A stretch of DNA of 64,000 nucleotides from Chlorobiaceae bacterium (GTDB lineage: Bacteria > Bacteroidota > Ignavibacteria > UBA10030 > SZUA-254), in contig PNNN01000039.1 in assembly GCA_013824245.1 (NCBI GenBank), positions 1 to 64,000 on the forward strand, given 5' to 3'. Below are positions 1 to 64,000 of the stretch, one piece after another; within the stretch, counting starts at the first letter, position 1; the number at the start of each line of letters is the position of its first letter. The position numbers were made by a program, and so were the translations under genes. The notes beneath the pieces were generated by a model that worked only from the letters and a program-made list of their open reading frames with translations, did no database searches and was not told where the DNA came from.

Positions 1-1
1 A

Positions 2-406
2 ACTTTATCTTTAATTTTTCAGATGTCTCTTTTAGATACTTTATCTGGAGCGTTTACAAGTGTATATACTCCATCAAACCGTTATATTTATGTTTGTTCA
101 CATTATGGATTGTATAAAGCGAGTTCGAATACCCGCGGAGAAGCAAAACGATATTCATATACATCATCGACCTTTCCGGGATTTCCAAGGGGAATGCGTG
201 GGAATGGAATAAATGATATTACTATTGCCGGAGATTACACCATGATATCGCGCTGGAATGGATTTACATGGCGATATTATGAGGAACTACGAAACTCAAA
301 AATTCATTTTAACGCAGTTGCACAGAAAGGAAATCTGATTGCTGCAGTGGGTGTTATACCCGATCCTATTAACGGAAAAGGAATCGTTTATCTTGGAAAG
401 AGATAG
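2..406 (+). CDS. C-terminal fragment of a propeller-like protein (5' end outside window)
   Basis: The reading frame is open from base 2, before the first ATG at 23, so this is probably the last ~134 residues of a longer protein whose start lies to the left. Repeated aromatic/Gly-rich beta-strand signatures (NRYIYVCSHYGLYKAS, GNGINDITIAGDY, RWNGFTWRYYEE, GKGIVYLGKR) resemble the C-terminal blades of secreted beta-propeller proteins common in Bacteroidota and Ignavibacteria. There is no membrane segment and no T9SS tail in this frame. The substrate or role cannot be told. That it is coding is fairly sure; the family assignment is tentative. Confidence 0.55.
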   Translation, partial: TLSLIFQMSLLDTLSGAFTSVYTPSNRYIYVCSHYGLYKASSNTRGEAKRYSYTSSTFPGFPRGMRGNGINDITIAGDYTMISRWNGFTWRYYEELRNSKIHFNAVAQKGNLIAAVGVIPDPINGKGIVYLGKR

Positions 407-434
407 AATTACAGACTAAAAATTTTTATTTTCC

Positions 435-623
435 ATGGTAATTTCAAAGAAAGGAGATGAGAAAAAGGTTAGAAATGTAATAAACCCGCTGAAATGGTAT
501 CAGCATTACAGCGGTCACGAATACAAAGAAAATATTTACAGAGTTTATCTTGATAGAATCTATTTTGTTAGAATGAATTCGGGTTCATTCGCTGATGTGA
601 AGAAAATTGTGTTGACTAAGTAA
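435..623 (+). pseudogene. Short ORF ending in a type IX secretion-like C-terminal tail; probable gene remnant
   Basis: A 62-codon frame starts 28 bases after the previous stop, in a different frame. Its last ~20 residues (IYFVRMNSGSFADVKKIV, then LTK) look like the final beta-strands of a type A T9SS C-terminal sorting domain, which normally ends a large secreted protein of at least several hundred residues. The upstream ~40 residues do not resemble the usual start of such a domain, and no signal peptide is present. It is best read as the decayed end of a secreted-protein gene, perhaps the neighbour's original tail after a frameshift. A genuine small protein is less likely. Confidence 0.4.
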
Positions 624-631
624 GCAGATGC

Positions 632-680
632 AAATGTCCGACATTTTCTTCAGATCGGCTAAGTCAAATGTCGGACATTT
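632..680. repeat. Pair of near-palindromic 15-mers in inverted orientation
   Basis: AAATGTCCGACATTT (632-646) and AAATGTCGGACATTT (666-680) are exact reverse complements of each other, and each is itself a 7+7 palindrome around one central base. They lie 19 bases apart just after the remnant gene. They may form a hairpin, or act as a paired operator, but no gene starts immediately downstream on the plus strand. Confidence 0.6.
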
Positions 681-687
681 TACCCGT

Positions 688-738
688 CAAACCTCCGGTA
701 TCTGACTTTGACTTACTTAAGAAGATACCGGAGGTTTG
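688..738. terminator. Perfect 16-bp hairpin between convergent genes
   Basis: Bases 688-703 and 723-738 are perfect inverse complements (arm CAAACCTCCGGTATCT) with a 19-base loop. It sits between the end of the left-hand genes and the end of the minus-strand response-regulator gene. There is no clean T-tract, so it may stabilise mRNA ends rather than be an intrinsic terminator by itself. Confidence 0.5.
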
Positions 739-752
739 CTTTGGTCAATATC

Positions 753-788
753 AAAGCCCGACAGTTTTCACGCTCCTGTCGGGCTTTT
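753..788. terminator. Rho-independent terminator, bidirectional
   Basis: AAAGCCCGACAG (753-764) pairs with CTGTCGGGCTTT (776-787) across an 11-base loop. The GC-rich stem is flanked by A's on one side and T's on the other, so it can work on both strands. It lies 24 bases past the stop of the minus-strand double-receiver gene and fits as that operon's terminator. Confidence 0.75.
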
Positions 789-811
789 GCTTCGTGCCTA
801 TGATATCGAAT

Positions 812-1984
812 TTAAATAGCCAATGCTTCTTCGGCTACCTTCGATAACTCGGCAGGGGTGAAGGGTTTTGATATGAAATTATAGGCACCCGCTTTTGTTG
901 CCTCAATCGCCGTATCAATCGATGCAAATCCGGTTACCATGATGACCGGTATTCCAGGATATTGCTTTGAAATAGAATCGAGAACTTCTAATCCATTTCT
1001 CTTCGGCATCTTAAGATCGAGTATAACCAGATCGTATTTATTGAGCTTCATCTTTTGCATTGCGGCATCAACATCGAACGCTTCTTCCACGGCACAACTC
1101 TGTTTTGAAAGAATTCTTCGCACACTGTGACATACAATTGGTTCATCATCGATAACGAGTACATTGTGTTTTGCGGTTGCATCGCGGTCCCATAACGCAA
1201 CACGCGGCATATCCGAGCTGCCAAGACAGTTTATGTAATCTATGCCTGTATATTTTTCAACATCGGAAATTGGAAACGGCATATCGGCATCTATCATTTC
1301 TATATTTTCACGGACTATTCGCTGTGTTTGCTTTGCGCGTGCTTTTTCTTTCTTTTCAATCGGGCATTCGCCGGCACACTCGCGTCCGTCGAGAACAACT
1401 TTAGGACAATCACGTTTGCCTGTTTGGCAATATGCTTTATCGGCAATTATTTTTGCAAGCGGAACATCTGTGTGCGTCAATGCTTCAACATATTCGGGCG
1501 AGGTTGCTTTTGTAACTTCGGCTTCATTGAACGGCAGATCAATGTCGATATTTTCTTCAGACGTTTCTTCGATCACTGGTTTAGTCGGCTGTTTAGCCAG
1601 TGTTTCAATTTTAACTTTTCGAAAATTTAAAGCTTTCTCAGTTACATCAGTCAGTTCATCGGGAGTGAAAGGTTTCGGCAAATAACTGTGTGCGCCCAAC
1701 TTTGTTGCTTTCACTGCAGACTCTATTGATGCGTAACCTGTAATCATAACAACTTCCAATTCCGGATAATGATCGCGAACTATTTGGAGAAGTTCCATGC
1801 CGTTCGTTTTCGGCATCATCAAGTCTGTGATCACCAGATCGAAAGTCGAATCGTTCATTTTTTTGATTGCAGTTTCAACATCAAGCGCGTTATCGACTGT
1901 GTATCCTTTGCGAGAGAGAATTTTCTTTATACTCTGACATACGATTTCTTCGTCGTCGACCACTAATATTTTATTTGTTATCAT
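812..1984 (-). CDS. Double-receiver response regulator with a four-cysteine linker
   Basis: This 390-residue protein has a CheY-like receiver at each end and no DNA-binding or enzymatic output domain. Receiver 1 (about 1-120) has the acidic pair DD10-11 and phospho-acceptor D54 in VITDLMMPK. Receiver 2 (about 272-390) has the acceptor at D323 in VILDLKMPK. Between them is a linker with C186, C193, C203 and C207 (CQTGKRDCP and CAGECP), flanked by two related stretches (ENIDIDLPF...TDVPLA and ENIEMIDADMPF...SDMPRVA) that look like an internal duplication. The cysteines could bind a metal or an Fe-S cluster. It is third in the minus-strand kinase/NtrC cassette facing the hydrogenase locus, which suggests a redox-aware phosphorelay component. 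Receivers are certain; cysteine function is inference. Confidence 0.85.
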   Translation of the reverse strand: MITNKILVVDDEEIVCQSIKKILSRKGYTVDNALDVETAIKKMNDSTFDLVITDLMMPKTNGMELLQIVRDHYPELEVVMITGYASIESAVKATKLGAHSYLPKPFTPDELTDVTEKALNFRKVKIETLAKQPTKPVIEETSEENIDIDLPFNEAEVTKATSPEYVEALTHTDVPLAKIIADKAYCQTGKRDCPKVVLDGRECAGECPIEKKEKARAKQTQRIVRENIEMIDADMPFPISDVEKYTGIDYINCLGSSDMPRVALWDRDATAKHNVLVIDDEPIVCHSVRRILSKQSCAVEEAFDVDAAMQKMKLNKYDLVILDLKMPKRNGLEVLDSISKQYPGIPVIMVTGFASIDTAIEATKAGAYNFISKPFTPAELSKVAEEALAI

Positions 1985-2240
1985 TTTTTATTCCTTTCAA
2001 AGTTCAGATGAAGTTATGTTCAATTTCTTCCTTAACTTGTACAAGGAATATGCCATCAAACCTCAAAAAAAAGAAATGTCGCCGTAACTTATTGTATACC
2101 AATCGAATAAAAAGTAGATAGATTGATTCAAAGACCTGAAGAAGATAAGATTTTATAAAAGATAAAATATAAAAAGTATCGAAAAGAAGAGATATTCTGT
2201 GAAACCGCTGCGTAAAATAAATATGCAAGTGTATATTTAA

Positions 2241-3641
2241 TTATGCGGATGAATTCGGTTTTGCAATACCGTACTTTCGCATCAGCGCTTGAAAATTTGA
2301 ACGCTGCATATCCACTTCGCGTGCCGCTTTTGAAACATTCCAATCGTTTCTTATGAGCGCTTCGTGGATGAACACTTTTTCAATTTCATGCACCGATGCT
2401 TCGCGAATCTGTTTCTTTAAGGATTTCAGATCATTACTGTGCTTCGGTATTATTGAATGGACAAAAGCGTCGGTTCTAAATAGTGCGGCAGATACGTGTA
2501 CCGGCTCTATCTCGTTTCCTTCAACTAAAATAACAAGTCGCTCAATAGTATGTTCAAGCTCTCTTACGTTACCGGGCCAGTGATAATTTGCAAGCGCTTC
2601 AATAGCTTCGGTTTGGATTATCGGAGTAGTTCTTCCATTACGCTCACAATATTTTTTAAGGAAATAGAGTGCAAGTTCGGGAATGTCTTCTTTACGTTCA
2701 CGCAGCGATGGAAGCTTAATGGGAAAAACATTCAGCCGGTAATAAAGGTCTTCCCGGAATTTTCCAACAGAGACTAATTGTTTTAAATTTTGATTTGTTG
2801 CGAAGATTAACCATACGTCGGAATGTTTCGTTGTTGTACTGCCAACCGGTATAAATTCTTTTTCCTGAAGCAGACGCAATAGACGAGACTGGATTTCGAC
2901 GGGAAGATTACCGATCTCATCGAGGAAAATTGTCCCGCCGTCTGCTGCTTCGAAAATACCTTGCTTGTCTGTGTGGGCGCCCGTGAATGAACCTTTAACA
3001 TGTCCGAACAGTTCACTCTCAACTAATGAACTCGACAGTGTTGATATATCGAGCGCGAAAAATTTTTCGTTTTTACGTTTACTTTGATTGTGAAGAGCTT
3101 TTGCAACGAGGTCTTTCCCCGTTCCGCTTTCGCCTATTATGAGAACGGTGCTGTTTGTTGGTGCAACTTTTTGGATGAGTCGATAAACTTCTTGCATCTT
3201 CGGACTTTTGCCAATGATTCCTTCGAACCCGGAATCTTTTGTGTAATCAAATCCTTCTGAAGAGAGGTGAATGAGCTTCCGTTTATCAAGAGCGCGTTCG
3301 AGAACAGCGAGCAATTCGCTGGGGGTGAATGGTTTCGGAAGAAAATCGAATGCACCGCTTCTCATAGTCTCAACCGCCGAGGCAATTGTTGCATAGCCGG
3401 TGATTACTATAACAAGTGTTTCAGGATATTTTTGCCTCACCGTTTGCAATACTTCCATGCCTCCGATATCTATCATTTTCAAATCGGTAAAAACAACATC
3501 AAATTGTTCCGACTTGAGAATATGAATCGCTTCTTTGCCCGATGTTGCGTAGGTTACGTTGTGTCCGGCGCGGCGTAAAATTTTTTCGCAGCTTTTGCAA
3601 ATTACAAGTTCGTCGTCGACTATAAGAATGTTTGCTTCCAA
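2241..3641 (-). CDS. NtrC-family sigma-54-dependent response regulator
   Basis: This 466-residue activator has three domains. The receiver (1-120) has D53 as phospho-acceptor. The AAA+ domain (about 135-375) has Walker A GESGTGKD, Walker B GGTIFLDEIG and the sigma-54 contact loop as GSFTGA, a natural variant of the canonical GAFTGA. The C-terminal Fis-type helix-turn-helix (about 415-466) includes NVSKAAREVDMQRSNFQ. Proteins of this family bind upstream enhancers and use ATP to open sigma-54 promoters. It starts 3 bases after the stop of the histidine kinase, so the two form a cognate pair. The nearest strong -24/-12 element is at 5886-5901 in front of the hdr/hydrogenase genes, which are its most likely target; another candidate is at 28119. 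Confidence 0.95.
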   Translation of the reverse strand: MEANILIVDDELVICKSCEKILRRAGHNVTYATSGKEAIHILKSEQFDVVFTDLKMIDIGGMEVLQTVRQKYPETLVIVITGYATIASAVETMRSGAFDFLPKPFTPSELLAVLERALDKRKLIHLSSEGFDYTKDSGFEGIIGKSPKMQEVYRLIQKVAPTNSTVLIIGESGTGKDLVAKALHNQSKRKNEKFFALDISTLSSSLVESELFGHVKGSFTGAHTDKQGIFEAADGGTIFLDEIGNLPVEIQSRLLRLLQEKEFIPVGSTTTKHSDVWLIFATNQNLKQLVSVGKFREDLYYRLNVFPIKLPSLRERKEDIPELALYFLKKYCERNGRTTPIIQTEAIEALANYHWPGNVRELEHTIERLVILVEGNEIEPVHVSAALFRTDAFVHSIIPKHSNDLKSLKKQIREASVHEIEKVFIHEALIRNDWNVSKAAREVDMQRSNFQALMRKYGIAKPNSSA

Positions 3642-3644
3642 GTA

Positions 3645-5627
3645 TTACTCGCTTTCAATTGAGTTGATGGGAAGTTGAATTGTAAAAGTTGTACCAAGAT
3701 CTAAAGAACTTTCGACATTAATATCGCCGCCATGCTGTTCAATAATGCCATAGCTGATAGAAAGGCCGAGGCCCGTTCCCTGTTCTTTGGTTGTGAAAAA
3801 TGGATCGAAGATTTTTTCGCGTATGCTTTCAGGAATTCCCGGTCCATTATCTTTAAAAGTAATAATCATCGAATTGTTCGTAGGCAAAATAACAGTGCTT
3901 ATAGAAAGCAATCCGCCTTTCGACATAGCTTCGGAGGCGTTAATAATGATGTTGATAAATACCTGCTGTATTTGGTCTCTATCTGCCATGATTTCGGGTA
4001 GGTTCTCTTGTAAATTTTTCTGCACCTGAATGTTGCGGAAAGAAGTTTGGTTCCGAACAAGTAGAATAATATTTTCGATGATCTCGTTGATGCTAACAAG
4101 TTGCTTTTGCGGTTTTGTTTGTCGGGCAAAATCGAGCAACCTCTTTACGATTTCTCTGCATCTAATTGTTTCTTTAACAATAACATCCACGTCTTCACGC
4201 CGCGGGTCGTTTACGGGCAGATCTTCGAGAAGTAAACTGCTGTTGGTGAGTATGCCTGTAAGCGGGTTGTTGATTTCGTGTGCAACGCCTGCCGCAAGTT
4301 TTCCGAGCGATGCAAGTTTTTCTGAACGAAATAGTTGGGCATGAATTTTCTTGATTTCATCAGTCCGCTCCAATACTTTAACTTCCAATTTATTGCCCCA
4401 TTCTTCCAATTCTCGCTTTTCGGTTTCCAATTCTTTTGCCATTCGATTTATTGAACCGGCAAGGCGTTCTATTTCTCTGGGAGCGGTAATAGTTATTTCT
4501 TGATGATAATCTCCATCGGCAATTTTATTTGCAATATCTTCGATTCGTTTCAGGGGAGTTGAAATTCGTTTTGCCATGCGGGCGGCAATAAGAATGATTA
4601 AGACAATACCTCCGAGAGCGATACTTAAAAAGGTAATTAGAGTATTCCGCAGTACATCTTCAAAAGGTTTCTTGAGAATACCTACATAAAGTATCCCGAT
4701 AATATTATTATCGATGTCGCGGATAGGTTCATAAGCACTTATATACCAGGAATTGACGACAAATGCTTCGCCAACATATCGATTTCCGTATTGCAATACC
4801 TCTTCGTTTATTTCCTCCGAAACAAGTGTGGAAATCGCACGCGATCCATCTTGATTTTTGACGTTTGTGGATATGCGAAGATCATGCTGGAAAATTGTTG
4901 CAGTGCCTATCTCGCTTCCATGGTAATTTTCACCTTCGTGCACAACTTCTTTTATTTTATCTACGATTTCAAAATTCCGGTTCAATAACACTCCGGCAAT
5001 AAGAACACCTACGAATTTTCCATTATCTTCAAATATCGGAACGGCAGCTTTCAGCATCATGCCTGAAGTTTCTTTTTGTTCGGTGCGGGGTTTTGCTTTT
5101 AGCGTGGATATGATTTCCATTGCCGCTTGATCGGCGAGTTGCTCCGATTCATTCTCCAAATATTCTCGAGAAACGATATCAACTCCTTTGACAATCCTTT
5201 TTGTATCGATCACCCGCCGAACAAATTTATCTTCGATGAACGAATGTTCACCGGGTTCGAACTTGCGGCTTCGACTGATCAGGTGTCCGTTTTTATCGAG
5301 GATCGTTAGAACATCGAGATTCTCGCGGGTTAGTGTTCGCAATAAATCTTTCTGCAAAAATATTTTGTTGTTTTCAATCAACGCTTTTACAATAAGACTT
5401 CGCGCCGAAGTTAAGCGCGCAATGCTTTCGATCTGTACAATTTTGTTTCTAAATATTTCTCCCGCCGAGTTTAGATCGGAAAGGGTTTTAGTTTCTGCTC
5501 GGGTGATAATCTGATTATAAATTAATTTTACACCAACGATGCTCGTGATTACCGCCGGCATAAGAATGGCGATCGTAAAATATAAGATCAGTTGGGATTG
5601 AATGCTCTTGGTAGTTATCTTCTTCAT
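3645..5627 (-). CDS. Membrane sensor histidine kinase (Cache-like sensor, HAMP, HisKA, HATPase)
   Basis: In 660 residues the order is TM1 (about 12-38), an extracytoplasmic sensing region of ~290 residues resembling Cache-type sensors, TM2 (about 329-352), HAMP (about 350-405), a short coiled coil, a HisKA dimerisation domain with phospho-acceptor H450 (GVAHEINNP) and a GHKL ATPase with N box [10 protein letters not shown] and G boxes DNGPGIPE and GTGLGLSI. It autophosphorylates and passes phosphate to the receiver encoded 3 bases downstream. The sensed ligand is not evident. Divergent placement from the hydrogenase genes suggests a signal connected with electron donors, redox state or small organic acids (inference). 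The ATG at 5627 gives a normal N-terminus with basic residues before TM1. Confidence 0.93.
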
Positions 5628-5734
5628 GTTAAAATAAATATATGGAAAAAATAGTAAGAAATATTTAGGAGAAAAAAAAATAAGAAATTTTTATTGAACA
5701 TAATTCCTAAACTTCATTCTACGAAATGGGTAAA

Positions 5735-5752
5735 TCAGATTTAATTATCTGA
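5735..5752. promoter_or_regulatory. Inverted repeat TCAGAT-N6-ATCTGA, possible activator site
   Basis: TCAGAT (5735-5740) and ATCTGA (5747-5752) form a dyad with a 6-base spacer about 150 bases upstream of the proposed -24/-12 promoter at 5886. NtrC-family activators commonly bind such dyads 100-200 bases upstream of their promoters. A single weak dyad in AT-rich DNA is only suggestive. Confidence 0.25.
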
Positions 5753-5885
5753 AATTAAACGCTGTTTGTATATTATTTTTATTAAAATTGATAAGATAGG
5801 ATAAAAAGGTTTTACATTAATGAAAAACGAAATCCGACATGATTGAAAATTTATACGAAATGACACAACCACATGTGTATTGGGG

Positions 5886-5901
5886 TGGCACGAAACTTGT
5901 G
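5886..5901 (+). promoter_or_regulatory. Sigma-54 (-24/-12) promoter for the hdr/hydrogenase operon
   Basis: TGGCACGAAACTTGTG matches the sigma-54 consensus TGGCACG-N4-TTGC at every position except the last C (here T). GG at 5887-5888 and GT at 5899-5900 keep the obligatory 10-base spacing. The predicted start is near 5911, giving a leader of ~370 bases before hdrC. It lies between the operon and a divergent NtrC-type activator gene, which supports function. Confidence 0.55.
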
Positions 5902-5911
5902 CAAAACCTGT

Positions 5912-6278
5912 TCGTTTCGCCGCCTTATATTAATCTATAAAGATATATGTTCTTTATTTATCCCTCCATCAAAATGGGGTAAAATGAGATTCTTTTTAGA
6001 TGTGCATTTGATTCACTCGTTCTACCTAATAATTCACGGATATATAAACAAGAGAATTTCCATTTTTAGTGAAAAATTGGAAATTACGGTTATTGGTAGT
6101 AAGATAAAAATAGTGGACATGCTCTGTCATACAAATCTTTTATTGCAGCTTGCAGACCGTATTGATACGATGCGGTTATCGCAGTTGTCGCCTTTTTATT
6201 TTCTTTCACAAAGACATTTTTTTGTGGAACGATCCACGATTTCAAATATAAACAATCACTCCGAATAAGGGGCATATT
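5912..6278 (+). other. Long untranslated leader of hdrC with an AT-rich hairpin
   Basis: This stretch holds no convincing gene. Bases 6055-6067 and 6072-6085 form a 13-bp stem with one bulge and loop AGTG (arms AATTTCCATTTTT and AAAAATTGGAAATT). The rest is AT-rich. I recognise no riboswitch. A Shine-Dalgarno-like AAGGGG (6267-6272) precedes the ATG at 6279. Confidence 0.4.
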
Positions 6279-6962
6279 ATGGCTGAATCTTTACGAACTC
6301 CATTTTTTATGTCAAAAACAGAGGCAGAACTCCGACAAGTTTTCCTCGAACAAGTTAAACAAATTCCGGCCGGAGAAAGAATCAAGCGGTGCATTCAGTG
6401 TGGTACATGCACGGGGTCTTGTCCGGTAAGTTATGCAATGGATATTTCGCCGCGCGAACTGATCGCTCTTTTTCGAGCGGGCGAGATGGAAACCATAATG
6501 AAAAGCCGAACGATCTGGATCTGCGCCTCCTGTTATTCTTGTACAACGCGTTGTCCATCGGGGATTAAAATTACCGATATTATTTACGCGCTCAAACGAA
6601 CAGCGATGGAAAAGCAATACAAATCGAAATCCCCGCAAGTGCAAGTTCTTGCCAACTTATTTATTGAAAACCTGATGGCTTACGGACGATTGCACGAGGG
6701 AACCCTCATCAGAAAATATTACATGAAAACGAACGTGGCAAAAATGTTCGGACTTATTTCGCTCGGCAGAAAAATGTTCGCAACCAAACGCATTGCAATC
6801 TTTCCGAAGAAGATAAAACAACATGAAGCGCTTTCACGCATAATTAAAAAGGCGCAGGAAATTGAAATTCGCCACACACCGGAACGGATGGAGTATTCTC
6901 CCGATTATGTTGGATATAAAGCTATCGGTGAAATGGAACTTGAACAACGGAAAGGGAATTAA
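6279..6962 (+). CDS. hdrC: HdrC-like [4Fe-4S] electron carrier subunit
   Basis: This 227-residue protein carries two classical [4Fe-4S] ligand sets, C38-C41-C44-C48 (CIQCGTCTGSCP) and C82-C85-C88-C92 (CASCYSCTTRCP), followed by a helical tail. The SYAMDISPRELI segment after the first cluster is typical of HdrC. In heterodisulfide reductase HdrC links the flavin subunit HdrA to the catalytic HdrB. It is followed after 2 bases by hdrB and heads the long plus-strand run behind the -24/-12 promoter. There is no membrane anchor, so it is the cytosolic HdrABC type rather than the membrane HdrDE type. The length agrees with stand-alone HdrC proteins. Confidence 0.93.
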   Translation: MAESLRTPFFMSKTEAELRQVFLEQVKQIPAGERIKRCIQCGTCTGSCPVSYAMDISPRELIALFRAGEMETIMKSRTIWICASCYSCTTRCPSGIKITDIIYALKRTAMEKQYKSKSPQVQVLANLFIENLMAYGRLHEGTLIRKYYMKTNVAKMFGLISLGRKMFATKRIAIFPKKIKQHEALSRIIKKAQEIEIRHTPERMEYSPDYVGYKAIGEMELEQRKGN

Positions 6963-6964
6963 CC

Positions 6965-7837
6965 GTGAAATACGCATATTATCCCGGATGCAGTCTTGAA
7001 AAAACCCAACGTGGTTATGATGAATCTGTTCGCGAAGTGTTTCGGACACTCGATCAGGAAATTGTAGAGATCGAAGATTGGAATTGCTGCGGGGCAACCG
7101 TTTATATGTCGGTTAAAGAAACTGTCTCTCTTGCAATTTCTTCACGGAATCTCGCTCTTGCCGAGCAAATGGGTTTGCAGGTGATGGCACCATGCAGTTC
7201 ATGCTTCACCGTTTTATCTAAAACAAATAGGATATTAAACGAAATTCCGAAACTGCATTCCGACGTGAATGAAGCGTTAGCCGAAGCAGGTTTAAATTAT
7301 ACTGGAAAAACAAAAGTACGTCATCCGCTTGATATACTGATGAACGACATTGGAATAGAAGCGATGCAAAAAAAGATGAAACATAATTTGAATGGGTTGA
7401 AGATCGCGCCATACTATGGATGTCAAATTGTGCGCCCCGATAAAACATTCGACGATAAAGAAAATCCAATTCTCATGGATCGATTATTCAGAAAGTGCGG
7501 CGCAGAGGTAGTATATTTTCCTATGAAAGTGCGATGCTGCGGCGGTATGTTGATGACGACATTCGAAGAAACTGCTTTAAAACTGAATAAAGAATTACTC
7601 GAATGTGCAGTGGCAAACGGAGCAGATGTAATTGTTACAACATGTCCGCTCTGCCACTTTAATCTTGAAGCGTATCAGGATAAAATCAACGATGTTTATA
7701 AAACAAACTTTTCAGTTCCAATTTTATATTTCACCCAGTTGTTAGGAATTGTTTTCGGTTTACAACAAAAAGCCATTGGACTCGATTCTTCTTTTATTCC
7801 ATTGGGCGATAAAGTGACATCATTAGTGACAGTCTGA
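6965..7837 (+). CDS. hdrB: HdrB-like CCG-domain subunit
   Basis: This 290-residue protein has two complete cysteine-rich CCG modules: C9, C41-C42, C77, C80 and C153, C191-C192, C227, C230 (CCGA...APCSSC and CCGG...TCPLC). In characterised HdrB the two modules bind unusual non-cubane [4Fe-4S] clusters that reduce a disulfide. Both being intact argues for a catalytic or electron-exit role here. The physiological substrate is unknown, because bacteria of this kind do not make the methanogen heterodisulfide. Translation starts at GTG (6965), two bases after hdrC stops, so expression is probably coupled. It is followed by a 289-base gap before mdh. Confidence 0.93.
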   Translation: MKYAYYPGCSLEKTQRGYDESVREVFRTLDQEIVEIEDWNCCGATVYMSVKETVSLAISSRNLALAEQMGLQVMAPCSSCFTVLSKTNRILNEIPKLHSDVNEALAEAGLNYTGKTKVRHPLDILMNDIGIEAMQKKMKHNLNGLKIAPYYGCQIVRPDKTFDDKENPILMDRLFRKCGAEVVYFPMKVRCCGGMLMTTFEETALKLNKELLECAVANGADVIVTTCPLCHFNLEAYQDKINDVYKTNFSVPILYFTQLLGIVFGLQQKAIGLDSSFIPLGDKVTSLVTV

Positions 7838-7948
7838 ACGAGTAGTGCGGGTAGTTATAATTAAATCTCGATCGGATCAAAATCTCCATGTGCAATGAAG
7901 ATCAACATCTTAATTCACAAATAATATCAACAATATAAGGAGATGGTT

Positions 7949-8035
7949 ATGCAAGACACGCTCAGTATGACCAACTGTGATCAAAAAATAGCACGCACTC
8001 GGCATGTGATTCGCCGAGACGAAATACGTGAGTAG
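7949..8035 (+). CDS. Possible 28-residue peptide with a strong ribosome binding site
   Basis: A small frame (MQDTLSMTNCDQKIAR and 12 further residues, very basic/acidic at the end) starts at 7949 after AAGGAG (7938-7943), a good Shine-Dalgarno at proper distance. It lies in the hdrB-mdh gap. It matches no family I know and has no hydrophobic segment. It may be a real small protein, a leader peptide, or the start of a lost gene. Confidence 0.3.
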   Translation: MQDTLSMTNCDQKIARTRHVIRRDEIRE

Positions 8036-8040
8036 ATACC

Positions 8041-8057
8041 AATGTACGAAGTACATT
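8041..8057. promoter_or_regulatory. Perfect 7-3-7 palindrome upstream of mdh
   Basis: AATGTACGAAGTACATT is a perfect dyad with a 3-base centre, located 70 bases before the malate dehydrogenase start. It has the size of a repressor or activator operator and could give mdh separate control inside the hdr locus. No binding protein is suggested by the sequence alone. Confidence 0.4.
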
Positions 8058-8126
8058 CGGATCAAAGTTAAAATAGTAAATCTGTGGTAAAATTATAAAA
8101 ATGAAATTGAAAGGAGTTTTAAGAAG

Positions 8127-9077
8127 ATGAAAATAGGAATTATTGGCGGCGGCAACATCGGTGGTGTGTTGGTGCAGGAAATAGTGCGACGAAAGCTTGC
8201 ACGATATGTCAGTCTCGTAGACGTGAAAGCACCCGATCTATCAAAAGGTAAATGTCTGGATATCTCAGAAGGTTTGCCGATCATATCATCCGACGTGGTG
8301 GTTGAAGGAGCGAAAGAGTACGATGTTATAGCCGGTGCAGATTTGGTTATCAATACAGCAGGTGTGCCGCGTGCAGCCCGCCCTGATGGCACCATTCCCA
8401 CGCGGGAAGAATTGTTGGCGACCAATTTAAAGATCACCGATGCAGTGAGCGAAGGTATATCAAAATTCTGCCCGAAGGCGATTATCATTTCGATTGCCAA
8501 TCCATTGGATGCTATCGTTTATCGACTCAACATGAATTTGAAACCGCCACGCGAAAAAGTTATGGGTATGGCAGGAGTGTTAGATTCGGCGCGATACAGA
8601 TATTTCGTAGCTAAAGAAATTGGCGTAAGCGTTGAAAACATTGAAGCAATGGTTCTTGGCGGTCACGGCGATGATATGTTACCTATCCGTTCGGCATGCC
8701 GTGTAGGCGGAATGCCGGTGGAAAAGTTTATTGCTCCTGAAAAACTTGATGCTATCGAAGCTCGCACGAGGCAGGCAGGCGGCGAGGTAGTTAAGTTGTT
8801 GGGCAGCGGCTCGGCATTTGTTTCTCCGGCATGGGCGGCGTTGGAGATGGCAGAAGCGATTATTTTTGATAAGAAAAAAATAATGCCGGTCTGCACATTG
8901 CTCAATGGTGAGTATGGCGTTAATGGTTTATTTATCGGCGTGCCGGTAATATTAGGCGCCAAGGGTATTGAAAAAATCATCACTATGGATTTGACTGACA
9001 AAGAAAAAGAAGCATTTGCCAAGTCTGTTGCGTCGGTAAAGAAATCGAGCGATGAAGTTCTGGCATTTGCGAAATAA
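8127..9077 (+). CDS. mdh: NAD-dependent malate dehydrogenase (LDH-like type)
   Basis: This 316-residue enzyme interconverts malate and oxaloacetate with NAD(H). The N-terminal Rossmann motif GIIGGGNIGG (4-13) with D32 at the end of strand 2 indicates NAD rather than NADP. The substrate-loop arginines lie in GVPRAARPDGTIPTREE, and catalytic H180 is in GGHGDD. It resembles the LDH-like malate dehydrogenases of Chlorobi. The substrate loop is a few residues longer than the common GxPRKPGMTR form, so specificity should be read with care. The ribosome site AAAGGAG is excellent. Its place between hdrB and hdrA, with an NAD-linked HydB subunit in the same locus, suggests that the malate/oxaloacetate pair is coupled to the NADH produced or used by the complex (inference). 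Confidence 0.93.
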   Translation: MKIGIIGGGNIGGVLVQEIVRRKLARYVSLVDVKAPDLSKGKCLDISEGLPIISSDVVVEGAKEYDVIAGADLVINTAGVPRAARPDGTIPTREELLATNLKITDAVSEGISKFCPKAIIISIANPLDAIVYRLNMNLKPPREKVMGMAGVLDSARYRYFVAKEIGVSVENIEAMVLGGHGDDMLPIRSACRVGGMPVEKFIAPEKLDAIEARTRQAGGEVVKLLGSGSAFVSPAWAALEMAEAIIFDKKKIMPVCTLLNGEYGVNGLFIGVPVILGAKGIEKIITMDLTDKEKEAFAKSVASVKKSSDEVLAFAK

Positions 9078-9145
9078 ATTAGCTGCAGATGTTAAATGAT
9101 TAATTAACACGTGGCTGAAAGCAATTCATAATAAAATGATAAACT

Positions 9146-9179
9146 GTCCCGCACCGGATATAAACAAATGGTGCGGGAC
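9146..9179. terminator. GC-rich hairpin between mdh and hdrA
   Basis: GTCCCGCACC (9146-9155) pairs with GGTGCGGGAC (9170-9179) around a 14-base loop, ending 19 bases before hdrA. There is no T-tract after it, so it is more likely an mRNA processing or stability element, or a leaky terminator, than a full stop. Confidence 0.45.
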
Positions 9180-9198
9180 CGATTAATGGAGAATTTTT

Positions 9199-10071
9199 AT
9201 GTCACAGAATGGTCAACAGCAAAACGGTCAAACAAAAATTGGCGTATACATCTGTCATTGCGGCGTGAATATATCTGCAACCGTTAACATTGCCGCTCTG
9301 CGCGAGTTTATTGCAAAGGCGCCTAACGTTGCGATTGCGCGTGATTACAAATTTATGTGTTCCGATCCGGGGCAGGATTTAATAAAACAAGACATAAAAA
9401 AATTAGGAGTTAACCGTGTTGTGGTTGCCGCATGTTCTCCATTAATGCACGAGCTTACGTTCCGGCTTGCAGCCGAAGCAGGCGGATTGAATAGATATCT
9501 GGTACAAATTGCTAACATTCGTGAACATTGCTCGTGGATACACGATAATCGCGATGAGGCGACACATAAAGCAAAAGCGCTTGTAAATGCAGCGGTAAGC
9601 CGCGTTGCTCTTCACGAACCGTTGGAAATTAGTAAAGCTAAGATCAACAAAAACACTCTTATTGTTGGTGGCGGCATCGCCGGTATTCAAGCCGCACTCG
9701 AAATTGCAAACGCCGGTTATCATGTCTATTTGGTTGAAAAGGAACCGACTATCGGCGGGCGAATGGGTCAATTCGATAAAACATTCCCTACGCTGGATTG
9801 CGCCGCCTGTATTCTCACACCCAAAATGGTTTCAGTGGGTCATAGAAAAGATATAACTCTTATGACATATTCTGAAGTTGAAAGTATGAGCGGTTTCATT
9901 GGAAATTTTAAAATCAAAGTGCGTAAGAAAGCCCGATATGTTGACACTGATAAATGTACAGGTTGCGGTCAATGTTGGAGCAATTGTCCTGCAACAAGGA
10001 TTCCCTCCGGCAGATCTATATTAATAGGCGGAAAACTTGTGAACGAAAATGTAACGCGACCACAGGATTGA
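9199..10071 (+). CDS. hdrA: N-terminal half of split HdrA (flavin/[4Fe-4S] subunit)
   Basis: HdrA is the FAD-containing bifurcating subunit of heterodisulfide reductase and is normally ~650 residues. This protein has only 290. It contains the HdrA N-terminal domain with its cysteines (C19, C21, C54, C79, C111), the FAD-binding motif GGGIAG (157-162), the HdrA signature CAACILTPKM (201-210) and the first inserted ferredoxin cluster C253-C256-C259-C263, then stops ~27 residues later. The remainder, beginning at the equivalent point, is the C-terminal part of the gene at 16630. The stop is not at a sequence scar, and both halves keep all key residues, so this is a true split gene rather than decay. 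Shine-Dalgarno GGAGAA precedes the ATG. Confidence 0.9.
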   Translation: MSQNGQQQNGQTKIGVYICHCGVNISATVNIAALREFIAKAPNVAIARDYKFMCSDPGQDLIKQDIKKLGVNRVVVAACSPLMHELTFRLAAEAGGLNRYLVQIANIREHCSWIHDNRDEATHKAKALVNAAVSRVALHEPLEISKAKINKNTLIVGGGIAGIQAALEIANAGYHVYLVEKEPTIGGRMGQFDKTFPTLDCAACILTPKMVSVGHRKDITLMTYSEVESMSGFIGNFKIKVRKKARYVDTDKCTGCGQCWSNCPATRIPSGRSILIGGKLVNENVTRPQD

Positions 10072-10081
10072 GCGATATCCG

Positions 10082-10459
10082 ATGATGCTATTATCTTCCA
10101 TCAGCGAAATTCTTCAGTGCGAGTTATTCTCGGGGAAAGAGCAATTTAATCTTCCGATAGAATTTGGTTGTGCTTCCGATTTGATGAGCGATGTTCTCGC
10201 CTTTTCACAATCTGGTGCGCTTTTGCTAACAGGATTGGTGAACATACAAACAATTCAAACCGCACACATTGCGGAGATTAATGCTGTGATATTTGTTCGG
10301 GGTAAAAAGCCGGATTCTAAAATGATTGCACTTGCAACGGAAAAAAAGATACCGCTTTTAGGAACACGATTCTCGATGTATGAAGCTTGCGGTATTTTGT
10401 ATAAGACGGGACTTGTTCCAACGATGGAATGTTTGAAGTGCGAAGGCGATAATGGATAA
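10082..10459 (+). CDS. DRTGG-domain protein (first copy)
   Basis: This 125-residue protein matches the small DRTGG-type domain proteins that accompany bifurcating [FeFe] hydrogenase operons. Visible signs are GCASDLMSDVLAF, GALLLTGLVNIQTIQTA and the ILYKTGLVPTMECLKC end. The domain is also known from phosphotransacetylase and CBS proteins and is thought to be regulatory and ligand-binding. It contains no catalytic motif. A paralogue lies at 12212. It starts 10 bases after hdrA-N and overlaps the next gene by 8 bases. The C-terminal CLKC pair could bind a metal. Family placement is fairly secure; function is not known. Confidence 0.8.
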   Translation: MMLLSSISEILQCELFSGKEQFNLPIEFGCASDLMSDVLAFSQSGALLLTGLVNIQTIQTAHIAEINAVIFVRGKKPDSKMIALATEKKIPLLGTRFSMYEACGILYKTGLVPTMECLKCEGDNG

Positions 10460-10877
10460 TACGTTTTTACAAACTTTTAAAATTCAAGGAGGGAATATTT
10501 ATAATGCCGGAAAAGCTTCGACAGAAATTAAAGCGATTCTGAAACAGCTCGGCATCAATGCAAAGATAGTCAGGCGTGTTGCAATAGCGTCTTACGAAGC
10601 TGAAATGAATGTTGTGATGTATGCCAAACAGGCAACCTTAAAATTTGAAGTTTCACCATCACAAATATCGATAACTGTTGAAGATGAAGGACCCGGTATA
10701 CCGGATGTCGGCTTAGCGATGCAGGAAGGATATTCAACTGCAACGCCAGAGATGCGCGAGATGGGCTTCGGCGCTGGAATGGGTTTACCGAACATAAAAA
10801 AAAACTCTGATTATTTAAAAATTGAATCTATATTGGGCAAGGGAACAAAAGTTACGATAACATTGAATGTTAACTGA
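10452..10877 (+). CDS. RsbW-like GHKL ATPase/serine kinase
   Basis: This 141-residue stand-alone ATPase of the anti-sigma-factor kinase type has N box EAEMNVVMYA, G1 box EDEGPGIPD and G2 box GFGAGMGLPNI. There is no HisKA domain, so it would phosphorylate a protein partner on Ser/Thr or bind it, as RsbW and SpoIIAB do. Such proteins recur beside HydABC hydrogenase genes, where their job is unproven. It overlaps the DRTGG gene by 8 bases and is 3 bases from the next gene, indicating tight co-translation. No anti-anti-sigma (STAS) partner is present in the window. Confidence 0.85.
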   Translation: MDNTFLQTFKIQGGNIYNAGKASTEIKAILKQLGINAKIVRRVAIASYEAEMNVVMYAKQATLKFEVSPSQISITVEDEGPGIPDVGLAMQEGYSTATPEMREMGFGAGMGLPNIKKNSDYLKIESILGKGTKVTITLNVN

Positions 10878-10880
10878 ACG

Positions 10881-12215
10881 ATGTACGGAGAATTCCATAC
10901 TATAAAATTTGTCTCTGAATTGTGTGATGGTCACATGCATTGTATGCGGATATGTCCAACACAAGCTATTCGTGTCCGAAATAAAAAAGCATTGCTGCTC
11001 GAAGATCGATGCATAGATTGCGGTGAATGCGTGCGTGTTTGTCCAAACAACGCAATTATCGCCATGACAAGTTCGTTCAAAGATTTTTCAAAATTTAAAT
11101 ATACAATCGCGCTGCCTTCTCCTGCATTCTATGCTCAATTCGGAAAAGATACAACTCCGTCTCTGATACTCGAAGCATTTAAAAAAATTGGATTCGACGA
11201 TGCATACGATGTTGCTTGTGCTTCAGAAGCTGTTAGCATCGCTATTCAGGAATATCTTGATACAAATAAATCTCCGAGACCGTTAATCTCATCATTTTGT
11301 CCTGCCATTGTGCAGTTAATCCAAATTCGATATCCGAATCTATTAGATCATCTCATTCCAATAGAATCGCCAATGGAAATCGCTGCGCGCGAAGCAAAAA
11401 ATTTAAAGATGAAAGAAACCGGACTCAAAGCAAGCGAAATAGGCGCAATTTATATTACGCCCTGTCCCGCGAAAATGCTAACCATTAAAAATCCATTACG
11501 AAAGAAACATTCCTTCATCGATGGTGCAATTGCAATGCACGATATCTATCCTACTTTGCTTCAAGCCATTGCTCAATCTAACGGAAGTAATGATTTTAAA
11601 GAGGTGCAAGGGCTGGGACTTGGATGGCCTATAGTTGGCGGGCAAGTTGCATGTTTGAAAGCTGAGGATTGTCTTGCGGTTGGCGGCATAACCGATTCTG
11701 TGCGGATTCTTGAAGATATCGAAAACGATAAACTCAAAAACATTCAATATGTTGAGTGTCATTCTTGTCCAACCGCTTGTGTTGGAGGAACCTTGGCTGT
11801 TGAAAATCCATATATCGCCAGAGGCAGAGTACTTCGGATGGTGAAAAAATACGGATCAACTCCGTGTCAGGATAGAGAAAAAATTCGTGGATTATACCAA
11901 AAGAACTTTTTCTCACTGACAGGTAAAATTCCGCCTCACCCCGTACAACCGCTTGATGAAGAGATATCCAAGGCGATAGAGAAAATGCAGAAGAAGCAAG
12001 GCATTCACGATAAACTTCCGAAAATAGATTGCGGTGCCTGCGGTTCACCAACCTGTTTGTCGTTTGCAGAAGATGTGGTATTAGAGCGCGTAACACTCGA
12101 CGATTGCATCTTTGTTGCAATTAAAAAATTTGAAAAATTATCGAGCGAATTGCTTGAAACGGTTCTTCGACATAGTGAAAAAATAGACAGCAACATTGAA
12201 ATAATAACATCATGA
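10881..12215 (+). CDS. [FeFe]-hydrogenase-like iron-sulfur protein, probably regulatory
   Basis: The order in 444 residues is: an N-terminal ferredoxin pair, where the first set is C15-x2-H18-x2-C21-x3-C25 with a histidine replacing a cysteine and the second is C44-C47-C50-C54; a domain related to the [FeFe]-hydrogenase large subunit (about 70-335) with degenerate H-cluster motifs SSFCPAI, TPCPAK and ECHSCPTACVGG; a four-cysteine FeS domain (CGACGSPTC, near 380); and a helical tail. Catalytic hydrogenases have TSCCPxW, MPCxxKK and a CxGGC motif, so this member is unlikely to make H2. Homologues accompany HydABC operons and are thought to be sensors. The last 4 bases overlap the next DRTGG gene. 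Confidence 0.85.
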   Translation: MYGEFHTIKFVSELCDGHMHCMRICPTQAIRVRNKKALLLEDRCIDCGECVRVCPNNAIIAMTSSFKDFSKFKYTIALPSPAFYAQFGKDTTPSLILEAFKKIGFDDAYDVACASEAVSIAIQEYLDTNKSPRPLISSFCPAIVQLIQIRYPNLLDHLIPIESPMEIAAREAKNLKMKETGLKASEIGAIYITPCPAKMLTIKNPLRKKHSFIDGAIAMHDIYPTLLQAIAQSNGSNDFKEVQGLGLGWPIVGGQVACLKAEDCLAVGGITDSVRILEDIENDKLKNIQYVECHSCPTACVGGTLAVENPYIARGRVLRMVKKYGSTPCQDREKIRGLYQKNFFSLTGKIPPHPVQPLDEEISKAIEKMQKKQGIHDKLPKIDCGACGSPTCLSFAEDVVLERVTLDDCIFVAIKKFEKLSSELLETVLRHSEKIDSNIEIITS

Positions 12216-12556
12216 AACTAGAAACAATCGTAAATAAATTAGGATTAAGATTGCTCTGTTCTGAAAAAAAGCTTAAGCAGGAAATTACCGGTGGCTACGC
12301 AAGCGATTTACTGAGTAACGTAATTGCCCGCAGCAAACAAGGAGATGTTTGGGTGACAATGATGTCGCATGCCAATATTATTGCGGTTGCAGTTTTAAAA
12401 GACCTTGGTGGAATTATTATTACCGAAGGTCGGGAACCCGACACCGATACCATAAAAAAAGCGACGGAAGAACAGGTTCCGTTGATGCTTACAACATTAT
12501 CAACTTTTCAGGTTGTCGGAAAACTTTACGAGATGGGTATCCATCCCGGATCGTAA
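12212..12556 (+). CDS. DRTGG-domain protein (second copy)
   Basis: This 114-residue protein is a paralogue of the one at 10082, with GYASDLLSNVIARSKQGDVW, a variable VTMMSHANIIAVAVLKD segment and the end LYEMGIHPGS. It lacks the C-terminal cysteines of the first copy. It overlaps the preceding gene by ATGA and its stop overlaps the start of the PHP gene (TAATG), so the three are translationally coupled. As with the first copy a regulatory, ligand-binding role is likely but unproven. Having two copies flanking the [FeFe]-like protein is typical of HydABC-type loci. Confidence 0.82.
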   Translation: MKLETIVNKLGLRLLCSEKKLKQEITGGYASDLLSNVIARSKQGDVWVTMMSHANIIAVAVLKDLGGIIITEGREPDTDTIKKATEEQVPLMLTTLSTFQVVGKLYEMGIHPGS

Positions 12557-13293
12557 TGGCAAAAATTATCAGGGCAGATTTGCATGTGCATACATGCCTT
12601 TCGCCCTGTGGCGATTTAAAGATGACGCCACAAAATATTGTAGCAAGAGCTTTATATCATAACATAGACGTTATCGCAATCAGCGATCATAATACCGCGG
12701 AGAACATTCCGGCAGTTCTTCGCGCGGCTCACGGAACGCCGCTTATCGTGCTGCCCGGCATGGAAGTTTGCACGAGAGAAGAAGTTCATTTAGTAGCGCT
12801 CTTTGAAAATATTGAAGCGGTTTTTGAGATGCAAGCGAAAGTATACGATAAACTTCAAGGCAAAAATAACCCGGAAGTTTTCGGTATGCAGGTAATTGGA
12901 AATGAGTTCGATGAAGTGCTTGGCTTCAACGACAGACTCTTAATCGGTGCTGTTGATATGTCGATTGAGGAAGTTGTCAATAGAATCCATAAACTTAACG
13001 GACTAGCAATCGCCTCGCATATAGATCGCGATAGTTATAGTGTAATCGGTCAGTTAGGGTTTATTCCCGAGACTTTAAAATTCGATGCTTTGGAAATATC
13101 ATCAATGATGTCCATCGAAGAAGCGAAAAAGATTTATGCAGAGTACACTAAGTATCCATTTATTCAAAATTCAGACGCACACTTTATTGATCATATCGGC
13201 AAATGCACAACAGAATTTTTATTGGAAAAATCATCGTTTGATGAAATCAAAAAAGCCCTTAGAAATGAAAATGGTAGAAAGATAAAGGTTTGA
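12556..13293 (+). CDS. PHP-domain metal-dependent phosphoesterase-like protein
   Basis: This 245-residue protein starts at the ATG that overlaps the previous stop (TAATG). A longer in-frame extension upstream would lie inside the DRTGG gene and is rejected. Metal ligands of the PHP fold are in place: H10 and H12 (DLHVHTCLSPCGD), SDHNT, GMEV, an internal EVHLVALF histidine, ASHIDRD and the final NSDAH. PHP enzymes hydrolyse phosphate esters, for example of nucleotides or histidinol phosphate; this subfamily (TrpH-like) has no assigned substrate beside hydrogenases. It recurs in bifurcating hydrogenase operons, so it probably belongs to their regulatory or maturation kit. Confidence 0.85.
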   Translation: MAKIIRADLHVHTCLSPCGDLKMTPQNIVARALYHNIDVIAISDHNTAENIPAVLRAAHGTPLIVLPGMEVCTREEVHLVALFENIEAVFEMQAKVYDKLQGKNNPEVFGMQVIGNEFDEVLGFNDRLLIGAVDMSIEEVVNRIHKLNGLAIASHIDRDSYSVIGQLGFIPETLKFDALEISSMMSIEEAKKIYAEYTKYPFIQNSDAHFIDHIGKCTTEFLLEKSSFDEIKKALRNENGRKIKV

Positions 13294-13320
13294 CCCTCTT
13301 CCCTAGACTGGGATGAGGGT
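13293..13320. other. Intercistronic hairpin before the second GHKL ATPase gene
   Basis: ACCCTCTTCCC (13293-13303) and GGGATGAGGGT (13310-13320) pair with one T-T mismatch around a 6-base loop. It lies immediately upstream of the next start and ends without a T-tract. It may mark an mRNA processing point or modulate translation of the gene at 13331. Confidence 0.45.
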
Positions 13321-13330
13321 AAAAAAATGA

Positions 13331-13870
13331 ATGGAAGATTTATCTCTACATATTTTGGATATAGCAGAAAACTCGACCACAGCGGGCGCTAAAAATATTG
13401 AAATAATCATAACAGAAAATAACGAAAATGATCTACTTAAAATTGAAATTATCGACGATGGAAAAGGAATGACACCGGATCAAACGCAAAAAGCAACCGA
13501 CCCATTCTTTACAAGTCGGACAACACGACGTGTTGGACTCGGATTATCGCTTCTGAACCAGGCTGCCCAAATGGCAAATGGCTTGATGGAAATTCAATCG
13601 ATAAAAGGAAAAGGTACAAGAGTCAGTGCAACGTTCCAGTTGAGCCATGTCGACCGTCAACCGTTAGGGAATATGGCAGATACTATTATTGCGCTTATTA
13701 TCGCTAATCCAAATATTAACATAGTATATAAATATGAGCGTGATGATCATAAATTTGTATTGGACACGAGAGAAATTAAAGAAAAAATAAAAGGAATTAA
13801 CATTAATTCGACAAGCGTAATTTCTTTTGTTCGGCAGTATATTAAAGAAAACACAGAAAGTTTTTCATAA
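13331..13870 (+). CDS. GHKL ATPase (HATPase_c) of hydrogenase-operon type
   Basis: This 179-residue protein has a GHKL ATP-binding fold in its first ~110 residues: N box ILDIAENSTTAGA, G1 DDGKGMTPD, an FFTSR box and G2 RRVGLGLSLLNQ. There is no phospho-acceptor histidine. The remaining ~70 residues are a small alpha/beta tail found in members that sit just before hydC/nuoE in HydABC loci. It is a second, distinct ATPase besides the RsbW-like one. It follows the PHP gene after 37 bases and precedes hydC by 21. Its role is probably to phosphorylate or gate a partner in the operon; no partner can be named. Confidence 0.82.
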   Translation: MEDLSLHILDIAENSTTAGAKNIEIIITENNENDLLKIEIIDDGKGMTPDQTQKATDPFFTSRTTRRVGLGLSLLNQAAQMANGLMEIQSIKGKGTRVSATFQLSHVDRQPLGNMADTIIALIIANPNINIVYKYERDDHKFVLDTREIKEKIKGININSTSVISFVRQYIKENTESFS

Positions 13871-13891
13871 GTATTCGAGGAGATCAACATA

Positions 13892-14359
13892 ATGGAATTA
13901 AATGTTCAACAAAAAGCAGAGGAAATTGTCAATCGATGGAATTGTGCGCCTAGTAATGTGATTGAGATGATGCACGATATCCAGAACGAATTCAATTATT
14001 TACCCAAGGAACTTCTGTATGAAATATCAAATAAAGTGAATGTTCCAATTGCAAAAATTTATAATATCGCAACATTCTACAATGCCTTCAGTCTAAAACC
14101 TAAAGGAAGACATCGAGTTCATGTATGTATGGGAACGCCGTGTCATGCGCTTGGAGCTCCTCGCGTTGTTAGTGCCATAGAGCGGGAACTCGGGATTAAA
14201 TGCGGTGACACAACCCCGGATATGAAATACAGTCTTGACATTTGTGGATGTGTGGGAACTTGCGGTCTTGCCCCGGTAGTCATTATTGGAGACGATCTCT
14301 TTGGTCCGATAAAAGTCGATGGTGTCCCGCGATTACTCAAAAAATACGAATCTAAATAA
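13892..14359 (+). CDS. hydC: NuoE/HydC-type [2Fe-2S] subunit
   Basis: This 155-residue thioredoxin-fold ferredoxin has the four NuoE ligands C79, C84 (CMGTPC) and C120, C124 (CGCVGTC), preceded by the helical domain with the typical IYNIATFYNAF segment. The family passes electrons next to the NADH/FMN subunit in complex I and in bifurcating hydrogenases. Shine-Dalgarno GAGGAG is strong. It is followed by a separate thioredoxin-like [2Fe-2S] protein and then hydB, the standard HydC-x-HydB order of bifurcating hydrogenases. It most probably docks on the HydB-type subunit at 14782. Confidence 0.93.
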   Translation: MELNVQQKAEEIVNRWNCAPSNVIEMMHDIQNEFNYLPKELLYEISNKVNVPIAKIYNIATFYNAFSLKPKGRHRVHVCMGTPCHALGAPRVVSAIERELGIKCGDTTPDMKYSLDICGCVGTCGLAPVVIIGDDLFGPIKVDGVPRLLKKYESK

Positions 14360-14376
14360 TTAGAAGGAGCATTATT

Positions 14377-14760
14377 ATGCCACGGTTAAAAATCGAAGAT
14401 TTAGACAAAATCGCTGACCAGCAGCGTAGGAAAATGACCGTCAGAGAGGGCGGAGGTAAAGCAAAAATTACAGTTCACATGGGAACTTGCGGTATAGCAG
14501 CAGGTGCTCGGAATATCATGAGTACATTTTTAAAAGAAATCGAAGCACACAATGCTCATGACGTAATTCTTACTACTTCTGCATGTGCCGGTTTATGCAG
14601 CCGCGAACCTATGGCAACTGTTGAACTTGCTGGACAGGCGCCTGTAAAATATGTAGACCTAACAGAAGAAAAAGCAAAAAAGATTTTCGCAAGTCATGTC
14701 CTTCAGGGGAAATTAGTGCAGGATTATGCACTCTCTATTGGCAGCGAGCGAATACAATAA
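14377..14760 (+). CDS. Thioredoxin-like [2Fe-2S] ferredoxin-type accessory protein
   Basis: This 127-residue protein is related to the N-terminal domain of HydB/NuoF-like subunits. Cysteines C38 (MGTCGIAAGA), C70 and C74 (SACAGLCSREP) are visible, but the fourth ligand expected at about position 43 is alanine. A canonical four-cysteine cluster is therefore not possible without another ligand, a feature that I believe is usual in this subfamily. Its place between hydC and hydB is typical of HydABC operons. It may assist electron transfer or assembly of the NAD-binding module. Start and Shine-Dalgarno (AGAAGGAG) are clear. Confidence 0.85.
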   Translation: MPRLKIEDLDKIADQQRRKMTVREGGGKAKITVHMGTCGIAAGARNIMSTFLKEIEAHNAHDVILTTSACAGLCSREPMATVELAGQAPVKYVDLTEEKAKKIFASHVLQGKLVQDYALSIGSERIQ

Positions 14761-14781
14761 ATCCGAAGCAGGAGAAATAGA

Positions 14782-16614
14782 ATGAAACAATATAGATTAC
14801 AAGTAATGGTTTGTGCCGGGACAGGTTGTGTCTCTAACCATTCATTTGAATTAAAAGAAGCTCTCGATAGAGAGATAAAAAAACACAATCTTCAAAACGA
14901 GACCGAAGTTGTGTACACTGGCTGCAATGGATTTTGTGGTGCAGGACCAATTGTGGTTGTACAGCCGGATGGAATATTTTATCAACTTCTAAAAGTTACG
15001 GATATCCCCCACCTCGTGGAAGAACATCTTCTTAAAGGCAGACCTGTGAAGAAGAATCTCTACACGCCGCCTGCCGAGAAGACACCGATACCAAAAATGG
15101 CCGATATTCCGTTCTTTTCCGATCAGACACTTATTGCATTACGCAATAGAGGTATGATTGATCCAGAAAAGATTGATGACTACATTGCCCGAGGTGGATA
15201 CAAGGCGCTCGCAAAAGTGCTTACTTCTATGAAACCTGATGAGGTTATGTCTGAAATTAAAGCATCTGGATTGCGTGGGCGCGGCGGTGGCGGATTTCCC
15301 ACTGGCGTGAAATGGGAAACTTGTAAGAAAGCCCACGGCGATACAAAATATGTTATTTGCAACGCTGATGAAGGTGATCCAGGCGCGTTCATGGATCGAA
15401 GTATCATAGAAGGTGACCCACATGCCGTTATCGAAGGAATGATCATTGGTGCCTACGCTATCGAGAATGTTCATCAAGGATATATTTACGTACGTATGGA
15501 ATATCCTCTTGCGATCAAGCGTTTTCAGATAGCTATTCAGCAAGCACGGGAATATGGTTTATTAGGAAAGAATATTTTCGCTAAAGGATTTGATTTCGAT
15601 CTTGACGTACGGCGTGGAGCTGGTGCATTCGTTTGTGGTGAATCGACCGCTTTAATGGCATCAATCGAAGGCAGGCCAGGTGAGCCAAGAGCCAAATATA
15701 TTCACACAGTTGAAAAAGGATTATGGGATTGTCCAACATGCTTGAACAACGTGGAAACCTGGGTAAATGTGCCACAAATTATTTTAAAAGGTGCGAAATG
15801 GTTTTCAAGCGTTGGGACCGGTGATGTTTCAATTGATCCTTGGGGTGGGAGCAAGGGGACAAAAGTGTTTTCCTTAGCTGGTAAAGTTAATAATACTGGT
15901 TTAGTAGAAGTTCCAATGGGAATTTCACTTGGAGATATTGTTTATAAGATCGGGGGTGGAATTCGCGAAGGAAAGAAATTTAAAGCTGTCCAAACTGGTG
16001 GACCATCGGGTGGATTCATTCCTGAAAGTATGCTCGACATTCCCGTTGATTACGAAGAACTAACAAAAATCGGGTCGATGATGGGTTCAGGTGGTATGGT
16101 TGTATGCGATGAAGAAAACTGTATGGTCGATATGGCTAAATACTTCTTGAAGTTTACTCAGGAAGAATCTTGCGGCAAGTGTATCCCTTGTCGAGAGGGA
16201 ACAAAAAGGATGTTAGACATCCTTGAAAGAATCACCATTGGCGAAGGGACTGAAGAAGATTTATTATTACTTGAAGAACTTTCGAATATGATCGTTGAGT
16301 CTTCACTTTGTGCCCTCGGTGGCTCTGCCCCCAATCCGGTTCTTACAACATTAAAATACTTTCGTGAAGAATATGAAGCTCACGTAAAAAATAAAAAATG
16401 TCCAGCAAAGATTTGCCGTCAATTACTAACGTATACAATTGACCAAAAGATTTGTTTAGAAATCGGACATGGTTGTGGTGTTTGTAAGAAAAATTGTCCA
16501 GATGCCGCAATAATTGGTGAACGTAAGACAGTACATTATATTGATCCAGTTAAATGTGGCAAATGTGGTGCATGTTATGATGTCTGCAATTTTAATGCAA
16601 TCATTATTGAATAA
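14782..16614 (+). CDS. hydB: NuoF/HydB-type NAD(H)-binding flavin and Fe-S subunit
   Basis: This 610-residue protein has the full HydB architecture. The N-terminal thioredoxin-like [2Fe-2S] domain has C11, C16, C48 and C52. The FMN/NAD domain has GRGGGGFPTGVKW (166-178) and the ADEGDPGAFMDR loop. An SLBB segment follows, then the N3-type [4Fe-4S] set C464-C467-C470-C510 (SCGKCIPC) and two C-terminal ferredoxin clusters (C558/565/568/572 and C592/595/598/602). The extra C-terminal ferredoxin is characteristic of HydB of bifurcating hydrogenases and absent from complex I NuoF. It is the NAD(H) site of the complex. In the usual operon the [FeFe] HydA gene would follow; here the next gene is a HydA-N/HdrA-C fusion. 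Confidence 0.95.
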   Translation: MKQYRLQVMVCAGTGCVSNHSFELKEALDREIKKHNLQNETEVVYTGCNGFCGAGPIVVVQPDGIFYQLLKVTDIPHLVEEHLLKGRPVKKNLYTPPAEKTPIPKMADIPFFSDQTLIALRNRGMIDPEKIDDYIARGGYKALAKVLTSMKPDEVMSEIKASGLRGRGGGGFPTGVKWETCKKAHGDTKYVICNADEGDPGAFMDRSIIEGDPHAVIEGMIIGAYAIENVHQGYIYVRMEYPLAIKRFQIAIQQAREYGLLGKNIFAKGFDFDLDVRRGAGAFVCGESTALMASIEGRPGEPRAKYIHTVEKGLWDCPTCLNNVETWVNVPQIILKGAKWFSSVGTGDVSIDPWGGSKGTKVFSLAGKVNNTGLVEVPMGISLGDIVYKIGGGIREGKKFKAVQTGGPSGGFIPESMLDIPVDYEELTKIGSMMGSGGMVVCDEENCMVDMAKYFLKFTQEESCGKCIPCREGTKRMLDILERITIGEGTEEDLLLLEELSNMIVESSLCALGGSAPNPVLTTLKYFREEYEAHVKNKKCPAKICRQLLTYTIDQKICLEIGHGCGVCKKNCPDAAIIGERKTVHYIDPVKCGKCGACYDVCNFNAIIIE

Positions 16615-16629
16615 GAATCAGGAGCAAAG

Positions 16630-18393
16630 ATGGTCACAGTAAAAATAGATGGAATAGAAGTTCAGGTGCAGGAAGACACCCCAATACTTAAGGCAGCAGA
16701 AAAGGCAGGTATATGGATACCGACGATGTGTCATTCAGAGTTGTTCGAGCCGTACGGTGTTTGCCGTCTTTGTAGCGTGGAAGTTATCCGTGGCAAACGA
16801 ACTCGTATCGTGACAGCGTGTAACTATCCTGTGCGCGAAGGATTAACCATTCAAACTAACTCTGCAAAGATCCAATGGATCCGAAAAATAATAATGGAAT
16901 TGATGCTCTCTCGCTGGCCCAACGTCAAAGTAGTTAGTGAAATGGCAGCCAAACTGGGCGTAAAAGAATCAAGATTTCCCAGTCTTGAGCGCGATGAAGC
17001 GGAAGATGCTTGCATACTTTGCGGTCGGTGCGTAAATGTCTGTCGCGAAGTTGTGCAAGCTGAAATACTCGCTTTTGCTCATAGGGGAATTAAACGTGAA
17101 GTTGTTCTTCCATTTGGAGATCAATCAAACAAGTGTATCGTTTGCGGTGCTTGCGCTCATGTATGCCCAACCGGTCATATTAAAATGGTTGTCGAAGATT
17201 ATAAAGGTAAGAAACCGGAATTTACGCTCGGCGTAAAAACTCCGATAAGCGTGCCAACTTTACAAGCTGTTCCGCGGGTTCCGGTAATCGATACCGAATC
17301 TTGTATCTATTTTGAAACGGGTGGATGTCAAACCTGTGCAAAAGTATGCGAACCGCAGGCGATCAATTATAAAATGGAAGATGAGATTGTAGAAGTTGAA
17401 GCCGGACAGGTTTTGCTCACCACAGGTTACGATCTTTTCGATGCTTCGAAACTTGCGCAGTACGGTTACGGACGGCTCGATAACGTTTATTCATCTCTCG
17501 ATTTCGAAGCAATTTTAAATTCAACCGGTCCCACAGGTGGAAAAGTTGTAATGAAGAATGGAAACGAACCGAGATCGGTTGGTATACTCCACTGCATCGG
17601 TTCACGCGATGTTGAAAACCATCCATATTGCTCTCGCGTTTGTTGTATGTATGCATTGAAGTTCGCGCATTTGGTTCACGATAGAACCGATGCCGCTATC
17701 TATCAATTTTACATCGATATGCGGGCTTTCGGAAAAGGGTATGAAGAATTCTACAGCCGACTTCTTGATGAAGGTATAACAATGATCCGAGGAAAAGCAG
17801 CCGAAGTTGTGGAACGTAGTCACGGAATTAATGGCGATGGATCGCTACTGATTCGCTGCGAAGATACACTAATCGGAAAATTTAGAGAAATTCCTGTCGA
17901 TATGGTTGTGTTGTGCAACGCCATTGAGCCGCGCCACGATATTGAGGCAATACGCAGAATCTTCTCGATAAGTAAAAGTCCCGATGGATTTTTCTTGGAA
18001 CGTCACCCGAAGTTGGATCCAACATCCACCATGAGCGATGGCATATACATAGCAGGTTGCGCTCAGGGACCAAAAGATATTCCCGATACAGTTGCACAGG
18101 CGGGTTCTGCGGCGGCGCGCATTCTATCCATAATTGCCAAAGGTGAAGTTGACATCGATCCTATCCGTGCATTCATCGATGAGAAATATTGCGCCGGATG
18201 TAGAATGTGTAATAATCTTTGCCCATACTCGGCTATCGATTTTATTGATGATAAAAAGATATCCCAAATCAACGACGTCTTGTGCAAAGGATGTGGTACA
18301 TGCGTGGCGGCATGCCCGGCATCGGCGATAACCGGAAAAGGATTCTCGGATGCACAAATTTTTGCCGAGCTTGAAGGACTACTCGCAATATAA
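16630..18393 (+). CDS. Fusion: HydA/NuoG-like [2Fe-2S]-[4Fe-4S] N-terminus plus C-terminal half of HdrA
   Basis: In 587 residues the first ~200 form a NuoG/HydA-type N-terminus: [2Fe-2S] ligands C34, C45, C48, C64, then two ferredoxin clusters (C128/131/134/138 and C169/172/175/179). The His/Cys cluster normally between them is missing. From about 204 the protein becomes HdrA at the point where the 290-residue HdrA fragment stops: ferredoxin insert C225/233/236/240, FAD/NAD half with VLLTTGYDLFD, the HdrA signature HCIGSRDV...YCSRVCCMYALK (321-343), GIYIAGCAQGPKDI, and two terminal clusters (C521-C531 and C552-C562). It would join the HydBC module physically to the HdrA flavin core. Shine-Dalgarno CAGGAG precedes the ATG. 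Confidence 0.9.
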   Translation: MVTVKIDGIEVQVQEDTPILKAAEKAGIWIPTMCHSELFEPYGVCRLCSVEVIRGKRTRIVTACNYPVREGLTIQTNSAKIQWIRKIIMELMLSRWPNVKVVSEMAAKLGVKESRFPSLERDEAEDACILCGRCVNVCREVVQAEILAFAHRGIKREVVLPFGDQSNKCIVCGACAHVCPTGHIKMVVEDYKGKKPEFTLGVKTPISVPTLQAVPRVPVIDTESCIYFETGGCQTCAKVCEPQAINYKMEDEIVEVEAGQVLLTTGYDLFDASKLAQYGYGRLDNVYSSLDFEAILNSTGPTGGKVVMKNGNEPRSVGILHCIGSRDVENHPYCSRVCCMYALKFAHLVHDRTDAAIYQFYIDMRAFGKGYEEFYSRLLDEGITMIRGKAAEVVERSHGINGDGSLLIRCEDTLIGKFREIPVDMVVLCNAIEPRHDIEAIRRIFSISKSPDGFFLERHPKLDPTSTMSDGIYIAGCAQGPKDIPDTVAQAGSAAARILSIIAKGEVDIDPIRAFIDEKYCAGCRMCNNLCPYSAIDFIDDKKISQINDVLCKGCGTCVAACPASAITGKGFSDAQIFAELEGLLAI

Positions 18394-18432
18394 TATTCGA
18401 ATAACAATGAAAACTGAAATGGAGTAACTAAT

Positions 18433-18882
18433 ATGGAATTTGAACCAAAAATAGTAGCATTTCTCTGCAACTGGTGTACATATACGGGTGCAGATCTTGC
18501 AGGTGTTTCGCGCCTAAAATCTCCGGCAAACATCAGAGTGATCCGTACAATGTGCAGCGGGCGTGTCGATCCAACTTTCGTAATGAAAGCATTCGATCTT
18601 GGCGCCGACGGTGTGCTGATAGGCGGATGCCACCCGGGCGATTGCCATTATGCAGAGGGAAATTATAAAACACTCAGACGTGCACACATGCTGAAAAAAA
18701 TTATGCGGAAATATGGTATTGATGAAAAACGACTCCGTCTCGAATGGATATCTGCCGCCGAAGGAGATAAATTTCAGGAAGTAACGACAACATTTACTGA
18801 GACTATTCGCTCTCTTGGACCGCTTGATTGGAGAAAGAGAATCGGTAAAGGTGATCGTACAGAACACACTGTTGCTGTTTGA
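18433..18882 (+). CDS. mvhD: MvhD-type [2Fe-2S] electron transfer subunit
   Basis: This 149-residue protein is of the MvhD/FlpD family, which carries one [2Fe-2S] cluster and connects HdrA to an electron-input module. Conserved cysteines are C12 and C15 (FLCNWCTYTGADLAG), C41 (TMCSGRVDP), C66 and C71 (GGCHPGDCHY). In methanogens MvhD bridges the [NiFe] hydrogenase MvhAG to HdrA, and here the gene sits between the HdrA-C fusion and mvhG, the same logical position. Length is normal. A 158-base gap with an inverted repeat separates it from mvhG. Confidence 0.94.
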   Translation: MEFEPKIVAFLCNWCTYTGADLAGVSRLKSPANIRVIRTMCSGRVDPTFVMKAFDLGADGVLIGGCHPGDCHYAEGNYKTLRRAHMLKKIMRKYGIDEKRLRLEWISAAEGDKFQEVTTTFTETIRSLGPLDWRKRIGKGDRTEHTVAV

Positions 18883-18909
18883 AACGGGAGTATTGAAAAA
18901 AGAATGAAT

Positions 18910-18958
18910 GGATTGCTGGAGTAATGGATCAATGTTGAATGCAACAATCCAGCAATCC
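18910..18958. repeat. Inverted repeat built of degenerate octamers between mvhD and mvhG
   Basis: GGATTGCTGGA (18910-18920) and TCCAGCAATCC (18948-18958) are perfect inverse complements with a 27-base loop. The left arm continues as a degenerate 8-base tandem (GGATTGCT, GGAGTAAT, GGATCAAT). No T-tract follows. It resembles small interspersed repeat words rather than a terminator, and it interrupts an otherwise compact set of subunit genes. Confidence 0.5.
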
Positions 18959-19040
18959 GATACTGCAATGATTAAATGTTCGAACTTAACCTTTTTATCA
19001 GAAAATAATTAGGACTAAGGAAAATATAAGGATATAATTT

Positions 19041-20006
19041 ATGGCAAAACCAAAATTAGCATTGTACTGGGCATCAAGCTGCGGCGGTTGTGAAATAGCA
19101 GTACTCGATATCCAAGAAAAGATCCTCGATGTGGCGAACGCTTTCGATATTGTGTTTTGGCCCGTCGCCATGGACTTTAAATATGATGATGTAAGAAAAA
19201 TGGAAGACAAGAGCATCGATCTTTGTTTGTTTAACGGTGCTATCCGAAATTCGGAAAATGCCGAGCTTGCTCATCTTCTTCGCGCAAAATCGAAAGCTCT
19301 TGTTGCATTCGGCTCTTGCGCGCATGAAGGATGTATTCCTGCTTTGGCAAACCTCACCACAAAAGATGCAATATTGAAATGGGTTTATAAAGATTCACCT
19401 TCAACCGTCAGTAATAATGGTGCTGTCTATCCTCAAACTCATACAAAAATGCCCGAAGGTGAGATCGAAATTCCTGAAATGTGGGAAACTGTAAAATCGC
19501 TCGATCAGGTTATTGATGTCGATTACTACGTACCGGGGTGTCCGCCACAGCCGTTTCAGATATGGAATGTTATCGAATATATTTTAAGCGGTAAACCGCT
19601 TCCACCAAAAGGTTCGGTCCTTGGTGCAGATGAAAAAACTTGCTGCGATGAATGTCCGCGAGAGCGTAAAGAGAAAAAAATAAAAAAATTCTTCAGACCT
19701 TATGAGATATTATCTAATCCGAATGAATGTCTTCTCGACCAAGGAATTATTTGTATGGGTCCGGCAACACGGAGCGGCTGTGGTGCACTCTGCACAAAAG
19801 CGAATATGCCTTGCCGTGGTTGTTACGGGGCGCCGCCGAATGTTGTAGATCAAGGCGCAAAAATGGTTAGCGCGCTTAGTTCCGTAGTAGATTCACAAGA
19901 CCCGAATGAGATCGACGAAATATTGAATCAAATCGTCGATCCGCTCGGAACATTCTATCGTTTTTCAATGGCTCACTCTATATTAAAGAGGGTTGATAAA
20001 ATATGA
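19041..20006 (+). CDS. mvhG: [NiFe]-hydrogenase small subunit, MvhG type
   Basis: This 321-residue subunit carries the Fe-S chain of a cytosolic [NiFe] hydrogenase. The proximal cluster ligands appear in SSCGGCE (C14, C17), GSCAHEGC and VPGCPPQP; a cysteine-rich C-terminal region (TCCDECP, GIICMGPATRSGCGALC, MPCRGCYGAPP) would hold the further clusters. There is no Tat signal or membrane anchor, in line with group 3c (F420-non-reducing, MvhG-like) enzymes. The start ATG follows AAGGATATA. The stop overlaps the start of the large-subunit gene by 4 bases, guaranteeing co-translation of the pair. Confidence 0.94.
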   Translation: MAKPKLALYWASSCGGCEIAVLDIQEKILDVANAFDIVFWPVAMDFKYDDVRKMEDKSIDLCLFNGAIRNSENAELAHLLRAKSKALVAFGSCAHEGCIPALANLTTKDAILKWVYKDSPSTVSNNGAVYPQTHTKMPEGEIEIPEMWETVKSLDQVIDVDYYVPGCPPQPFQIWNVIEYILSGKPLPPKGSVLGADEKTCCDECPRERKEKKIKKFFRPYEILSNPNECLLDQGIICMGPATRSGCGALCTKANMPCRGCYGAPPNVVDQGAKMVSALSSVVDSQDPNEIDEILNQIVDPLGTFYRFSMAHSILKRVDKI

Positions 20007-21463
20007 AACAGATTAAAATTGATCCGATAACCCGTTTAGAAGGACATGGCAAAATCGACATTTTCTTAAACGATGATGGTGAAGTTGCAAACACTTATTT
20101 CCAGATTCCCGAACTTCGCGGTTTCGAGCAATTTTGTGTCGGCAGACCGGTTGAAGAAATGCCGCGCATTACTACACGGATCTGTGGTGTTTGCCCCGAA
20201 GCTCATCACATGGCCTCGGCAAAAGCTTGCGATGCCGTTTTTCACGTTGAGATCCCACCCACAGCTAAAAAACTCCGTGAATTGTTATATAATGTGTTCT
20301 TCGCCGGCGATCATACAACCCATTTCTATGCTTTAGGCGGTCCAGATTTTGTAGTGGGACCAGATGCTCCAAAGGCGCAACGTAATATTCTCGGTGTTAT
20401 TGCAAAAGTTGGTCTGGAAGTCGGAGGAAAAGTTATCGAAATGCGAAAACGAACTCAGGAAGTTATTAAAACTCTCGGTGGTAAAAACACACATCAGGTA
20501 ACTTCGCTCCCGGGCGGGGTAAGCAAAGGAATTACGGAAGAAGAAAGAAAACAAATTGAGGAACACTGCAAATGGTTTGTTGATTTCGGCAAATTCACAA
20601 TTCAAGTGTTTAACGATATCGTACTAAAAAATCAAGCTTATGTCGATTTGATTCTGTCCGACATGTTTTCGATGAAGATTTATTCCATGGGACTTGTAGA
20701 TGAAAAGAACCGGGTAAGCTTCTACGATGGAAAAGTTCGCGTGGTTGACCCGGACGGTAAAGAATTCGTTAAGTATTCTCCAAATGAGTATCTCGATGTT
20801 GTGTCCGAACATGTTGAACCATGGACGTACTTAAAATTCCCATTCCTTAAAAAAGTTGGCTGGAAAGGATTTGTGGAAGGAAAAGATAGTGGCATTTACC
20901 GTGCAACACCTCTTTCTCGTTTAAATGCTGCCGACGGAATGCCGACTCCCGCCGCCCAAGAAGAGTACGATCGTATGTATAAAACCTTAGGCGGTAAACC
21001 GGTTCACGCAACACTCGCAACTCATTGGGCGCGAATTATCGAATTACTTAGTGCCGCAGAGATGGCGCTCGATTTGGTGCGCGATCCTGAAATTACCGGC
21101 ACAAATATTCGTACAATTCCAACTGCAACACCGACCGAAGGTGTTAGTATTGTAGAAGCTCCGCGCGGTACTCTTACTCATCACTATATTACGGATGAGA
21201 GGGGAATTTTGAAAAAAGTCAATCTCATTGTTGGTACTACGAACAATTACGCCCCCATTTCATTATCAATCAACAAAGCGGCTCGAGGACTTATTAAAAA
21301 AGGAACCGTAGTTACCGACGGCATTCTGAATACGGTAGAAATGGCATTCCGTGCATATGACCCATGTTTTGGATGTGCAACACATACATTGCCCGGACAA
21401 ATGCCGCTCGTCGTAAATATCAGAAATAAAGACGGAGAAATTATTCAAGAAATAAAAAGGTAA
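20003..21463 (+). CDS. mvhA: [NiFe]-hydrogenase large (catalytic) subunit, MvhA type
   Basis: This 486-residue protein binds the Ni-Fe active site, which splits or forms H2. The N-terminal signature is RICGVCPEAHH (C61, C64) and the C-terminal one DPCFGCATH (C455, C458, H461). An RLEGHG motif lies near residue 11. Twenty-five residues follow H461, the usual length of tail removed by the maturation protease, which is encoded next. All four nickel cysteines are present, so the enzyme should be active. Sequence flavour and gene context point to group 3c (Mvh/Hdr-linked), although the presence of HydBC would also recall group 3d NAD-linked enzymes. Subgroup should be confirmed by phylogeny. Confidence 0.95.
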   Translation: MKQIKIDPITRLEGHGKIDIFLNDDGEVANTYFQIPELRGFEQFCVGRPVEEMPRITTRICGVCPEAHHMASAKACDAVFHVEIPPTAKKLRELLYNVFFAGDHTTHFYALGGPDFVVGPDAPKAQRNILGVIAKVGLEVGGKVIEMRKRTQEVIKTLGGKNTHQVTSLPGGVSKGITEEERKQIEEHCKWFVDFGKFTIQVFNDIVLKNQAYVDLILSDMFSMKIYSMGLVDEKNRVSFYDGKVRVVDPDGKEFVKYSPNEYLDVVSEHVEPWTYLKFPFLKKVGWKGFVEGKDSGIYRATPLSRLNAADGMPTPAAQEEYDRMYKTLGGKPVHATLATHWARIIELLSAAEMALDLVRDPEITGTNIRTIPTATPTEGVSIVEAPRGTLTHHYITDERGILKKVNLIVGTTNNYAPISLSINKAARGLIKKGTVVTDGILNTVEMAFRAYDPCFGCATHTLPGQMPLVVNIRNKDGEIIQEIKR

Positions 21464-21493
21464 TTATAAAATTACTTACTCATAGTGATCTGA

Positions 21494-21524
21494 AGAGCGG
21501 CGAAATACGTCGCTCTATTTTTTT
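21494..21524 (+). terminator. Rho-independent terminator after mvhA
   Basis: AGAGCGGCG (21494-21502) pairs with CGTCGCTCT (21508-21516, one G-T wobble) around the loop AAATA, followed by ATTTTTTT. This is a classic intrinsic terminator 30 bases after the large-subunit stop. It separates structural genes from the maturation genes. Confidence 0.85.
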
Positions 21525-21543
21525 GTACAGATAATACACGCAT

Positions 21544-22035
21544 ATGATGATTGATCAAAAAAATACAACTTTAGTTCTGGGTCTCGGAAATGATATCCTT
21601 GGTGATGATGCTATCGGGCTTCTTGCCGCGCGTGAAATAAAGAATAAATTTCCGGATAAAGTAGATGTTGTTGAAGCCGCTGTTTCAGGTTTCGAAATCA
21701 TGGAAATCCTCGAAGGTTACGAGTCGGTTTTATTGCTCGATGCGGTTGTTACAAAATTGCACCCACCGGGTTCCATCCTCGAATTATCGAAAGAGCAATT
21801 TGAGAATGTGGTTGCAATTTCTCCACATTATATGGGACTTCCCGATGTGTTTCGGTATGCAGAGAAGATGAAAATACCGTTTCCTAAACAGATAAGAATA
21901 ATCGCAATGGAGATTGAACCACCATACGAAATTATAGAAGGTTTAAGTGAGCCGGTTCAAAAATCATTACCAAAATTCATCGAGAAAGGCTCCTCTATCC
22001 TCTCAGAATTGCTTCACAATAACTCTACCAAATGA
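21544..22035 (+). CDS. [NiFe]-hydrogenase maturation endopeptidase
   Basis: This 163-residue protease of the HycI/HyaD/HoxM family removes the C-terminal tail of the large subunit after nickel insertion. Visible signs are the N-terminal LVLGLGNDILGDDAIG, containing the conserved metal-sensing acidic residue, then LLLDAV and SPHYMGLPDV with the conserved histidine. It is placed directly after mvhA, its likely substrate, but behind a terminator, so it needs read-through or its own promoter. No strong Shine-Dalgarno is seen before the ATG pair at 21544/21547. Confidence 0.92.
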   Translation: MMIDQKNTTLVLGLGNDILGDDAIGLLAAREIKNKFPDKVDVVEAAVSGFEIMEILEGYESVLLLDAVVTKLHPPGSILELSKEQFENVVAISPHYMGLPDVFRYAEKMKIPFPKQIRIIAMEIEPPYEIIEGLSEPVQKSLPKFIEKGSSILSELLHNNSTK

Positions 22036-22170
22036 TCTTTCATAGTTGAGAAACGCACATCGTTTTATTAAACTAAATTGAAATCGAATCTATAAAAACC
22101 GCCGATATTCCGCTAAATACACAGTATTTCAGCATTTATAAGTGGCTTACTTATTGTATAATGAATCCGT

Positions 22171-22515
22171 ATGCACGAAATGTCCGTAGCAAAAAATATT
22201 CTCGATATTGTTCATGAACATATTCGACCCGAAGATGAAACGAAAGTAAGTTCAATCATTCTCAAAGTGGGTGAACTTAGCGGAATCGTCAATGAATCAC
22301 TTGAGTTTTGCTTCTCAACGCTTGTGCATAACACGCCGCTTAATAAAGCTAAACTCATTATCCAAACGATTCCAATTTCTGCCGTGTGTAATTCGTGCAA
22401 TCAAATTTCTCAATTGGAGTATGGAGTATTTTTTTGTGAGAAATGCCATAGCAGCGATATCAAATTAATTTCCGGGAATGAACTTCAGATAGAACAAATT
22501 GAATTGGAAGATTAA
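22171..22515 (+). CDS. hypA: Hydrogenase nickel insertion protein HypA
   Basis: This 114-residue protein has the essential MHE nickel-binding start and a zinc site built from CNSC (about 72-75) and CEKC (about 89-92). HypA works with HypB to deliver nickel to the large subunit. The start is fixed by the MHE motif. It is 9 bases upstream of hypB. No obvious Shine-Dalgarno is present, and a TATAAT sequence sits only 9 bases before the ATG. Confidence 0.95.
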   Translation: MHEMSVAKNILDIVHEHIRPEDETKVSSIILKVGELSGIVNESLEFCFSTLVHNTPLNKAKLIIQTIPISAVCNSCNQISQLEYGVFFCEKCHSSDIKLISGNELQIEQIELED

Positions 22516-22523
22516 GGTGTATT

Positions 22524-23174
22524 ATGAGTGTCATAACAATTGAACGAAAAGTTCTTGAGAAGAATGATGAAATTGCCAACATCAACAGAACTCTATTAAA
22601 AGAGAACAGAGTTTTCACTTTCAATCTTGTAAGTTCGCCGGGATCCGGTAAAACAAGTATTTTGGAACACACAGTTGATCATCTTAAGGATAAAATAAAA
22701 CTTGGCGTGATAGAAGGCGACGTGCAAACCGATCTCGATGCACAACGGATAGCCCGGCATGGAGTTCCTGTGGTGCAGATTGTTACACGTGGCGGCTGCC
22801 ATTTAGATGCGCCTTTGATTCGAGATGCGATAAATAAACTTGACATCCGAAATTTAGACGTGCTTGTTATTGAAAACGTGGGCAACCTTGTTTGTCCCGC
22901 AAATTATGATTTGGGGGAAGAGGTGAAAGTTGTCGTCATCAGCACCACAGAAGGAGACGATAAACCGCTTAAATATCCGGCAATGTTCCGCAATGCATCC
23001 GTTCTTATTATAAACAAAATTGATTTGCTTCCGTACGTAAATTGCAACATACAGGAATTGATAAAAAATGCGTTGCAGATAAACCCGAAGCTTGAAATTT
23101 TCGAAACTTCTTGCACAAGCGGTGCGGGAATAGAATCGTGGTGCGGTTGGATTATCAACCGTGCATCAAAATGA
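22524..23174 (+). CDS. hypB: Hydrogenase nickel-incorporation GTPase HypB
   Basis: This 216-residue SIMIBI-class GTPase has P-loop SSPGSGKTS, IEGDVQTDLDAQRI (switch I), ENVGNLVCP (with the conserved GNLVCP metal-binding cysteine) and NKIDLLP (base recognition). It lacks the N-terminal His-rich nickel-storage stretch and the N-terminal CxxCGC motif of some homologues, so it is the minimal form. Its stop overlaps the hypF start as ATGA, implying translational coupling. It works with HypA in nickel insertion. Confidence 0.95.
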   Translation: MSVITIERKVLEKNDEIANINRTLLKENRVFTFNLVSSPGSGKTSILEHTVDHLKDKIKLGVIEGDVQTDLDAQRIARHGVPVVQIVTRGGCHLDAPLIRDAINKLDIRNLDVLVIENVGNLVCPANYDLGEEVKVVVISTTEGDDKPLKYPAMFRNASVLIINKIDLLPYVNCNIQELIKNALQINPKLEIFETSCTSGAGIESWCGWIINRASK

Positions 23175-25543
23175 TTCAGAGGTTACATATCGTTGTGCGC
23201 GGAGCGGTGCAGGGTGTCGGATTTCGACCGTTCATTTACCGCCTTGCGATGGAATCGAAACTGAACGGCTGGGTGATGAATTCAACTCAGGGAGTTTTCA
23301 TCGAAGTTGAGGGGATGAAAGATGTTTTAGAAAAATTTGTTTTACGGATTGAACAGGAAAAACCACCGCGCTCTTCAATTCATAGTTTGGAATATTCATT
23401 TCTCGATCCGTGCGGATATACAAAATTTGAAATCAGAAAAAGCATCGAGTCGGGTGAAATATCTGCAATCGTATTACCCGATATTGCCGCTTGTCCGGAT
23501 TGTGTGATGGAAATATTTGATCCGCAAAATCAGCGTTATCTCTATCCATTTACCAATTGCACAAATTGTGGTCCCCGCTTTTCAATTATAGAAGCTCTAC
23601 CGTACGACCGGCAAAACAGTTCGATGAAAAATTTTAAAATGTGTCCCGATTGCTTGAATGAATATGAAGATCCGCTAAACCGACGATTCCACGCTCAACC
23701 AAACGCCTGCCCAAAATGCGGTCCTCGCTTGGAACTCTGGACTGAAAGTGGAAATAAAATATCAGGCGATCACATCGCCCTTCGCATGGCAGTTGAACAA
23801 ATACTCTCAGGCAAAATTGTTGCTATTAAAGGTATCGGCGGATTTCATCTTATGGTTGCTGCGGGAAATGAAAACGCTGTTAAACGTTTGCGCGAAAGAA
23901 AACATCGCGAAGAAAAACCGTTTGCTCTGATGTATCCATCGTTGGAAATGATTAAGCAAGATTGTGAAGTTAATGAACTTGAAGAGCGACTTCTTAACTC
24001 GCCGGAGTCGCCTATCGTGCTTCTGAAGCGTGCATCGCATACCACAGATCCCACATCGAAGATTGAAAATCTTAAATCCGAAATCCGAAATCCGAAATCC
24101 GAAATTTCATTTTCTGTGGCTCCCAACAATCCATATCTCGGCATCATGCTTCCGTACACACCGCTCCACCATATTTTAATGCATGAACTTGGATTTCCGA
24201 TTGTGGCAACAAGCGGGAATTATTCTGATGAACCGATATGCACAGACGAAAAAGATGCGGTTGAAAAATTATCAGGCATTGCCGATTATTTCCTGACACA
24301 CAATAGACCTATTGTTCGTCATGTTGATGATTCAATTGTTCGTATTATGGCAGGACGCGAAATGGTTGTGCGCAGGGCACGCGGTTTTGCTCCGCTCCCG
24401 ATTCAATACAGGCACAGATCAAACACCACTGTCCTTGCGGTTGGCGCGCACTTGAAAAATTCCATCGCTCTGCGTTCAGGAGAAAATAGTTTTGTCAGTC
24501 AACACATTGGCGATCTTGAAACGACTGAAGCATATTCCGCGTTTGAACGAGTTATCCAAGATTTTCAAATTTTGTACAAAGCAACTCCATCTTTAATTGT
24601 TGCTGATCTTCATCCAGATTATATGTCGACGCATTATGCCGAGAAAAGCGGAATCAAACTGAATCAAATTCAACACCATTACGCGCATATCATGTCGTGC
24701 ATTGCCGAAAATAAAATTGACGGAAATGTTTTGGGCGTTTCCTGGGATGGATCAGGATACGGAACAGATGGAACAATTTGGGGCGGGGAATTTTTATTGA
24801 CGAACGAAAAATCATACGAACGAGTTGCAACGTTCCGAAACTTTAAACTGCCGGGTGGAGAAAAAGCAATTAAAGAGCCACGACGGACGGCTATCGGAAT
24901 CTTATATGAACTATTCGGCGATGATTTTATCTCTCATGATTATTTACCGACAATAAAATCTTTCAACAGATCAGAACTTCACAATCTGACAACGATGCTG
25001 AAGAAAGAAATCAATTCACCTGTAACATCGAGCTCTGGGAGAATATTTGATGCTGTGGCTTCAATAATCGGAATTTCACAACAGGTCTCATTCGAAGGCA
25101 AAGCGGCGATGGAATTAGAGTGGGCGATTGGAGATATGCAAACTGATGAAATTTACGAATATCGAATATCGAATATCGGATATCTAGAAAATAAATCCGA
25201 AATCCGAAATCCGAAATCCGAAATCATAATTGATTGGTCGCCCGTAATTCTCAACATACTCGAAGATGTAAAAGAAAAATCAGATATTGCTATAATCTCT
25301 GCAAAATTTCATAATACACTAGTTGAAATGATTGTTTCTATTGCCAAGAAAATCGGGGAGGAACGAGTAGCTCTTTCGGGTGGATGTTTTCAAAATAAAT
25401 ATCTGACAGAAAGAGCAGTGCATCGATTAAACTCCGAAGGATTTAAACCATATTGGCATCAGCGCGTGCCGCCAAATGATGGTGGTATTTCACTGGGCCA
25501 AATAGCCGCGGTGTTAAAAAAAATAACGGAGGAAAACCGTTGA
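23171..25543 (+). CDS. hypF: Carbamoyltransferase HypF, carrying two in-frame repeat insertions
   Basis: HypF makes the CN ligands of the [NiFe] site from carbamoyl phosphate. Its 790 residues contain an acylphosphatase domain (VQGVGFRPF), two zinc-finger-like CxxC pairs (CPDCVMEI, CTNCGPRF, CPDCLNEY, CPKCGPRL), a YrdC-like domain and a Kae1-like carbamoyltransferase domain with H-x-x-x-H motif HHYAH. The start is the ATG at 23171 overlapping the hypB stop; an upstream extension would lie inside hypB. Two stretches, near residues 300-317 and 662-686, encode KSEIRNP-type heptapeptides from tandem AAATCCG DNA and look like inserted repeats. They keep frame and spare the catalytic motifs, so the protein is probably functional. 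Confidence 0.94.
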   Translation: MIQRLHIVVRGAVQGVGFRPFIYRLAMESKLNGWVMNSTQGVFIEVEGMKDVLEKFVLRIEQEKPPRSSIHSLEYSFLDPCGYTKFEIRKSIESGEISAIVLPDIAACPDCVMEIFDPQNQRYLYPFTNCTNCGPRFSIIEALPYDRQNSSMKNFKMCPDCLNEYEDPLNRRFHAQPNACPKCGPRLELWTESGNKISGDHIALRMAVEQILSGKIVAIKGIGGFHLMVAAGNENAVKRLRERKHREEKPFALMYPSLEMIKQDCEVNELEERLLNSPESPIVLLKRASHTTDPTSKIENLKSEIRNPKSEISFSVAPNNPYLGIMLPYTPLHHILMHELGFPIVATSGNYSDEPICTDEKDAVEKLSGIADYFLTHNRPIVRHVDDSIVRIMAGREMVVRRARGFAPLPIQYRHRSNTTVLAVGAHLKNSIALRSGENSFVSQHIGDLETTEAYSAFERVIQDFQILYKATPSLIVADLHPDYMSTHYAEKSGIKLNQIQHHYAHIMSCIAENKIDGNVLGVSWDGSGYGTDGTIWGGEFLLTNEKSYERVATFRNFKLPGGEKAIKEPRRTAIGILYELFGDDFISHDYLPTIKSFNRSELHNLTTMLKKEINSPVTSSSGRIFDAVASIIGISQQVSFEGKAAMELEWAIGDMQTDEIYEYRISNIGYLENKSEIRNPKSEIIIDWSPVILNILEDVKEKSDIAIISAKFHNTLVEMIVSIAKKIGEERVALSGGCFQNKYLTERAVHRLNSEGFKPYWHQRVPPNDGGISLGQIAAVLKKITEENR
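24074..24105. repeat. AAATCCG heptamer tandem inside hypF (copy 1)
   Basis: Four exact AAATCCG units (24074-24101) followed by AAAT. Three units make 21 bases, so the array reads as the seven-residue peptide KSEIRNP without shifting frame. It lies in the YrdC-like part of HypF, just before VAPNNPYLG. A second array with the same unit is at 25193. Confidence 0.9.
25157..25225. repeat. Compound heptamer array inside hypF (copy 2): GAATATC then AAATCCG
   Basis: Three exact GAATATC units (25157-25177) and one GGATATC (25178-25184) are followed by 8 bases and four exact AAATCCG units (25193-25220) plus AAATC. The encoded residues (YRISNIGYLENKSEIRNP, then KSE) interrupt the Kae1-like domain. The structure matches short heptanucleotide repeats found dispersed in some bacterial genomes. 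Confidence 0.9.
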
Positions 25544-25662
25544 ACATTATAATTGATGTTGAATAATGAAAAACAATCTGATTAAAAATTCGAATTTCGA
25601 AATCTCCTTTATATATGGTATCATAAGTAATAGATCATTAAAATTTTAAGTGGATATTTGTT

Positions 25663-25923
25663 ATGTGTTTAGCGATTCCGGGAAAAGTTCTTGAGATTAA
25701 AAAAGGTACAACGCCGCTGATGGGTATTGTCAGCTTCGGCGGCATTCAAAAAGAAATATGTCTCGATTGGGTAGATGATGTTAAGGTTGATGAGTATGTC
25801 ATCGTCCATGTCGGTTTTGCACTTAGCAAAATGGATGAAAAAGAAGCGATGATTACATTGAACATGATCGAGGAAATGGAGAAGTTAGGCGATGAATCTA
25901 AACAGTTAGGCAAAGAAGAATAA
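25663..25923 (+). CDS. hypC: Hydrogenase assembly chaperone HypC
   Basis: This 86-residue member of the HypC/HybG family starts with MCLAIPGK, whose Cys2 is needed to hold the Fe(CN)2CO intermediate with HypD and the large-subunit precursor. The start is fixed by this motif. It follows hypF by 119 bases and precedes hypD, its working partner. The C-terminal helix (MIEEMEKLGDESKQ) is normal for the family. Confidence 0.96.
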   Translation: MCLAIPGKVLEIKKGTTPLMGIVSFGGIQKEICLDWVDDVKVDEYVIVHVGFALSKMDEKEAMITLNMIEEMEKLGDESKQLGKEE

Positions 25924-26064
25924 TTGAAAAAGTTAAGAGCGATACACATGACTGCATTTCTTCTAATAGTCACATATTTAGGAAATGCACAAACTAATAG
26001 CAGCGTTTCAATTGATAAAAATAAAATGGAATTATTTGCAGTCGATAATTTATTTAACCGATGA
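25924..26064 (+). CDS. Small ORF between hypC and hypD, possibly a secreted or leader peptide
   Basis: A 46-codon frame begins at TTG immediately after the hypC stop (internal ATG at 25948) and its TGA overlaps the hypD ATG (ATGA). The N-terminus reads as basic (KKLRA), then hydrophobic ([16 protein letters not shown]), like a short signal peptide, followed by ~25 polar residues. The exact fit between two genes and the lack of another Shine-Dalgarno before hypD suggest that its translation feeds hypD. It may be a truncated secreted-protein gene. No family is recognised. Confidence 0.4.
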
Positions 26065-27146
26065 AATATATTGACGAATATCGGAATGGTGAATTAGCCC
26101 AAAGTTATCTTGAGGCGATTAAAAAAATTGTAACTCAGCCATGGACGATAATGGAAATTTGCGGTGGTCAAACGCACAGCATAGTGAAGTATGGTCTTGA
26201 AGAACTTTTGCCTAAGAATGTTACTCTTATTCACGGTCCCGGCTGTCCTGTGTGTGTAACACCGTTGGAGATGATAGATAAAGCTGTTAGCATCGCATCT
26301 ATGAGCGATGTTGTGTTTACCTCATTCGGCGACATGCTTCGCGTACCCGGCTCGAAAAAAGATTTATTAACATTAAAGGCAGAGGGGAGCGATATAAGGA
26401 TCGTCTACTCACCGCTTGATGCCGTTGCTCTTGCCGAAAAAACACCGGATAAAAAAGTCGTTTTCTTTGCAGTCGGATTCGAAACAACCGCACCGGCAAA
26501 TGCAATGGCGATTCTGCAAGCGTCGAAAAAAGGATTGAAGAACTTTTCTGTTCTTTGTTCTCATGTGCTTGTACCGCCCGCCGTTGAATTGCTTTTATCT
26601 TCTCCGCACAACCGCATTAACGGCTTGCTGGCGGCAGGACATGTTTGTACTGTAATGGGATATGAAGAATATATTCCCATCTCAAAAAAATATCACCTTC
26701 CGATAGTTGTAACAGGATTTGAACCTGTTGATATTCTTCAAGGTATCTATATGACATTAAGACAACTTGAAGAAAAGCGTTTTGTTGTGGAAAATCAATA
26801 CTCAAGATCGGTAAAGCGAGAAGGAAATTTAACCGCACAAAAAATTATGATAGATGTTTTTGAGATAACGGATAGAAAGTGGCGCGGCATTGGTGTGATT
26901 CCCCAGAGCGGTTATAAGATCAGCGATAAATATGAAAAATTTGATGCCGAAAAAATATTTACGCTGGAAGACATTGCGGTTGAAGAATCGCCTTTATGTA
27001 TTGCAGGATTGGTTCTGCAAGGATTAAAAAAGCCGCAAGATTGTTCAGCGTTCGGAACTGAATGCACACCCGAACATCCGCTTGGCGCTCCGATGGTTTC
27101 ATCTGAAGGCGCATGTGCGGCATATTATCATTTTCATCCGTTGTAG
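26061..27146 (+). CDS. hypD: Hydrogenase Fe(CN)2CO assembly protein HypD
   Basis: This 361-residue protein is the scaffold on which the Fe(CN)2CO group is built with HypC and HypE. Conserved motifs are [15 protein letters not shown] near residue 32, [11 protein letters not shown] near 68, GFETTAPA, and the C-terminal cysteine region ([20 protein letters not shown], then SEGACAAYY) with [4Fe-4S] ligands. Its length is typical. The ATG overlaps the stop of the small upstream frame. It ends the hyp run here; hypE, which should complete the set, is 12 kb away at 39149. Confidence 0.96.
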
Positions 27147-27237
27147 TCTGCTATACATTTCTCCGTTTTAAATTTACTTAATCGGGCTGAAATATTCTTT
27201 AAACTTTCCGAAACTCAATATATTGTTTAGTAGAAAA

Positions 27238-27837
27238 CTAAATCAAATTAATTCCTAACCAAATTTGATACATCCCGAAGAATGCGAGGAAGAAAACAGA
27301 AAAGCCGACTAATATTCTATCAATACGGGGAAGGAGATTTTTTGCTGTAAAAACGAGTACGATGATTCCTATTGATAATAAAATCATAGTACCATAAAAA
27401 GAAATCAATAAAATAAATCCATTTGCAGGTGCATCGCGCCATGCTGTGAGAAATAATGGTCCCATCACGAGACTCCACCCAAGATATGGAGCCGGATTTA
27501 ATAAGTTTATCAAGACAGCTTTCGAGATTGCTTGCGTGGCTGTTGTTTTATGTATTTCAAATTTACGCCAAATCTTAAATGAGCCAATTGCTAAATAAAG
27601 AACAAACAATCCTCCCATGATATGCAGGATCGGTTCGAACCATACAGGGACTCTGCTTAAGATAAATAAAACCAAAACTGCAATCGGTATATCACTTAAC
27701 AATGGCGCAAATGCAGCCGGTATCGTGCGCCGCCATCCGATATTCATTGTTTGGGAAATCAGATATGTCTGGAATGGACCCGGCTGAACAGCCGCGGCGA
27801 AACCATATGTTGTGCCTATTATTAAGTAAACAAGCAT
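27238..27837 (-). CDS. LysE-family amino acid/metabolite exporter
   Basis: This 199-residue membrane protein has about six hydrophobic segments. The N-terminal GTTYGFAAAVQPGPFQTYLI matches the LysE/RhtB exporter signature (G-x-x-x-GPG type). Family members export amino acids or related small molecules using the proton gradient. The substrate cannot be predicted. It is a single gene on the minus strand, divergent from the TonB-like gene, with 331 bases between starts. Confidence 0.8.
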   Translation of the reverse strand: MLVYLIIGTTYGFAAAVQPGPFQTYLISQTMNIGWRRTIPAAFAPLLSDIPIAVLVLFILSRVPVWFEPILHIMGGLFVLYLAIGSFKIWRKFEIHKTTATQAISKAVLINLLNPAPYLGWSLVMGPLFLTAWRDAPANGFILLISFYGTMILLSIGIIVLVFTAKNLLPRIDRILVGFSVFFLAFFGMYQIWLGINLI

Positions 27838-28118
27838 GATTTTTGAAAATACAATTATCTCTTGAAAGATTCAAATAAACACACCCAATTTAATATCGGA
27901 TAAACGGCTGATTAGATTGGCTATAATTTATATTAGCCCGGAGCGAAGCATATATAAAATCGATTGCGCATCGTTATAATTGCATTTTGCAATCCCCCCA
28001 AGTTCTTTTTTATCTAATCGTTACAGGAAATCGCGAGAGATAGAGAAAATAAGTATGCAATTTTCAATATTTCTGATTTTTGTATTCATCATTGCGTAAC
28101 CAAATCGCCGATTAAGGT
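27838..28118. other. Intergenic region between lysE-like and tonB-like genes
   Basis: No gene is supported here. The stretch is AT-rich and contains a TATAAT-like word (27921-27926) without a matching -35 box. Its right end runs into the sigma-54 promoter. A 28118 start for the next protein was rejected because it lies within that promoter. Confidence 0.4.
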
Positions 28119-28134
28119 TGGTACTTGATTTGCA
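28119..28134 (+). promoter_or_regulatory. Sigma-54 (-24/-12) promoter of the TonB-like gene
   Basis: TGGTACTTGATTTGCA fits TGGYAC-N6-TTGCA, with GG at 28120-28121, the exact 10-base spacer and GC at 28132-28133. Transcription would start near 28145, and a Shine-Dalgarno AGGAG (28159-28163) and ATG (28169) follow at suitable distances. The NtrC-type activator at 2241 or another one could use it. Confidence 0.65.
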
Positions 28135-28168
28135 TGATATCAAATTAGTCAAACAAACAGGAGTTTAT

Positions 28169-28861
28169 ATGACTACTTCCTTATCAAATTTCTATCCGAT
28201 ACATATATCAATCGCTTTAGCTATTTCTATATCTTTCCATTTAACAATGATCTTCGCTTATTATTTAATTGATGATCTAAGTTTTGAGGAAGTGATATAT
28301 GAACGCGGTTTTTATATCGATTATAAAAATCTTCCGCAGCCAACTATAATGGAAGAACCACAAATAGCATTACCAAAAATATTAACCGAATCGATACTTC
28401 CAGCTGAAGGTATACCGGTTCCCGTTCCCGAATCTCAGGTTTCACCCAAGCAAACTATTCCTACTCAAAAAGAAATGGGAATTAATCGGGATATGCATAA
28501 AGCAGAATTTGATCGGGGCGGAACGGTTACCGTAGAAAAACCTGAAATAAATATTGATGACCCCGATCCGGGAATTTTTTATCCTGTTGAGCGATTTCCC
28601 GTACCGATAAAACAAGTGCAACCGGAATATCCTCAGTTGGCTCTTCGTACCGCCATCGAGGGTACGGTTTGGGTGAAGATACTCGTAGATAAAGATGGAA
28701 AGGCAAAGAAAGCGATAGTGAACAAGGGTGATTCAGAAATATTTAATGAGGCAGCAATCAAGGCGGCACTTGAATGGTTATTCACTCCGGCGATGATGAA
28801 CAACGGTCCCATCGCAGTTTGGGTGTCGGTGCCATTCAAGTTCAAGTTAAGAAAAGATTAA
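28169..28861 (+). CDS. TonB-like energy transduction protein
   Basis: This 230-residue protein has one N-terminal membrane helix (about 15-35), a proline-rich periplasmic spacer (PVPVPESQVSPKQ) and a C-terminal TonB domain (PEYPQLALRTAIEGTVWVKI to the end, WVSVPFKFKL). TonB links the proton gradient of the inner membrane to outer-membrane receptors. The start at 28169 is chosen for its Shine-Dalgarno (CAGGAG) and because longer versions overlap the promoter. No exbB/exbD or receptor gene is nearby, so it is an orphan copy. Confidence 0.88.
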   Translation: MTTSLSNFYPIHISIALAISISFHLTMIFAYYLIDDLSFEEVIYERGFYIDYKNLPQPTIMEEPQIALPKILTESILPAEGIPVPVPESQVSPKQTIPTQKEMGINRDMHKAEFDRGGTVTVEKPEINIDDPDPGIFYPVERFPVPIKQVQPEYPQLALRTAIEGTVWVKILVDKDGKAKKAIVNKGDSEIFNEAAIKAALEWLFTPAMMNNGPIAVWVSVPFKFKLRKD

Positions 28862-28960
28862 ATCTCGATAAAAAATAGAGTTGATTTTTTTTTGAATTTG
28901 CTTAATCATTCCTATAAGGAGAACCGTCTTCGCTAAAAAATTAGGTTTTTGGGTGATTTT

Positions 28961-28977
28961 CGGCACATTCTAAGCAT
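28961..28977 (+). promoter_or_regulatory. Weak sigma-54-like element before the propeller sensor gene
   Basis: CGGCACATTCTAAGCAT has GG (28962-28963), a 10-base spacer and GC (28974-28975), and a good GGCAC -24 box, but the -12 box lacks the usual TT before GC. It lies ~100 bases upstream of the start at 29078. Tentative. Confidence 0.25.
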
Positions 28978-29077
28978 TTCAATATTTATCTTTATTGCAT
29001 CTGATTTGAAAATAGTCTATCATGAATAGAATGGATTATTAAAGAATCCGATGATAAAATAACGACTGAACACTAGA

Positions 29078-32000
29078 ATGATTTTCAAAATAACCGAAAA
29101 AATTGAACATCTATCAAAGAAGAAAAACATCTATTTTCTTTTCATCTACTTATTTTCTTTTCTACTTATATTACTTGGCTCATCTACATATGCTAACGAA
29201 ATAATATTTCACGATCAATGGCGTTGGAGGTTGTTTACTACCGAGTCAGGTTTGCCCTCAAACAGAGTACTTGATTTAGTTGAAACGAGCGATAGCACAC
29301 CATGGGCAAACACTTCATTGGGAATCGCTTGGTTTGATGGTTATTCATGGAAGCCAGCCGGAAAAGAATACGGTTTTTCAAATCATATGGTTACCAGAAT
29401 TATTCCCGATGAGAAGGATAGTATAATAGTAATTGACAATGATAGACTTTTTTATGGCGGGCAAGGTGGATTCCGAGAAATTCCGGTTGCAGTAAAAGGG
29501 CAAAAGCACAAGATTGCTTCGATTGCTTATTTCAAGGATCAAAAATTCCTTTTGATCATTAATTCGTCTCTTTATATTCTCAACAATAATGAGATAATTC
29601 CTTATAAAATACCAAGCGAACTTGGAGAACAAAAATATTTTACTCTTTGGAATACAGCGGGAAAAGCAGTATGGCTTAAATCGTCGAAGGGATTATTTCG
29701 GTGGAACGGAAAAATTTGGGAAGAAAAACTTCCAACTGATAAAATTATTTACGGAGTTCCTTTCCTTTATGAAAATATTCACGGTTTAGGATTCGCGTTT
29801 ATTTCATCGCCACCTTCACATACGGGATTATGGAAATGGTCTCTCTCCTCTGCACCCCAGAAAGAGTTATCTCAAGGTGACGATAATATTTTAGGTTTCG
29901 CCTTAAATTCGGATGATTATGGAATAATAGTGAAAGAAAGTGACGAGGTAAAAATATTTGAAAACAGCCGTTGGAATAGTGTTAAACCAACGCCCCCACA
30001 ACTTCAAAATGTAATATTTTTAAAATATCGTTCCAATGGCGATCTATGGGTTGGAACTGAGATTGGATTATTTATTCATGTTGTTTCTTCAAAGCGTTGG
30101 ACGATATGGAAATTTCCGATGCCGGATCAACGTAATAATGTAAACGAGATTATTAAACGGGATGATGGCTCTGTTTGGTGCGGTACAGGTAACGGGTTGG
30201 TAATTCATTACCCTGATGGTTCAATAAAAACAATCGAAAAGGTAGATGGCAAAAAACTGGGTACTATCACCGGTTTGATCGAAGACAAAAATAAGAATAT
30301 TTGGATATCGAGCGGTCATTATTTTGATGGTGCATATCGATGGGATGAACGCACATGGAAACATTTTGGTTTTAAGGAAGGTTTAGATGCAGGTGCAATC
30401 CACAAAATATTATTAGATAAACATGGAAGATTATGGTTCCTCGGTCTTTATCGACGCGATTTTGATGTTCGCCAAGTTGCGCGCGAACCAGGTGCATATT
30501 ATTACGATAAAGGCAAGTTCACCCAATTTGGTTTAGCCGATGGTTTACCCAGTGCGCGAATTTATTCCTTAGCCGAGGGCAATGACGGAACAATGTGGTT
30601 TGGAACATCAGCCGGTTTATGCAGGTGGAAACCTGTATCAGAAATATCAAAAGACGGTAAGTGGACATACTGGTCAAGCGAAAACGGTTTAAAAAGCGAT
30701 AGAATTTTCACAATAGCCGTTGATAAAGACAACCGGGTATGGTTCGGCGATCAATGGTATGGGTTGGGGTTCATAGAAAATGAAACTCCCAAATATTTTA
30801 CCACAGCAAACGGACTTGTTAGTGACCCTGTCTGGAATATTAAAATAAGTGATGATGGTAAAATTTGGATTGCAACTCGTGGTGGAATATCTATTTATGA
30901 TAAAGGGACATGGTCTGAATTCGATGTCAATGAAGGAATAGAGAATTCCCGTATCTGGGGTTTATTGCCGACGGACGATAAAGTGTATCTTGGAACCAGC
31001 GGTGGTGGAGTTCAAATTTTAAATTTGAAAGAACTATCGGGTAAATTTCCTGTCGTAAATATATTTAATCCTCTTATTCAAAAATTTTCTTTGTTAGCTC
31101 ATTGGAGAGCATATTCTTTTTGGGGAGAACAGGTGCAGGAAGATATTAAAGTTCGCTTCCGTGTCGATGATCAACCTTGGGCGGATTGGAGTATTGAACG
31201 AAGCACTCTTATTCCGGATTTGGCGAGCGGTGAACATTCATTTTCTATTCAAACTAAGAATGAGGTCGGTGAATTGTCGGGTGAAATAAAAACAATTTCT
31301 TTCACCATTCCACCCCCGTTTTATCTGTTGCCTCTTTTTTATATTCCCGTCGGTTCGCTCATTCTCATAATCGTGTTGGTGGGTTTAGCTTATTTACGGC
31401 GGAAACGAAAAGACGAAATAGCTTTACAAAAATCGGAAGAACAGTACCGGAAGTTATTTGAAACTGCAAACGATGCAATCATAATATTTGATCCACATAC
31501 CCAAAATATTATAGATGCCAATCACCGTGCGTGTGAATTGTACAAGTTTTCACGCGAAGAAATTATCGGCATCGGGCTTGAAAAATTATCTGATGATAAA
31601 AAATATTTAGATAAAATGTTAAATGAGATATCGAAGAACGGGCGTGCCGGTAAAATCGAAACATCTCATCTTACAAAGGATGGATCAGAAATATTTGTTG
31701 TCGCTAACGCGGCAGCTATCGAATACAACAGCAAAAAAGCAATTTTAACCATCTTCCATGATGTAACTGAACAAAAACAAGTAGAAGCTAAACAATTACT
31801 CCTTGCACAAACCGTTGCATCGGCGAAAGACGCAATTTGCATTACCAACTTAAATAACAAAATTTTGTTTGTTAATGATGCTTTTATCGAGATGTATGGA
31901 TATTCTGAAGACGAGTTGAACGGTGAGCATATATCTTTAATAGCATCGCCCTATGTTCCCGAAGAGATTCAACAAGCCATCTTCAAAGCCACGCTTCAGG

Positions 32001-32407
32001 AAGGTGATTGGAATGGAGAAGTAATTAACAAATGTAAAGACGGTACTTCAATACCGGTTGAGCTATGGTCTTCTGTTGTCTATGATATGGAAAATAAACC
32101 TGTTGCGCTTGTTGGTGTTGCTCGCGAAATAACTGAACGCAAGAAGTTTGAGCATGACAGGGAAAAACTTATTATCGAGTTACGCAACGCGTTATCCGAA
32201 GTTAAAGCGCTCTCAGGTTTGCTGCCAATCTGTTCAAGTTGTAAAAAAATTCGAGACGACCAAGGATACTGGACGCAAGTCGAAACCTACATTTCGAAAC
32301 ACTCCGATGCAGTCTTCACGCATGGATTATGCCCCGACTGCACAAAGGAATTATTCCCGGAAGTATATGAACGACTTAAAGAAAAGAAAGAACCGCCAAC
32401 ATATTGA
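29078..32407 (+). CDS. Propeller-PAS sensor protein without a kinase domain
   Basis: This 1109-residue protein has a hydrophobic N-terminal segment (about 20-42), then two-component-regulator propeller repeats across ~45-680 (many N-x-x-W-x-G and G-DG-WFGT motifs such as DGTMWFGTSAGLCRW), a Y_Y_Y-type beta domain (about 690-760), a membrane helix (about 764-788) and two PAS domains (about 800-915 and 920-1035). Instead of HisKA/HATPase it ends in a short cysteine module (LLPICSSCKKIRDDQGYW and HGLCPDC) found at the C-terminus of various PAS sensors and probably metal-binding. It likely senses an extracellular polymer or ligand and passes the signal by contact, perhaps to the kinase encoded next. 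Start choice is not backed by a clear Shine-Dalgarno. Confidence 0.85.
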   Translation: MIFKITEKIEHLSKKKNIYFLFIYLFSFLLILLGSSTYANEIIFHDQWRWRLFTTESGLPSNRVLDLVETSDSTPWANTSLGIAWFDGYSWKPAGKEYGFSNHMVTRIIPDEKDSIIVIDNDRLFYGGQGGFREIPVAVKGQKHKIASIAYFKDQKFLLIINSSLYILNNNEIIPYKIPSELGEQKYFTLWNTAGKAVWLKSSKGLFRWNGKIWEEKLPTDKIIYGVPFLYENIHGLGFAFISSPPSHTGLWKWSLSSAPQKELSQGDDNILGFALNSDDYGIIVKESDEVKIFENSRWNSVKPTPPQLQNVIFLKYRSNGDLWVGTEIGLFIHVVSSKRWTIWKFPMPDQRNNVNEIIKRDDGSVWCGTGNGLVIHYPDGSIKTIEKVDGKKLGTITGLIEDKNKNIWISSGHYFDGAYRWDERTWKHFGFKEGLDAGAIHKILLDKHGRLWFLGLYRRDFDVRQVAREPGAYYYDKGKFTQFGLADGLPSARIYSLAEGNDGTMWFGTSAGLCRWKPVSEISKDGKWTYWSSENGLKSDRIFTIAVDKDNRVWFGDQWYGLGFIENETPKYFTTANGLVSDPVWNIKISDDGKIWIATRGGISIYDKGTWSEFDVNEGIENSRIWGLLPTDDKVYLGTSGGGVQILNLKELSGKFPVVNIFNPLIQKFSLLAHWRAYSFWGEQVQEDIKVRFRVDDQPWADWSIERSTLIPDLASGEHSFSIQTKNEVGELSGEIKTISFTIPPPFYLLPLFYIPVGSLILIIVLVGLAYLRRKRKDEIALQKSEEQYRKLFETANDAIIIFDPHTQNIIDANHRACELYKFSREEIIGIGLEKLSDDKKYLDKMLNEISKNGRAGKIETSHLTKDGSEIFVVANAAAIEYNSKKAILTIFHDVTEQKQVEAKQLLLAQTVASAKDAICITNLNNKILFVNDAFIEMYGYSEDELNGEHISLIASPYVPEEIQQAIFKATLQEGDWNGEVINKCKDGTSIPVELWSSVVYDMENKPVALVGVAREITERKKFEHDREKLIIELRNALSEVKALSGLLPICSSCKKIRDDQGYWTQVETYISKHSDAVFTHGLCPDCTKELFPEVYERLKEKKEPPTY

Positions 32408-32483
32408 GGAAAAAAGCACAGTTGGTCCATTCTGAAACTTGGGAAAAACCAGACTGACTCAATATGATGGTAGAGGGAAATAT

Positions 32484-35351
32484 ATGAGAAAAAGAAGTTC
32501 TGATACAGCAAATAATATTCCGTGGAATTTAATTGTTGTTTTTTTGCTTCTTTCTGTCGGAATCATAATTTCGGGATTTATCTATTATCGGTACGAAAAA
32601 AATCGACTAATTGCCGATAACAATCAAGATATTAGCGCCCTTGCCGAATTAAAAGTAAAACAAATCTCTGATTGGCGGCGCGCTCGTGTTTCTGCCGCCT
32701 CGTATCTTTGCGATAACGATTATTTTGTGGACGACGTCGCTCGGTATTTCAATCAACAATCGGTTGCAAGCGAATCGAAACTCATCCGGTGGCTGAAACC
32801 GATGAAAAATGGTTATAATCTCAGCACCATTCTTCTTTTCGATAATCGTGGAACTATTCGGTTTAATTACGGTGATGACGCACCAAGAATAGGTGCAATC
32901 GGTAAAAAGCACATCAAAAATTCGTTGCAAAAAAAACAAACCATCCTATCTGATTTTCATTTCGCGGCAGATTCCTCGGATATTCATCTCGATATCATTT
33001 CATCTTTTGATCGCTCTGTCAACAGGTATAACAACATGATTGGAGGTATTCTTTTTCGGATCGATCCGAGCATCGATCTATATCCACTGATACAAACATG
33101 GCCCAAGCCAAGTGAAACAGCAGAGATGCTTTTAATAAGGCAAGAAGGAAATTCAGTTCAGTATCTGAACGAACTTCGACATGCAAAAAAAATGGCTTTA
33201 AAGCTCCGATTGCCATTAAACTCGGAAAATTCACTGGCAGTATTGGCTTTGCGGGGAACCACCGGCATTGTTGAAGGTAAAGATTATCGTGGTGTTGATG
33301 TTCGGGCGGCAATTTTTAAGATTCCCGATACGCCATGGTTTCTAATTTCAAAGATCGATAAGAATGAAATTGAACATCCATTGCGTGAAAGAATGTTGAG
33401 TCTTGTAATTATTGTCACTCTTCTCGTTTTGATTGCCGGAACGGTGATTTTTTTTATTGGGTATCGGCAAAGAGCGCATTTCATTCGAAATCAATTTCAA
33501 ATGGAATTAGACCGAAAGGCAATACTTGCTCACTTCGATTATCTCGTCAAATATTCAAGCGATATTTATCTTCTTCTTGATGAAAAGTTATTTATTGTTG
33601 AAGCTAACGAACGCGCACTTTCAACTTATGGTTACACCAGAGAGGAAATACAAAATTTATCTATATCCGACTTATTATCACAGTTTGAAAAAGATTTTGA
33701 GAGCAAGAAATTAACCTTGGTAAAAGATGAAGACAGCGCCGTTTTCGAGCTTCTTCAAAAACGAAAAGATGGCATTACCATTCCGGTTGAAATGAGCATT
33801 CGACTTCTTACTATTGAAAATATAAAATATTATCAATGTATCGCGCGTAATATTTCTGAACGAAAAAGCGCAGAGAGGGCGCTTCGCGATTCGGAAGAAC
33901 GATATCGTAAAATATTTATGGATAACCCGAATCCAATGTGGGTATACGATATTGAAACATTGCGTTTTCTTGAGGTCAATAGTAAAGCAATAAATCATTA
34001 TGGATATACACGCGATGAATTTCTATCGATGACCATTGCGGATATCCGCCCTGATGAAGATGTTTCGCGATTATTGGAAAATGTGTCATCATTAACAGAT
34101 GGATTTGATGATGCAGGAGTTTGGCGTCATCGAAAAAAGGATGGGACAATTATTTATGTAGAAATAACTTCACACATCATTAATCACGGTGGAAGAAAAG
34201 CTGAAATTATTTTATCTCATGATGTGACTGAAAGAATATTAATGGAGGAAATGGTGAAATCGGCACAGCAGCACCTGCGCGAACTTGCCACCATTATCAA
34301 TAGCAGTCCGATTGTTGCGTTCCTCTGGTCTGCCTCTCCGGGATGGCCTGTTATATTTGTATCCGAAAATGTAACTCAATTAGGTTATACGGTAGAGGAA
34401 TTTATAAGCGGGAAGATTTCTTACGAACAAATTATTCATCCGGATGATTTGGAAAGAATTATTGAAGAAACATTGAAATATGCTCAAGAAGGGATCGACG
34501 AATTTAATCAGTTATACCGTATCGTAACGTCGTCGGGAACTGTTAGATATGTTGATGATCGCACGGTGGTTCGTCGTAATACAAACGGAACACCAACGCA
34601 CTTTCAGGGGATACTTGTCGATATTACGGCGCGTGTCGAAGCAGAGGAATGGGTAGAGCAGGTTTTAGATAACACACCTGAGGCGGTTTTCTTTGTTGAT
34701 GTTTTACCCGACGAGGTATTTCGTTTCAACCGATTGAATCGGGCTGAAGAAACAGCAATTGGTGTTCGAAATGTAGAGGTTCAAGGCAAAACACCGGATG
34801 AATGTTTACCGCCTGAAATAGCTGAGCGCGTAACGAAAAAATATCAACAATGTTTTCATGAAGGAAAATCTATTTCTTATGAAGAAGAGTTAGAACTTCC
34901 GAGCGGCAAGAAAGTATGGAACACTGTTTTAGTCCCCATTCGTAATTTAGACGGGCGCATTTACCGGATTGTAGGATTCAGCCGCGACATTACTGAACGA
35001 AAATTGTATGAAGTCGTGCTTCAGCGGCAATCTGTTGCCATGAACGCGGCAATTGATGGTATGGCAATTCTTGATGAAAACGAAAGTTATATCTATGTAA
35101 ATGATGCACATGCAAGAGTTTACGGCTATGAGAGCGGGGAAGAGCTTGTGGGCAAAAAATGGCATATACTTTACGACGATGCCGAACGGCACAGATTCCA
35201 AAAAGAAATTATGCCGCTTATGGTGCAGCAGGGTCATTGGCATGGCGAAGCATGTGGGAGGAAAAAAAATGGAAGTTCATTTCCACAGGAAGTATCACTC
35301 ACGCAAATTGAATCCGGAGGATTGATATGCGTGGTTCGCGATATTTCGTAA
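32484..35351 (+). CDS. N-terminal part of a multi-PAS hybrid kinase, cut off by a frameshift
   Basis: This 955-residue product starts at ATG 32484 with Shine-Dalgarno AGAGGG; a TTG 45 bases upstream is less likely. It has a membrane helix (about 12-32), an extracytoplasmic region, a second helix (about 310-330) and five PAS domains. It ends abruptly at GLICVVRDIS in the linker that normally reads RDISERK before the next PAS. The other frame continues immediately with [13 protein letters not shown] (35347 onward), leading into the gene at 35368. A loss of 5 bases (GAACG-like, between two CG) would explain the break exactly. On its own it lacks any kinase domain. Confidence 0.8.
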   Translation: MRKRSSDTANNIPWNLIVVFLLLSVGIIISGFIYYRYEKNRLIADNNQDISALAELKVKQISDWRRARVSAASYLCDNDYFVDDVARYFNQQSVASESKLIRWLKPMKNGYNLSTILLFDNRGTIRFNYGDDAPRIGAIGKKHIKNSLQKKQTILSDFHFAADSSDIHLDIISSFDRSVNRYNNMIGGILFRIDPSIDLYPLIQTWPKPSETAEMLLIRQEGNSVQYLNELRHAKKMALKLRLPLNSENSLAVLALRGTTGIVEGKDYRGVDVRAAIFKIPDTPWFLISKIDKNEIEHPLRERMLSLVIIVTLLVLIAGTVIFFIGYRQRAHFIRNQFQMELDRKAILAHFDYLVKYSSDIYLLLDEKLFIVEANERALSTYGYTREEIQNLSISDLLSQFEKDFESKKLTLVKDEDSAVFELLQKRKDGITIPVEMSIRLLTIENIKYYQCIARNISERKSAERALRDSEERYRKIFMDNPNPMWVYDIETLRFLEVNSKAINHYGYTRDEFLSMTIADIRPDEDVSRLLENVSSLTDGFDDAGVWRHRKKDGTIIYVEITSHIINHGGRKAEIILSHDVTERILMEEMVKSAQQHLRELATIINSSPIVAFLWSASPGWPVIFVSENVTQLGYTVEEFISGKISYEQIIHPDDLERIIEETLKYAQEGIDEFNQLYRIVTSSGTVRYVDDRTVVRRNTNGTPTHFQGILVDITARVEAEEWVEQVLDNTPEAVFFVDVLPDEVFRFNRLNRAEETAIGVRNVEVQGKTPDECLPPEIAERVTKKYQQCFHEGKSISYEEELELPSGKKVWNTVLVPIRNLDGRIYRIVGFSRDITERKLYEVVLQRQSVAMNAAIDGMAILDENESYIYVNDAHARVYGYESGEELVGKKWHILYDDAERHRFQKEIMPLMVQQGHWHGEACGRKKNGSSFPQEVSLTQIESGGLICVVRDIS

Positions 35352-35367
35352 ATCCGAAGAAAAGATT

Positions 35368-38016
35368 GTGCAAAATGCTCAACAGCAGTCATTGATTCTC
35401 CAATCGGTGCCGATCATTTTTTATACCGCCGAGTTTTCCGAATCGCTTGCAACAATTTGGATCAGCGATCAGGTAAAACAAATTACCGGTTATGAACCGG
35501 ATAATTTTTTAGAAGATAAAAGCTTTTGGGAAACTCGGCTTCATCCGGATGATAAGAAAAAAGCTATCGACGAATATCGAAAAGTTTTAAAAAATGGTTC
35601 TGCGATATCGGAATATCGATGGCTTTGCGCCGATAATACATATCGATGGTTTTCCGATCAGATTACTACAACATATGATCATCTGAATCAACCAAAAGAA
35701 GTCGTTGGAATTTGGATTGATATAACAAATCGCAAACATGCTGAGGAAGCGCTTGAAAAATCGGAATCAAGATATAAAGCACTTGTTGAATCTTCACGTG
35801 ATATAATTTTTCAATTATCACCTGAAGGGAAATTTATTTTTGTCAATACAACAGGCGCCGCAACGCTCAGTTTATCGCGAGATCGGATAAATGATTATAG
35901 TTTAGAAAATGTTTTTATACCGAATGTTTCCCGCTTCTTAAGTGAAACGCTGCACAAGGTGATTGAAACGCGTAAGGCGCTATACATCGAATACCCGTTT
36001 ACAGTGTTAGGAGAAAAAAAGTATTATTCCACAATTCTCGTTCCGATTCTGAATCAGGGACGCGAAGTAGAATCGGTAATCGGGATTGGGCGCGATATAA
36101 CCGAGCGTAAAAATTCGGAAGAGGCGCTCCGGGAAAGCGAACTCAGATATAGGACATTGGTTGAAACTTTGCCGGACGGTATATCGCTTTTCGACAAATC
36201 TGGAAAAATATTATTTGCCAACCATCGAAAAGCCGAATTGTTGGGATATTCAGGTGTAGAAGAAATTATCGGAACATCTACCTTCGATATGTTTGCGGCA
36301 GATCAAATGGATGATGCCCTGGCTATGCAAAATCATCTGTTAAATATCGGTTTTATCTCTGGAGTGGAATTTCTAATGCGTCGGAAGGATGGTTCGACCT
36401 TCATTGCAGAATTCACCGCTTCGGTTGTGCGAGACGCAGACGGAACAGTTGTGGGCATCATGGATGTTATGCGCGATGTTACTGAGAGAAAGCGGTCAGA
36501 AGAGCAATTACGAAAACTTTCACGCGCTATCGATCAGAGTCCGAGTTGTATCATGATCACGGATGTGCGCGGTCGAATCGAATATGTTAATCCGCGTTTC
36601 ACTTTACTGACCGGTTATACTTTTGAAGAAGTAGAAGGGCAGACACCACGAATATTAAAATCAGGCGAGAAGAATGCCGAAGAATATAAAGATTTATGGA
36701 GTACAATTATTTCGGGCAAAGAGTGGCGTGGAGAATTTCATAACAAAAAGAAAAACGGCGATTTGTATTGGGAAACCGCTGTGATCTCACCAATCTTGGG
36801 TAACGAAGGAAAAATTACCCACTTTGTTGCTGTTAAAGAAGATGTTACAGAAAAGAAAAGTCTTGAGGCGCAACTATTCCGCGCACAGCGAATGGAAAGC
36901 TTGGGAACACTTGCCGGAGGCATTGCTCACGATTTGAATAATGTTCTTTCGCCTGTCCTGCTCTCAATCGATTTGTTAAAAGATAGAGCAGCAGACGAGC
37001 GGTCGATACGGCTTTTAGATACAATTGAATCGAGCGTAACCAGAGGCAGAGATATAATCAAACAAGTGCTAACTTTCGCGCGTGGATTGGAAGGGAAGAA
37101 AGTTACAATTCAAATTAAACATATCCTCAAAGAAATTCTTCAAATGCTCAATGAAACATTTCCAAAATCAATAGATATTTCTAATAATATGAAAGAAGAA
37201 TTATGGTTCATTTCGGGCAATGTAACTCAAATACATCAGGTTCTTCTTAATCTTTGTGTGAATGCACGCGATGCGATGCCGCATGGCGGAAAGCTGACGA
37301 TATCATCAGAAAATATAATGATCGATAAAGGTTACGCCGGTATGAATATTGAGGCGAAACCGGGCCCATATCTGAAAGTGAGTGTTCAAGATACTGGGGC
37401 AGGAATACCGCCGCATCTTCTTGATAAAATATTTGAACCATTCTTCACTACAAAAGAAGTAGGTAAAGGAACCGGTTTAGGACTTTCAACTGTGCACTCG
37501 ATTGTGAAAACTCATGGAGGTTTTATTACTGTCGATAGTAGCATTGGTAAAGGGACAAATTTCGATATATATTTTCCGGCTGTTCAAGGTGACGAGAAGG
37601 AAAGAGTGGAACCAGTTGCATACCGCCTGCCGGCTGGAAACGGTGAACTTATCATGATAATAGAAGACGAGAAATCGATACTTGAGATTACACAACATAC
37701 CTTAGAATATTACAACTATCGTGTTGCTACAGCACAGGATGGAGCTGAAGCGATTTCTCGATTTGCTGCCATCAATAACGAAGTTAGTGTTGTTATCACC
37801 GATATCATGATGCCTGTTCTCGATGGTATAACTACCGCACGGACATTGAGAAAGTTACGACCCGACATCAAAATTATTCTCACCAGCGGTATGAGGTCTG
37901 TGAATCCGGACGGCGAGCTTACAGATATAGAAATTCAGGCATTTTTACAAAAACCTTACACTGCCGAAAAACTACTGAGTACCCTATACGATGTAATTCA
38001 CAAACCATCCTCATGA
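35368..38016 (+). CDS. C-terminal part of the hybrid kinase: four PAS, HisKA, HATPase, receiver
   Basis: This 882-residue product begins at GTG 35368, though the frame is open further left to the presumed frameshift. Domains in order: four PAS modules (about 1-125, 125-250, 250-375, 375-500), a HisKA domain with [13 protein letters not shown], a GHKL ATPase with N box [11 protein letters not shown] and G boxes DTGAGIPPH and GTGLGLSTV, and a C-terminal receiver with acceptor in [13 protein letters not shown]. It keeps every catalytic element, but no membrane segment. Joined with the preceding gene it would be one ~1,850-residue membrane hybrid kinase with nine PAS domains. It may still be made separately as a soluble kinase. 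Confidence 0.85.
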
Positions 38017-38157
38017 GATAGTTACGAATTAATTATCACGAATCATATTTTCAGATCGATAATTTAGAATTCCGAACGATGAATATTTTTTGGGAATTCC
38101 ATAAATCCTTATTACCTTCAAATAAATATTTTAGAAAATAGCGCGAGGAACTTACGG

Positions 38158-39111
38158 ATGAATACAAGAACACTCGGTAAAAACGGTCCCAACTTAACAG
38201 AAATCGGATTTGGTGCGTGGGCAATTGGCGGACCCTGGCAATTCGGATGGGGCAAAGTAGACGATAATGAATCGATTAACGCAATACATCGAGCAATCGA
38301 TTTGGAAATAAATTGGATCGACACGGCGGCGATATATGGCTTAGGCCACTCTGAAGAAGTTGTGGGAAAAGCTCTTCGGGATAAAAGACAAAATGTTTTC
38401 CTTGCAACCAAATGCGGAATGATATGGGATGATCGGCGTAATGTCAAAATTCATGCTTCTTCAAAAAGCATCAGAAAAGAAATCGAAAACAGCTTAAGAC
38501 GATTAAATGTCGATTATATCGATCTTTACCAAATTCATTGGCACGATCCTCAAACAGAAGTAGAAGAATCGTGGGAAACTCTTGTTAAGTTGAAAGAAGA
38601 AGGCAAGACGCGCTTCATTGGAGTTTGTAATTATGATGTGCCGTTATTACAGCGTTGTAACAAGATTGCTCCCGTACAATCACTTCAGCCGCCGTATAGT
38701 TTACTTAGGCGGCAAATAGAAGATGAAATTCTGCCATACTGTTTGCAGGAAAATATTGGTGTAGTTGCGTACAGCCCAATGCAGGCAGGAATTTTGAGCG
38801 GTAAGTTCGATCTTTTGAAATTAGCGGACGATGATTGGCGTCGTTCGAATAAATTTTATCAGGAACCGAATCTATCTCGTGCGCTTGAATTCGTCGAACA
38901 AATTCGGCATATTGCTTCAAAATACAATAAAACTGTTGGACACCTTGCTATTGCATGGGTATTGAAACATGCGGCGGTTACATCAGCAATTGTCGGGGCA
39001 CGTTCGTCTAAACAAGTTGCGGAGAATGTTGGCGCGTCTGGTTTTACAATTTCTTCAGATGATATTGCATTCATCGAAGATGCTTTGAAAACAATAATCA
39101 ATAAAGATTAA
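38158..39111 (+). CDS. Aldo/keto reductase
   Basis: This 317-residue NAD(P)H-dependent oxidoreductase of the (beta/alpha)8 aldo/keto reductase family has the catalytic tetrad: Asp and Tyr in WIDTAAIYGLGHSEE, Lys in LATKCGM and His in YQIHWHD. The GAWAIGGPWQFGWG start and the QPPYSLLRR segment place it with the bacterial tas/YdjG-like reductases. The substrate is unknown. It stands between the sensor kinase and hypE, 38 bases before the latter, and may be co-transcribed with it. Confidence 0.92.
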   Translation: MNTRTLGKNGPNLTEIGFGAWAIGGPWQFGWGKVDDNESINAIHRAIDLEINWIDTAAIYGLGHSEEVVGKALRDKRQNVFLATKCGMIWDDRRNVKIHASSKSIRKEIENSLRRLNVDYIDLYQIHWHDPQTEVEESWETLVKLKEEGKTRFIGVCNYDVPLLQRCNKIAPVQSLQPPYSLLRRQIEDEILPYCLQENIGVVAYSPMQAGILSGKFDLLKLADDDWRRSNKFYQEPNLSRALEFVEQIRHIASKYNKTVGHLAIAWVLKHAAVTSAIVGARSSKQVAENVGASGFTISSDDIAFIEDALKTIINKD

Positions 39112-39148
39112 ACTATGATTTTCATATCTCAAAGAATGTGAATTTAAT

Positions 39149-40213
39149 ATGAATATAAACGATCAAAATTCTGAGATGCAATTTTCATGTCCACTGCCTA
39201 TCGCAAGGTATAAAAATGTCACCCTTGCCCACGGGGGTGGCGGAAAATTAATGCAGCAATTGATTCAGGAAATGTTTGTCTCTCAATTTCAGTCGAATCA
39301 ATTGGAACAACTTCACGATGGAGCTGTGTTTTCAACTGCACACGGTAGACTCGCTTTCACAACCGATTCTTACGTTGTCAATCCAATTTTTTTCCCCGGA
39401 GGATCGATAGGAGAACTTGCTGTGAACGGCACGGTAAACGATCTGGCGATGTGTGGCGCGAAGCCGCTTTATATGTCGGTTGGATTTATTATCGAGGAAG
39501 GGTTATCGATGGACGAGTTGTGGCGTATAGTTCAATTAATGAAAAGCGCTGCCGAAAATGCGAAGGTTAAAATTGTTACCGGTGATACAAAGGTTGTTGA
39601 CAGAGGAAAAGGAGATAAAATATTCATCAACACATCAGCTATCGGTCTTGTTCCCGAAGGTGTGAATATTGATCCGCGCAGAGCAAAATCGGGCGACGAT
39701 ATAATTTTGAGCGGTTCCATAGCAGAACATGGTATTGCAATAATGTCTGTTCGTGAAGGATTAAAATTCGATACACCGGTTGAAAGCGATTGTGCTGCCT
39801 TGAATAATTTGGTTGAAATTATGCTCGAGATCGATCAAGATATTCATGTTATGCGCGATCCAACACGTGGCGGTGTTGCAACTGTTTTAAACGAAATTGC
39901 ACAAAGCGCGAAAGTTGGAATTCTGATCGATGAAAAATTAATACCGGTGCGCGAAGAAATAAAAGGCGCATGTGAACTTCTCGGATTAGATCCGCTTTAC
40001 GTTGCGAACGAAGGGAAATTAATTGCTTTTTCCGATAACAAACAAAGCAAGAAAATTGTTGAAGCGATGAAAAACCATCGGTACGGAAAAGATGCCTGCA
40101 TCATCGGAAAAGTAGTTGATGAACATCCGGGTGTTGTTGTGTTGGAAAGTTCTATACAGGGGAAGCGGATCGTCGATATGATTTCAGGCGAACAGCTTCC
40201 CCGTATTTGTTAA
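39149..40213 (+). CDS. hypE: Hydrogenase maturation protein HypE
   Basis: This 354-residue enzyme dehydrates the carbamoyl group on its own C-terminal cysteine to a cyanide ligand. The PurM-like motifs LAHGGGGKLMQQLI and TTDSYVVNPIFFPGG bind ATP, and the chain ends with the diagnostic PRIC carboxy terminus. The start at 39149 gives a 24-residue lead before the conserved core. It is separated from hypABFCD by 12 kb, including a sensor-kinase locus, which is unusual since hypE normally follows hypD. It is the only hypE in the window. Confidence 0.96.
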   Translation: MNINDQNSEMQFSCPLPIARYKNVTLAHGGGGKLMQQLIQEMFVSQFQSNQLEQLHDGAVFSTAHGRLAFTTDSYVVNPIFFPGGSIGELAVNGTVNDLAMCGAKPLYMSVGFIIEEGLSMDELWRIVQLMKSAAENAKVKIVTGDTKVVDRGKGDKIFINTSAIGLVPEGVNIDPRRAKSGDDIILSGSIAEHGIAIMSVREGLKFDTPVESDCAALNNLVEIMLEIDQDIHVMRDPTRGGVATVLNEIAQSAKVGILIDEKLIPVREEIKGACELLGLDPLYVANEGKLIAFSDNKQSKKIVEAMKNHRYGKDACIIGKVVDEHPGVVVLESSIQGKRIVDMISGEQLPRIC

Positions 40214-40219
40214 AATTAA

Positions 40220-42280
40220 TTACTTAGCTTTTCTAAGCGGAATACGAATCAAGAAAATTCCAAGAAGAATCATTGCAATTATGCTTGGCGCGTAAAATGG
40301 TGATTCAAAAGCATGGAATAATTTTATCTCTCCGAATGCAAGCCCGGCGAATAGTAATCCCAGCAATGCTTCTCCGGCAATGAGTCCCGATGCGAGGAGA
40401 ACACCGATATTATTCATCTTTTCTTTTTGGGTCTCACTTATTTTACGTTTTTCGGCTATTTTCTCAAGAATTCCTTTCATTGCACCGCCCAGGAAAATAG
40501 CAAAAGATGTGTCAATCGGTAAATACATTCCAACGCATATCAACATCGGACTTTTCACCTGCATCAAAATAAATCCAAACCCCATCAAGATTCCCACAGC
40601 GATCAAAATGAATTCGGTTTTCATTTCAACAATTCCGCGCGCAACAACTGCCATTAAACTTGCTTGTGGTGCCGCGAGTTTCTCGCCGCCGAATCCTGCT
40701 TGTGTGCCTAAAATATCATTTTGCTGTTCAGGCGCCATCTGCTTCAACTCGCTGATCGAAAATGTGGATCCAAGCAACTGTTGATTCTTACCTTTGTATT
40801 CTACGCTCTGCACACCTGTTTTTTCTAATTTATCAAGTTCATTTCCAACAACTTGTTTTATATCTCCGAGGTGTAAAAGGGAAAGCACAAAAAACATAAC
40901 CAACGCTGCGGCGGTAACACCGAATATATCTCCAACCTGCATTCTCCATGGTGTGCATCCAAGAATATGTCCTGCCTTAAGGTCTTGCATCATTTCCCCG
41001 GCAACCGAAACGCTTGTGCACGTAAAAGCCGCAACTCCGAGTACCGCTGCGATAGCCGCCTCGCCTTGCATTCCCAAACCCACCATCATAAATGCGACAA
41101 CAATGAGAACCGATACAGTCAATCCGCTGGTTGGGTTATTGCTCACGCCAATAATTCCGACAAGATATCCCGAAACGGCAGCGAAAACAAAACCAAGAAA
41201 TAACATCACTACTGATGCAACAGCGGCAGGCAATATACTTCCAGTAAAATAATTGAAGATAGCCAGCATAACCAAAACAATGATCGCAATTACAAGAAGC
41301 GACCATCGGATGTTTATATCTTTCTCGGTGCGAAGAATATTATCGTCGCCAGCAGCCGATTTCTTAACATAAGAAAAAGAACGGGTGATGCCGCTGAATA
41401 AACTGTTGCGCATTTTATATAAAGTATAAAAAGCGCCAACGAGCATTCCGCCTATTGCAATATAACGGACGTAATTTTTCCAGATAAAAGTAAACTCGGT
41501 TGTCCAATTACTTACCGACTCCGGATTATCTCGATGGATAAAATATGCGATAATTGGCGTAAGCAATCCCCATGCAAGTACACCACCGCTAAAATTTATT
41601 GCTCCAAGTTTTGGTCCGATTATGTATCCGACACCAAAGTAAGCCGGATTCATTCCCGGTGCCCGCAGCATCAAAGATCCTTTTGTAAGAGAAACAACTT
41701 TTTGCCATCCTGCGGCAATAAATTTAAATTCAACCAACGCGCTGATGAAAGCTCCAATCCCCATACCTGCAAAAAGGTATTTTGAGTTTTGCTCGCCACT
41801 TTGTCCTGATTTGTGAATCTCTGCAGCCGCAATCGATTCAGGGAAAGGCAGATCAGCATCTTCAACCAGAACACGGCGCAATATTGTTACGAACATTATT
41901 CCCAATATTCCGGCAAAAATCAACATTAATGTTGAAATAATATAGTGCTCTATCGAAAAGAACGGATTCCATATCGATGCGATGAAAAATGCAGGAAGTG
42001 TAAATATCGCTCCGGTTGCCACATTGCCCCCTATAGAGCCGATTGTTCTTGCCGCGTTTTCTTCTAAAATATTTCCCTTCAATATTTTTAAGACTGCCAT
42101 GCTGATTACCGCAGTTGTATATGTTGCGGCGATAGTCATGCCGGCTTTTAATCCGAGGTATGCGTTTGCGGCTCCCATAATAACAGCCATCAGCACTCCA
42201 AGAATTACAACACGAAAAGTAAATTCCGGGAGTACAGTGTCGGGAGAAATAAAGGGAGTGAATTTTTTCGTTTCATTCAT
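40220..42280 (-). CDS. OPT-family oligopeptide/metal-chelate transporter
   Basis: This 686-residue integral membrane protein has about 15 hydrophobic segments and the OPT signatures PEFTFRVVILGVLMAVI at the N-terminus, NAYLGLKAGMTIAATYT and GNVATGAIFTLPAFF. Members import oligopeptides or siderophore-like chelates by proton symport. It ends 6 bases from the convergent hypE stop, so there is no room for a conventional terminator. Peptide uptake would agree with a protein-fermenting or heterotrophic lifestyle (inference). Confidence 0.93.
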   Translation of the reverse strand: MNETKKFTPFISPDTVLPEFTFRVVILGVLMAVIMGAANAYLGLKAGMTIAATYTTAVISMAVLKILKGNILEENAARTIGSIGGNVATGAIFTLPAFFIASIWNPFFSIEHYIISTLMLIFAGILGIMFVTILRRVLVEDADLPFPESIAAAEIHKSGQSGEQNSKYLFAGMGIGAFISALVEFKFIAAGWQKVVSLTKGSLMLRAPGMNPAYFGVGYIIGPKLGAINFSGGVLAWGLLTPIIAYFIHRDNPESVSNWTTEFTFIWKNYVRYIAIGGMLVGAFYTLYKMRNSLFSGITRSFSYVKKSAAGDDNILRTEKDINIRWSLLVIAIIVLVMLAIFNYFTGSILPAAVASVVMLFLGFVFAAVSGYLVGIIGVSNNPTSGLTVSVLIVVAFMMVGLGMQGEAAIAAVLGVAAFTCTSVSVAGEMMQDLKAGHILGCTPWRMQVGDIFGVTAAALVMFFVLSLLHLGDIKQVVGNELDKLEKTGVQSVEYKGKNQQLLGSTFSISELKQMAPEQQNDILGTQAGFGGEKLAAPQASLMAVVARGIVEMKTEFILIAVGILMGFGFILMQVKSPMLICVGMYLPIDTSFAIFLGGAMKGILEKIAEKRKISETQKEKMNNIGVLLASGLIAGEALLGLLFAGLAFGEIKLFHAFESPFYAPSIIAMILLGIFLIRIPLRKAK

Positions 42281-42427
42281 AACGGTCCTTTGTTTAATTG
42301 GATCGATTTAGTTGTGGATTATTTATTCTGTCATTTAAAAACGATAGTTGGATAAATTACGAGAATGCTTGCATATAATCAAGTTTTCGATTTATTGAAT
42401 ATTATTTGGATGCTGATAAAATATTAC

Positions 42428-43150
42428 TCATTTCATAGACCGAAAACGTAAATCGATATTTGTTCCGCTCAATAATTTCCGTAATCCGGTTGTGTCAGTA
42501 TCACCGAAATGGTATGGATAAAGAATTTCCGGGTTAATATTTCGGGCGGCATCGGCTAATTGTGCCGGAAGCATTGTGTATGGTTGATTCATCGGCAAAA
42601 AAGCGATATTAATTTTCCCAAGCGATTTCATTTCAGAAATATTCTCAGTATCGCCAGCAATGTAAATTCGTTTTCCACCGATTGAAAGTATATAACCATT
42701 ATCTCTTTCTTTTGGATGGAATTTGTCTCGTCCCTCGGTGATGTTGTACGCAGGCACGGCAATTATTTTAATTCCGTTGATGACAGTGGTATCGTAATTG
42801 CGCAATATTTTACCTCTGTGAAAAATATCGAAGATAGAAGAAGTAACGATAATCTTTGTTTTTGATTTTGATATAAGAGTGATTGCATTTGTGTCGAAAT
42901 GATCCGGATGATGATGAGTTAAGAGGATGATGTCGGCTTTAGGTAAATTTTGATATTCTGTAAGCTTACTCCACGGATCAACATGAATAACTTGTTTTTG
43001 ATATTCGAACATCAAAGTACCATGCCCGATGAAATAGATTATCAATGACCCATTTGAAGTGTTAATTGAATCGCAGCTAAAAGAATATTGCGCGATTGCC
43101 CCATGGCTGAAGATGAAAAAGAAAATACAAACCGAAAAATATTTTATCAT
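42428..43150 (-). CDS. Exported metallo-beta-lactamase-fold hydrolase (UPF0173/UlaG-like)
   Basis: This 240-residue protein starts with a signal peptide (MIKYFSVCIFFFIFSHGAIA, then Q), followed by a metallo-hydrolase domain: LTHHHPDHFD (metal ligands), IYIAGDTENISEMK with the bridging Asp, and YPYHFGDTD with the last His. It belongs to the group of small beta-lactamase-fold hydrolases of unknown substrate that includes UlaG-like enzymes. Export to the periplasm is suggested by the signal peptide. A single gene on the minus strand. Confidence 0.85.
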   Translation of the reverse strand: MIKYFSVCIFFFIFSHGAIAQYSFSCDSINTSNGSLIIYFIGHGTLMFEYQKQVIHVDPWSKLTEYQNLPKADIILLTHHHPDHFDTNAITLISKSKTKIIVTSSIFDIFHRGKILRNYDTTVINGIKIIAVPAYNITEGRDKFHPKERDNGYILSIGGKRIYIAGDTENISEMKSLGKINIAFLPMNQPYTMLPAQLADAARNINPEILYPYHFGDTDTTGLRKLLSGTNIDLRFRSMK

Positions 43151-43252
43151 AAAAACTTTCTATTGAATTTTTCAAGGTTAAAATTTGCATCAACCCGGAT
43201 ACAATTGTTATCTGAAATTAATATATAAAAACCGGTGTATGATTTCAAATGA

Positions 43253-43281
43253 TTGGAAAAAAGTGAAAAATTTAGTACAAT
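43253..43281 (+). promoter_or_regulatory. Sigma-70-like promoter for tRNA-Leu
   Basis: TTGGAA (43253-43258) and TACAAT (43276-43281) are separated by exactly 17 bases, with the tRNA starting 34 bases downstream. Spacing and sequence are close to housekeeping promoters. Confidence 0.5.
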
Positions 43282-43314
43282 TAAGAGGAAAATATTCCAA
43301 AACAGTAAATAAAC

Positions 43315-43398
43315 GCCCGGATGGCGGAATTGGCAGACGCGCTAGCTTCAGGAGCTAGTGGCCGCAAGGTCGTACAGGTTCAAGTCCTGCTCCGGGCA
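43315..43398 (+). tRNA. tRNA-Leu, anticodon CAG
   Basis: An 84-base cloverleaf. Acceptor arms GCCCGGA (43315-43321) and TCCGGGC (43391-43397) pair fully, with discriminator A. The anticodon stem CTAGC/GCTAG encloses loop TTCAGGA, giving anticodon CAG. A long variable arm (TGGCCGCAAGGTCGT region) is typical of class II leucine tRNA, and the T-arm has GGTTCAAGTCC. CCA is not encoded (CAA follows). It reads CUG codons. Confidence 0.95.
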
Positions 43399-43509
43399 CA
43401 ACGAGTAAAACAGATCGTTAATTAAGTTAAGACATTGTTCTAATTTCTCTTCTTTGATTTTCTTCTGTAGCTCAATAAACTTTCTCAAAAATATATTTCA
43501 TAGTCAATC

Positions 43510-44595
43510 ATGGTAATCGGTATAGTCGGGCTTCCGTTTTCTGGTAAATCAACTTTATTTCAAACAATTACAAAAGCGCATCAAGATGGTTCAAGTCCAG
43601 GTAAGCGTGCTTTACAACAGGCAATTATTAAAGTACCCGACAAACGGCTCGAAGCATTGATAAAAATATTTTCTCCTCAGAAATCTAATTATGCTACGAT
43701 TGAATTGATCGATGTGGTTGGTTTACAGCGTGGCGATTCGGGTGGAACACAGTTCACTACCAATTTTTTATCGAACGTGAAAACAACAGATGCCCTCGTT
43801 CAGGTTGTCAGGGTTTTCGAAAATGATGCGGTACCACACCCCGAAGGGAATATCGATCCGCTTCGTGACATTTCTATACTGGAAACAGAATTTCTACTTT
43901 CGGATATGGCGATACTTGAAACCCGCATTGACCGAATTAAAAAACAACTTCAAAAAAACTCGACCGACGAGCAAAAACGTGAGTTACCTGTATTGGAAAA
44001 ATGTATACAGTATCTACACGATGAAAAACCGTTGCGCGAAGTGGAGCTTACAAAAAACGAATTTCACATTTTAAAATCGTATTCTCTTCTAACAATTAAA
44101 CCTATGTTGATTGTGCTGAACCTCGATGAGAAACAACTCGCATCTCAGAATGGTATTCTTCGGAACATTCAGGAAAAAAAGTCGCGTAAGAATACCGATG
44201 TTGTTGCATTCTCAGGAAAAATCGAGATGGAATTAACTCTCCTCGAAGATGAAGAAACAAAAAATTTTATGCAGGAATACGGAATTCAGGAATCTGCGCT
44301 CGATGTTATTGTGCGCGAATCTTATTCGCTCTTGGGACTTCATTCCTTTTTCACAGTTGGAGAAGATGAGTGCAGAGCATGGACGATACGAAAAGAAATG
44401 AGCGCGCAAGAGGCAGCCGGTGCAATTCATAGTGATTTCTTCGATAAGTTTATCAGAGCCGAGGTTGTTGGTTATAATGATTTCATCGATAATGAAGGTT
44501 CTTTTTCGAAAGTTAAAGAAAAGGGGCTATGGCGACTTGAAGGTAAGGAGTATATTGTCAACGATGGAGATATTATCTCTATTCGCCATAGCTGA
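43510..44595 (+). CDS. ychF: YchF/Obg-like GTPase (ATPase)
   Basis: This 361-residue P-loop NTPase has G1 GLPFSGKST, G3 region DVVGLQRG, and an atypical NLDE in place of the G4 NKxD motif, the hallmark of YchF proteins that prefer ATP. A coiled-coil domain occupies the middle and a TGS domain the end (about 280-361: FFTVGEDECRAW, then SDFFDKFIRAEVVGYNDF). YchF associates with ribosomes and the stress response. The start at 43510 directly precedes the G1 motif. It lies alone between the tRNA and the mraZ promoter. Confidence 0.92.
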   Translation: MVIGIVGLPFSGKSTLFQTITKAHQDGSSPGKRALQQAIIKVPDKRLEALIKIFSPQKSNYATIELIDVVGLQRGDSGGTQFTTNFLSNVKTTDALVQVVRVFENDAVPHPEGNIDPLRDISILETEFLLSDMAILETRIDRIKKQLQKNSTDEQKRELPVLEKCIQYLHDEKPLREVELTKNEFHILKSYSLLTIKPMLIVLNLDEKQLASQNGILRNIQEKKSRKNTDVVAFSGKIEMELTLLEDEETKNFMQEYGIQESALDVIVRESYSLLGLHSFFTVGEDECRAWTIRKEMSAQEAAGAIHSDFFDKFIRAEVVGYNDFIDNEGSFSKVKEKGLWRLEGKEYIVNDGDIISIRHS

Positions 44596-44802
44596 TATAT
44601 AGCAGAATTCGTTTTTTCTACATCATAAAAATCTTGTCACAGATCGGGAAATTTCCCTAAATCTATTAAAAGTTACACACTTTTTCATCCTAAATCCCCA
44701 CCTGAAAAGACCCATAAATTGCACAATTTTGACGATTTTTGAATTGTCAATTCTTACCCACCATTAAAAATAAGATTTTTTATTATTTATCTGTTAAATT
44801 GC
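44596..44802. other. Non-coding stretch upstream of the dcw promoter
   Basis: No open frame of note occurs here. It is AT-rich, and contains CCCCACC (44697-44703), the reverse complement of the GTGGGG boxes found further right, which may be an additional MraZ site in opposite orientation. Confidence 0.3.
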
Positions 44803-44830
44803 TTGACTTTGATTAAAAAAACCGTAAATT
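44803..44830 (+). promoter_or_regulatory. Promoter of the mraZ/dcw cluster
   Basis: TTGACT (44803-44808), 16 bases, then TAAATT (44825-44830). This places the transcription start near 44837, immediately before the MraZ boxes and ~70 bases before the mraZ start. Confidence 0.5.
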
Positions 44831-44841
44831 GGAACTTCACG

Positions 44842-44871
44842 GTGGGGAAAAGTGGGGAATAATGGTGTGAA
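44842..44871 (+). promoter_or_regulatory. MraZ-binding direct repeats (10-bp period)
   Basis: GTGGGGAAAA (44842-44851), GTGGGGAATA (44852-44861) and the weaker ATGGTGTGAA (44862-44871) follow each other with an exact 10-base period. Known MraZ operators are runs of TGGGN separated by 5 bases, the same pattern. They lie just downstream of the predicted start point, well placed for autorepression by MraZ. Confidence 0.75.
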
Positions 44872-44905
44872 ATATTTTTCATTTTAAAGGGTTTAAAATT
44901 TAGCG

Positions 44906-45346
44906 ATGTCGTCTTTTAAAGGTTCATATATGTACTCTGTTGATGATAAAGGAAGAGTCAGTCTTCCGGCGAAACTGCGTAAGTACGTTTCGACTGAAGC
45001 CAATGATACATTTGTTGTAACAAGAGGATTTGAGCAGTGCCTCTTTGTATATCCGTTAGACGAATGGAACAAACTCGAATCGAGTTTGCGCGGACTTTCG
45101 GCGAACGACCCCGAAAGCCGGCGTTTTATCAGAGCAACATTGGAGTTTGCGCAAGAAAGTCAGCTTGATACACAACAACGCATCTCGATCCCGCCGGAGC
45201 TTCGGGTGTATGCTGATATTCAAAACGAGGTTCGCATCATAGGGACACTCGATAAAATTGAATTATGGAATCCCAAAACGTACGAAGAGTACAAATTAGA
45301 TCAACCGGAAAGTTATGAAAAAATTGCCGCTAAGATAATGCAATAA
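44906..45346 (+). CDS. mraZ: Transcriptional regulator MraZ
   Basis: This 146-residue protein has two SpoVT/AbrB-like half-domains, each with the conserved D-x-x-(G/Q)-R-(V/I) motif: SVDDKGRVSLPAKLR (about 12-26) and LDTQQRISIPPELR (about 92-105). MraZ forms ring-shaped oligomers that bind repeats upstream of its own gene and control the division and cell wall cluster. It heads the cluster and is followed after 31 bases by rsmH, as in most bacteria. Confidence 0.96.
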   Translation: MSSFKGSYMYSVDDKGRVSLPAKLRKYVSTEANDTFVVTRGFEQCLFVYPLDEWNKLESSLRGLSANDPESRRFIRATLEFAQESQLDTQQRISIPPELRVYADIQNEVRIIGTLDKIELWNPKTYEEYKLDQPESYEKIAAKIMQ

Positions 45347-45377
45347 CTAAAAATTTTATTTTGGTGGGATTATAAAA

Positions 45378-46307
45378 ATGATCAACAGCTTCCATGAACC
45401 GGTTCTTGTAGAAGCAGTGCTTCGATTTTTGATAACAGAACCGGGCGGAGTTTATGTTGATGGGACACTTGGCGGCGGTGGACATGCCGAATCGGTTCTG
45501 AATCGACTTTCGAACAAAGGTGAACTCATTGGGTTTGATGAAGATGCCGAGGCAATTGAAAGCGCAAAAAATAGGTTGTTGAGATTTCAACCGCGTGTTC
45601 ATTTCTGTCAAAATAATTTTTCTAATATCAAATCGGGAGTACAACAAATTGGTTTTGAAAAGGTAAGTGGGGTTATTTTTGATCTCGGAGTATCGTCACA
45701 TCAAATTGATGACAGCAAACGGGGATTCAGTTATCAATTAGATGGACCGCTTGATATGAGAATGAATACGAAGCAGAAAATATCTGCATTCGATGTTGTA
45801 AATTCATATTCCAGAGAACGATTGATTAAAATATTTCGGGAATATGGAGAAGAAAGATTCTCGGGTCGGATTGTGAATAAAATGATTGAAGCGCGGAACA
45901 GGAAAAGAATAGAAACAACCAAAGAATTGGCGTCGATTATAGAGCTTTGCATCTCAGGTAGATTTTTGCATAAATCGCTCGCAAGAATATTTCAATCGAT
46001 TCGAATCGAAGTCAATAATGAATTAGAAAACTTGAAAAAAGGTTTGATCGATGCAATCGATATTTTGCAACCGGGCGGACGCATAGTGGTTTTGTCGTAT
46101 CATTCTCTTGAAGACCGCATTGTTAAAGATATCTTTCGTGCGGCGTCACAAAAAACTGTTTCATCAGGAAATAAGCTTTTACCCGATAAAATACAAACGC
46201 CATCACTGAATCTGATATTTAAAAAGCCGATTGAGTCTGATGAAGAAGAAAATATGCTGAATCCGCGTGCCCGGAGTGCAAAACTGCGAGCCGCTGAACG
46301 GCTGTAG
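45378..46307 (+). CDS. rsmH: 16S rRNA (cytosine-1402-N4)-methyltransferase
   Basis: This 309-residue RsmH/MraW has HEPVLVEAV at the start, the SAM-binding GVYVDGTLGGGGHAE, LGVSSHQIDD and the C-terminal GGRIVVLSYHSLEDRIVK. It methylates N4 of C1402 in 16S rRNA, which improves decoding accuracy. Shine-Dalgarno GGTGGG is only moderate. Its usual second position of the dcw cluster is kept. Confidence 0.96.
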   Translation: MINSFHEPVLVEAVLRFLITEPGGVYVDGTLGGGGHAESVLNRLSNKGELIGFDEDAEAIESAKNRLLRFQPRVHFCQNNFSNIKSGVQQIGFEKVSGVIFDLGVSSHQIDDSKRGFSYQLDGPLDMRMNTKQKISAFDVVNSYSRERLIKIFREYGEERFSGRIVNKMIEARNRKRIETTKELASIIELCISGRFLHKSLARIFQSIRIEVNNELENLKKGLIDAIDILQPGGRIVVLSYHSLEDRIVKDIFRAASQKTVSSGNKLLPDKIQTPSLNLIFKKPIESDEEENMLNPRARSAKLRAAERL

Positions 46308-46353
46308 ACGATGATAATAACAGTATTTCAAAGCCAAAGATAATAAACAGATA

Positions 46354-46758
46354 ATGTCGAAAGAAATATACAACGGTAACGCAGTCTCGCCAAAGGCAGG
46401 CAGCACACCACGCCAAAATCGTGTCGTAAAAGTGCGAAGTAAATCTTCGATTTCTATTCTTGCCATTATCGCTTTCGTATCATTTATGATTGTCGGTTAC
46501 ATATGGAATAAAATTTGTGTGAATAGACTTGTAGTTGAAGTGAACGATTTAAACAATCATTATGAAAGATTATTGAACGAAAACGGGTTTCTTCTTGCCG
46601 ATATAAATAAGAAATCAAGTTTAGAACGAATAGAAAAGAAAATATTGACAGATAAACTCGAATTAATATCACCTCGCGAACAGCCAATCTGGTTTGAATT
46701 CGACGACTCAAAACTTGCTCAAATCAACACAGCGGAACCGTTCGTATCGGGTAAATAA
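46354..46758 (+). CDS. ftsL: FtsL-like divisome protein
   Basis: This 134-residue bitopic protein has a basic N-terminal tail (~1-35), one membrane helix (about 36-56, SILAIIAFVSFMIVGYIW) and a periplasmic coiled coil (VNRLVVEVNDLNNHYERLL). It shows no strong sequence conservation, but size, topology and position between rsmH and ftsI identify it as the FtsL equivalent. FtsL with FtsB and FtsQ activates FtsWI septal synthesis. It is 3 bases from ftsI. Confidence 0.75.
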   Translation: MSKEIYNGNAVSPKAGSTPRQNRVVKVRSKSSISILAIIAFVSFMIVGYIWNKICVNRLVVEVNDLNNHYERLLNENGFLLADINKKSSLERIEKKILTDKLELISPREQPIWFEFDDSKLAQINTAEPFVSGK

Positions 46759-46761
46759 TCA

Positions 46762-48798
46762 ATGACCATCGAACCACAACAAAAATTGCCGGCATATGAT
46801 ATTGGAGATATCCAGGAAAAAAAATTCCGACTCCGTTTTGTGCAGATACTGCTATTTGTATTTTTCGGTATTGTTGTTCTGCGGCTAATTCAGATTCAGA
46901 TTCTCGAATCACCGATGTATAAAATAATAGCTCAAAAGCAATATCAGGCAAAATTTTTACTTCCAGCCGCAAGAGGCGTTTTATACGATCGGAAAGGAAA
47001 TGTTTTAGCTTCGAATTCACAGTTAGTATCGTTTGCGGCAGATCCTAAAATAGCTCTTGAAGATGCTGATGATATTTCAAAAAAGTTTTCAAAGATTTTC
47101 GGTAAGCCGAAAAATTATTATTTACAGGAATTAAAATCCGACTCTCGTTTTGTTTGGCTCGAACGGATGGTGGATCTTAAATATTTAAAAGAATTTGACG
47201 TTAAAAAAATGACCGGAGTAATCGTTCGATATGAAACAAAACGAATCTATTATAACGATTATCTTGCAGGTCAACTTATAGGCGCGGTGAATATTGATAA
47301 TTCCGGCATATCGGGGATCGAACAACAATATGATAAAGAACTTAAAGGTGTTGACGGTTATGTTGTATTTCAGCGAGACGGTTTAAGGCGTGCCCGTCCG
47401 TCTGTTGATTACCCGCGCGTGGAACCGCGCGATGGAAACAACATTTATCTAACCATCGATATTCAGTTACAAGCGATTGCAGAAAAAGAATTAAAGAGAG
47501 GTGTGGAGGAAAATAAAATTGATCGGGGACTTGTAATAATGATGCAACCGCGCACAGGTGAAATACTGGCGATAGCACAATACCCGAAAGTGGATCCCAA
47601 CCATTTCGGGAAATATGAAATGGAAGATCAGCGTTTGCGCGCTTTTACCGATATGTTTGAGCCGGGTTCTGTTTTTAAAATTGTTACTGCTTCTGCGGCG
47701 ATCGAACACAATCTTGTAAAACCCGACAGAAAATTCAATGCCGAAAAAGGATCATATAAAGTTTATATCGGGTCAAATAAAAAAACGAGAGAAATTACCG
47801 ATGCTCATAAAGCTGAGATTTTAACCTTTCAAGAAGCGATGGAAATGTCGAGCAACATCGTTATGGCGAAAATAAGCGATATTATCGGCGCTGAGCGATT
47901 TTATAAAATGGCGCGTGATTACGGATTCGGTATTGCAACCAATATTGAATATCCCGGTGAATTGAATGGTGTTTTAAAAAAACCGATTAACTGGTCTGCG
48001 ACATCATTGAATACGATGGCATTCGGATACGAAGTCGGCGTAACACCGCTTCAGATCGTGTGTGCATACGCAGCCATTGCGAACGATGGTGTTTTGATGA
48101 AACCTCTGTTGTTTAAAAAAGAAGTTGATGCGTCGGGAACGGTTGTGCGAGCATCTAAACCTCAAAAGATTCGAAACGTGATTTCACATTCAACATGTGA
48201 AACGTTAAATCAATTTTTAGAAGGGGTTGTGGAGCGTGGTACAGCCACACAGGCAAAAGTTAAAGGTGTACGCATTGCAGGTAAAACAGGCACATCAAAA
48301 AAATTGATCGACGGAAAATACACAACCGGAGATTATATCGCATCGTTTGTTGGTTATTTCCCAGTCGAAGATCCACAAATAGTTTGCTTGGTAATGATGG
48401 ATAAACCAAAGGGAATAAGCTATTATGGCGGAACGGTTAGTGCGCCGGTTTTTGGGGCAATTGCCGAACAGGTTATAACAACTACCGATATAACAAGCCG
48501 ATTGACTCCGGTAATTGCTTCTGTGGATAGTGGAGCTGTTTCTACTGAAATAGAAAAAAATAAATACATGCGTGCATCGAATCTGGTGCCCGATGTTCGG
48601 GGCTTAAGTTTAAGGAAGGCGATTGAAACTTTGAAAACTCAGGGATTGATTCCGATTGTGAATGGTTCGGGAATTGTCTCGACGCAATTACCTTCACCCG
48701 GCGCCCCCAAGAAACGCGGGATGCAGATAACGCTTATTTGTCAACAGAAAAACAATTACGATATCGGTATGAATGATCAAACAGGAGACCGGAAATGA
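46762..48798 (+). CDS. ftsI: Septal peptidoglycan transpeptidase FtsI (class B PBP) with PASTA domain
   Basis: This 678-residue penicillin-binding protein has a cytoplasmic tail, a membrane helix (about 24-46), a PBP dimerisation domain, and a transpeptidase domain with active-site S303-V-F-K306, S363-x-N365 and K508-T-G-T. A C-terminal PASTA domain (about 595-660, VPDVRGLSLRKAIETLKTQG) makes it the Spo VD/PBP2x-like form. It crosslinks the septal wall together with FtsW, encoded further on in the cluster. The stop overlaps the murE start as ATGA. Confidence 0.96.
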   Translation: MTIEPQQKLPAYDIGDIQEKKFRLRFVQILLFVFFGIVVLRLIQIQILESPMYKIIAQKQYQAKFLLPAARGVLYDRKGNVLASNSQLVSFAADPKIALEDADDISKKFSKIFGKPKNYYLQELKSDSRFVWLERMVDLKYLKEFDVKKMTGVIVRYETKRIYYNDYLAGQLIGAVNIDNSGISGIEQQYDKELKGVDGYVVFQRDGLRRARPSVDYPRVEPRDGNNIYLTIDIQLQAIAEKELKRGVEENKIDRGLVIMMQPRTGEILAIAQYPKVDPNHFGKYEMEDQRLRAFTDMFEPGSVFKIVTASAAIEHNLVKPDRKFNAEKGSYKVYIGSNKKTREITDAHKAEILTFQEAMEMSSNIVMAKISDIIGAERFYKMARDYGFGIATNIEYPGELNGVLKKPINWSATSLNTMAFGYEVGVTPLQIVCAYAAIANDGVLMKPLLFKKEVDASGTVVRASKPQKIRNVISHSTCETLNQFLEGVVERGTATQAKVKGVRIAGKTGTSKKLIDGKYTTGDYIASFVGYFPVEDPQIVCLVMMDKPKGISYYGGTVSAPVFGAIAEQVITTTDITSRLTPVIASVDSGAVSTEIEKNKYMRASNLVPDVRGLSLRKAIETLKTQGLIPIVNGSGIVSTQLPSPGAPKKRGMQITLICQQKNNYDIGMNDQTGDRK

Positions 48799-50303
48799 AG
48801 TTTTCTGAAATCATCCGAGGCGTAACGGTTACTAAAATGTTTCACCTGATTTATGGACATATGACTCCGACTCAGGAAATTGAAATAAGTAGAATTCAAT
48901 ATGATTCACGAAAAGTTACTCACGGAGATTTGTTCGTTGCAATCCGAGGCACATTATCGGATGGACATAAGTTTATTGAAGATGCCGTGGAGCGCGGCGC
49001 AATCAGCATAGTTTTAGAGGATGATGCACTTTTACCGGATTCATATTTCATGCATAAAGGCGTGATGAAGGTGGTTGTATCCAATAGTCGACTTGCGCTC
49101 GCTCAGATTGCTTCAAATTATTATCACAATCCATCATCCAAATTAAAGATGATTGGAGTAACAGGAACGAACGGCAAAACCACTACAACGCATTTGATTA
49201 AATCTGTTTTAGAGGCGACAGGAATAAAATCAGGTCTCATTGGGACGATAGATTACCGTATTGGCAATGAAATATTCCCCGCTACTCACACAACCCCCGA
49301 ATCGGTTGAATTGCACGATCTGTTAAATAAAATGGCAACTGAAAATTGTGAATATGTTGTTATGGAAGTTTCTTCACATGCCCTTCATCAGTACCGGGTT
49401 TATGGAATCGATTTTTGTTCAGCCGTTTTCACAAATCTTACTCAGGATCATCTCGATTATCATAAATCAATGGATGAATATTTTGAAGCGAAAGCGATTC
49501 TGTTTAATAATCTTTCTTCAACATCTCATGCAATTCTGAATGCAGATGACCAATGGGGGATGAAAATCAGTTCTCGTACGAAAGCGTCGGTTATCACATT
49601 CGGAATATCTGCCGCCGCCGATATTCGTGCGGTAAATGTTAGAATGAATATGGAAGGAAGCCGATTCACTCTTCTTGTTGATGGAAATGAAATCGATGTC
49701 GAAACGAAATTGATAGGCAGATTTAATTTAAGCAACATTCTCGCCGCATTTGCTGTGTGCAAATCGATCGGTGTTCCGGTGAGCGATATACAACGTGCAT
49801 TAAAAAATATTGGTCCAATCCGTGGAAGATTTGAACAAAATATTTCACAAGCGGGATGGACGGCGATTATCGACTATGCACATACCCACGATGCTTTGGA
49901 AAAAGTTCTATCGGCAATTCATGATCTGTATGAAAACAACCGATCAGGTAAGATAATAACCGTGTTTGGTTGCGGAGGAGATCGCGATCGTGGGAAGAGA
50001 GCTAAGATGGCAGAAGTTGCGACACGTCTTAGTGATATCACGATTGTAACATCTGATAATCCTCGTAACGAAGATCCTGAAAAAATAATAGACGAAGTAA
50101 TGTTAGGTGTTCATCCGGAAGCAGATGTATTTCGGATTACCGACCGCGCATCTGCGATTAAAAAAGCGATCAGTTTTGCCGCGAAAGGCGATGTTGTTTT
50201 AATTGCCGGCAAGGGGCACGAAGAGTATCAAATAATCGGAAACAATAAAATTCCATTCAGCGATAAAGCGCTCGTCGATTCATTAACAAATTCAGTGATA
50301 TGA
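48795..50303 (+). CDS. murE: UDP-MurNAc-tripeptide synthetase (diaminopimelate-adding)
   Basis: This 502-residue Mur ligase has ATP loop GVTGTNGKTTTT (about 117-128), the carbamylated-lysine region and the C-terminal domain with CGGDRDRGKR. The specificity motif TSDNPRNEDP contains DNPR, which in characterised MurE proteins goes with meso-diaminopimelate rather than lysine. Overlaps with ftsI (start) and murF (end) by 4 bases each show translational coupling. Confidence 0.96.
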   Translation: MKFSEIIRGVTVTKMFHLIYGHMTPTQEIEISRIQYDSRKVTHGDLFVAIRGTLSDGHKFIEDAVERGAISIVLEDDALLPDSYFMHKGVMKVVVSNSRLALAQIASNYYHNPSSKLKMIGVTGTNGKTTTTHLIKSVLEATGIKSGLIGTIDYRIGNEIFPATHTTPESVELHDLLNKMATENCEYVVMEVSSHALHQYRVYGIDFCSAVFTNLTQDHLDYHKSMDEYFEAKAILFNNLSSTSHAILNADDQWGMKISSRTKASVITFGISAAADIRAVNVRMNMEGSRFTLLVDGNEIDVETKLIGRFNLSNILAAFAVCKSIGVPVSDIQRALKNIGPIRGRFEQNISQAGWTAIIDYAHTHDALEKVLSAIHDLYENNRSGKIITVFGCGGDRDRGKRAKMAEVATRLSDITIVTSDNPRNEDPEKIIDEVMLGVHPEADVFRITDRASAIKKAISFAAKGDVVLIAGKGHEEYQIIGNNKIPFSDKALVDSLTNSVI

Positions 50304-51691
50304 ATCTTAAACCAAGCGATATATTGAAACTTGAGCATGCATCGGCATTCAACTTTGACTCTATCGATGTTCGAACATTCAAAGGTGTTTCAACAGACTC
50401 ACGCACTTTAAAATCGGGTGAATTGTTTTTCGCTTTAAGAGGTGAGAAGTTCGATGGACATCATTTTATTGTTGATGCTTTTAATGCTGGGGCGGCATGC
50501 GCCGTTGTTGATACATTTGCAGACAGGCGTGAGTATTTGAATAAACCGGTTCTCGTGGTGAAAGATTCAATAAAATCATTTGGATCATTGGCGTCATTAT
50601 ACCGAAAAAAATTTCAAATACCATTTATCGCGATAGCAGGAAGCAACGGAAAGACGACAACCAAAGAGATGATAGCCAGAATTCTCGGAACAAAATATAA
50701 TGTTCTTAGCACTTTGGGAAATTTAAACAATCATATAGGTGTTCCGCAGACAGTGTTTCGTTTGCGAAGCAAACACGAGATAGCAGTAATTGAGATCGGC
50801 ACTAATCATTTTGGTGAGATTAAATATTTATGCGGTATTCTGCATCCGACGCATGGTTTGATTACAAACATAGGGTCTGAGCATCTTGAATTTTTCAAAA
50901 GCACAAAAGGTGTTGCCCGCGCCGAAGGTGAGCTTTTTGAATATCTGAAAGATCAATCGAAAGCTTTTGTAAATGCTGATGATGCACACATTGTAAAGAA
51001 AGCCGATAAGGTTAGTGAAAAAATATTATTTGGCTTTGATACTCTTGCCGTTGATGTTTTTGGCAAGATGAATAATATGGATGTGGCTGGTTGTGCAACA
51101 TTCAAAGTGAAGCACGGGAAGAAGAAAGAATTTAGTGTAAAACTTTCGACGCCCGGCATTCACACAATGAAGAACGCTCTTGCGGCTGCCGCCATCGGTT
51201 TGGAATTTGGAATTCCCGAAACGAAAATTGCCCGTGCGCTGAATAAATTTCGTAGTGTGAATAAGAGAATGGAAGTTTTAAAATTTGGATCCATCACCGT
51301 AATCAACGATACATACAATGCAAATTCAGATTCGATGATTTCGGCATTCGAAACAATCGAAGCTATCAGATGTAAAGGTAAGAAGATTTTGATCCTTGGT
51401 GATATGCTTGAATTAGGAGATTCAGCGATAAACGAGCATAAAAAAATCGGCAAAGCAATAGAAAAAAACAAATGCGATTATCTATTAACTTATGGAGAGA
51501 TGTCGAAGTATATTCATGATAATTCATCCGTGAAAATGAAATATCATTACGATCAAAAAAACATATTGGCTGAATTTGCCTCCGAACTAATTTCAAAAGG
51601 CGACTTGGTATTGGTGAAGGGTTCACGTGGAATGAAAATGGAAGACGTTGTCATATTTCTCTCCGAAAGATTAAAAAGAGGGAGGGTGTAA
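50300..51691 (+). CDS. murF: UDP-MurNAc-tripeptide-D-Ala-D-Ala ligase
   Basis: This 463-residue Mur ligase has ATP-binding AIAGSNGKTTTKEMI (about 112-126), GTNHFGEI in the central domain and INDTYNANSDSM in the C-terminal domain, all typical for MurF. It adds the terminal D-alanyl-D-alanine dipeptide. The dipeptide ligase gene ddl is not in this cluster, so the supply of D-Ala-D-Ala must come from elsewhere. It starts within the murE stop. Confidence 0.96.
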   Translation: MNLKPSDILKLEHASAFNFDSIDVRTFKGVSTDSRTLKSGELFFALRGEKFDGHHFIVDAFNAGAACAVVDTFADRREYLNKPVLVVKDSIKSFGSLASLYRKKFQIPFIAIAGSNGKTTTKEMIARILGTKYNVLSTLGNLNNHIGVPQTVFRLRSKHEIAVIEIGTNHFGEIKYLCGILHPTHGLITNIGSEHLEFFKSTKGVARAEGELFEYLKDQSKAFVNADDAHIVKKADKVSEKILFGFDTLAVDVFGKMNNMDVAGCATFKVKHGKKKEFSVKLSTPGIHTMKNALAAAAIGLEFGIPETKIARALNKFRSVNKRMEVLKFGSITVINDTYNANSDSMISAFETIEAIRCKGKKILILGDMLELGDSAINEHKKIGKAIEKNKCDYLLTYGEMSKYIHDNSSVKMKYHYDQKNILAEFASELISKGDLVLVKGSRGMKMEDVVIFLSERLKRGRV

Positions 51692-51695
51692 ATTA

Positions 51696-52820
51696 ATGCT
51701 TTATTATTTGCTGGATTATATTAATCGAGTGTTACATCCGCCGGGATTTGGCATATTCAAATATATTTCATTCCGCGCCGGCGCTGCGGCAGTAACAGCT
51801 TTGATCATAGCGTTTTGGTTAGGACCAAAAGTGATACGGCTTTTGAAAAAACATCAAATTGGAGAAGCGGCAAAAGTTGAAGCGCCAAAAACACATTTAA
51901 GTAAAGCGGGCACTCCAACAATGGGCGGATTGATCATTCTGGGCGCTATTCTGATTCCGGCACTCCTCTGGGCAGATTTAAGGAATGGTTATGTGTGGCT
52001 GATTATTTTTGTAACGGCGGCTTTAGGTGCAGTTGGATTTTTAGACGATTACCTAAAGGTTGTGAAGAAAAAAAGGAAAGGTTTGATCGAAGAATACAAA
52101 CTCGCCGGACAGATAATTGTAGGTTTGATTGTTGGCGGTGTGATTTATTTTTTCCCTCACTGGATCGATGTTGATTTGTGGAAATTAAAATCAAGCACAA
52201 CGATGCCTTTCTTTAAAAATATGGAGCTTGACTTTGGCATCTTGTATATTCCAATGGTGATTTTTATTATTACCGCCACAAGTAATGCGGTAAATTTAAC
52301 AGATGGTTTAGACGGGTTAGCCGCCGGGCTTGTTGGTATTGTTGGGATAACGCTCGCCGTAATTACATATATTTCTGGCCGTGCGGACCTCAGCCAATAT
52401 CTCACTATTCCATTTTTACGCGGGAATGCCGAGTTGAGTATCTATTGTGCTGCGTTAGTGGGTGCTTCGCTTGGTTTTCTGTGGTTCAATGCGTATCCGG
52501 CACAAGTGTTTATGGGCGATACCGGCTCGCTTGCTCTTGGCGGTGCAATAGGCGCACTTTGTGTTTTAATGAAAAAAGAATTACTCCTCCCGACTCTCGG
52601 CGGTGTATTTTTAGTTGAAACAATTTCTGTGATTATCCAACGATCATACTTTAAGTATACAAAAAGAAAATACGGCGAAGGTAAACGGATTTTTAAAATG
52701 GCTCCTCTTCATCATCATTTTGAGATGCTCGGTTGGCCCGAACCAAAAATCGTTACACGTTTTTACATAATTGCAATCTTAATGATGATATTAAGCTTGG
52801 CAACTTTCAAAGTTCGATAA
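51696..52820 (+). CDS. mraY: Phospho-MurNAc-pentapeptide translocase
   Basis: This 374-residue membrane enzyme has ten predicted helices, with catalytic motifs GFLDDYLK (acidic pair), NAVNLTDGLDGLAAG, NAYPAQVFMGDTGSLALGG and the C-terminal APLHHHFEMLGW. It transfers phospho-MurNAc-pentapeptide to undecaprenyl phosphate to form lipid I at the inner face of the membrane. Four bases separate it from murF. Confidence 0.97.
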   Translation: MLYYLLDYINRVLHPPGFGIFKYISFRAGAAAVTALIIAFWLGPKVIRLLKKHQIGEAAKVEAPKTHLSKAGTPTMGGLIILGAILIPALLWADLRNGYVWLIIFVTAALGAVGFLDDYLKVVKKKRKGLIEEYKLAGQIIVGLIVGGVIYFFPHWIDVDLWKLKSSTTMPFFKNMELDFGILYIPMVIFIITATSNAVNLTDGLDGLAAGLVGIVGITLAVITYISGRADLSQYLTIPFLRGNAELSIYCAALVGASLGFLWFNAYPAQVFMGDTGSLALGGAIGALCVLMKKELLLPTLGGVFLVETISVIIQRSYFKYTKRKYGEGKRIFKMAPLHHHFEMLGWPEPKIVTRFYIIAILMMILSLATFKVR

Positions 52821-52827
52821 TAATAAA

Positions 52828-54204
52828 ATGGATGAGATCCGGGAAAATATTGTAAAAGGAAAAAAGGTCAGCATTTTAGGAATGGCTCGAAGCGGCATTG
52901 CGGTTGCATCGTTGCTCAAGAATAAAGGCGCTATTCCTTTTGTAAGCGATAATGGTGAATCTGCAAAACTATCAGATGCCGTGATCTCTTTAAGAAATCT
53001 TCATATAGAATATGAAACCGATGGTCACACAGAGAAAATTTATGATTCGGATATGCTGGTTATAAGTCCGGGCGTTCCTTCTGCATCCACCGTTCTGATT
53101 GAAGCATCGAAACGTGGTTTGAAAATATTTTCCGAATTAGAAGCAGCGAGTTGGTTTTGCCGGGCTCCAATTGTTGCCGTTACCGGTACAAACGGTAAGA
53201 CAACTACAACATCATTGCTTGGTAAAATTTTCGATGATGCCGGTCGGAAATTTTCTGTAGGTGGAAATATAGGTAAGGCGTTTTCCGGTTTTGCAGATCA
53301 ATTGCACGAAAACTCGGTTGCAATTCTCGAGGTGAGCAGTTTTCAGCTCGATTATGTCGACACATTTCACCCGCATATTTCTGTACTGCTCAATATAACT
53401 CCCGATCATCTTGATCGGTATAACAACAATTTCCAAAATTATATCGATTCAAAATGTAGAATATTCAAGAATCAAAATAATAATGATTACCTCATTTACA
53501 ATTATGATGATGCTGAAATTCGAAAGGCAATTAATAATTTAGCATTAAATCATGTTCGCATGATGCCTTTCGGGCTTGAAAGAGCTTTTAATGAAGGTGC
53601 ATTCGTTGAAGATGATAAAGTTATGATAAGGATCGACGGTAATAAAACCGAAATAATTAGTGTCGATGAAATTAAAATCAGGGGATCGCATAATCTTTAT
53701 AATTCGATGGCTGCAATATTAACGGCGCGGTTGATGGATATGTCATCGGAATCAATCAAGTCAACGCTGGCAGCGTTTCCGGGAGTGGAACACAGATTAG
53801 AATTTGTCAGAGATCTGGATGGAGTAAAATATATCAATGATTCAAAGGCGACCAATGTCGATTCGGTCTGGTATGCTCTTCAGGCATATAAAGAACCAAT
53901 CATTGTGCTGATAGGAGGAAGAGATAAAGGAAACGATTATAATAAATTAGTTGAACCGGTAAAAAAGCACGTGAAAGCGATTATCGCCGTTGGAGAATCA
54001 GCGGAAAAAGTGAGAAACGCTTTTTCCAATTTAAAACAAGTTGTTATCGCTTCCTCAATGGCTCAGGCAATCGGTGAAGCACGAAAGCTTGCATCTGCCG
54101 GCGATATTGTATTGCTTTCGCCAGCATGTGCATCTTTTGATTGGTTTCAAAACTACGAACACCGCGGTAAAGTTTTTAAAGAAATTGTAAGTGCATTGAA
54201 TTGA
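52828..54204 (+). CDS. murD: UDP-MurNAc-L-alanine:D-glutamate ligase
   Basis: This 458-residue Mur ligase has an N-terminal Rossmann-like domain (VSILGMARSGIAVASLL), ATP-binding VTGTNGKTTTTS and C-terminal INDSKATNVDSVW and GGRDKGNDY motifs. It adds D-glutamate as the second residue of the stem peptide. It is placed between mraY and ftsW as in the canonical cluster. The final four bases overlap a TTG that could serve ftsW. Confidence 0.96.
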   Translation: MDEIRENIVKGKKVSILGMARSGIAVASLLKNKGAIPFVSDNGESAKLSDAVISLRNLHIEYETDGHTEKIYDSDMLVISPGVPSASTVLIEASKRGLKIFSELEAASWFCRAPIVAVTGTNGKTTTTSLLGKIFDDAGRKFSVGGNIGKAFSGFADQLHENSVAILEVSSFQLDYVDTFHPHISVLLNITPDHLDRYNNNFQNYIDSKCRIFKNQNNNDYLIYNYDDAEIRKAINNLALNHVRMMPFGLERAFNEGAFVEDDKVMIRIDGNKTEIISVDEIKIRGSHNLYNSMAAILTARLMDMSSESIKSTLAAFPGVEHRLEFVRDLDGVKYINDSKATNVDSVWYALQAYKEPIIVLIGGRDKGNDYNKLVEPVKKHVKAIIAVGESAEKVRNAFSNLKQVVIASSMAQAIGEARKLASAGDIVLLSPACASFDWFQNYEHRGKVFKEIVSALN

Positions 54205-54209
54205 TATTC

Positions 54210-55379
54210 ATGAATGAGCATCGTAATCATATCGATTTTTGGCTGATGTCGGCTGTACTTACTCTGATGTTGTTGAGTTTGGGTATAGTGTACAGCGCCT
54301 CGGCTTCGTATGCTCAGGTGAAAATGGGCGACAGCGAAAAAATGCTAACGAGTCATGCGATAAAAGTTATTATGGGTATTTTCGGAATGTTTTTTTTCAT
54401 CCGGCTCGATTATAAAGTGGTTCGCCGATTTACAAAATATGCGCTCATCCTCGCTGTGGTAATGCTGTTCATGACACTCGTACTTGGAGTTGTATCGAAA
54501 GGAGCCACACGCTTTATTCGAATCAATAGTATCGGCTTTCAACCGTCAGAGTTCGCGAAATATGCCCTGTTGTTTCATTTGAGTGTTCTCATTGCATCAA
54601 AGCAGGAAATAATAGATGATCTTCGTCGTGGATTCTATCCAATGATCTTCTGGGTCGGGCTTGTAACAGCGCTAGTAATGGCTCAACCAAACTTCAGTAT
54701 GGGTGCAATGATATTTGGATTGAGCATGATTTTACTTTTTATAGGGAATGTAAGACTCAAGCATCTCCTTCTCACATTTGCCGTACTATTGCCGATTATC
54801 GGACTTTATTTAATCAGTGCGGAGTATAGACTTAGACGTGTGACAGATTTTTTCAGCGGTGTAAGTAGTGGGACGGTGCCATCGAATTATCAACCATGGC
54901 AGTCAATTTTAGGATTCGGAAATGGTGGAATTTTCGGCGTTGGTCCCGGTGAAAGCAAACAACGCGATTTCTTTTTACCCGAATCATACGGTGACTTTGT
55001 ATTTTCGATTGTCGGGGAAGAATACGGATTTTTAGGAACAATATTTTTCCTTGCGATTTTTTTCTATATCCTGATTCGTGGACTGCGAATCTCAAAAAAT
55101 GCGCCCGATACTTTTAGTAAATATCTGGCACTCGCAATCACCTTGTCGATTATATTTTACGCATTAATTAATGCGGGTGTTACACTTAGAATTTTGCCTA
55201 CGACAGGATTACCGATGCCGTTTGTGAGTTACGGCGGGTCATCGATGGTTTTTTCTGCCTGTGCTATTGGCGTTTTACTTAATATCTCCGCTCATACAGA
55301 GTTGCATCCACGCGCCAGAGAAGTTCCGGTCATAGGTTCTGTGGATGCAGATAATGTTGAGTTGAGAAAGGTGTATTAG
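54210..55379 (+). CDS. ftsW: Septal peptidoglycan polymerase FtsW
   Basis: This 389-residue SEDS-family glycosyltransferase has about ten membrane helices and conserved motifs GIVYSASASYA, GATRFIRINSIGFQPSEFAK and LPTTGLPMPFVSYGGSS. It polymerises lipid II in partnership with FtsI. I prefer the ATG at 54210; a TTG at 54201 overlapping the murD stop would add three residues. The C-terminal tail ends one base before murG. Confidence 0.95.
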   Translation: MNEHRNHIDFWLMSAVLTLMLLSLGIVYSASASYAQVKMGDSEKMLTSHAIKVIMGIFGMFFFIRLDYKVVRRFTKYALILAVVMLFMTLVLGVVSKGATRFIRINSIGFQPSEFAKYALLFHLSVLIASKQEIIDDLRRGFYPMIFWVGLVTALVMAQPNFSMGAMIFGLSMILLFIGNVRLKHLLLTFAVLLPIIGLYLISAEYRLRRVTDFFSGVSSGTVPSNYQPWQSILGFGNGGIFGVGPGESKQRDFFLPESYGDFVFSIVGEEYGFLGTIFFLAIFFYILIRGLRISKNAPDTFSKYLALAITLSIIFYALINAGVTLRILPTTGLPMPFVSYGGSSMVFSACAIGVLLNISAHTELHPRAREVPVIGSVDADNVELRKVY

Positions 55380-55380
55380 C

Positions 55381-56502
55381 GTGGCTCTGCGTGTTCTGTT
55401 TGCCGGCGGCGGTACAGGCGGCCATTTATTCCCTGCGATTGCGATTGCAGATGAATTAAAAAAGATAGAGCCATCTGCTGAAATTACGTTCGTCGGTACT
55501 GAAGATAAAATCGAAGCGCGCGTTGTGCCGCAAACCGGATACGGGTTTCGAACCATCTGGATAAGCGGTTTTCAGCGCAGACTAAAATTGAAGAATATTT
55601 TATTTCCAATAAAATTAATTGTGTCAATATTTCAAACATATTATATTCTGAAAAAAATTAAACCACATGTTGTTGTTGGAACAGGCGGTTATGTCTCGGG
55701 TCCTGTTCTAAGAACAGCCGTCTACCGTAAGATTCCAACGTTAATTCAGGAACAGAATAGTTATCCCGGTGTAACTACTCGATTGTTAGCACCGCGCGTG
55801 AATGAAGTTCACGTTACATTTGAGCAATCGCTGAAATATTTTTCAGGGATAGAAAATGTTTATGTAACGGGCAATCCAACACGTGGAACGCTGGAAGATG
55901 TAGATAATAAGGCGGCGATGCGATATTTTGGATTTGATGCGGAAGATAAGAGAACGACGATTCTCGTATTAGGCGGAAGTCTCGGGGCGCAGACTATCAA
56001 TCGGGCGGTGGAAGAAATTCTATTGAAATTGGTTGACGCGGGATCTCGTGTAATATGGCAAACCGGAGCGGACAATTTTATCACTTATAGCGAGATAAAA
56101 AAAACATTTAGCGTTCAAACAGTTTCGGTGAACGCGTTTATTGAACGTATGGATTATGCGTATTGTGCCGCAGATGTTGTTATATCGCGCGCGGGTGCAA
56201 CTACCATAGCCGAATTGACTCGATTAGGAAAGCCGGCAATACTTGTGCCTTATCCTCATGCTGCGGCAGATCATCAAACAGAAAATGCGCTTTCGCTCGC
56301 CTCTGCGGGGGCGGCTCTGGTTGTGGATGATTCTAAGTTACCGGTAGAACTCGATGCGGTATTGAAAAAAATTTTAGACAGAAAAGTAATGGCTGAAATG
56401 AGCATGAAAAGCAAAATGTTCGGGAAACCGGATGCTGCTATGAAAATAGCAAAAAGAATAATTACTCTGGCAGGTGCGTATGGAAACTCAAACAACATAT
56501 AG
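55381..56502 (+). CDS. murG: UDP-GlcNAc:lipid I N-acetylglucosaminyltransferase
   Basis: This 373-residue GT-B glycosyltransferase has the N-terminal G loop FAGGGTGGHLFPAIAIADEL, LVLGGSLGAQTIN, and the donor-site motifs VISRAGATTIAEL and PYPHAAADHQTENA. It makes lipid II from lipid I on the cytoplasmic face of the membrane. Translation starts at GTG (55381), one base after ftsW. Its last 23 bases overlap the next gene. Confidence 0.96.
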   Translation: MALRVLFAGGGTGGHLFPAIAIADELKKIEPSAEITFVGTEDKIEARVVPQTGYGFRTIWISGFQRRLKLKNILFPIKLIVSIFQTYYILKKIKPHVVVGTGGYVSGPVLRTAVYRKIPTLIQEQNSYPGVTTRLLAPRVNEVHVTFEQSLKYFSGIENVYVTGNPTRGTLEDVDNKAAMRYFGFDAEDKRTTILVLGGSLGAQTINRAVEEILLKLVDAGSRVIWQTGADNFITYSEIKKTFSVQTVSVNAFIERMDYAYCAADVVISRAGATTIAELTRLGKPAILVPYPHAAADHQTENALSLASAGAALVVDDSKLPVELDAVLKKILDRKVMAEMSMKSKMFGKPDAAMKIAKRIITLAGAYGNSNNI

Positions 56503-56986
56503 CGGCTCGAAGACATTCAAATATAAACTCGACTTCTATTATCAGCAGTCGTTGTTGTACCTTATCACATTGATAATATATTCCGGTGTGAGAGGAACAT
56601 TTGACTTCGATAAATTACCGACGTTAGTTACCGATCCGTTGTTATATATTATCATTCTTTTCGTGATAATTTCGTTTATCGTACTGTTGTTAAATCGCGC
56701 ACGCGACCGCAAACTGATTGTCGGTCCCGACCGAATTATTTTTCACAATAAATATCGAAACCAGGAAATCTTGCTGTCCGATATTGAATGGATGCATATC
56801 GGGCGTGAACGTCGTGTTCAAACGGCAGGCGCCTTCCAAGTTGTTGTCTTCAAATCGAAAAGCAGGAGAAGATTATTCCGAATCCGAATTGGAAGATATG
56901 AGCGGGATAAAGAACTGCTTCAGGAAATGCATCGAATCACAATGGTTGTGCCGAAAGGTAAAAGACCTGTTTTAGGAATACGATGA
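56480..56986 (+). CDS. Uncharacterised two-helix membrane protein within the dcw cluster
   Basis: This 168-residue protein overlaps the end of murG and starts at ATG 56480 (a GTG six bases upstream is also possible). It has two hydrophobic segments (about 25-40 and 52-72) followed by a basic, beta-rich cytoplasmic domain of ~95 residues (RKLIVGPDRIIFHN to the end) that resembles a PH-like fold by pattern (strands, then a C-terminal helix RDKELLQEMHRI). I do not recognise a named family. The overlap with murG suggests co-translation with wall-synthesis genes. Confidence 0.7.
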   Translation: METQTTYSGSKTFKYKLDFYYQQSLLYLITLIIYSGVRGTFDFDKLPTLVTDPLLYIIILFVIISFIVLLLNRARDRKLIVGPDRIIFHNKYRNQEILLSDIEWMHIGRERRVQTAGAFQVVVFKSKSRRRLFRIRIGRYERDKELLQEMHRITMVVPKGKRPVLGIR

Positions 56987-57010
56987 TAAAATATTTTGAA
57001 AGGTAATGTC

Positions 57011-57373
57011 ATGACACAAACAATCCAATATATTCTACTCGGGCTTGTAGGTGGAACTCTTGCCGGTTTACTTGGAATTGGCGGGGCGATCATCATTATA
57101 CCGGCGCTTGTTTTCATCTTCGGATGGCAACAACATATGGCTCAGGGAACTACGCTGGCGATGCTTATTCCGCCAATCGGTATATTGGCGGCTCTTCAAT
57201 ATTACAAAGCAGGCCATGTAGATTTGAAAATTGCCGGAATTCTATGTATTGGATTTTTCTTCGGCGGATTTATAGGCGGCTATATAGCCAATCATCTTTC
57301 TTCAGAAACACTGCAAAAAATTTTTGGTGTTGCGTTGTTGCTGATTTCCATTAAAATGATAATCGGTAAATAA
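57011..57373 (+). CDS. Half-size TauE/SafE-family membrane protein
   Basis: This 120-residue protein has four hydrophobic segments. GLVGGTLAGLLGIGGAIIIIP is the N-terminal repeat signature of the TauE/SafE (DUF81) sulfite/anion exporter family; the usual protein has two such halves (~250 residues), so this one should act as a dimer. I start it at ATG 57011 with Shine-Dalgarno AAAGG rather than at a TTG 15 bases upstream. Its presence between murG and murC is unusual; any link to wall synthesis is unproven. Confidence 0.8.
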   Translation: MTQTIQYILLGLVGGTLAGLLGIGGAIIIIPALVFIFGWQQHMAQGTTLAMLIPPIGILAALQYYKAGHVDLKIAGILCIGFFFGGFIGGYIANHLSSETLQKIFGVALLLISIKMIIGK

Positions 57374-57420
57374 AATATATCATAATAATTAAATTTAAAA
57401 TCTATCTATAATTTTAAATC

Positions 57421-58809
57421 ATGTTCAGTTCAATTAAAAAAATTCATTTTGTCGGCATCGGCGGCATAGGCATGAGCGGTATTGCAGAAATATTACTCGA
57501 TCAAGGATTCCAAGTGTCAGGTTCCGACAAACAATTAAGCGAGATAACAGAGCGGCTGCAAAAATTAGGCGCACAAATTTTCGAGGGGCATCAACCGTCT
57601 CATATTGCAGATAATGTTGATGCTTTGGTTTATTCCTCAGCCGTTACATCTGATAATCCTGAAATTATCGAGGCACAGAAACGTAAAATACCTGTAATCC
57701 GGCGAGCAGAAATGCTTGCGGAGGTAATGCGGTTAAAGTATGGAATCGGAATTGCCGGTACACACGGGAAAACAACAACTACTTCCATGGTTGGTCTTGT
57801 TTTACTCGAAGGGAATTTTGATCCGACAGTAATCGTTGGCGGGCGGCTAAGCGGTTTCGGCGGTTCAAATGCCCGGCTCGGTCATGGCGATTTCATTGTT
57901 GTCGAAGCTGATGAGTTTGATAGATCGTTTCTTTCAATCACTCCAACAATTGCAGTGCTCACAACACTCGAGACCGACCATCTTGACTGTTATCGCGATT
58001 TAGAAGATATCAAAGGAGCATTCATTCAATTCGCGAATAAAATTCCGTTTTACGGTTTTGTGGTTCTCTGCCTTGATGAGCCGGCATTGCAAGATATAAT
58101 GCCAAAACTTAGTCAGAAAAAGGTTATCAGTTACGGTATCAATCCGCAGGCAGATGTTCAGGCGGTGGATATATCTCATAAAAATCATACTGTAACATTT
58201 ACAGTTCTTCGGAACACAAATGAATTGGGAAAAATTATTCTGCAGGTTCCGGGTAAACATAATGTTCAAAATGCACTCGCGGCAATTACTGTTAGTCTTG
58301 AACTTGGAATTCCATTTGAAAAAGTAAAATCGGGTATCGAAAAATTTTCGGGCGTTATACGAAGATGGGAATTACGCGGTGAAATAAACGGGATCAGTGT
58401 GTACGATGATTATGCGCATCATCCAACCGAATGCAAAGTTACACTTGCAGGCGTTAAAGCTGGATGGCGGCGCAGAACGGTATGCGTTTTTCAACCGCAT
58501 CTCTACTCGCGCACGCGCGATTTTTATGAAGATTTTGCGAAAGCGTTTCTGCTTGCCGACGTTCTTGTTGTAACGGATGTATACCCGGCTCGCGAAGAGC
58601 CGATACAGGGTATAACCGGTGAGATGATAATCGATGCGGCAAAGCAGTATGGTCATAAAAATGCTCATTACATTGCCGATAAAAATGAATTGCCGAATCA
58701 TTTAAAATCGATTTTGAAGAAAAACGATATTGTCATCATGATGGGCGCGGGCGATATATGGAAATATTCGGAAAAATTACTTAAACAATTATCCGCTGTA
58801 AGCAATTAA
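57421..58809 (+). CDS. murC: UDP-MurNAc:L-alanine ligase
   Basis: This 462-residue Mur ligase has N-terminal HFVGIGGIGMSGIAEILL, ATP loop GIAGTHGKTTTTSM, central EADEFDRSFL and C-terminal VYDDYAHHPTE, PHLYSRTRDF and GAGDIW. It attaches the first amino acid, L-alanine, to UDP-MurNAc. It follows the TauE-like gene by 47 bases and precedes murB by 15. Confidence 0.96.
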   Translation: MFSSIKKIHFVGIGGIGMSGIAEILLDQGFQVSGSDKQLSEITERLQKLGAQIFEGHQPSHIADNVDALVYSSAVTSDNPEIIEAQKRKIPVIRRAEMLAEVMRLKYGIGIAGTHGKTTTTSMVGLVLLEGNFDPTVIVGGRLSGFGGSNARLGHGDFIVVEADEFDRSFLSITPTIAVLTTLETDHLDCYRDLEDIKGAFIQFANKIPFYGFVVLCLDEPALQDIMPKLSQKKVISYGINPQADVQAVDISHKNHTVTFTVLRNTNELGKIILQVPGKHNVQNALAAITVSLELGIPFEKVKSGIEKFSGVIRRWELRGEINGISVYDDYAHHPTECKVTLAGVKAGWRRRTVCVFQPHLYSRTRDFYEDFAKAFLLADVLVVTDVYPAREEPIQGITGEMIIDAAKQYGHKNAHYIADKNELPNHLKSILKKNDIVIMMGAGDIWKYSEKLLKQLSAVSN

Positions 58810-58824
58810 GAAATCGAATAGATT

Positions 58825-59748
58825 GTGATTAATATTGATGATATAAAAAAGTTTTTTCGGGGTACGATTCTGCTGAGCGAATCTATGAGCAATCATACAA
58901 CATTTCGTATTGGCGGACCGGCAGATTATTTTTTTAAACCGGAAAATAAAGAAGACGCGGTAGATATTATTCGATATCTTCAAAAAAATAAACTCCCATT
59001 TTTCGCCCTCGGAAAAGGAAGCAATCTTCTTGTAAGTGATGACGGATATCGCGGAGCGGTTGTTGACATAGAGTCTGCGTTAAAATCGATTTATGCTGAG
59101 GAAAATCAAATTTATGCCGAAGCAGGTGTTGCGTTGAATCGATTTGTAGATTTCTCAATTCAGGAACAGAAAAAAGGAGTTGAGATGCTTGCAGGTATCC
59201 CCGGTACAGTTGGCGGAGCCATAGTTATGAACGCCGGTGCTTATGGCGGAGAGATCTCGAATTATATTTGTAAAGTTGAAATTCTGAGGAACGGCTCCAT
59301 TGTTATTCTTGGAAAAGATCAACTTGGATTTTCATATCGCCGCTCTTCGCTGACGGATACCGATGTTGTTTTGAATGGATGGTTCGAACTTCCAGACGGC
59401 AACACCCAAGAACTGATGAAGATTAGGAATGAGTTGATATTACAGCGTAATCGGAAACATCCGATTAACTATCCAAATTGCGGAAGTGTTTTTAAAAATC
59501 CAAAGGGATCAACTGCCGCAAAACTTGTTGAAGATGCAGGATTGAAAGGAATGATTCATGGCGCCGCCCAAATTTCCGAGAGACACGGCAACTTCATCAT
59601 AAATCTCGGCGGTGCAAAAGCAAAAGATGTTTATTATTTAATAGAAACGGTGCAAAAAACAGTTTTCGAAAAATTTAATATTCAACTCGAACTTGAAGTA
59701 AAATTGCTCGGTTATTCGCAGAAGGTTAATAAAGAAATAATAAATTAA
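58825..59748 (+). CDS. murB: UDP-N-acetylenolpyruvoylglucosamine reductase
   Basis: This 307-residue FAD enzyme reduces the enolpyruvyl group to give UDP-MurNAc using NADPH. Motifs are NHTTFRIGGPADYFF, GKGSNLLVSD, AGIPGTVGGAIVMNAGAYGGE and GSVFKNPKGSTAAKLVEDAG, the catalytic serine form of type II MurB. It starts at GTG 58825. Its stop shares a base with the ftsQ ATG (TAATG). Confidence 0.95.
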   Translation: MINIDDIKKFFRGTILLSESMSNHTTFRIGGPADYFFKPENKEDAVDIIRYLQKNKLPFFALGKGSNLLVSDDGYRGAVVDIESALKSIYAEENQIYAEAGVALNRFVDFSIQEQKKGVEMLAGIPGTVGGAIVMNAGAYGGEISNYICKVEILRNGSIVILGKDQLGFSYRRSSLTDTDVVLNGWFELPDGNTQELMKIRNELILQRNRKHPINYPNCGSVFKNPKGSTAAKLVEDAGLKGMIHGAAQISERHGNFIINLGGAKAKDVYYLIETVQKTVFEKFNIQLELEVKLLGYSQKVNKEIIN

Positions 59749-60530
59749 TGGAAACAGAGGAAACAAAAAAAGCCCTAAACACAGACAGGCAAATTCGGCG
59801 ACTCGGTGTTTTTCTCACGATACCGCTTGTTGCCGTAATTATTGTTCTTTGTTTTCTCGGCGCTGAGTGGAGAGAAACGTTACTTGTACAACGGATTATT
59901 GTTGAGGGTGCGCGGATTTTGCCGGTGAAATATATTAATACATTAACCGAAATCAAGAACAGCACAATGATGCGGGATCTCAATCTTTACGATATTCAGG
60001 AAAAACTCCGTGTCGAGCCATTTATTAAAAATATTTGCGTTACCAGACAGTACCCTGATGCAATTAATATAAATATAACTGAACGTGTCCCAATTGCCAC
60101 AGTGAACTCAAAACAATTAAGATATATAGATAATGAAGGAATATTACTGCCGTATCTTGAAACTGCTGTGAAGCTCGATCTTCCGATCATTAATGGTGTT
60201 AAAGGAATAGAAAATGCGAAGATAGGAAAAGCTATTGAGAATTCGGAAATTCACGAGGCAATTCAAATTTTACAAACAGCGCTTGCAATCGATTCAACAA
60301 TGTATCGATTCATCTCGGAAGTGAATATGAAAGATGGAGACGATGTGCTGTTATTTTCAACCGAAGCGGCGATTCCGATTATTCTCGGCAGGGATAATTA
60401 TCCCGCAAAATTACTTATGCTGCAAACGTTTTGGAGTAATTATGTTAGATTGCAGAACACAGATCGGCTTCGGCAAATCGATTTAAGATTTAACGATCAG
60501 GTAGTTGTTAAATGGGTAACCGATAATTAG
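59748..60530 (+). CDS. ftsQ: Cell division protein FtsQ/DivIB
   Basis: This 260-residue bitopic protein has a basic N-terminus, a membrane helix (about 20-42, GVFLTIPLVAVIIVLCFLG), a POTRA-like domain beginning at VQRIIVEGARILPVKYIN and a DivIB-type beta domain (NINITERVPIATVNSKQLRY). FtsQ joins FtsL/FtsB in the divisome. It is placed between murB and ftsA with no ddl gene, which often stands here in other bacteria. Confidence 0.9.
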   Translation: METEETKKALNTDRQIRRLGVFLTIPLVAVIIVLCFLGAEWRETLLVQRIIVEGARILPVKYINTLTEIKNSTMMRDLNLYDIQEKLRVEPFIKNICVTRQYPDAININITERVPIATVNSKQLRYIDNEGILLPYLETAVKLDLPIINGVKGIENAKIGKAIENSEIHEAIQILQTALAIDSTMYRFISEVNMKDGDDVLLFSTEAAIPIILGRDNYPAKLLMLQTFWSNYVRLQNTDRLRQIDLRFNDQVVVKWVTDN

Positions 60531-60575
60531 AAATGATGGTAGCTCCGTGAAAAATAGTGAAAGGTTAAACTAGGC

Positions 60576-61814
60576 ATGGAACCTGAAATAATAGTTGGAC
60601 TTGACATTGGAACAACAAAGGTATGTGTTGTAGTGGCATCGATTGATGAAAACGGGAAATTTAATATTCTCGGTGTTGGAAGAAGCTTATCCGATGGTCT
60701 AACGAGAGGTGTTGTAACGAACATCGATAAAACCGTACGCTCAATTCAAAGCGCTGTATCGGAAGCAGAAGCCAGGTCGGGGATTAAAATTCAGTCTGTA
60801 ATTGTTGGAATTGCAGGCGATCATATTCAGAGTTTTCAAAGCCGCGGGGTAATTGCAATCAGCGGTGTCGAGAATGAAATAACTCAGTCGGATGTAAATC
60901 GGTTGATTGAAGACACTAAACGAGTTGCCTTGCCATCCGACCGGCGCATCATTCATGTAATTCCGCAAGAGTTCATTATCGATGGACAAGACGGCGTAAG
61001 TGATCCGGTCGGAATGTCTGGCGTGCGTCTGGAAGCGAATGTTCATATCATAACCGGACTTGTAACGGCTGCTCAGAATATTTATAAGTGTGTGCAGCGT
61101 GCCGGACTTCATATAGGCGATATGGTTCTTGAACCACTTGCCTCAAGTTATGCCGTGTTGGATGAAGAAGAAAAAGAAGTCGGAATCGCAATGCTCGATG
61201 TTGGCGGTGGAACCACCGATTTGGCGGTTTTCGAAGATCGTACAATCAGGTATACTGCTGTGATTCCTATTGCAGGAAGTCAGGTTACTAATGATATTCG
61301 TCGCGGACTCGGAGTTCTAACCGAGCAAGCAGAAAAATTAAAATGCCAGCACGGTTTTGCATATTTACCCGGTGTTTTAGATGATGATCCGATTACAATT
61401 CCGGGTATCGGAGGAAGACCGCCTCTGGAAATCGATAAGAAACTTTTGGCTCAGATAATTCAACCCCGAATGGAAGAAATATTTGAGATAGCGGCAATGG
61501 AAATAAAGCGCTCCGGATATTCGCGGCATCTCTCTGCGGGTGTTGTTATTACAGGCGGTGGTTCACTGATAAAAGGCGCGGCAGATTTGGCACGCGAGGT
61601 ACTTGGACTTCCCGTGAAAATCGGAATTCCCGGCGGCTTTAGCGCGGGATTAGTGCGCGAGATCGAGAATCCAATTTATTCAACCTGTGTTGGATTGGTG
61701 CTTCACGGACTTCGACATAAAGAAAAAACACCTCTCAATTTTGCCGAGGGAAAAAGAAGTGAATCGATTAAAAAAATATTCGGTAAAATGAAAAGTTGGT
61801 TCGATGAACTTTAA
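60576..61814 (+). CDS. ftsA: Cell division actin-like protein FtsA
   Basis: This 412-residue actin-fold protein has phosphate-1 motif VGLDIGTTKVCVVV, the 1C subdomain (GVVTNIDKTVRSIQ), phosphate-2 LDVGGGTTDLAVF and adenosine motif GVVITGGGSLIKG. The C-terminal amphipathic helix (SIKKIFGKMKSWFDEL) is the membrane-targeting sequence that tethers FtsZ. It lies directly upstream of ftsZ as usual. Confidence 0.96.
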   Translation: MEPEIIVGLDIGTTKVCVVVASIDENGKFNILGVGRSLSDGLTRGVVTNIDKTVRSIQSAVSEAEARSGIKIQSVIVGIAGDHIQSFQSRGVIAISGVENEITQSDVNRLIEDTKRVALPSDRRIIHVIPQEFIIDGQDGVSDPVGMSGVRLEANVHIITGLVTAAQNIYKCVQRAGLHIGDMVLEPLASSYAVLDEEEKEVGIAMLDVGGGTTDLAVFEDRTIRYTAVIPIAGSQVTNDIRRGLGVLTEQAEKLKCQHGFAYLPGVLDDDPITIPGIGGRPPLEIDKKLLAQIIQPRMEEIFEIAAMEIKRSGYSRHLSAGVVITGGGSLIKGAADLAREVLGLPVKIGIPGGFSAGLVREIENPIYSTCVGLVLHGLRHKEKTPLNFAEGKRSESIKKIFGKMKSWFDEL

Positions 61815-61891
61815 AATGAAATTATATTTTATACAAAATTTTTTAAATATTATTAATACAATCATTTCAAAACATTAAAGGAGATACGACA

Positions 61892-63067
61892 GTGATAGAG
61901 CTCGATAGTTTTTTCAACCAAGGAGCCAAGATACGTGTTGTTGGCGTTGGTGGCGGCGGTGGAAATGCCGTGAACAGTATGATCGACAAGAGAATGCAAG
62001 GTGTTGATTTTTTTGCAATCAATACGGACATGCAGGCGCTTGAAAGAAACAAAGCACCTAATAAAATTCAGATCGGTAAAAATCTTACGCGCGGTTTAGG
62101 CGCCGGCGCAGATCCATCCATCGGGCAGCGGGCAGTGGAAGAAGATCGCGATGAGCTTGCACGCTCACTGGCTGGCAGCGATATGGTTTTTATAACCGCC
62201 GGAATGGGCGGAGGTACCGGTACAGGCGGCGGACCGATTGTTGCAAACATTGCAAAAAGCATAGGTGCCCTTGTTGTGGGTATTGTAACAAAACCGTTTG
62301 CCTGTGAGGGGAAAAAGAGATTAGCCCAAGCAGAAGCCGGAATCGAGGAAATGAAAAAACAGGTGGATACATTAATTGTTATCCCGAATCAGAAATTACT
62401 ATCGATTGTTGAACGGAATACTCCGCTTCAAGAAGCATTTGATAAAGCGAATGAAGTACTTTATAATGCAACACGTGGTATTTCAGAATTAATTACTACG
62501 CCGGGGCTTATTAATGTCGACTTCGCTGATGTTCGCACAATAATGCGCGAGATGGGCGATGCCTTGATGGGTTCAGGCATTGCAACCGGCGAGAATCGCT
62601 CGATAGAAGCGGCACATGCTGCAATCTCAAGCCCATTGCTCGAAGGTGTTTCAATTTCAGGCGCTCTTGGTGTATTAGTCAATGTCACCGGCGGTCCAAC
62701 TATGTCGTTAGTTGAAGTTGATGAAGCTGTCAGCGTGATTCATGAAGCGGCGGGTGAAGAAGCCAATGTGATAATGGGCGCGGTTGTTGATGAATCGTTT
62801 GGCGAAGAAATGATGGTAACTGTAATTGCAACCGGATTTAATAAGCGTGGTGTTGGAACGGTTCGCATTGCAAAACCTGCGGCAAAAGTTATTGAGAGAA
62901 TTCCTGCCGGTTTGCACGATCTACAAAAATTTGAAGAACCGGCATACATCAGGCGCGGCATTGATCTTCCGCTGAACCCGATGAAGAATGAAGAAATGGA
63001 AACGGCTCGTGCGGCAAATACAATCGACATGGATCGCCCGGCATTCTTGAGAAAAATTATGGATTGA
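61892..63067 (+). CDS. ftsZ: Cell division tubulin-like GTPase FtsZ
   Basis: This 391-residue protein has GVGGGGGNAVNSM, tubulin signature GMGGGTGTGGGPIVA (about 105-119), NVDFADVRTIM and the C-terminal conserved peptide RPAFLRKIMD that binds FtsA. FtsZ polymerises into the division ring. It starts at GTG 61892 behind an excellent Shine-Dalgarno (AAAGGAG), suggesting high expression relative to the rest of the cluster. It ends the dcw run. Confidence 0.97.
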   Translation: MIELDSFFNQGAKIRVVGVGGGGGNAVNSMIDKRMQGVDFFAINTDMQALERNKAPNKIQIGKNLTRGLGAGADPSIGQRAVEEDRDELARSLAGSDMVFITAGMGGGTGTGGGPIVANIAKSIGALVVGIVTKPFACEGKKRLAQAEAGIEEMKKQVDTLIVIPNQKLLSIVERNTPLQEAFDKANEVLYNATRGISELITTPGLINVDFADVRTIMREMGDALMGSGIATGENRSIEAAHAAISSPLLEGVSISGALGVLVNVTGGPTMSLVEVDEAVSVIHEAAGEEANVIMGAVVDESFGEEMMVTVIATGFNKRGVGTVRIAKPAAKVIERIPAGLHDLQKFEEPAYIRRGIDLPLNPMKNEEMETARAANTIDMDRPAFLRKIMD

Positions 63068-63226
63068 TGAACTCCAACGCTAAGAGACTGACATCAATAT
63101 TTTAGCTGGATTCAATCTATAATAAATAGTCCTCATAAGTTGATTGAAATTTCTGAGTAATATATTTCATCATATTATCTGAAATTCCAAAACTTGTAAG
63201 CAAGTATTAACTATCGTACACTCCTT

Positions 63227-63261
63227 ATTGGTAGTGCGTGCACTTAGTGCGCACTACCAAT
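63227..63261. terminator. 12-bp perfect hairpin after ftsZ
   Basis: ATTGGTAGTGCG (63227-63238) pairs with CGCACTACCAAT (63250-63261) around an 11-base loop that can pair further (TGCAC..GTG). It is followed by CTATTTATC rather than a T run, so it could be a rho-assisted terminator or a small inverted repeat. It marks the end of the dcw cluster, 160 bases after ftsZ. Confidence 0.5.
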
Positions 63262-63334
63262 CTATTTATCTTCACTAATAGATATTTCGTCCCGTGTTTG
63301 CTTCTTCCATCATCATTTCATACCTTTTTATTGT

Positions 63335-64000
63335 ATGAAACATTTTTTCATTATCGCACTTATCATTAATATCATCTTGCAAGCCGACCTCTTTTCTCAG
63401 GCTACAGCGGTGAATAGTGCTTTTAAAATTGCCCGCCTCAAATATAACGGAGGTGGCGATTGGTATAACGATCCGCAGGAGGAAGTCAACTTGCTCAAGT
63501 TTATCGGTCAAAACACATCCATAAACGTTTCACCGGGATATGAGTTTGTTTCTATAGAAGATGATAAATTCTTTACATATCCCTTTATTTTTATGACCGG
63601 CCATGGTAATATTGTTATAAGCGATAACGAAGCGCATCGTCTGCGTACCTATCTTGAAAACGGTGGATTTCTATATGCAGATGATGATTACGGCATGGAC
63701 AAATCTTTCCGTCGCGAAATAAAAAAAGTTTTTCCCGATCGTGAACTCGTTGAACTGCCATACTCTTTCGGATTATATCATTGCCAGTACGATTTCTCAA
63801 ACGGTCCGCCTAAAGTTCATGCTCACGATGAAAAACCTGCGGAAGGATTCGGATTGTTTCATAACAACCGGCTTGTTGTATATTATACATTTGAATCGAA
63901 TCCGAGCGACGGCTGGAACGATCCGGAAGTGCATAATGATTCACAAGAGAAACATATCGAGTCGCTCCGTTTCGGAACCAACATTGTTGTTTGGGCGTTA
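63335..64000 (+). CDS. DUF4159-like exported protein (3' end outside window)
   Basis: An open frame runs from ATG 63335 through the window edge (222 codons visible). A signal peptide (MKHFFIIALIINIILQADLF, then SQA) is followed by the pattern of DUF4159 proteins: FKIARLKYNGGGDWYNDP, YPFIFMTGHGNI, LENGGFLYADDDYGMD, FRREIKKVFPDRELVELP and FGLFHNNRLVVYYTFESN. The domain has a class I glutamine amidotransferase-like fold without a known activity. Nearly all of the domain is visible, so only a short tail is missing. It is common near gene clusters of unknown function in Bacteroidota and Ignavibacteria. Confidence 0.85.
   Translation, partial: MKHFFIIALIINIILQADLFSQATAVNSAFKIARLKYNGGGDWYNDPQEEVNLLKFIGQNTSINVSPGYEFVSIEDDKFFTYPFIFMTGHGNIVISDNEAHRLRTYLENGGFLYADDDYGMDKSFRREIKKVFPDRELVELPYSFGLYHCQYDFSNGPPKVHAHDEKPAEGFGLFHNNRLVVYYTFESNPSDGWNDPEVHNDSQEKHIESLRFGTNIVVWAL

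Follow-up and report, generated by a model that had tools for sequence, protein, structure and literature searches.

Group D [FeFe]-hydrogenases are regarded as putatively "sensory"; in the most recent study, their C-terminal cluster was not reduced by H2 and was discounted as the signal (PMC13104023). In the window (the whole 64,000-nucleotide stretch analyzed here), a protein resembling [FeFe]-hydrogenases is encoded within a set of six genes beside a [NiFe] enzyme. ORF calls and Pfam matches confirmed that this six-gene kit, claimed to be complete in the preliminary description, lies at 10082-13870 with all genes co-directional on the + strand. It consists of DRTGG-domain protein 1 (10082..10459, with a start that may be at 10085; PF07085, 21.6 bits, just under the 25.2 cut-off), a SpoIIAB/RsbW-like GHKL ATPase that is a putative Ser/Thr kinase (ATP1; 10452..10877; PF02518/PF13581), the HydA-like Fe-S protein (10881..12215; PF02906, PF04060 and ferredoxin domains), DRTGG-domain protein 2 (12212..12556; match above the Pfam cut-off), a putative PHP-family metallophosphoesterase (12556..13293; PF02811 and PF13263) and a stand-alone GHKL ATPase (ATP2; 13331..13870; PF02518). 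Successive junctions are an overlap of 8, a gap of 3, overlaps of 4 and 1 and a gap of 37 bases; the tight packing described earlier thus stands for the overlaps of 8, 4 and 1, while the supposed overlap of 3 is a gap and the last gene is set apart by 37 bases.

The flanking genes, also on the + strand, encode a putative bifurcating complex of composite type. Directly 5′ of the kit is the N-terminal part of a split HdrA (290 aa; 9199..10071), with hdrC and hdrB at 6279..7837. Downstream, profile matches identified NuoE/HydC (13892..14359) and, after a thioredoxin-like ferredoxin-type protein (Fd2; 14377..14760), a BfuB-type NuoF/HydB with FMN/NAD plus ferredoxin domains (14782..16614), in which SLBB, NADH_4Fe-4S and C-terminal ferredoxin domains were found. 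These are followed by a HydA/NuoG N-terminal part (1-185) fused to the C-terminal part of HdrA (166-587; 16630..18393) and by mvhD, mvhG and mvhA, the [NiFe] hydrogenase module (18433..21463). The downstream genes therefore contain the BfuB and BfuC domains and a BfuA with NuoG-type N-terminal clusters that characterize the Bfu (HydABC-type) family. A histidine kinase and a sigma-54 response regulator adjoin the operon upstream. This pair was considered as an output of the kit and kept as a neighbor only; the sigma-54 promoter pattern gave 37 matches versus 26 expected and was not informative.

The statement that no [FeFe] hydrogenase is present proved true for catalytic HydA. The genome containing the window (3.23 Mb, 100% complete) has a single PF02906 match, the kit Fe-S protein itself, so that no second HydA-like gene was found in the whole-genome search, and HydF and HydG were absent from genome searches of both this genome and its sister species. 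With HydF and HydG missing, the HydEFG maturation set is incomplete; therefore, no H-cluster is expected. The Fe-S protein is not a catalytic group A HydA either, as it carries SSFCP, TPCPAKM and CPTACVGGT where the group A motifs are TSC(C/S)P, MPCxxKxxE and CxGGCxxGGG, and scores 86 bits against TIGR02512, which has a cut-off of 406.

By fold, descent and signature residues, but not by its proton path, the Fe-S protein belongs to group D (M2e, TamHydS), the putatively H2-sensing [FeFe]-hydrogenases. The earlier description had recognized the likeness to [FeFe] hydrogenases and missed this family membership. As in group D, the protein has two N-terminal [4Fe-4S] motifs, an H-domain and a C-terminal Cx2Cx4Cx16C motif (C384-x2-C387-x4-C392-x16-C409), and lacks a PAS domain. 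Its predicted structure (pLDDT 91.5) matched the [FeFe]-hydrogenase CbA5H with a Z of 34.6 and 2.7 A over 346 residues. Group D proteins lack C299 and have Ser/Thr in place of M353 (PMC8163306), and the alignment places F139 and T193 at these positions. R31, R33, E397, D398, D383 and D408 match TamHydS R30, R32, E392, D393, D378 and D403, which are conserved in group D (PMC13104023). All cubane and C-terminal Fe-S cysteines are retained, as are K358 and the Thr at the M353 position, and the dN/dS of its gene relative to the sister species is 0.03. However, the proton path proposed for TamHydS, E252-E289-S249-D265 (PMC10407848), is broken, with Q255, E292 (the one residue kept), V252 and G268 at the corresponding positions.

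This alteration of the H-cluster pocket extends through the [NiFe] branch. An E252 equivalent was present in none of the 19 window-type operons and none of 30 in Aminicenantia, versus 25 of 27 beside HydA, and it was missing from window-type operons even where the genome has HydA and HydF. The C299 position of the window type mostly holds a bulky residue and D265 is lost, again even in genomes with HydF. In a quick tree without bootstrap, window-type Fe-S proteins cluster in one clade together with L035 and L044. E252 may thus have been lost only once there; the Fisher value of 5e-11 for this loss is no evidence of repetition. Selenocysteine from in-frame TGA codons was considered for several relatives and rejected, as a normal stop was reached by the end of the profile; only two codons fall outside this explanation, an internal TGA in L157 and another close to the C terminus in L155.

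The remaining kit proteins also retain conserved motifs. Alignments of relatives revealed an invariant D33-x2-S36-D37 motif in DRTGG protein 1 and invariant D32, S35 and T49 in DRTGG protein 2. ATP1 has the GHKL boxes of SpoIIAB/RsbW kinases, including the catalytic N-box Glu (E49...N53, D78-x-G80-x-G82, G105-F-G-A-G-x-G), and these boxes are invariant in 64 relatives (N-box YEAEMN, DEGPGI, GFGAGMGL). Its best NCBIfam match is the anti-sigma F factor TIGR01925, at 53.5 bits versus a cut-off of 135; Pfam and NCBIfam profile searches of the kit gave no match to a STAS, sigma or DNA-binding protein. The PHP protein retains its metal ligands (H10, H12, D44, H45, E70, H78, H155, D207 and H209). ATP2 lacks a phospho-acceptor (DHp) domain, is nearest in fold to MutL/GyrB ATPase domains and has a conserved DRxPxG C-terminal part; in other genomes its gene lies between hydC and hydB. 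Across five kit genes compared with the sister species, dN/dS was 0.03-0.21. The kit is thus preserved in full, and strongly selected, although the genome has no catalytic HydA. Given that the same six genes recur in near-identical order in tens of genomes spanning several phyla, it is not a product of chance.

We then considered which hydrogenase component the kit accompanies. A HydB-type NuoF was present in 36 of 36 kit genomes checked, and catalytic HydA was missing in 19 of 50 (the genome of L083 has HydA fragments). Among 216 Clostridia, the kit occurred in 99/166 HydB+HydA+, 4/6 HydB+HydA- and 2/19 HydB-HydA+ genomes. Its presence in HydA+ genomes therefore depends on HydB (99/166 versus 2/19, p = 4e-5, kinship being ignored), while in HydB+ genomes HydA status had no effect (99/166 versus 4/6, the latter class comprising only six genomes). 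In Aminicenantia (n = 142), the kit and HydA were mutually exclusive, with the kit in 69 of 130 HydA- and 0 of 12 HydA+ genomes. These samples are mostly MAGs, and the tests ignore phylogeny. HydBC and the kit were found with four partners, namely HydA, Hdr-Mvh, a hydrogenase-free Hdr/NfnB-like system (L035, L056) and Rnf (L098, L108); in at least 14 operons the kit lies between the two halves of a split HdrA. Where the sensor half is located elsewhere in the genome, ATP2 stays in a NuoE-ATP2-Fd2-NuoF-HydA arrangement at 4 of 6 loci. The kit thus follows HydB, not HydA. These data bear out the earlier claims that the kit usually sits with HydABC and persists next to a [NiFe] enzyme, and they tie its occurrence to HydB instead of catalytic HydA. 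The outcome that would have refuted the earlier reading, a kit always found together with HydA, was sought and did not appear. The kit was nonetheless missing from 67 of the 166 HydB+HydA+ Clostridia, indicating that HydBC works without it.

The earlier interpretation is thus supported in part, and we propose, with a probability of roughly 0.45, that the kit is a post-translational control set for the HydBC (NuoEF, "BfuBC") NAD/ferredoxin module, in which an H2 sensor has here become an H-cluster-less redox sensor. To the observed gene content, conservation, HydB association, proton-path loss and maturase absence, we add signalling steps that we infer throughout. Through its [4Fe-4S] clusters, the Fe-S protein would sense the redox state on the ferredoxin/HydBC side, and whether the SpoIIAB-like kinase or the PHP phosphoesterase prevails would depend on the state of this protein. 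The invariant serine of both DRTGG proteins may be the target of this pair, and the DRTGG proteins and ATP2 could then relay the signal to HydBC. Retention of K358 and the four cubane cysteines, expected if the protein formerly carried an H-cluster or is still able to, counts against this proposal. Likewise, E252 is kept in some HydA-less kits (L056, L098, L103, L108 and L149-L153). More tentatively, the six proteins may be a general control kit of the HydBC (BfuBC) bifurcation core, common to [FeFe], [NiFe]-Hdr, Rnf-linked and hydrogenase-free complexes, where the [NiFe] branch would have turned an H2-sensing hydrogenase into a redox sensor without an H-cluster and signals would pass through a DRTGG phospho-switch.

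Alternatively, the six proteins may serve to insert or assemble the Fe-S clusters of HydBC, the two GHKL ATPases being chaperone-like and the HydA-like protein a scaffold. Eukaryotic Nar1/IOP1 is such a HydA-like scaffold for cytosolic Fe-S proteins, and assembly would be consistent with occurrence following HydB rather than HydA, with an ATP2 of MutL/GyrB-like fold lacking a phospho-acceptor domain rather than a complete histidine kinase, and with a lost catalytic pocket in which every Fe-S cysteine is kept. However, the many HydB+HydA+ Clostridia without the kit argue against this, the HydABC structures 7p5h, 7q4v and 8a6t (PDB) contain no kit proteins, and the intact PHP phosphoesterase site and SpoIIAB-like ATPase better match signalling, making an assembly role unlikely. 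We consider it improbable that the kit proteins are electron-carrying subunits linking HdrA, HydBC and Mvh, in which case the Fe-S protein would be an additional wire. Their position between split HdrA halves and the three to four [4Fe-4S] sites kept would suit such a role, but a wire has no use for DRTGG proteins, a phosphoesterase or an ATPase resembling kinases. Moreover, purification of the A. mobile [NiFe] enzyme yielded five subunits without the additional operon products HydD, HydP and HisK, for which the authors assume a role in maturation or regulation (PMC8880783).

Two further readings concern the signal and its output. TamHydS binds the H-cluster, reacts with H2 and is an active, low-rate hydrogenase (PMC8163306). 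Together with the retained cubane cysteines, K358 and Thr at M353, this could indicate a genuine H2 sensor that carries an H-cluster, or else a reduced [2Fe] cofactor made by some unknown route, with the kit regulating the [NiFe] enzyme by H2. The absence of HydF and HydG from the window genome and sister species makes this very improbable, as do the loss of E252 and D265 and the mostly bulky C299 position, even in genomes with HydF; E252 variants of TamHydS have <0.01% of H2 oxidation (PMC10407848). We also give little credence to transcription control by a partner-switch, with the SpoIIAB-like protein as an anti-sigma factor. Its best NCBIfam match and the transcription regulation proposed by the TamHydS authors (PMC8163306) point that way, but the match is far under the cut-off, the kit lacks a STAS, sigma or DNA-binding protein, and the operon already has a histidine kinase and a sigma-54 response regulator of its own next to it.

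The branch represented by the window keeps the Fe-S protein and kit under strong selection without the H-cluster pocket, maturases or HydA, and the kit therefore cannot exist for H2 or HydA alone. HydBC is indicated as its target, and the window and TamHydS types provide a clean comparison for identifying the signal.

Among known systems, the Fe-S protein is closest to TamHydS, with which it shares domain order, R30/R32/K35, E289, E392/D393, the C-terminal Cx2Cx4Cx16C flanked by D378/D403, Thr/Ser at M353 and the lack of a PAS domain; it differs by E252->Q, D265->G, S249->V and C299->F. TamHydS-type genes lie upstream of HydABC (Thermoanaerobacter, Caldicellulosiruptor), whereas the partner in the window is Hdr-[NiFe], in a genome without HydF, HydG or HydA. 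Group D proteins beside HydABC have been published, and the kit there is thus partly described: papers on the group D neighborhood name a kinase and an AraC-type neighbor. We found no description of the DRTGG proteins, PHP protein or whole six-gene set in the literature cited on group D, and a search for DRTGG and hydrogenase returned nothing on the kit. The window also resembles the Bfu (HydABC) family, including NiFe-HydABCSL of Acetomicrobium mobile, in combining NuoE/HydC, NuoF/HydB and a NuoG-type HydA N-terminal part. This family joins a common core to different third-substrate modules (PMC9304861, PMC8880783). In the window, a split HdrA is the fusion partner of the N-terminal part of HydA, and MvhADG and HdrBC complete the complex, an Hdr-Bfu-Mvh type not found in the parts of PMC9304861 consulted. 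Finally, the kit resembles the SpoIIAB/SpoIIAA and RsbW/RsbV switches in its SpoIIAB-like ATPase with N-box and ATP-binding boxes and in its small partners with one invariant serine, but DRTGG proteins stand where those switches have STAS proteins, a PHP protein replaces the PP2C phosphatase, and there is no sigma factor. The resemblance would thus be one of working principle alone, and we do not claim membership in that family.

The six plus-strand genes at 10082-13870, hereafter the kit, lie exactly between two parts of a split HdrA. The N-terminal part (290 residues, 9199-10071) ends 10 bases upstream of the first kit gene, DRTGG1, while the C-terminal part lies downstream, in a 587-residue fusion (16630-18393) with a HydA/NuoG-like N-terminal part. 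The kit is followed by NuoE, Fd2 (a thioredoxin-like ferredoxin-type protein), NuoF/HydB, the fusion, MvhD, MvhG and MvhA, and thus belongs to the operon of an Hdr-NuoEF-[NiFe] complex. The split arrangement points to an Hdr-NuoEF-MvhADG complex with no match in the portion of the literature reached by our search. Kits between HdrA halves also occur in other public kit loci (L032, L034, L036-L040, L043, L055, L059-L061 and others). The positions and families of the six kit genes in the preliminary description were borne out, as were its overlaps of 8, 4 and 1 bases; its "3" is a gap of 3 bases, second in order, and a 37-base gap forms the last junction. From first to last the genes encode DRTGG1, the RsbW-like ATPase ATP1, the Fe-S protein, DRTGG2, PHP and the second GHKL ATPase, ATP2. 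A lactate/malate dehydrogenase gene (8127-9077) is inserted between hdrB and hdrA-N, and L032 has a related gene upstream of hdrC. Divergent from hdrC, on the minus strand, are a Cache/HAMP histidine kinase and a sigma-54 response regulator (2241-5627); a weak -24/-12-like site at 5886-5901 was not above chance.

The Fe-S protein, previously described as HydA-like, is indeed so, and more specifically belongs to the group D (M2e) [FeFe]-hydrogenases; TamHydS is their sole characterized representative. It keeps the published group D residues (PMC8163306, PMC13104023), namely R31/R33 (R30/R32 in TamHydS), D383-C384 (D378-C379), E397-D398 (E392-D393) and D408-C409 (D403-C404), and has a Cx2Cx4Cx16C motif, Thr at the M353 equivalent, no Cys at the C299 equivalent and no PAS domain. 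Its model (pLDDT 91.5) matches [FeFe]-hydrogenases (Z 34.6, 2.7 A over 346 residues). Catalytic HydA is absent from the window genome (3.23 Mb, 100% complete), as had been claimed, since the kit protein is the single PF02906 match. HydG had no matches there and HydF none over the cut-off; the best, at 93 bits of 326, we read as a Der-type GTPase. The sister species likewise lacks catalytic HydA, HydF over the cut-off and HydG.

The proton path described for group D runs E252-E289-S249-D265 (PMC10407848). Glu at the E252 position (Q255 in the window protein) was found in 0/19 window-type operons (Q, I, L or V in all 19) and was replaced by I, M or V in 30/30 further Aminicenantia loci; beside HydA it was retained in 25 of 27 proteins. 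D265 is mostly Ser or Gly in the window type (D in 1/19) and was retained in 27/27 proteins beside HydA. At the C299 position Phe or Val predominates in the 19 window-type proteins, and Ala is found in half of the Aminicenantia loci. All 19 window-type proteins retain K358, the four cubane cysteines and the four cysteines of the C-terminal motif. Two window-type loci (L054, L057) are in genomes with HydA and HydF, yet both proteins have lost E252, and loss therefore tracks operon type rather than genome content. With group C proteins as the root, a quick tree places the window-type proteins in one clade with L035 and L044, so that a single event may account for the loss. There are exceptions outside the window type: Glu was also lost in L035, L044, L085 and L100, and the residue is Gln in two lower-scoring Clostridia (L158, L159). 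HydA-less loci that keep Glu are L056, L098, L103, L108 and L149-L153.

We surveyed the context of 80 kit loci in public genomes. The window type (HdrCB-HdrAN-kit-NuoE-Fd2-NuoF-fusion-MvhDGA) occurs in Acidobacteriota, Aminicenantes, Eisenbacteria and Ignavibacteria, and a kit with NuoEF and catalytic HydA in Bacillota. In L035 (15748-21257) and L056 (16591-21239), kit and NuoEF are followed by a short HydA-N together with genes of Hdr/FlpD or NfnB-like type, possibly with a novel third substrate; the stretch covered has no hydrogenase. Rnf genes follow the kit, with no HydA in the locus, in L098 (4969-11794), L108 (13718-17676) and L091 (11645-16517), two of which have NuoEF with the kit; HydA, HydF and HydG had no match over the cut-off in the L098 and L108 genomes. 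Lone kits occur in gut Clostridia, Atribacteria and others. In 4/6 lone-kit genomes (L112, L113, L114, L117) ATP2 lies elsewhere, in NuoE-ATP2-Fd2-NuoF-HydA. The kit thus falls into two parts: DRTGG1-ATP1-Fe-S-DRTGG2-PHP forms the sensor part, and ATP2 the part that is linked to HydBC. One 10.4 Mb genome has a tandem pair of kits with NuoE between (L156, G693:C708:8500-15000).

HydB-type NuoF was present in 36/36 kit genomes, and HydA over the cut-off in 30/50, with HydA fragments in one of the other 20 (L083). Among 216 evenly drawn genomes of one class, Clostridia, the kit occurred in 99/166 HydB+HydA+, 4/6 HydB+HydA-, 2/19 HydB-HydA+ and 1/25 genomes with neither. By tests that ignore kinship, and with many genomes being incomplete MAGs, HydB had an effect within HydA+ Clostridia (p=4e-5) and HydA had none within HydB+ Clostridia (p=1.0, with only six HydB+HydA- genomes). 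In the Aminicenantes class the kit was found in 69/130 HydA- vs 0/12 HydA+ genomes (p=3e-4, with the same limits as to kinship and incomplete MAGs). Strict co-occurrence of kit and HydA, named in the preliminary description as contrary to a HydABC-type kit serving HydBC beside a [NiFe] enzyme, is excluded by the Clostridia, Aminicenantes and 50-genome counts. Four genomes (G341, G180, G314, G336) have HydA over the TIGR02512 cut-off and both HydF and HydG below theirs; that of G341 (L058) is a complete chromosome, and its HydA, like most HydA beside the kit, has TSCSP instead of the usual TSCCP, whose second Cys is a cubane ligand.

The kit is real and conserved. Between the window genome and its sister species, dN/dS was 0.15 for DRTGG1, 0.04 for ATP1, 0.03 for the Fe-S protein, 0.06 for DRTGG2 and 0.21 for PHP; these low values indicate that the kit is functional in a genus lacking HydA and HydF/HydG. 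ATP1 retains the entire GHKL site, N-box Glu included, PHP its metal ligands, and each DRTGG protein one invariant serine within D-x2-S. ATP2 lacks a phospho-acceptor domain, and its likeness to the ATPase domains of MutL/GyrB is modest (Z 13.5, 3.2 A over 139 residues). The kit might be an assembly kit or a transcriptional partner switch; alternatively, its proteins may be structural subunits, or the Fe-S protein may have residual H2 sensing. The best reading is a post-translational switch on HydBC. The Fe-S protein would be a redox sensor that sets the kinase/phosphoesterase balance on the DRTGG serines, from which the signal would pass to HydBC, with ATP2 as the putative receiving end. The data establish the parts, their conservation and their association, and each signalling step is inferred from these.

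Earlier papers report group D proteins encoded upstream of HydABC, with a histidine-kinase-like gene adjoining, and name them putative H2 sensors (PMC3561251, PMC3608648, PMC8163306); the kit beside HydABC is thus partly known already; our literature search found no paper describing DRTGG, PHP or the full kit. Beyond what the preliminary description saw, a known family of putative hydrogen sensors, together with the whole kit, has been transferred to, or retained in, a [NiFe]/Hdr setting, presumably without an H-cluster.
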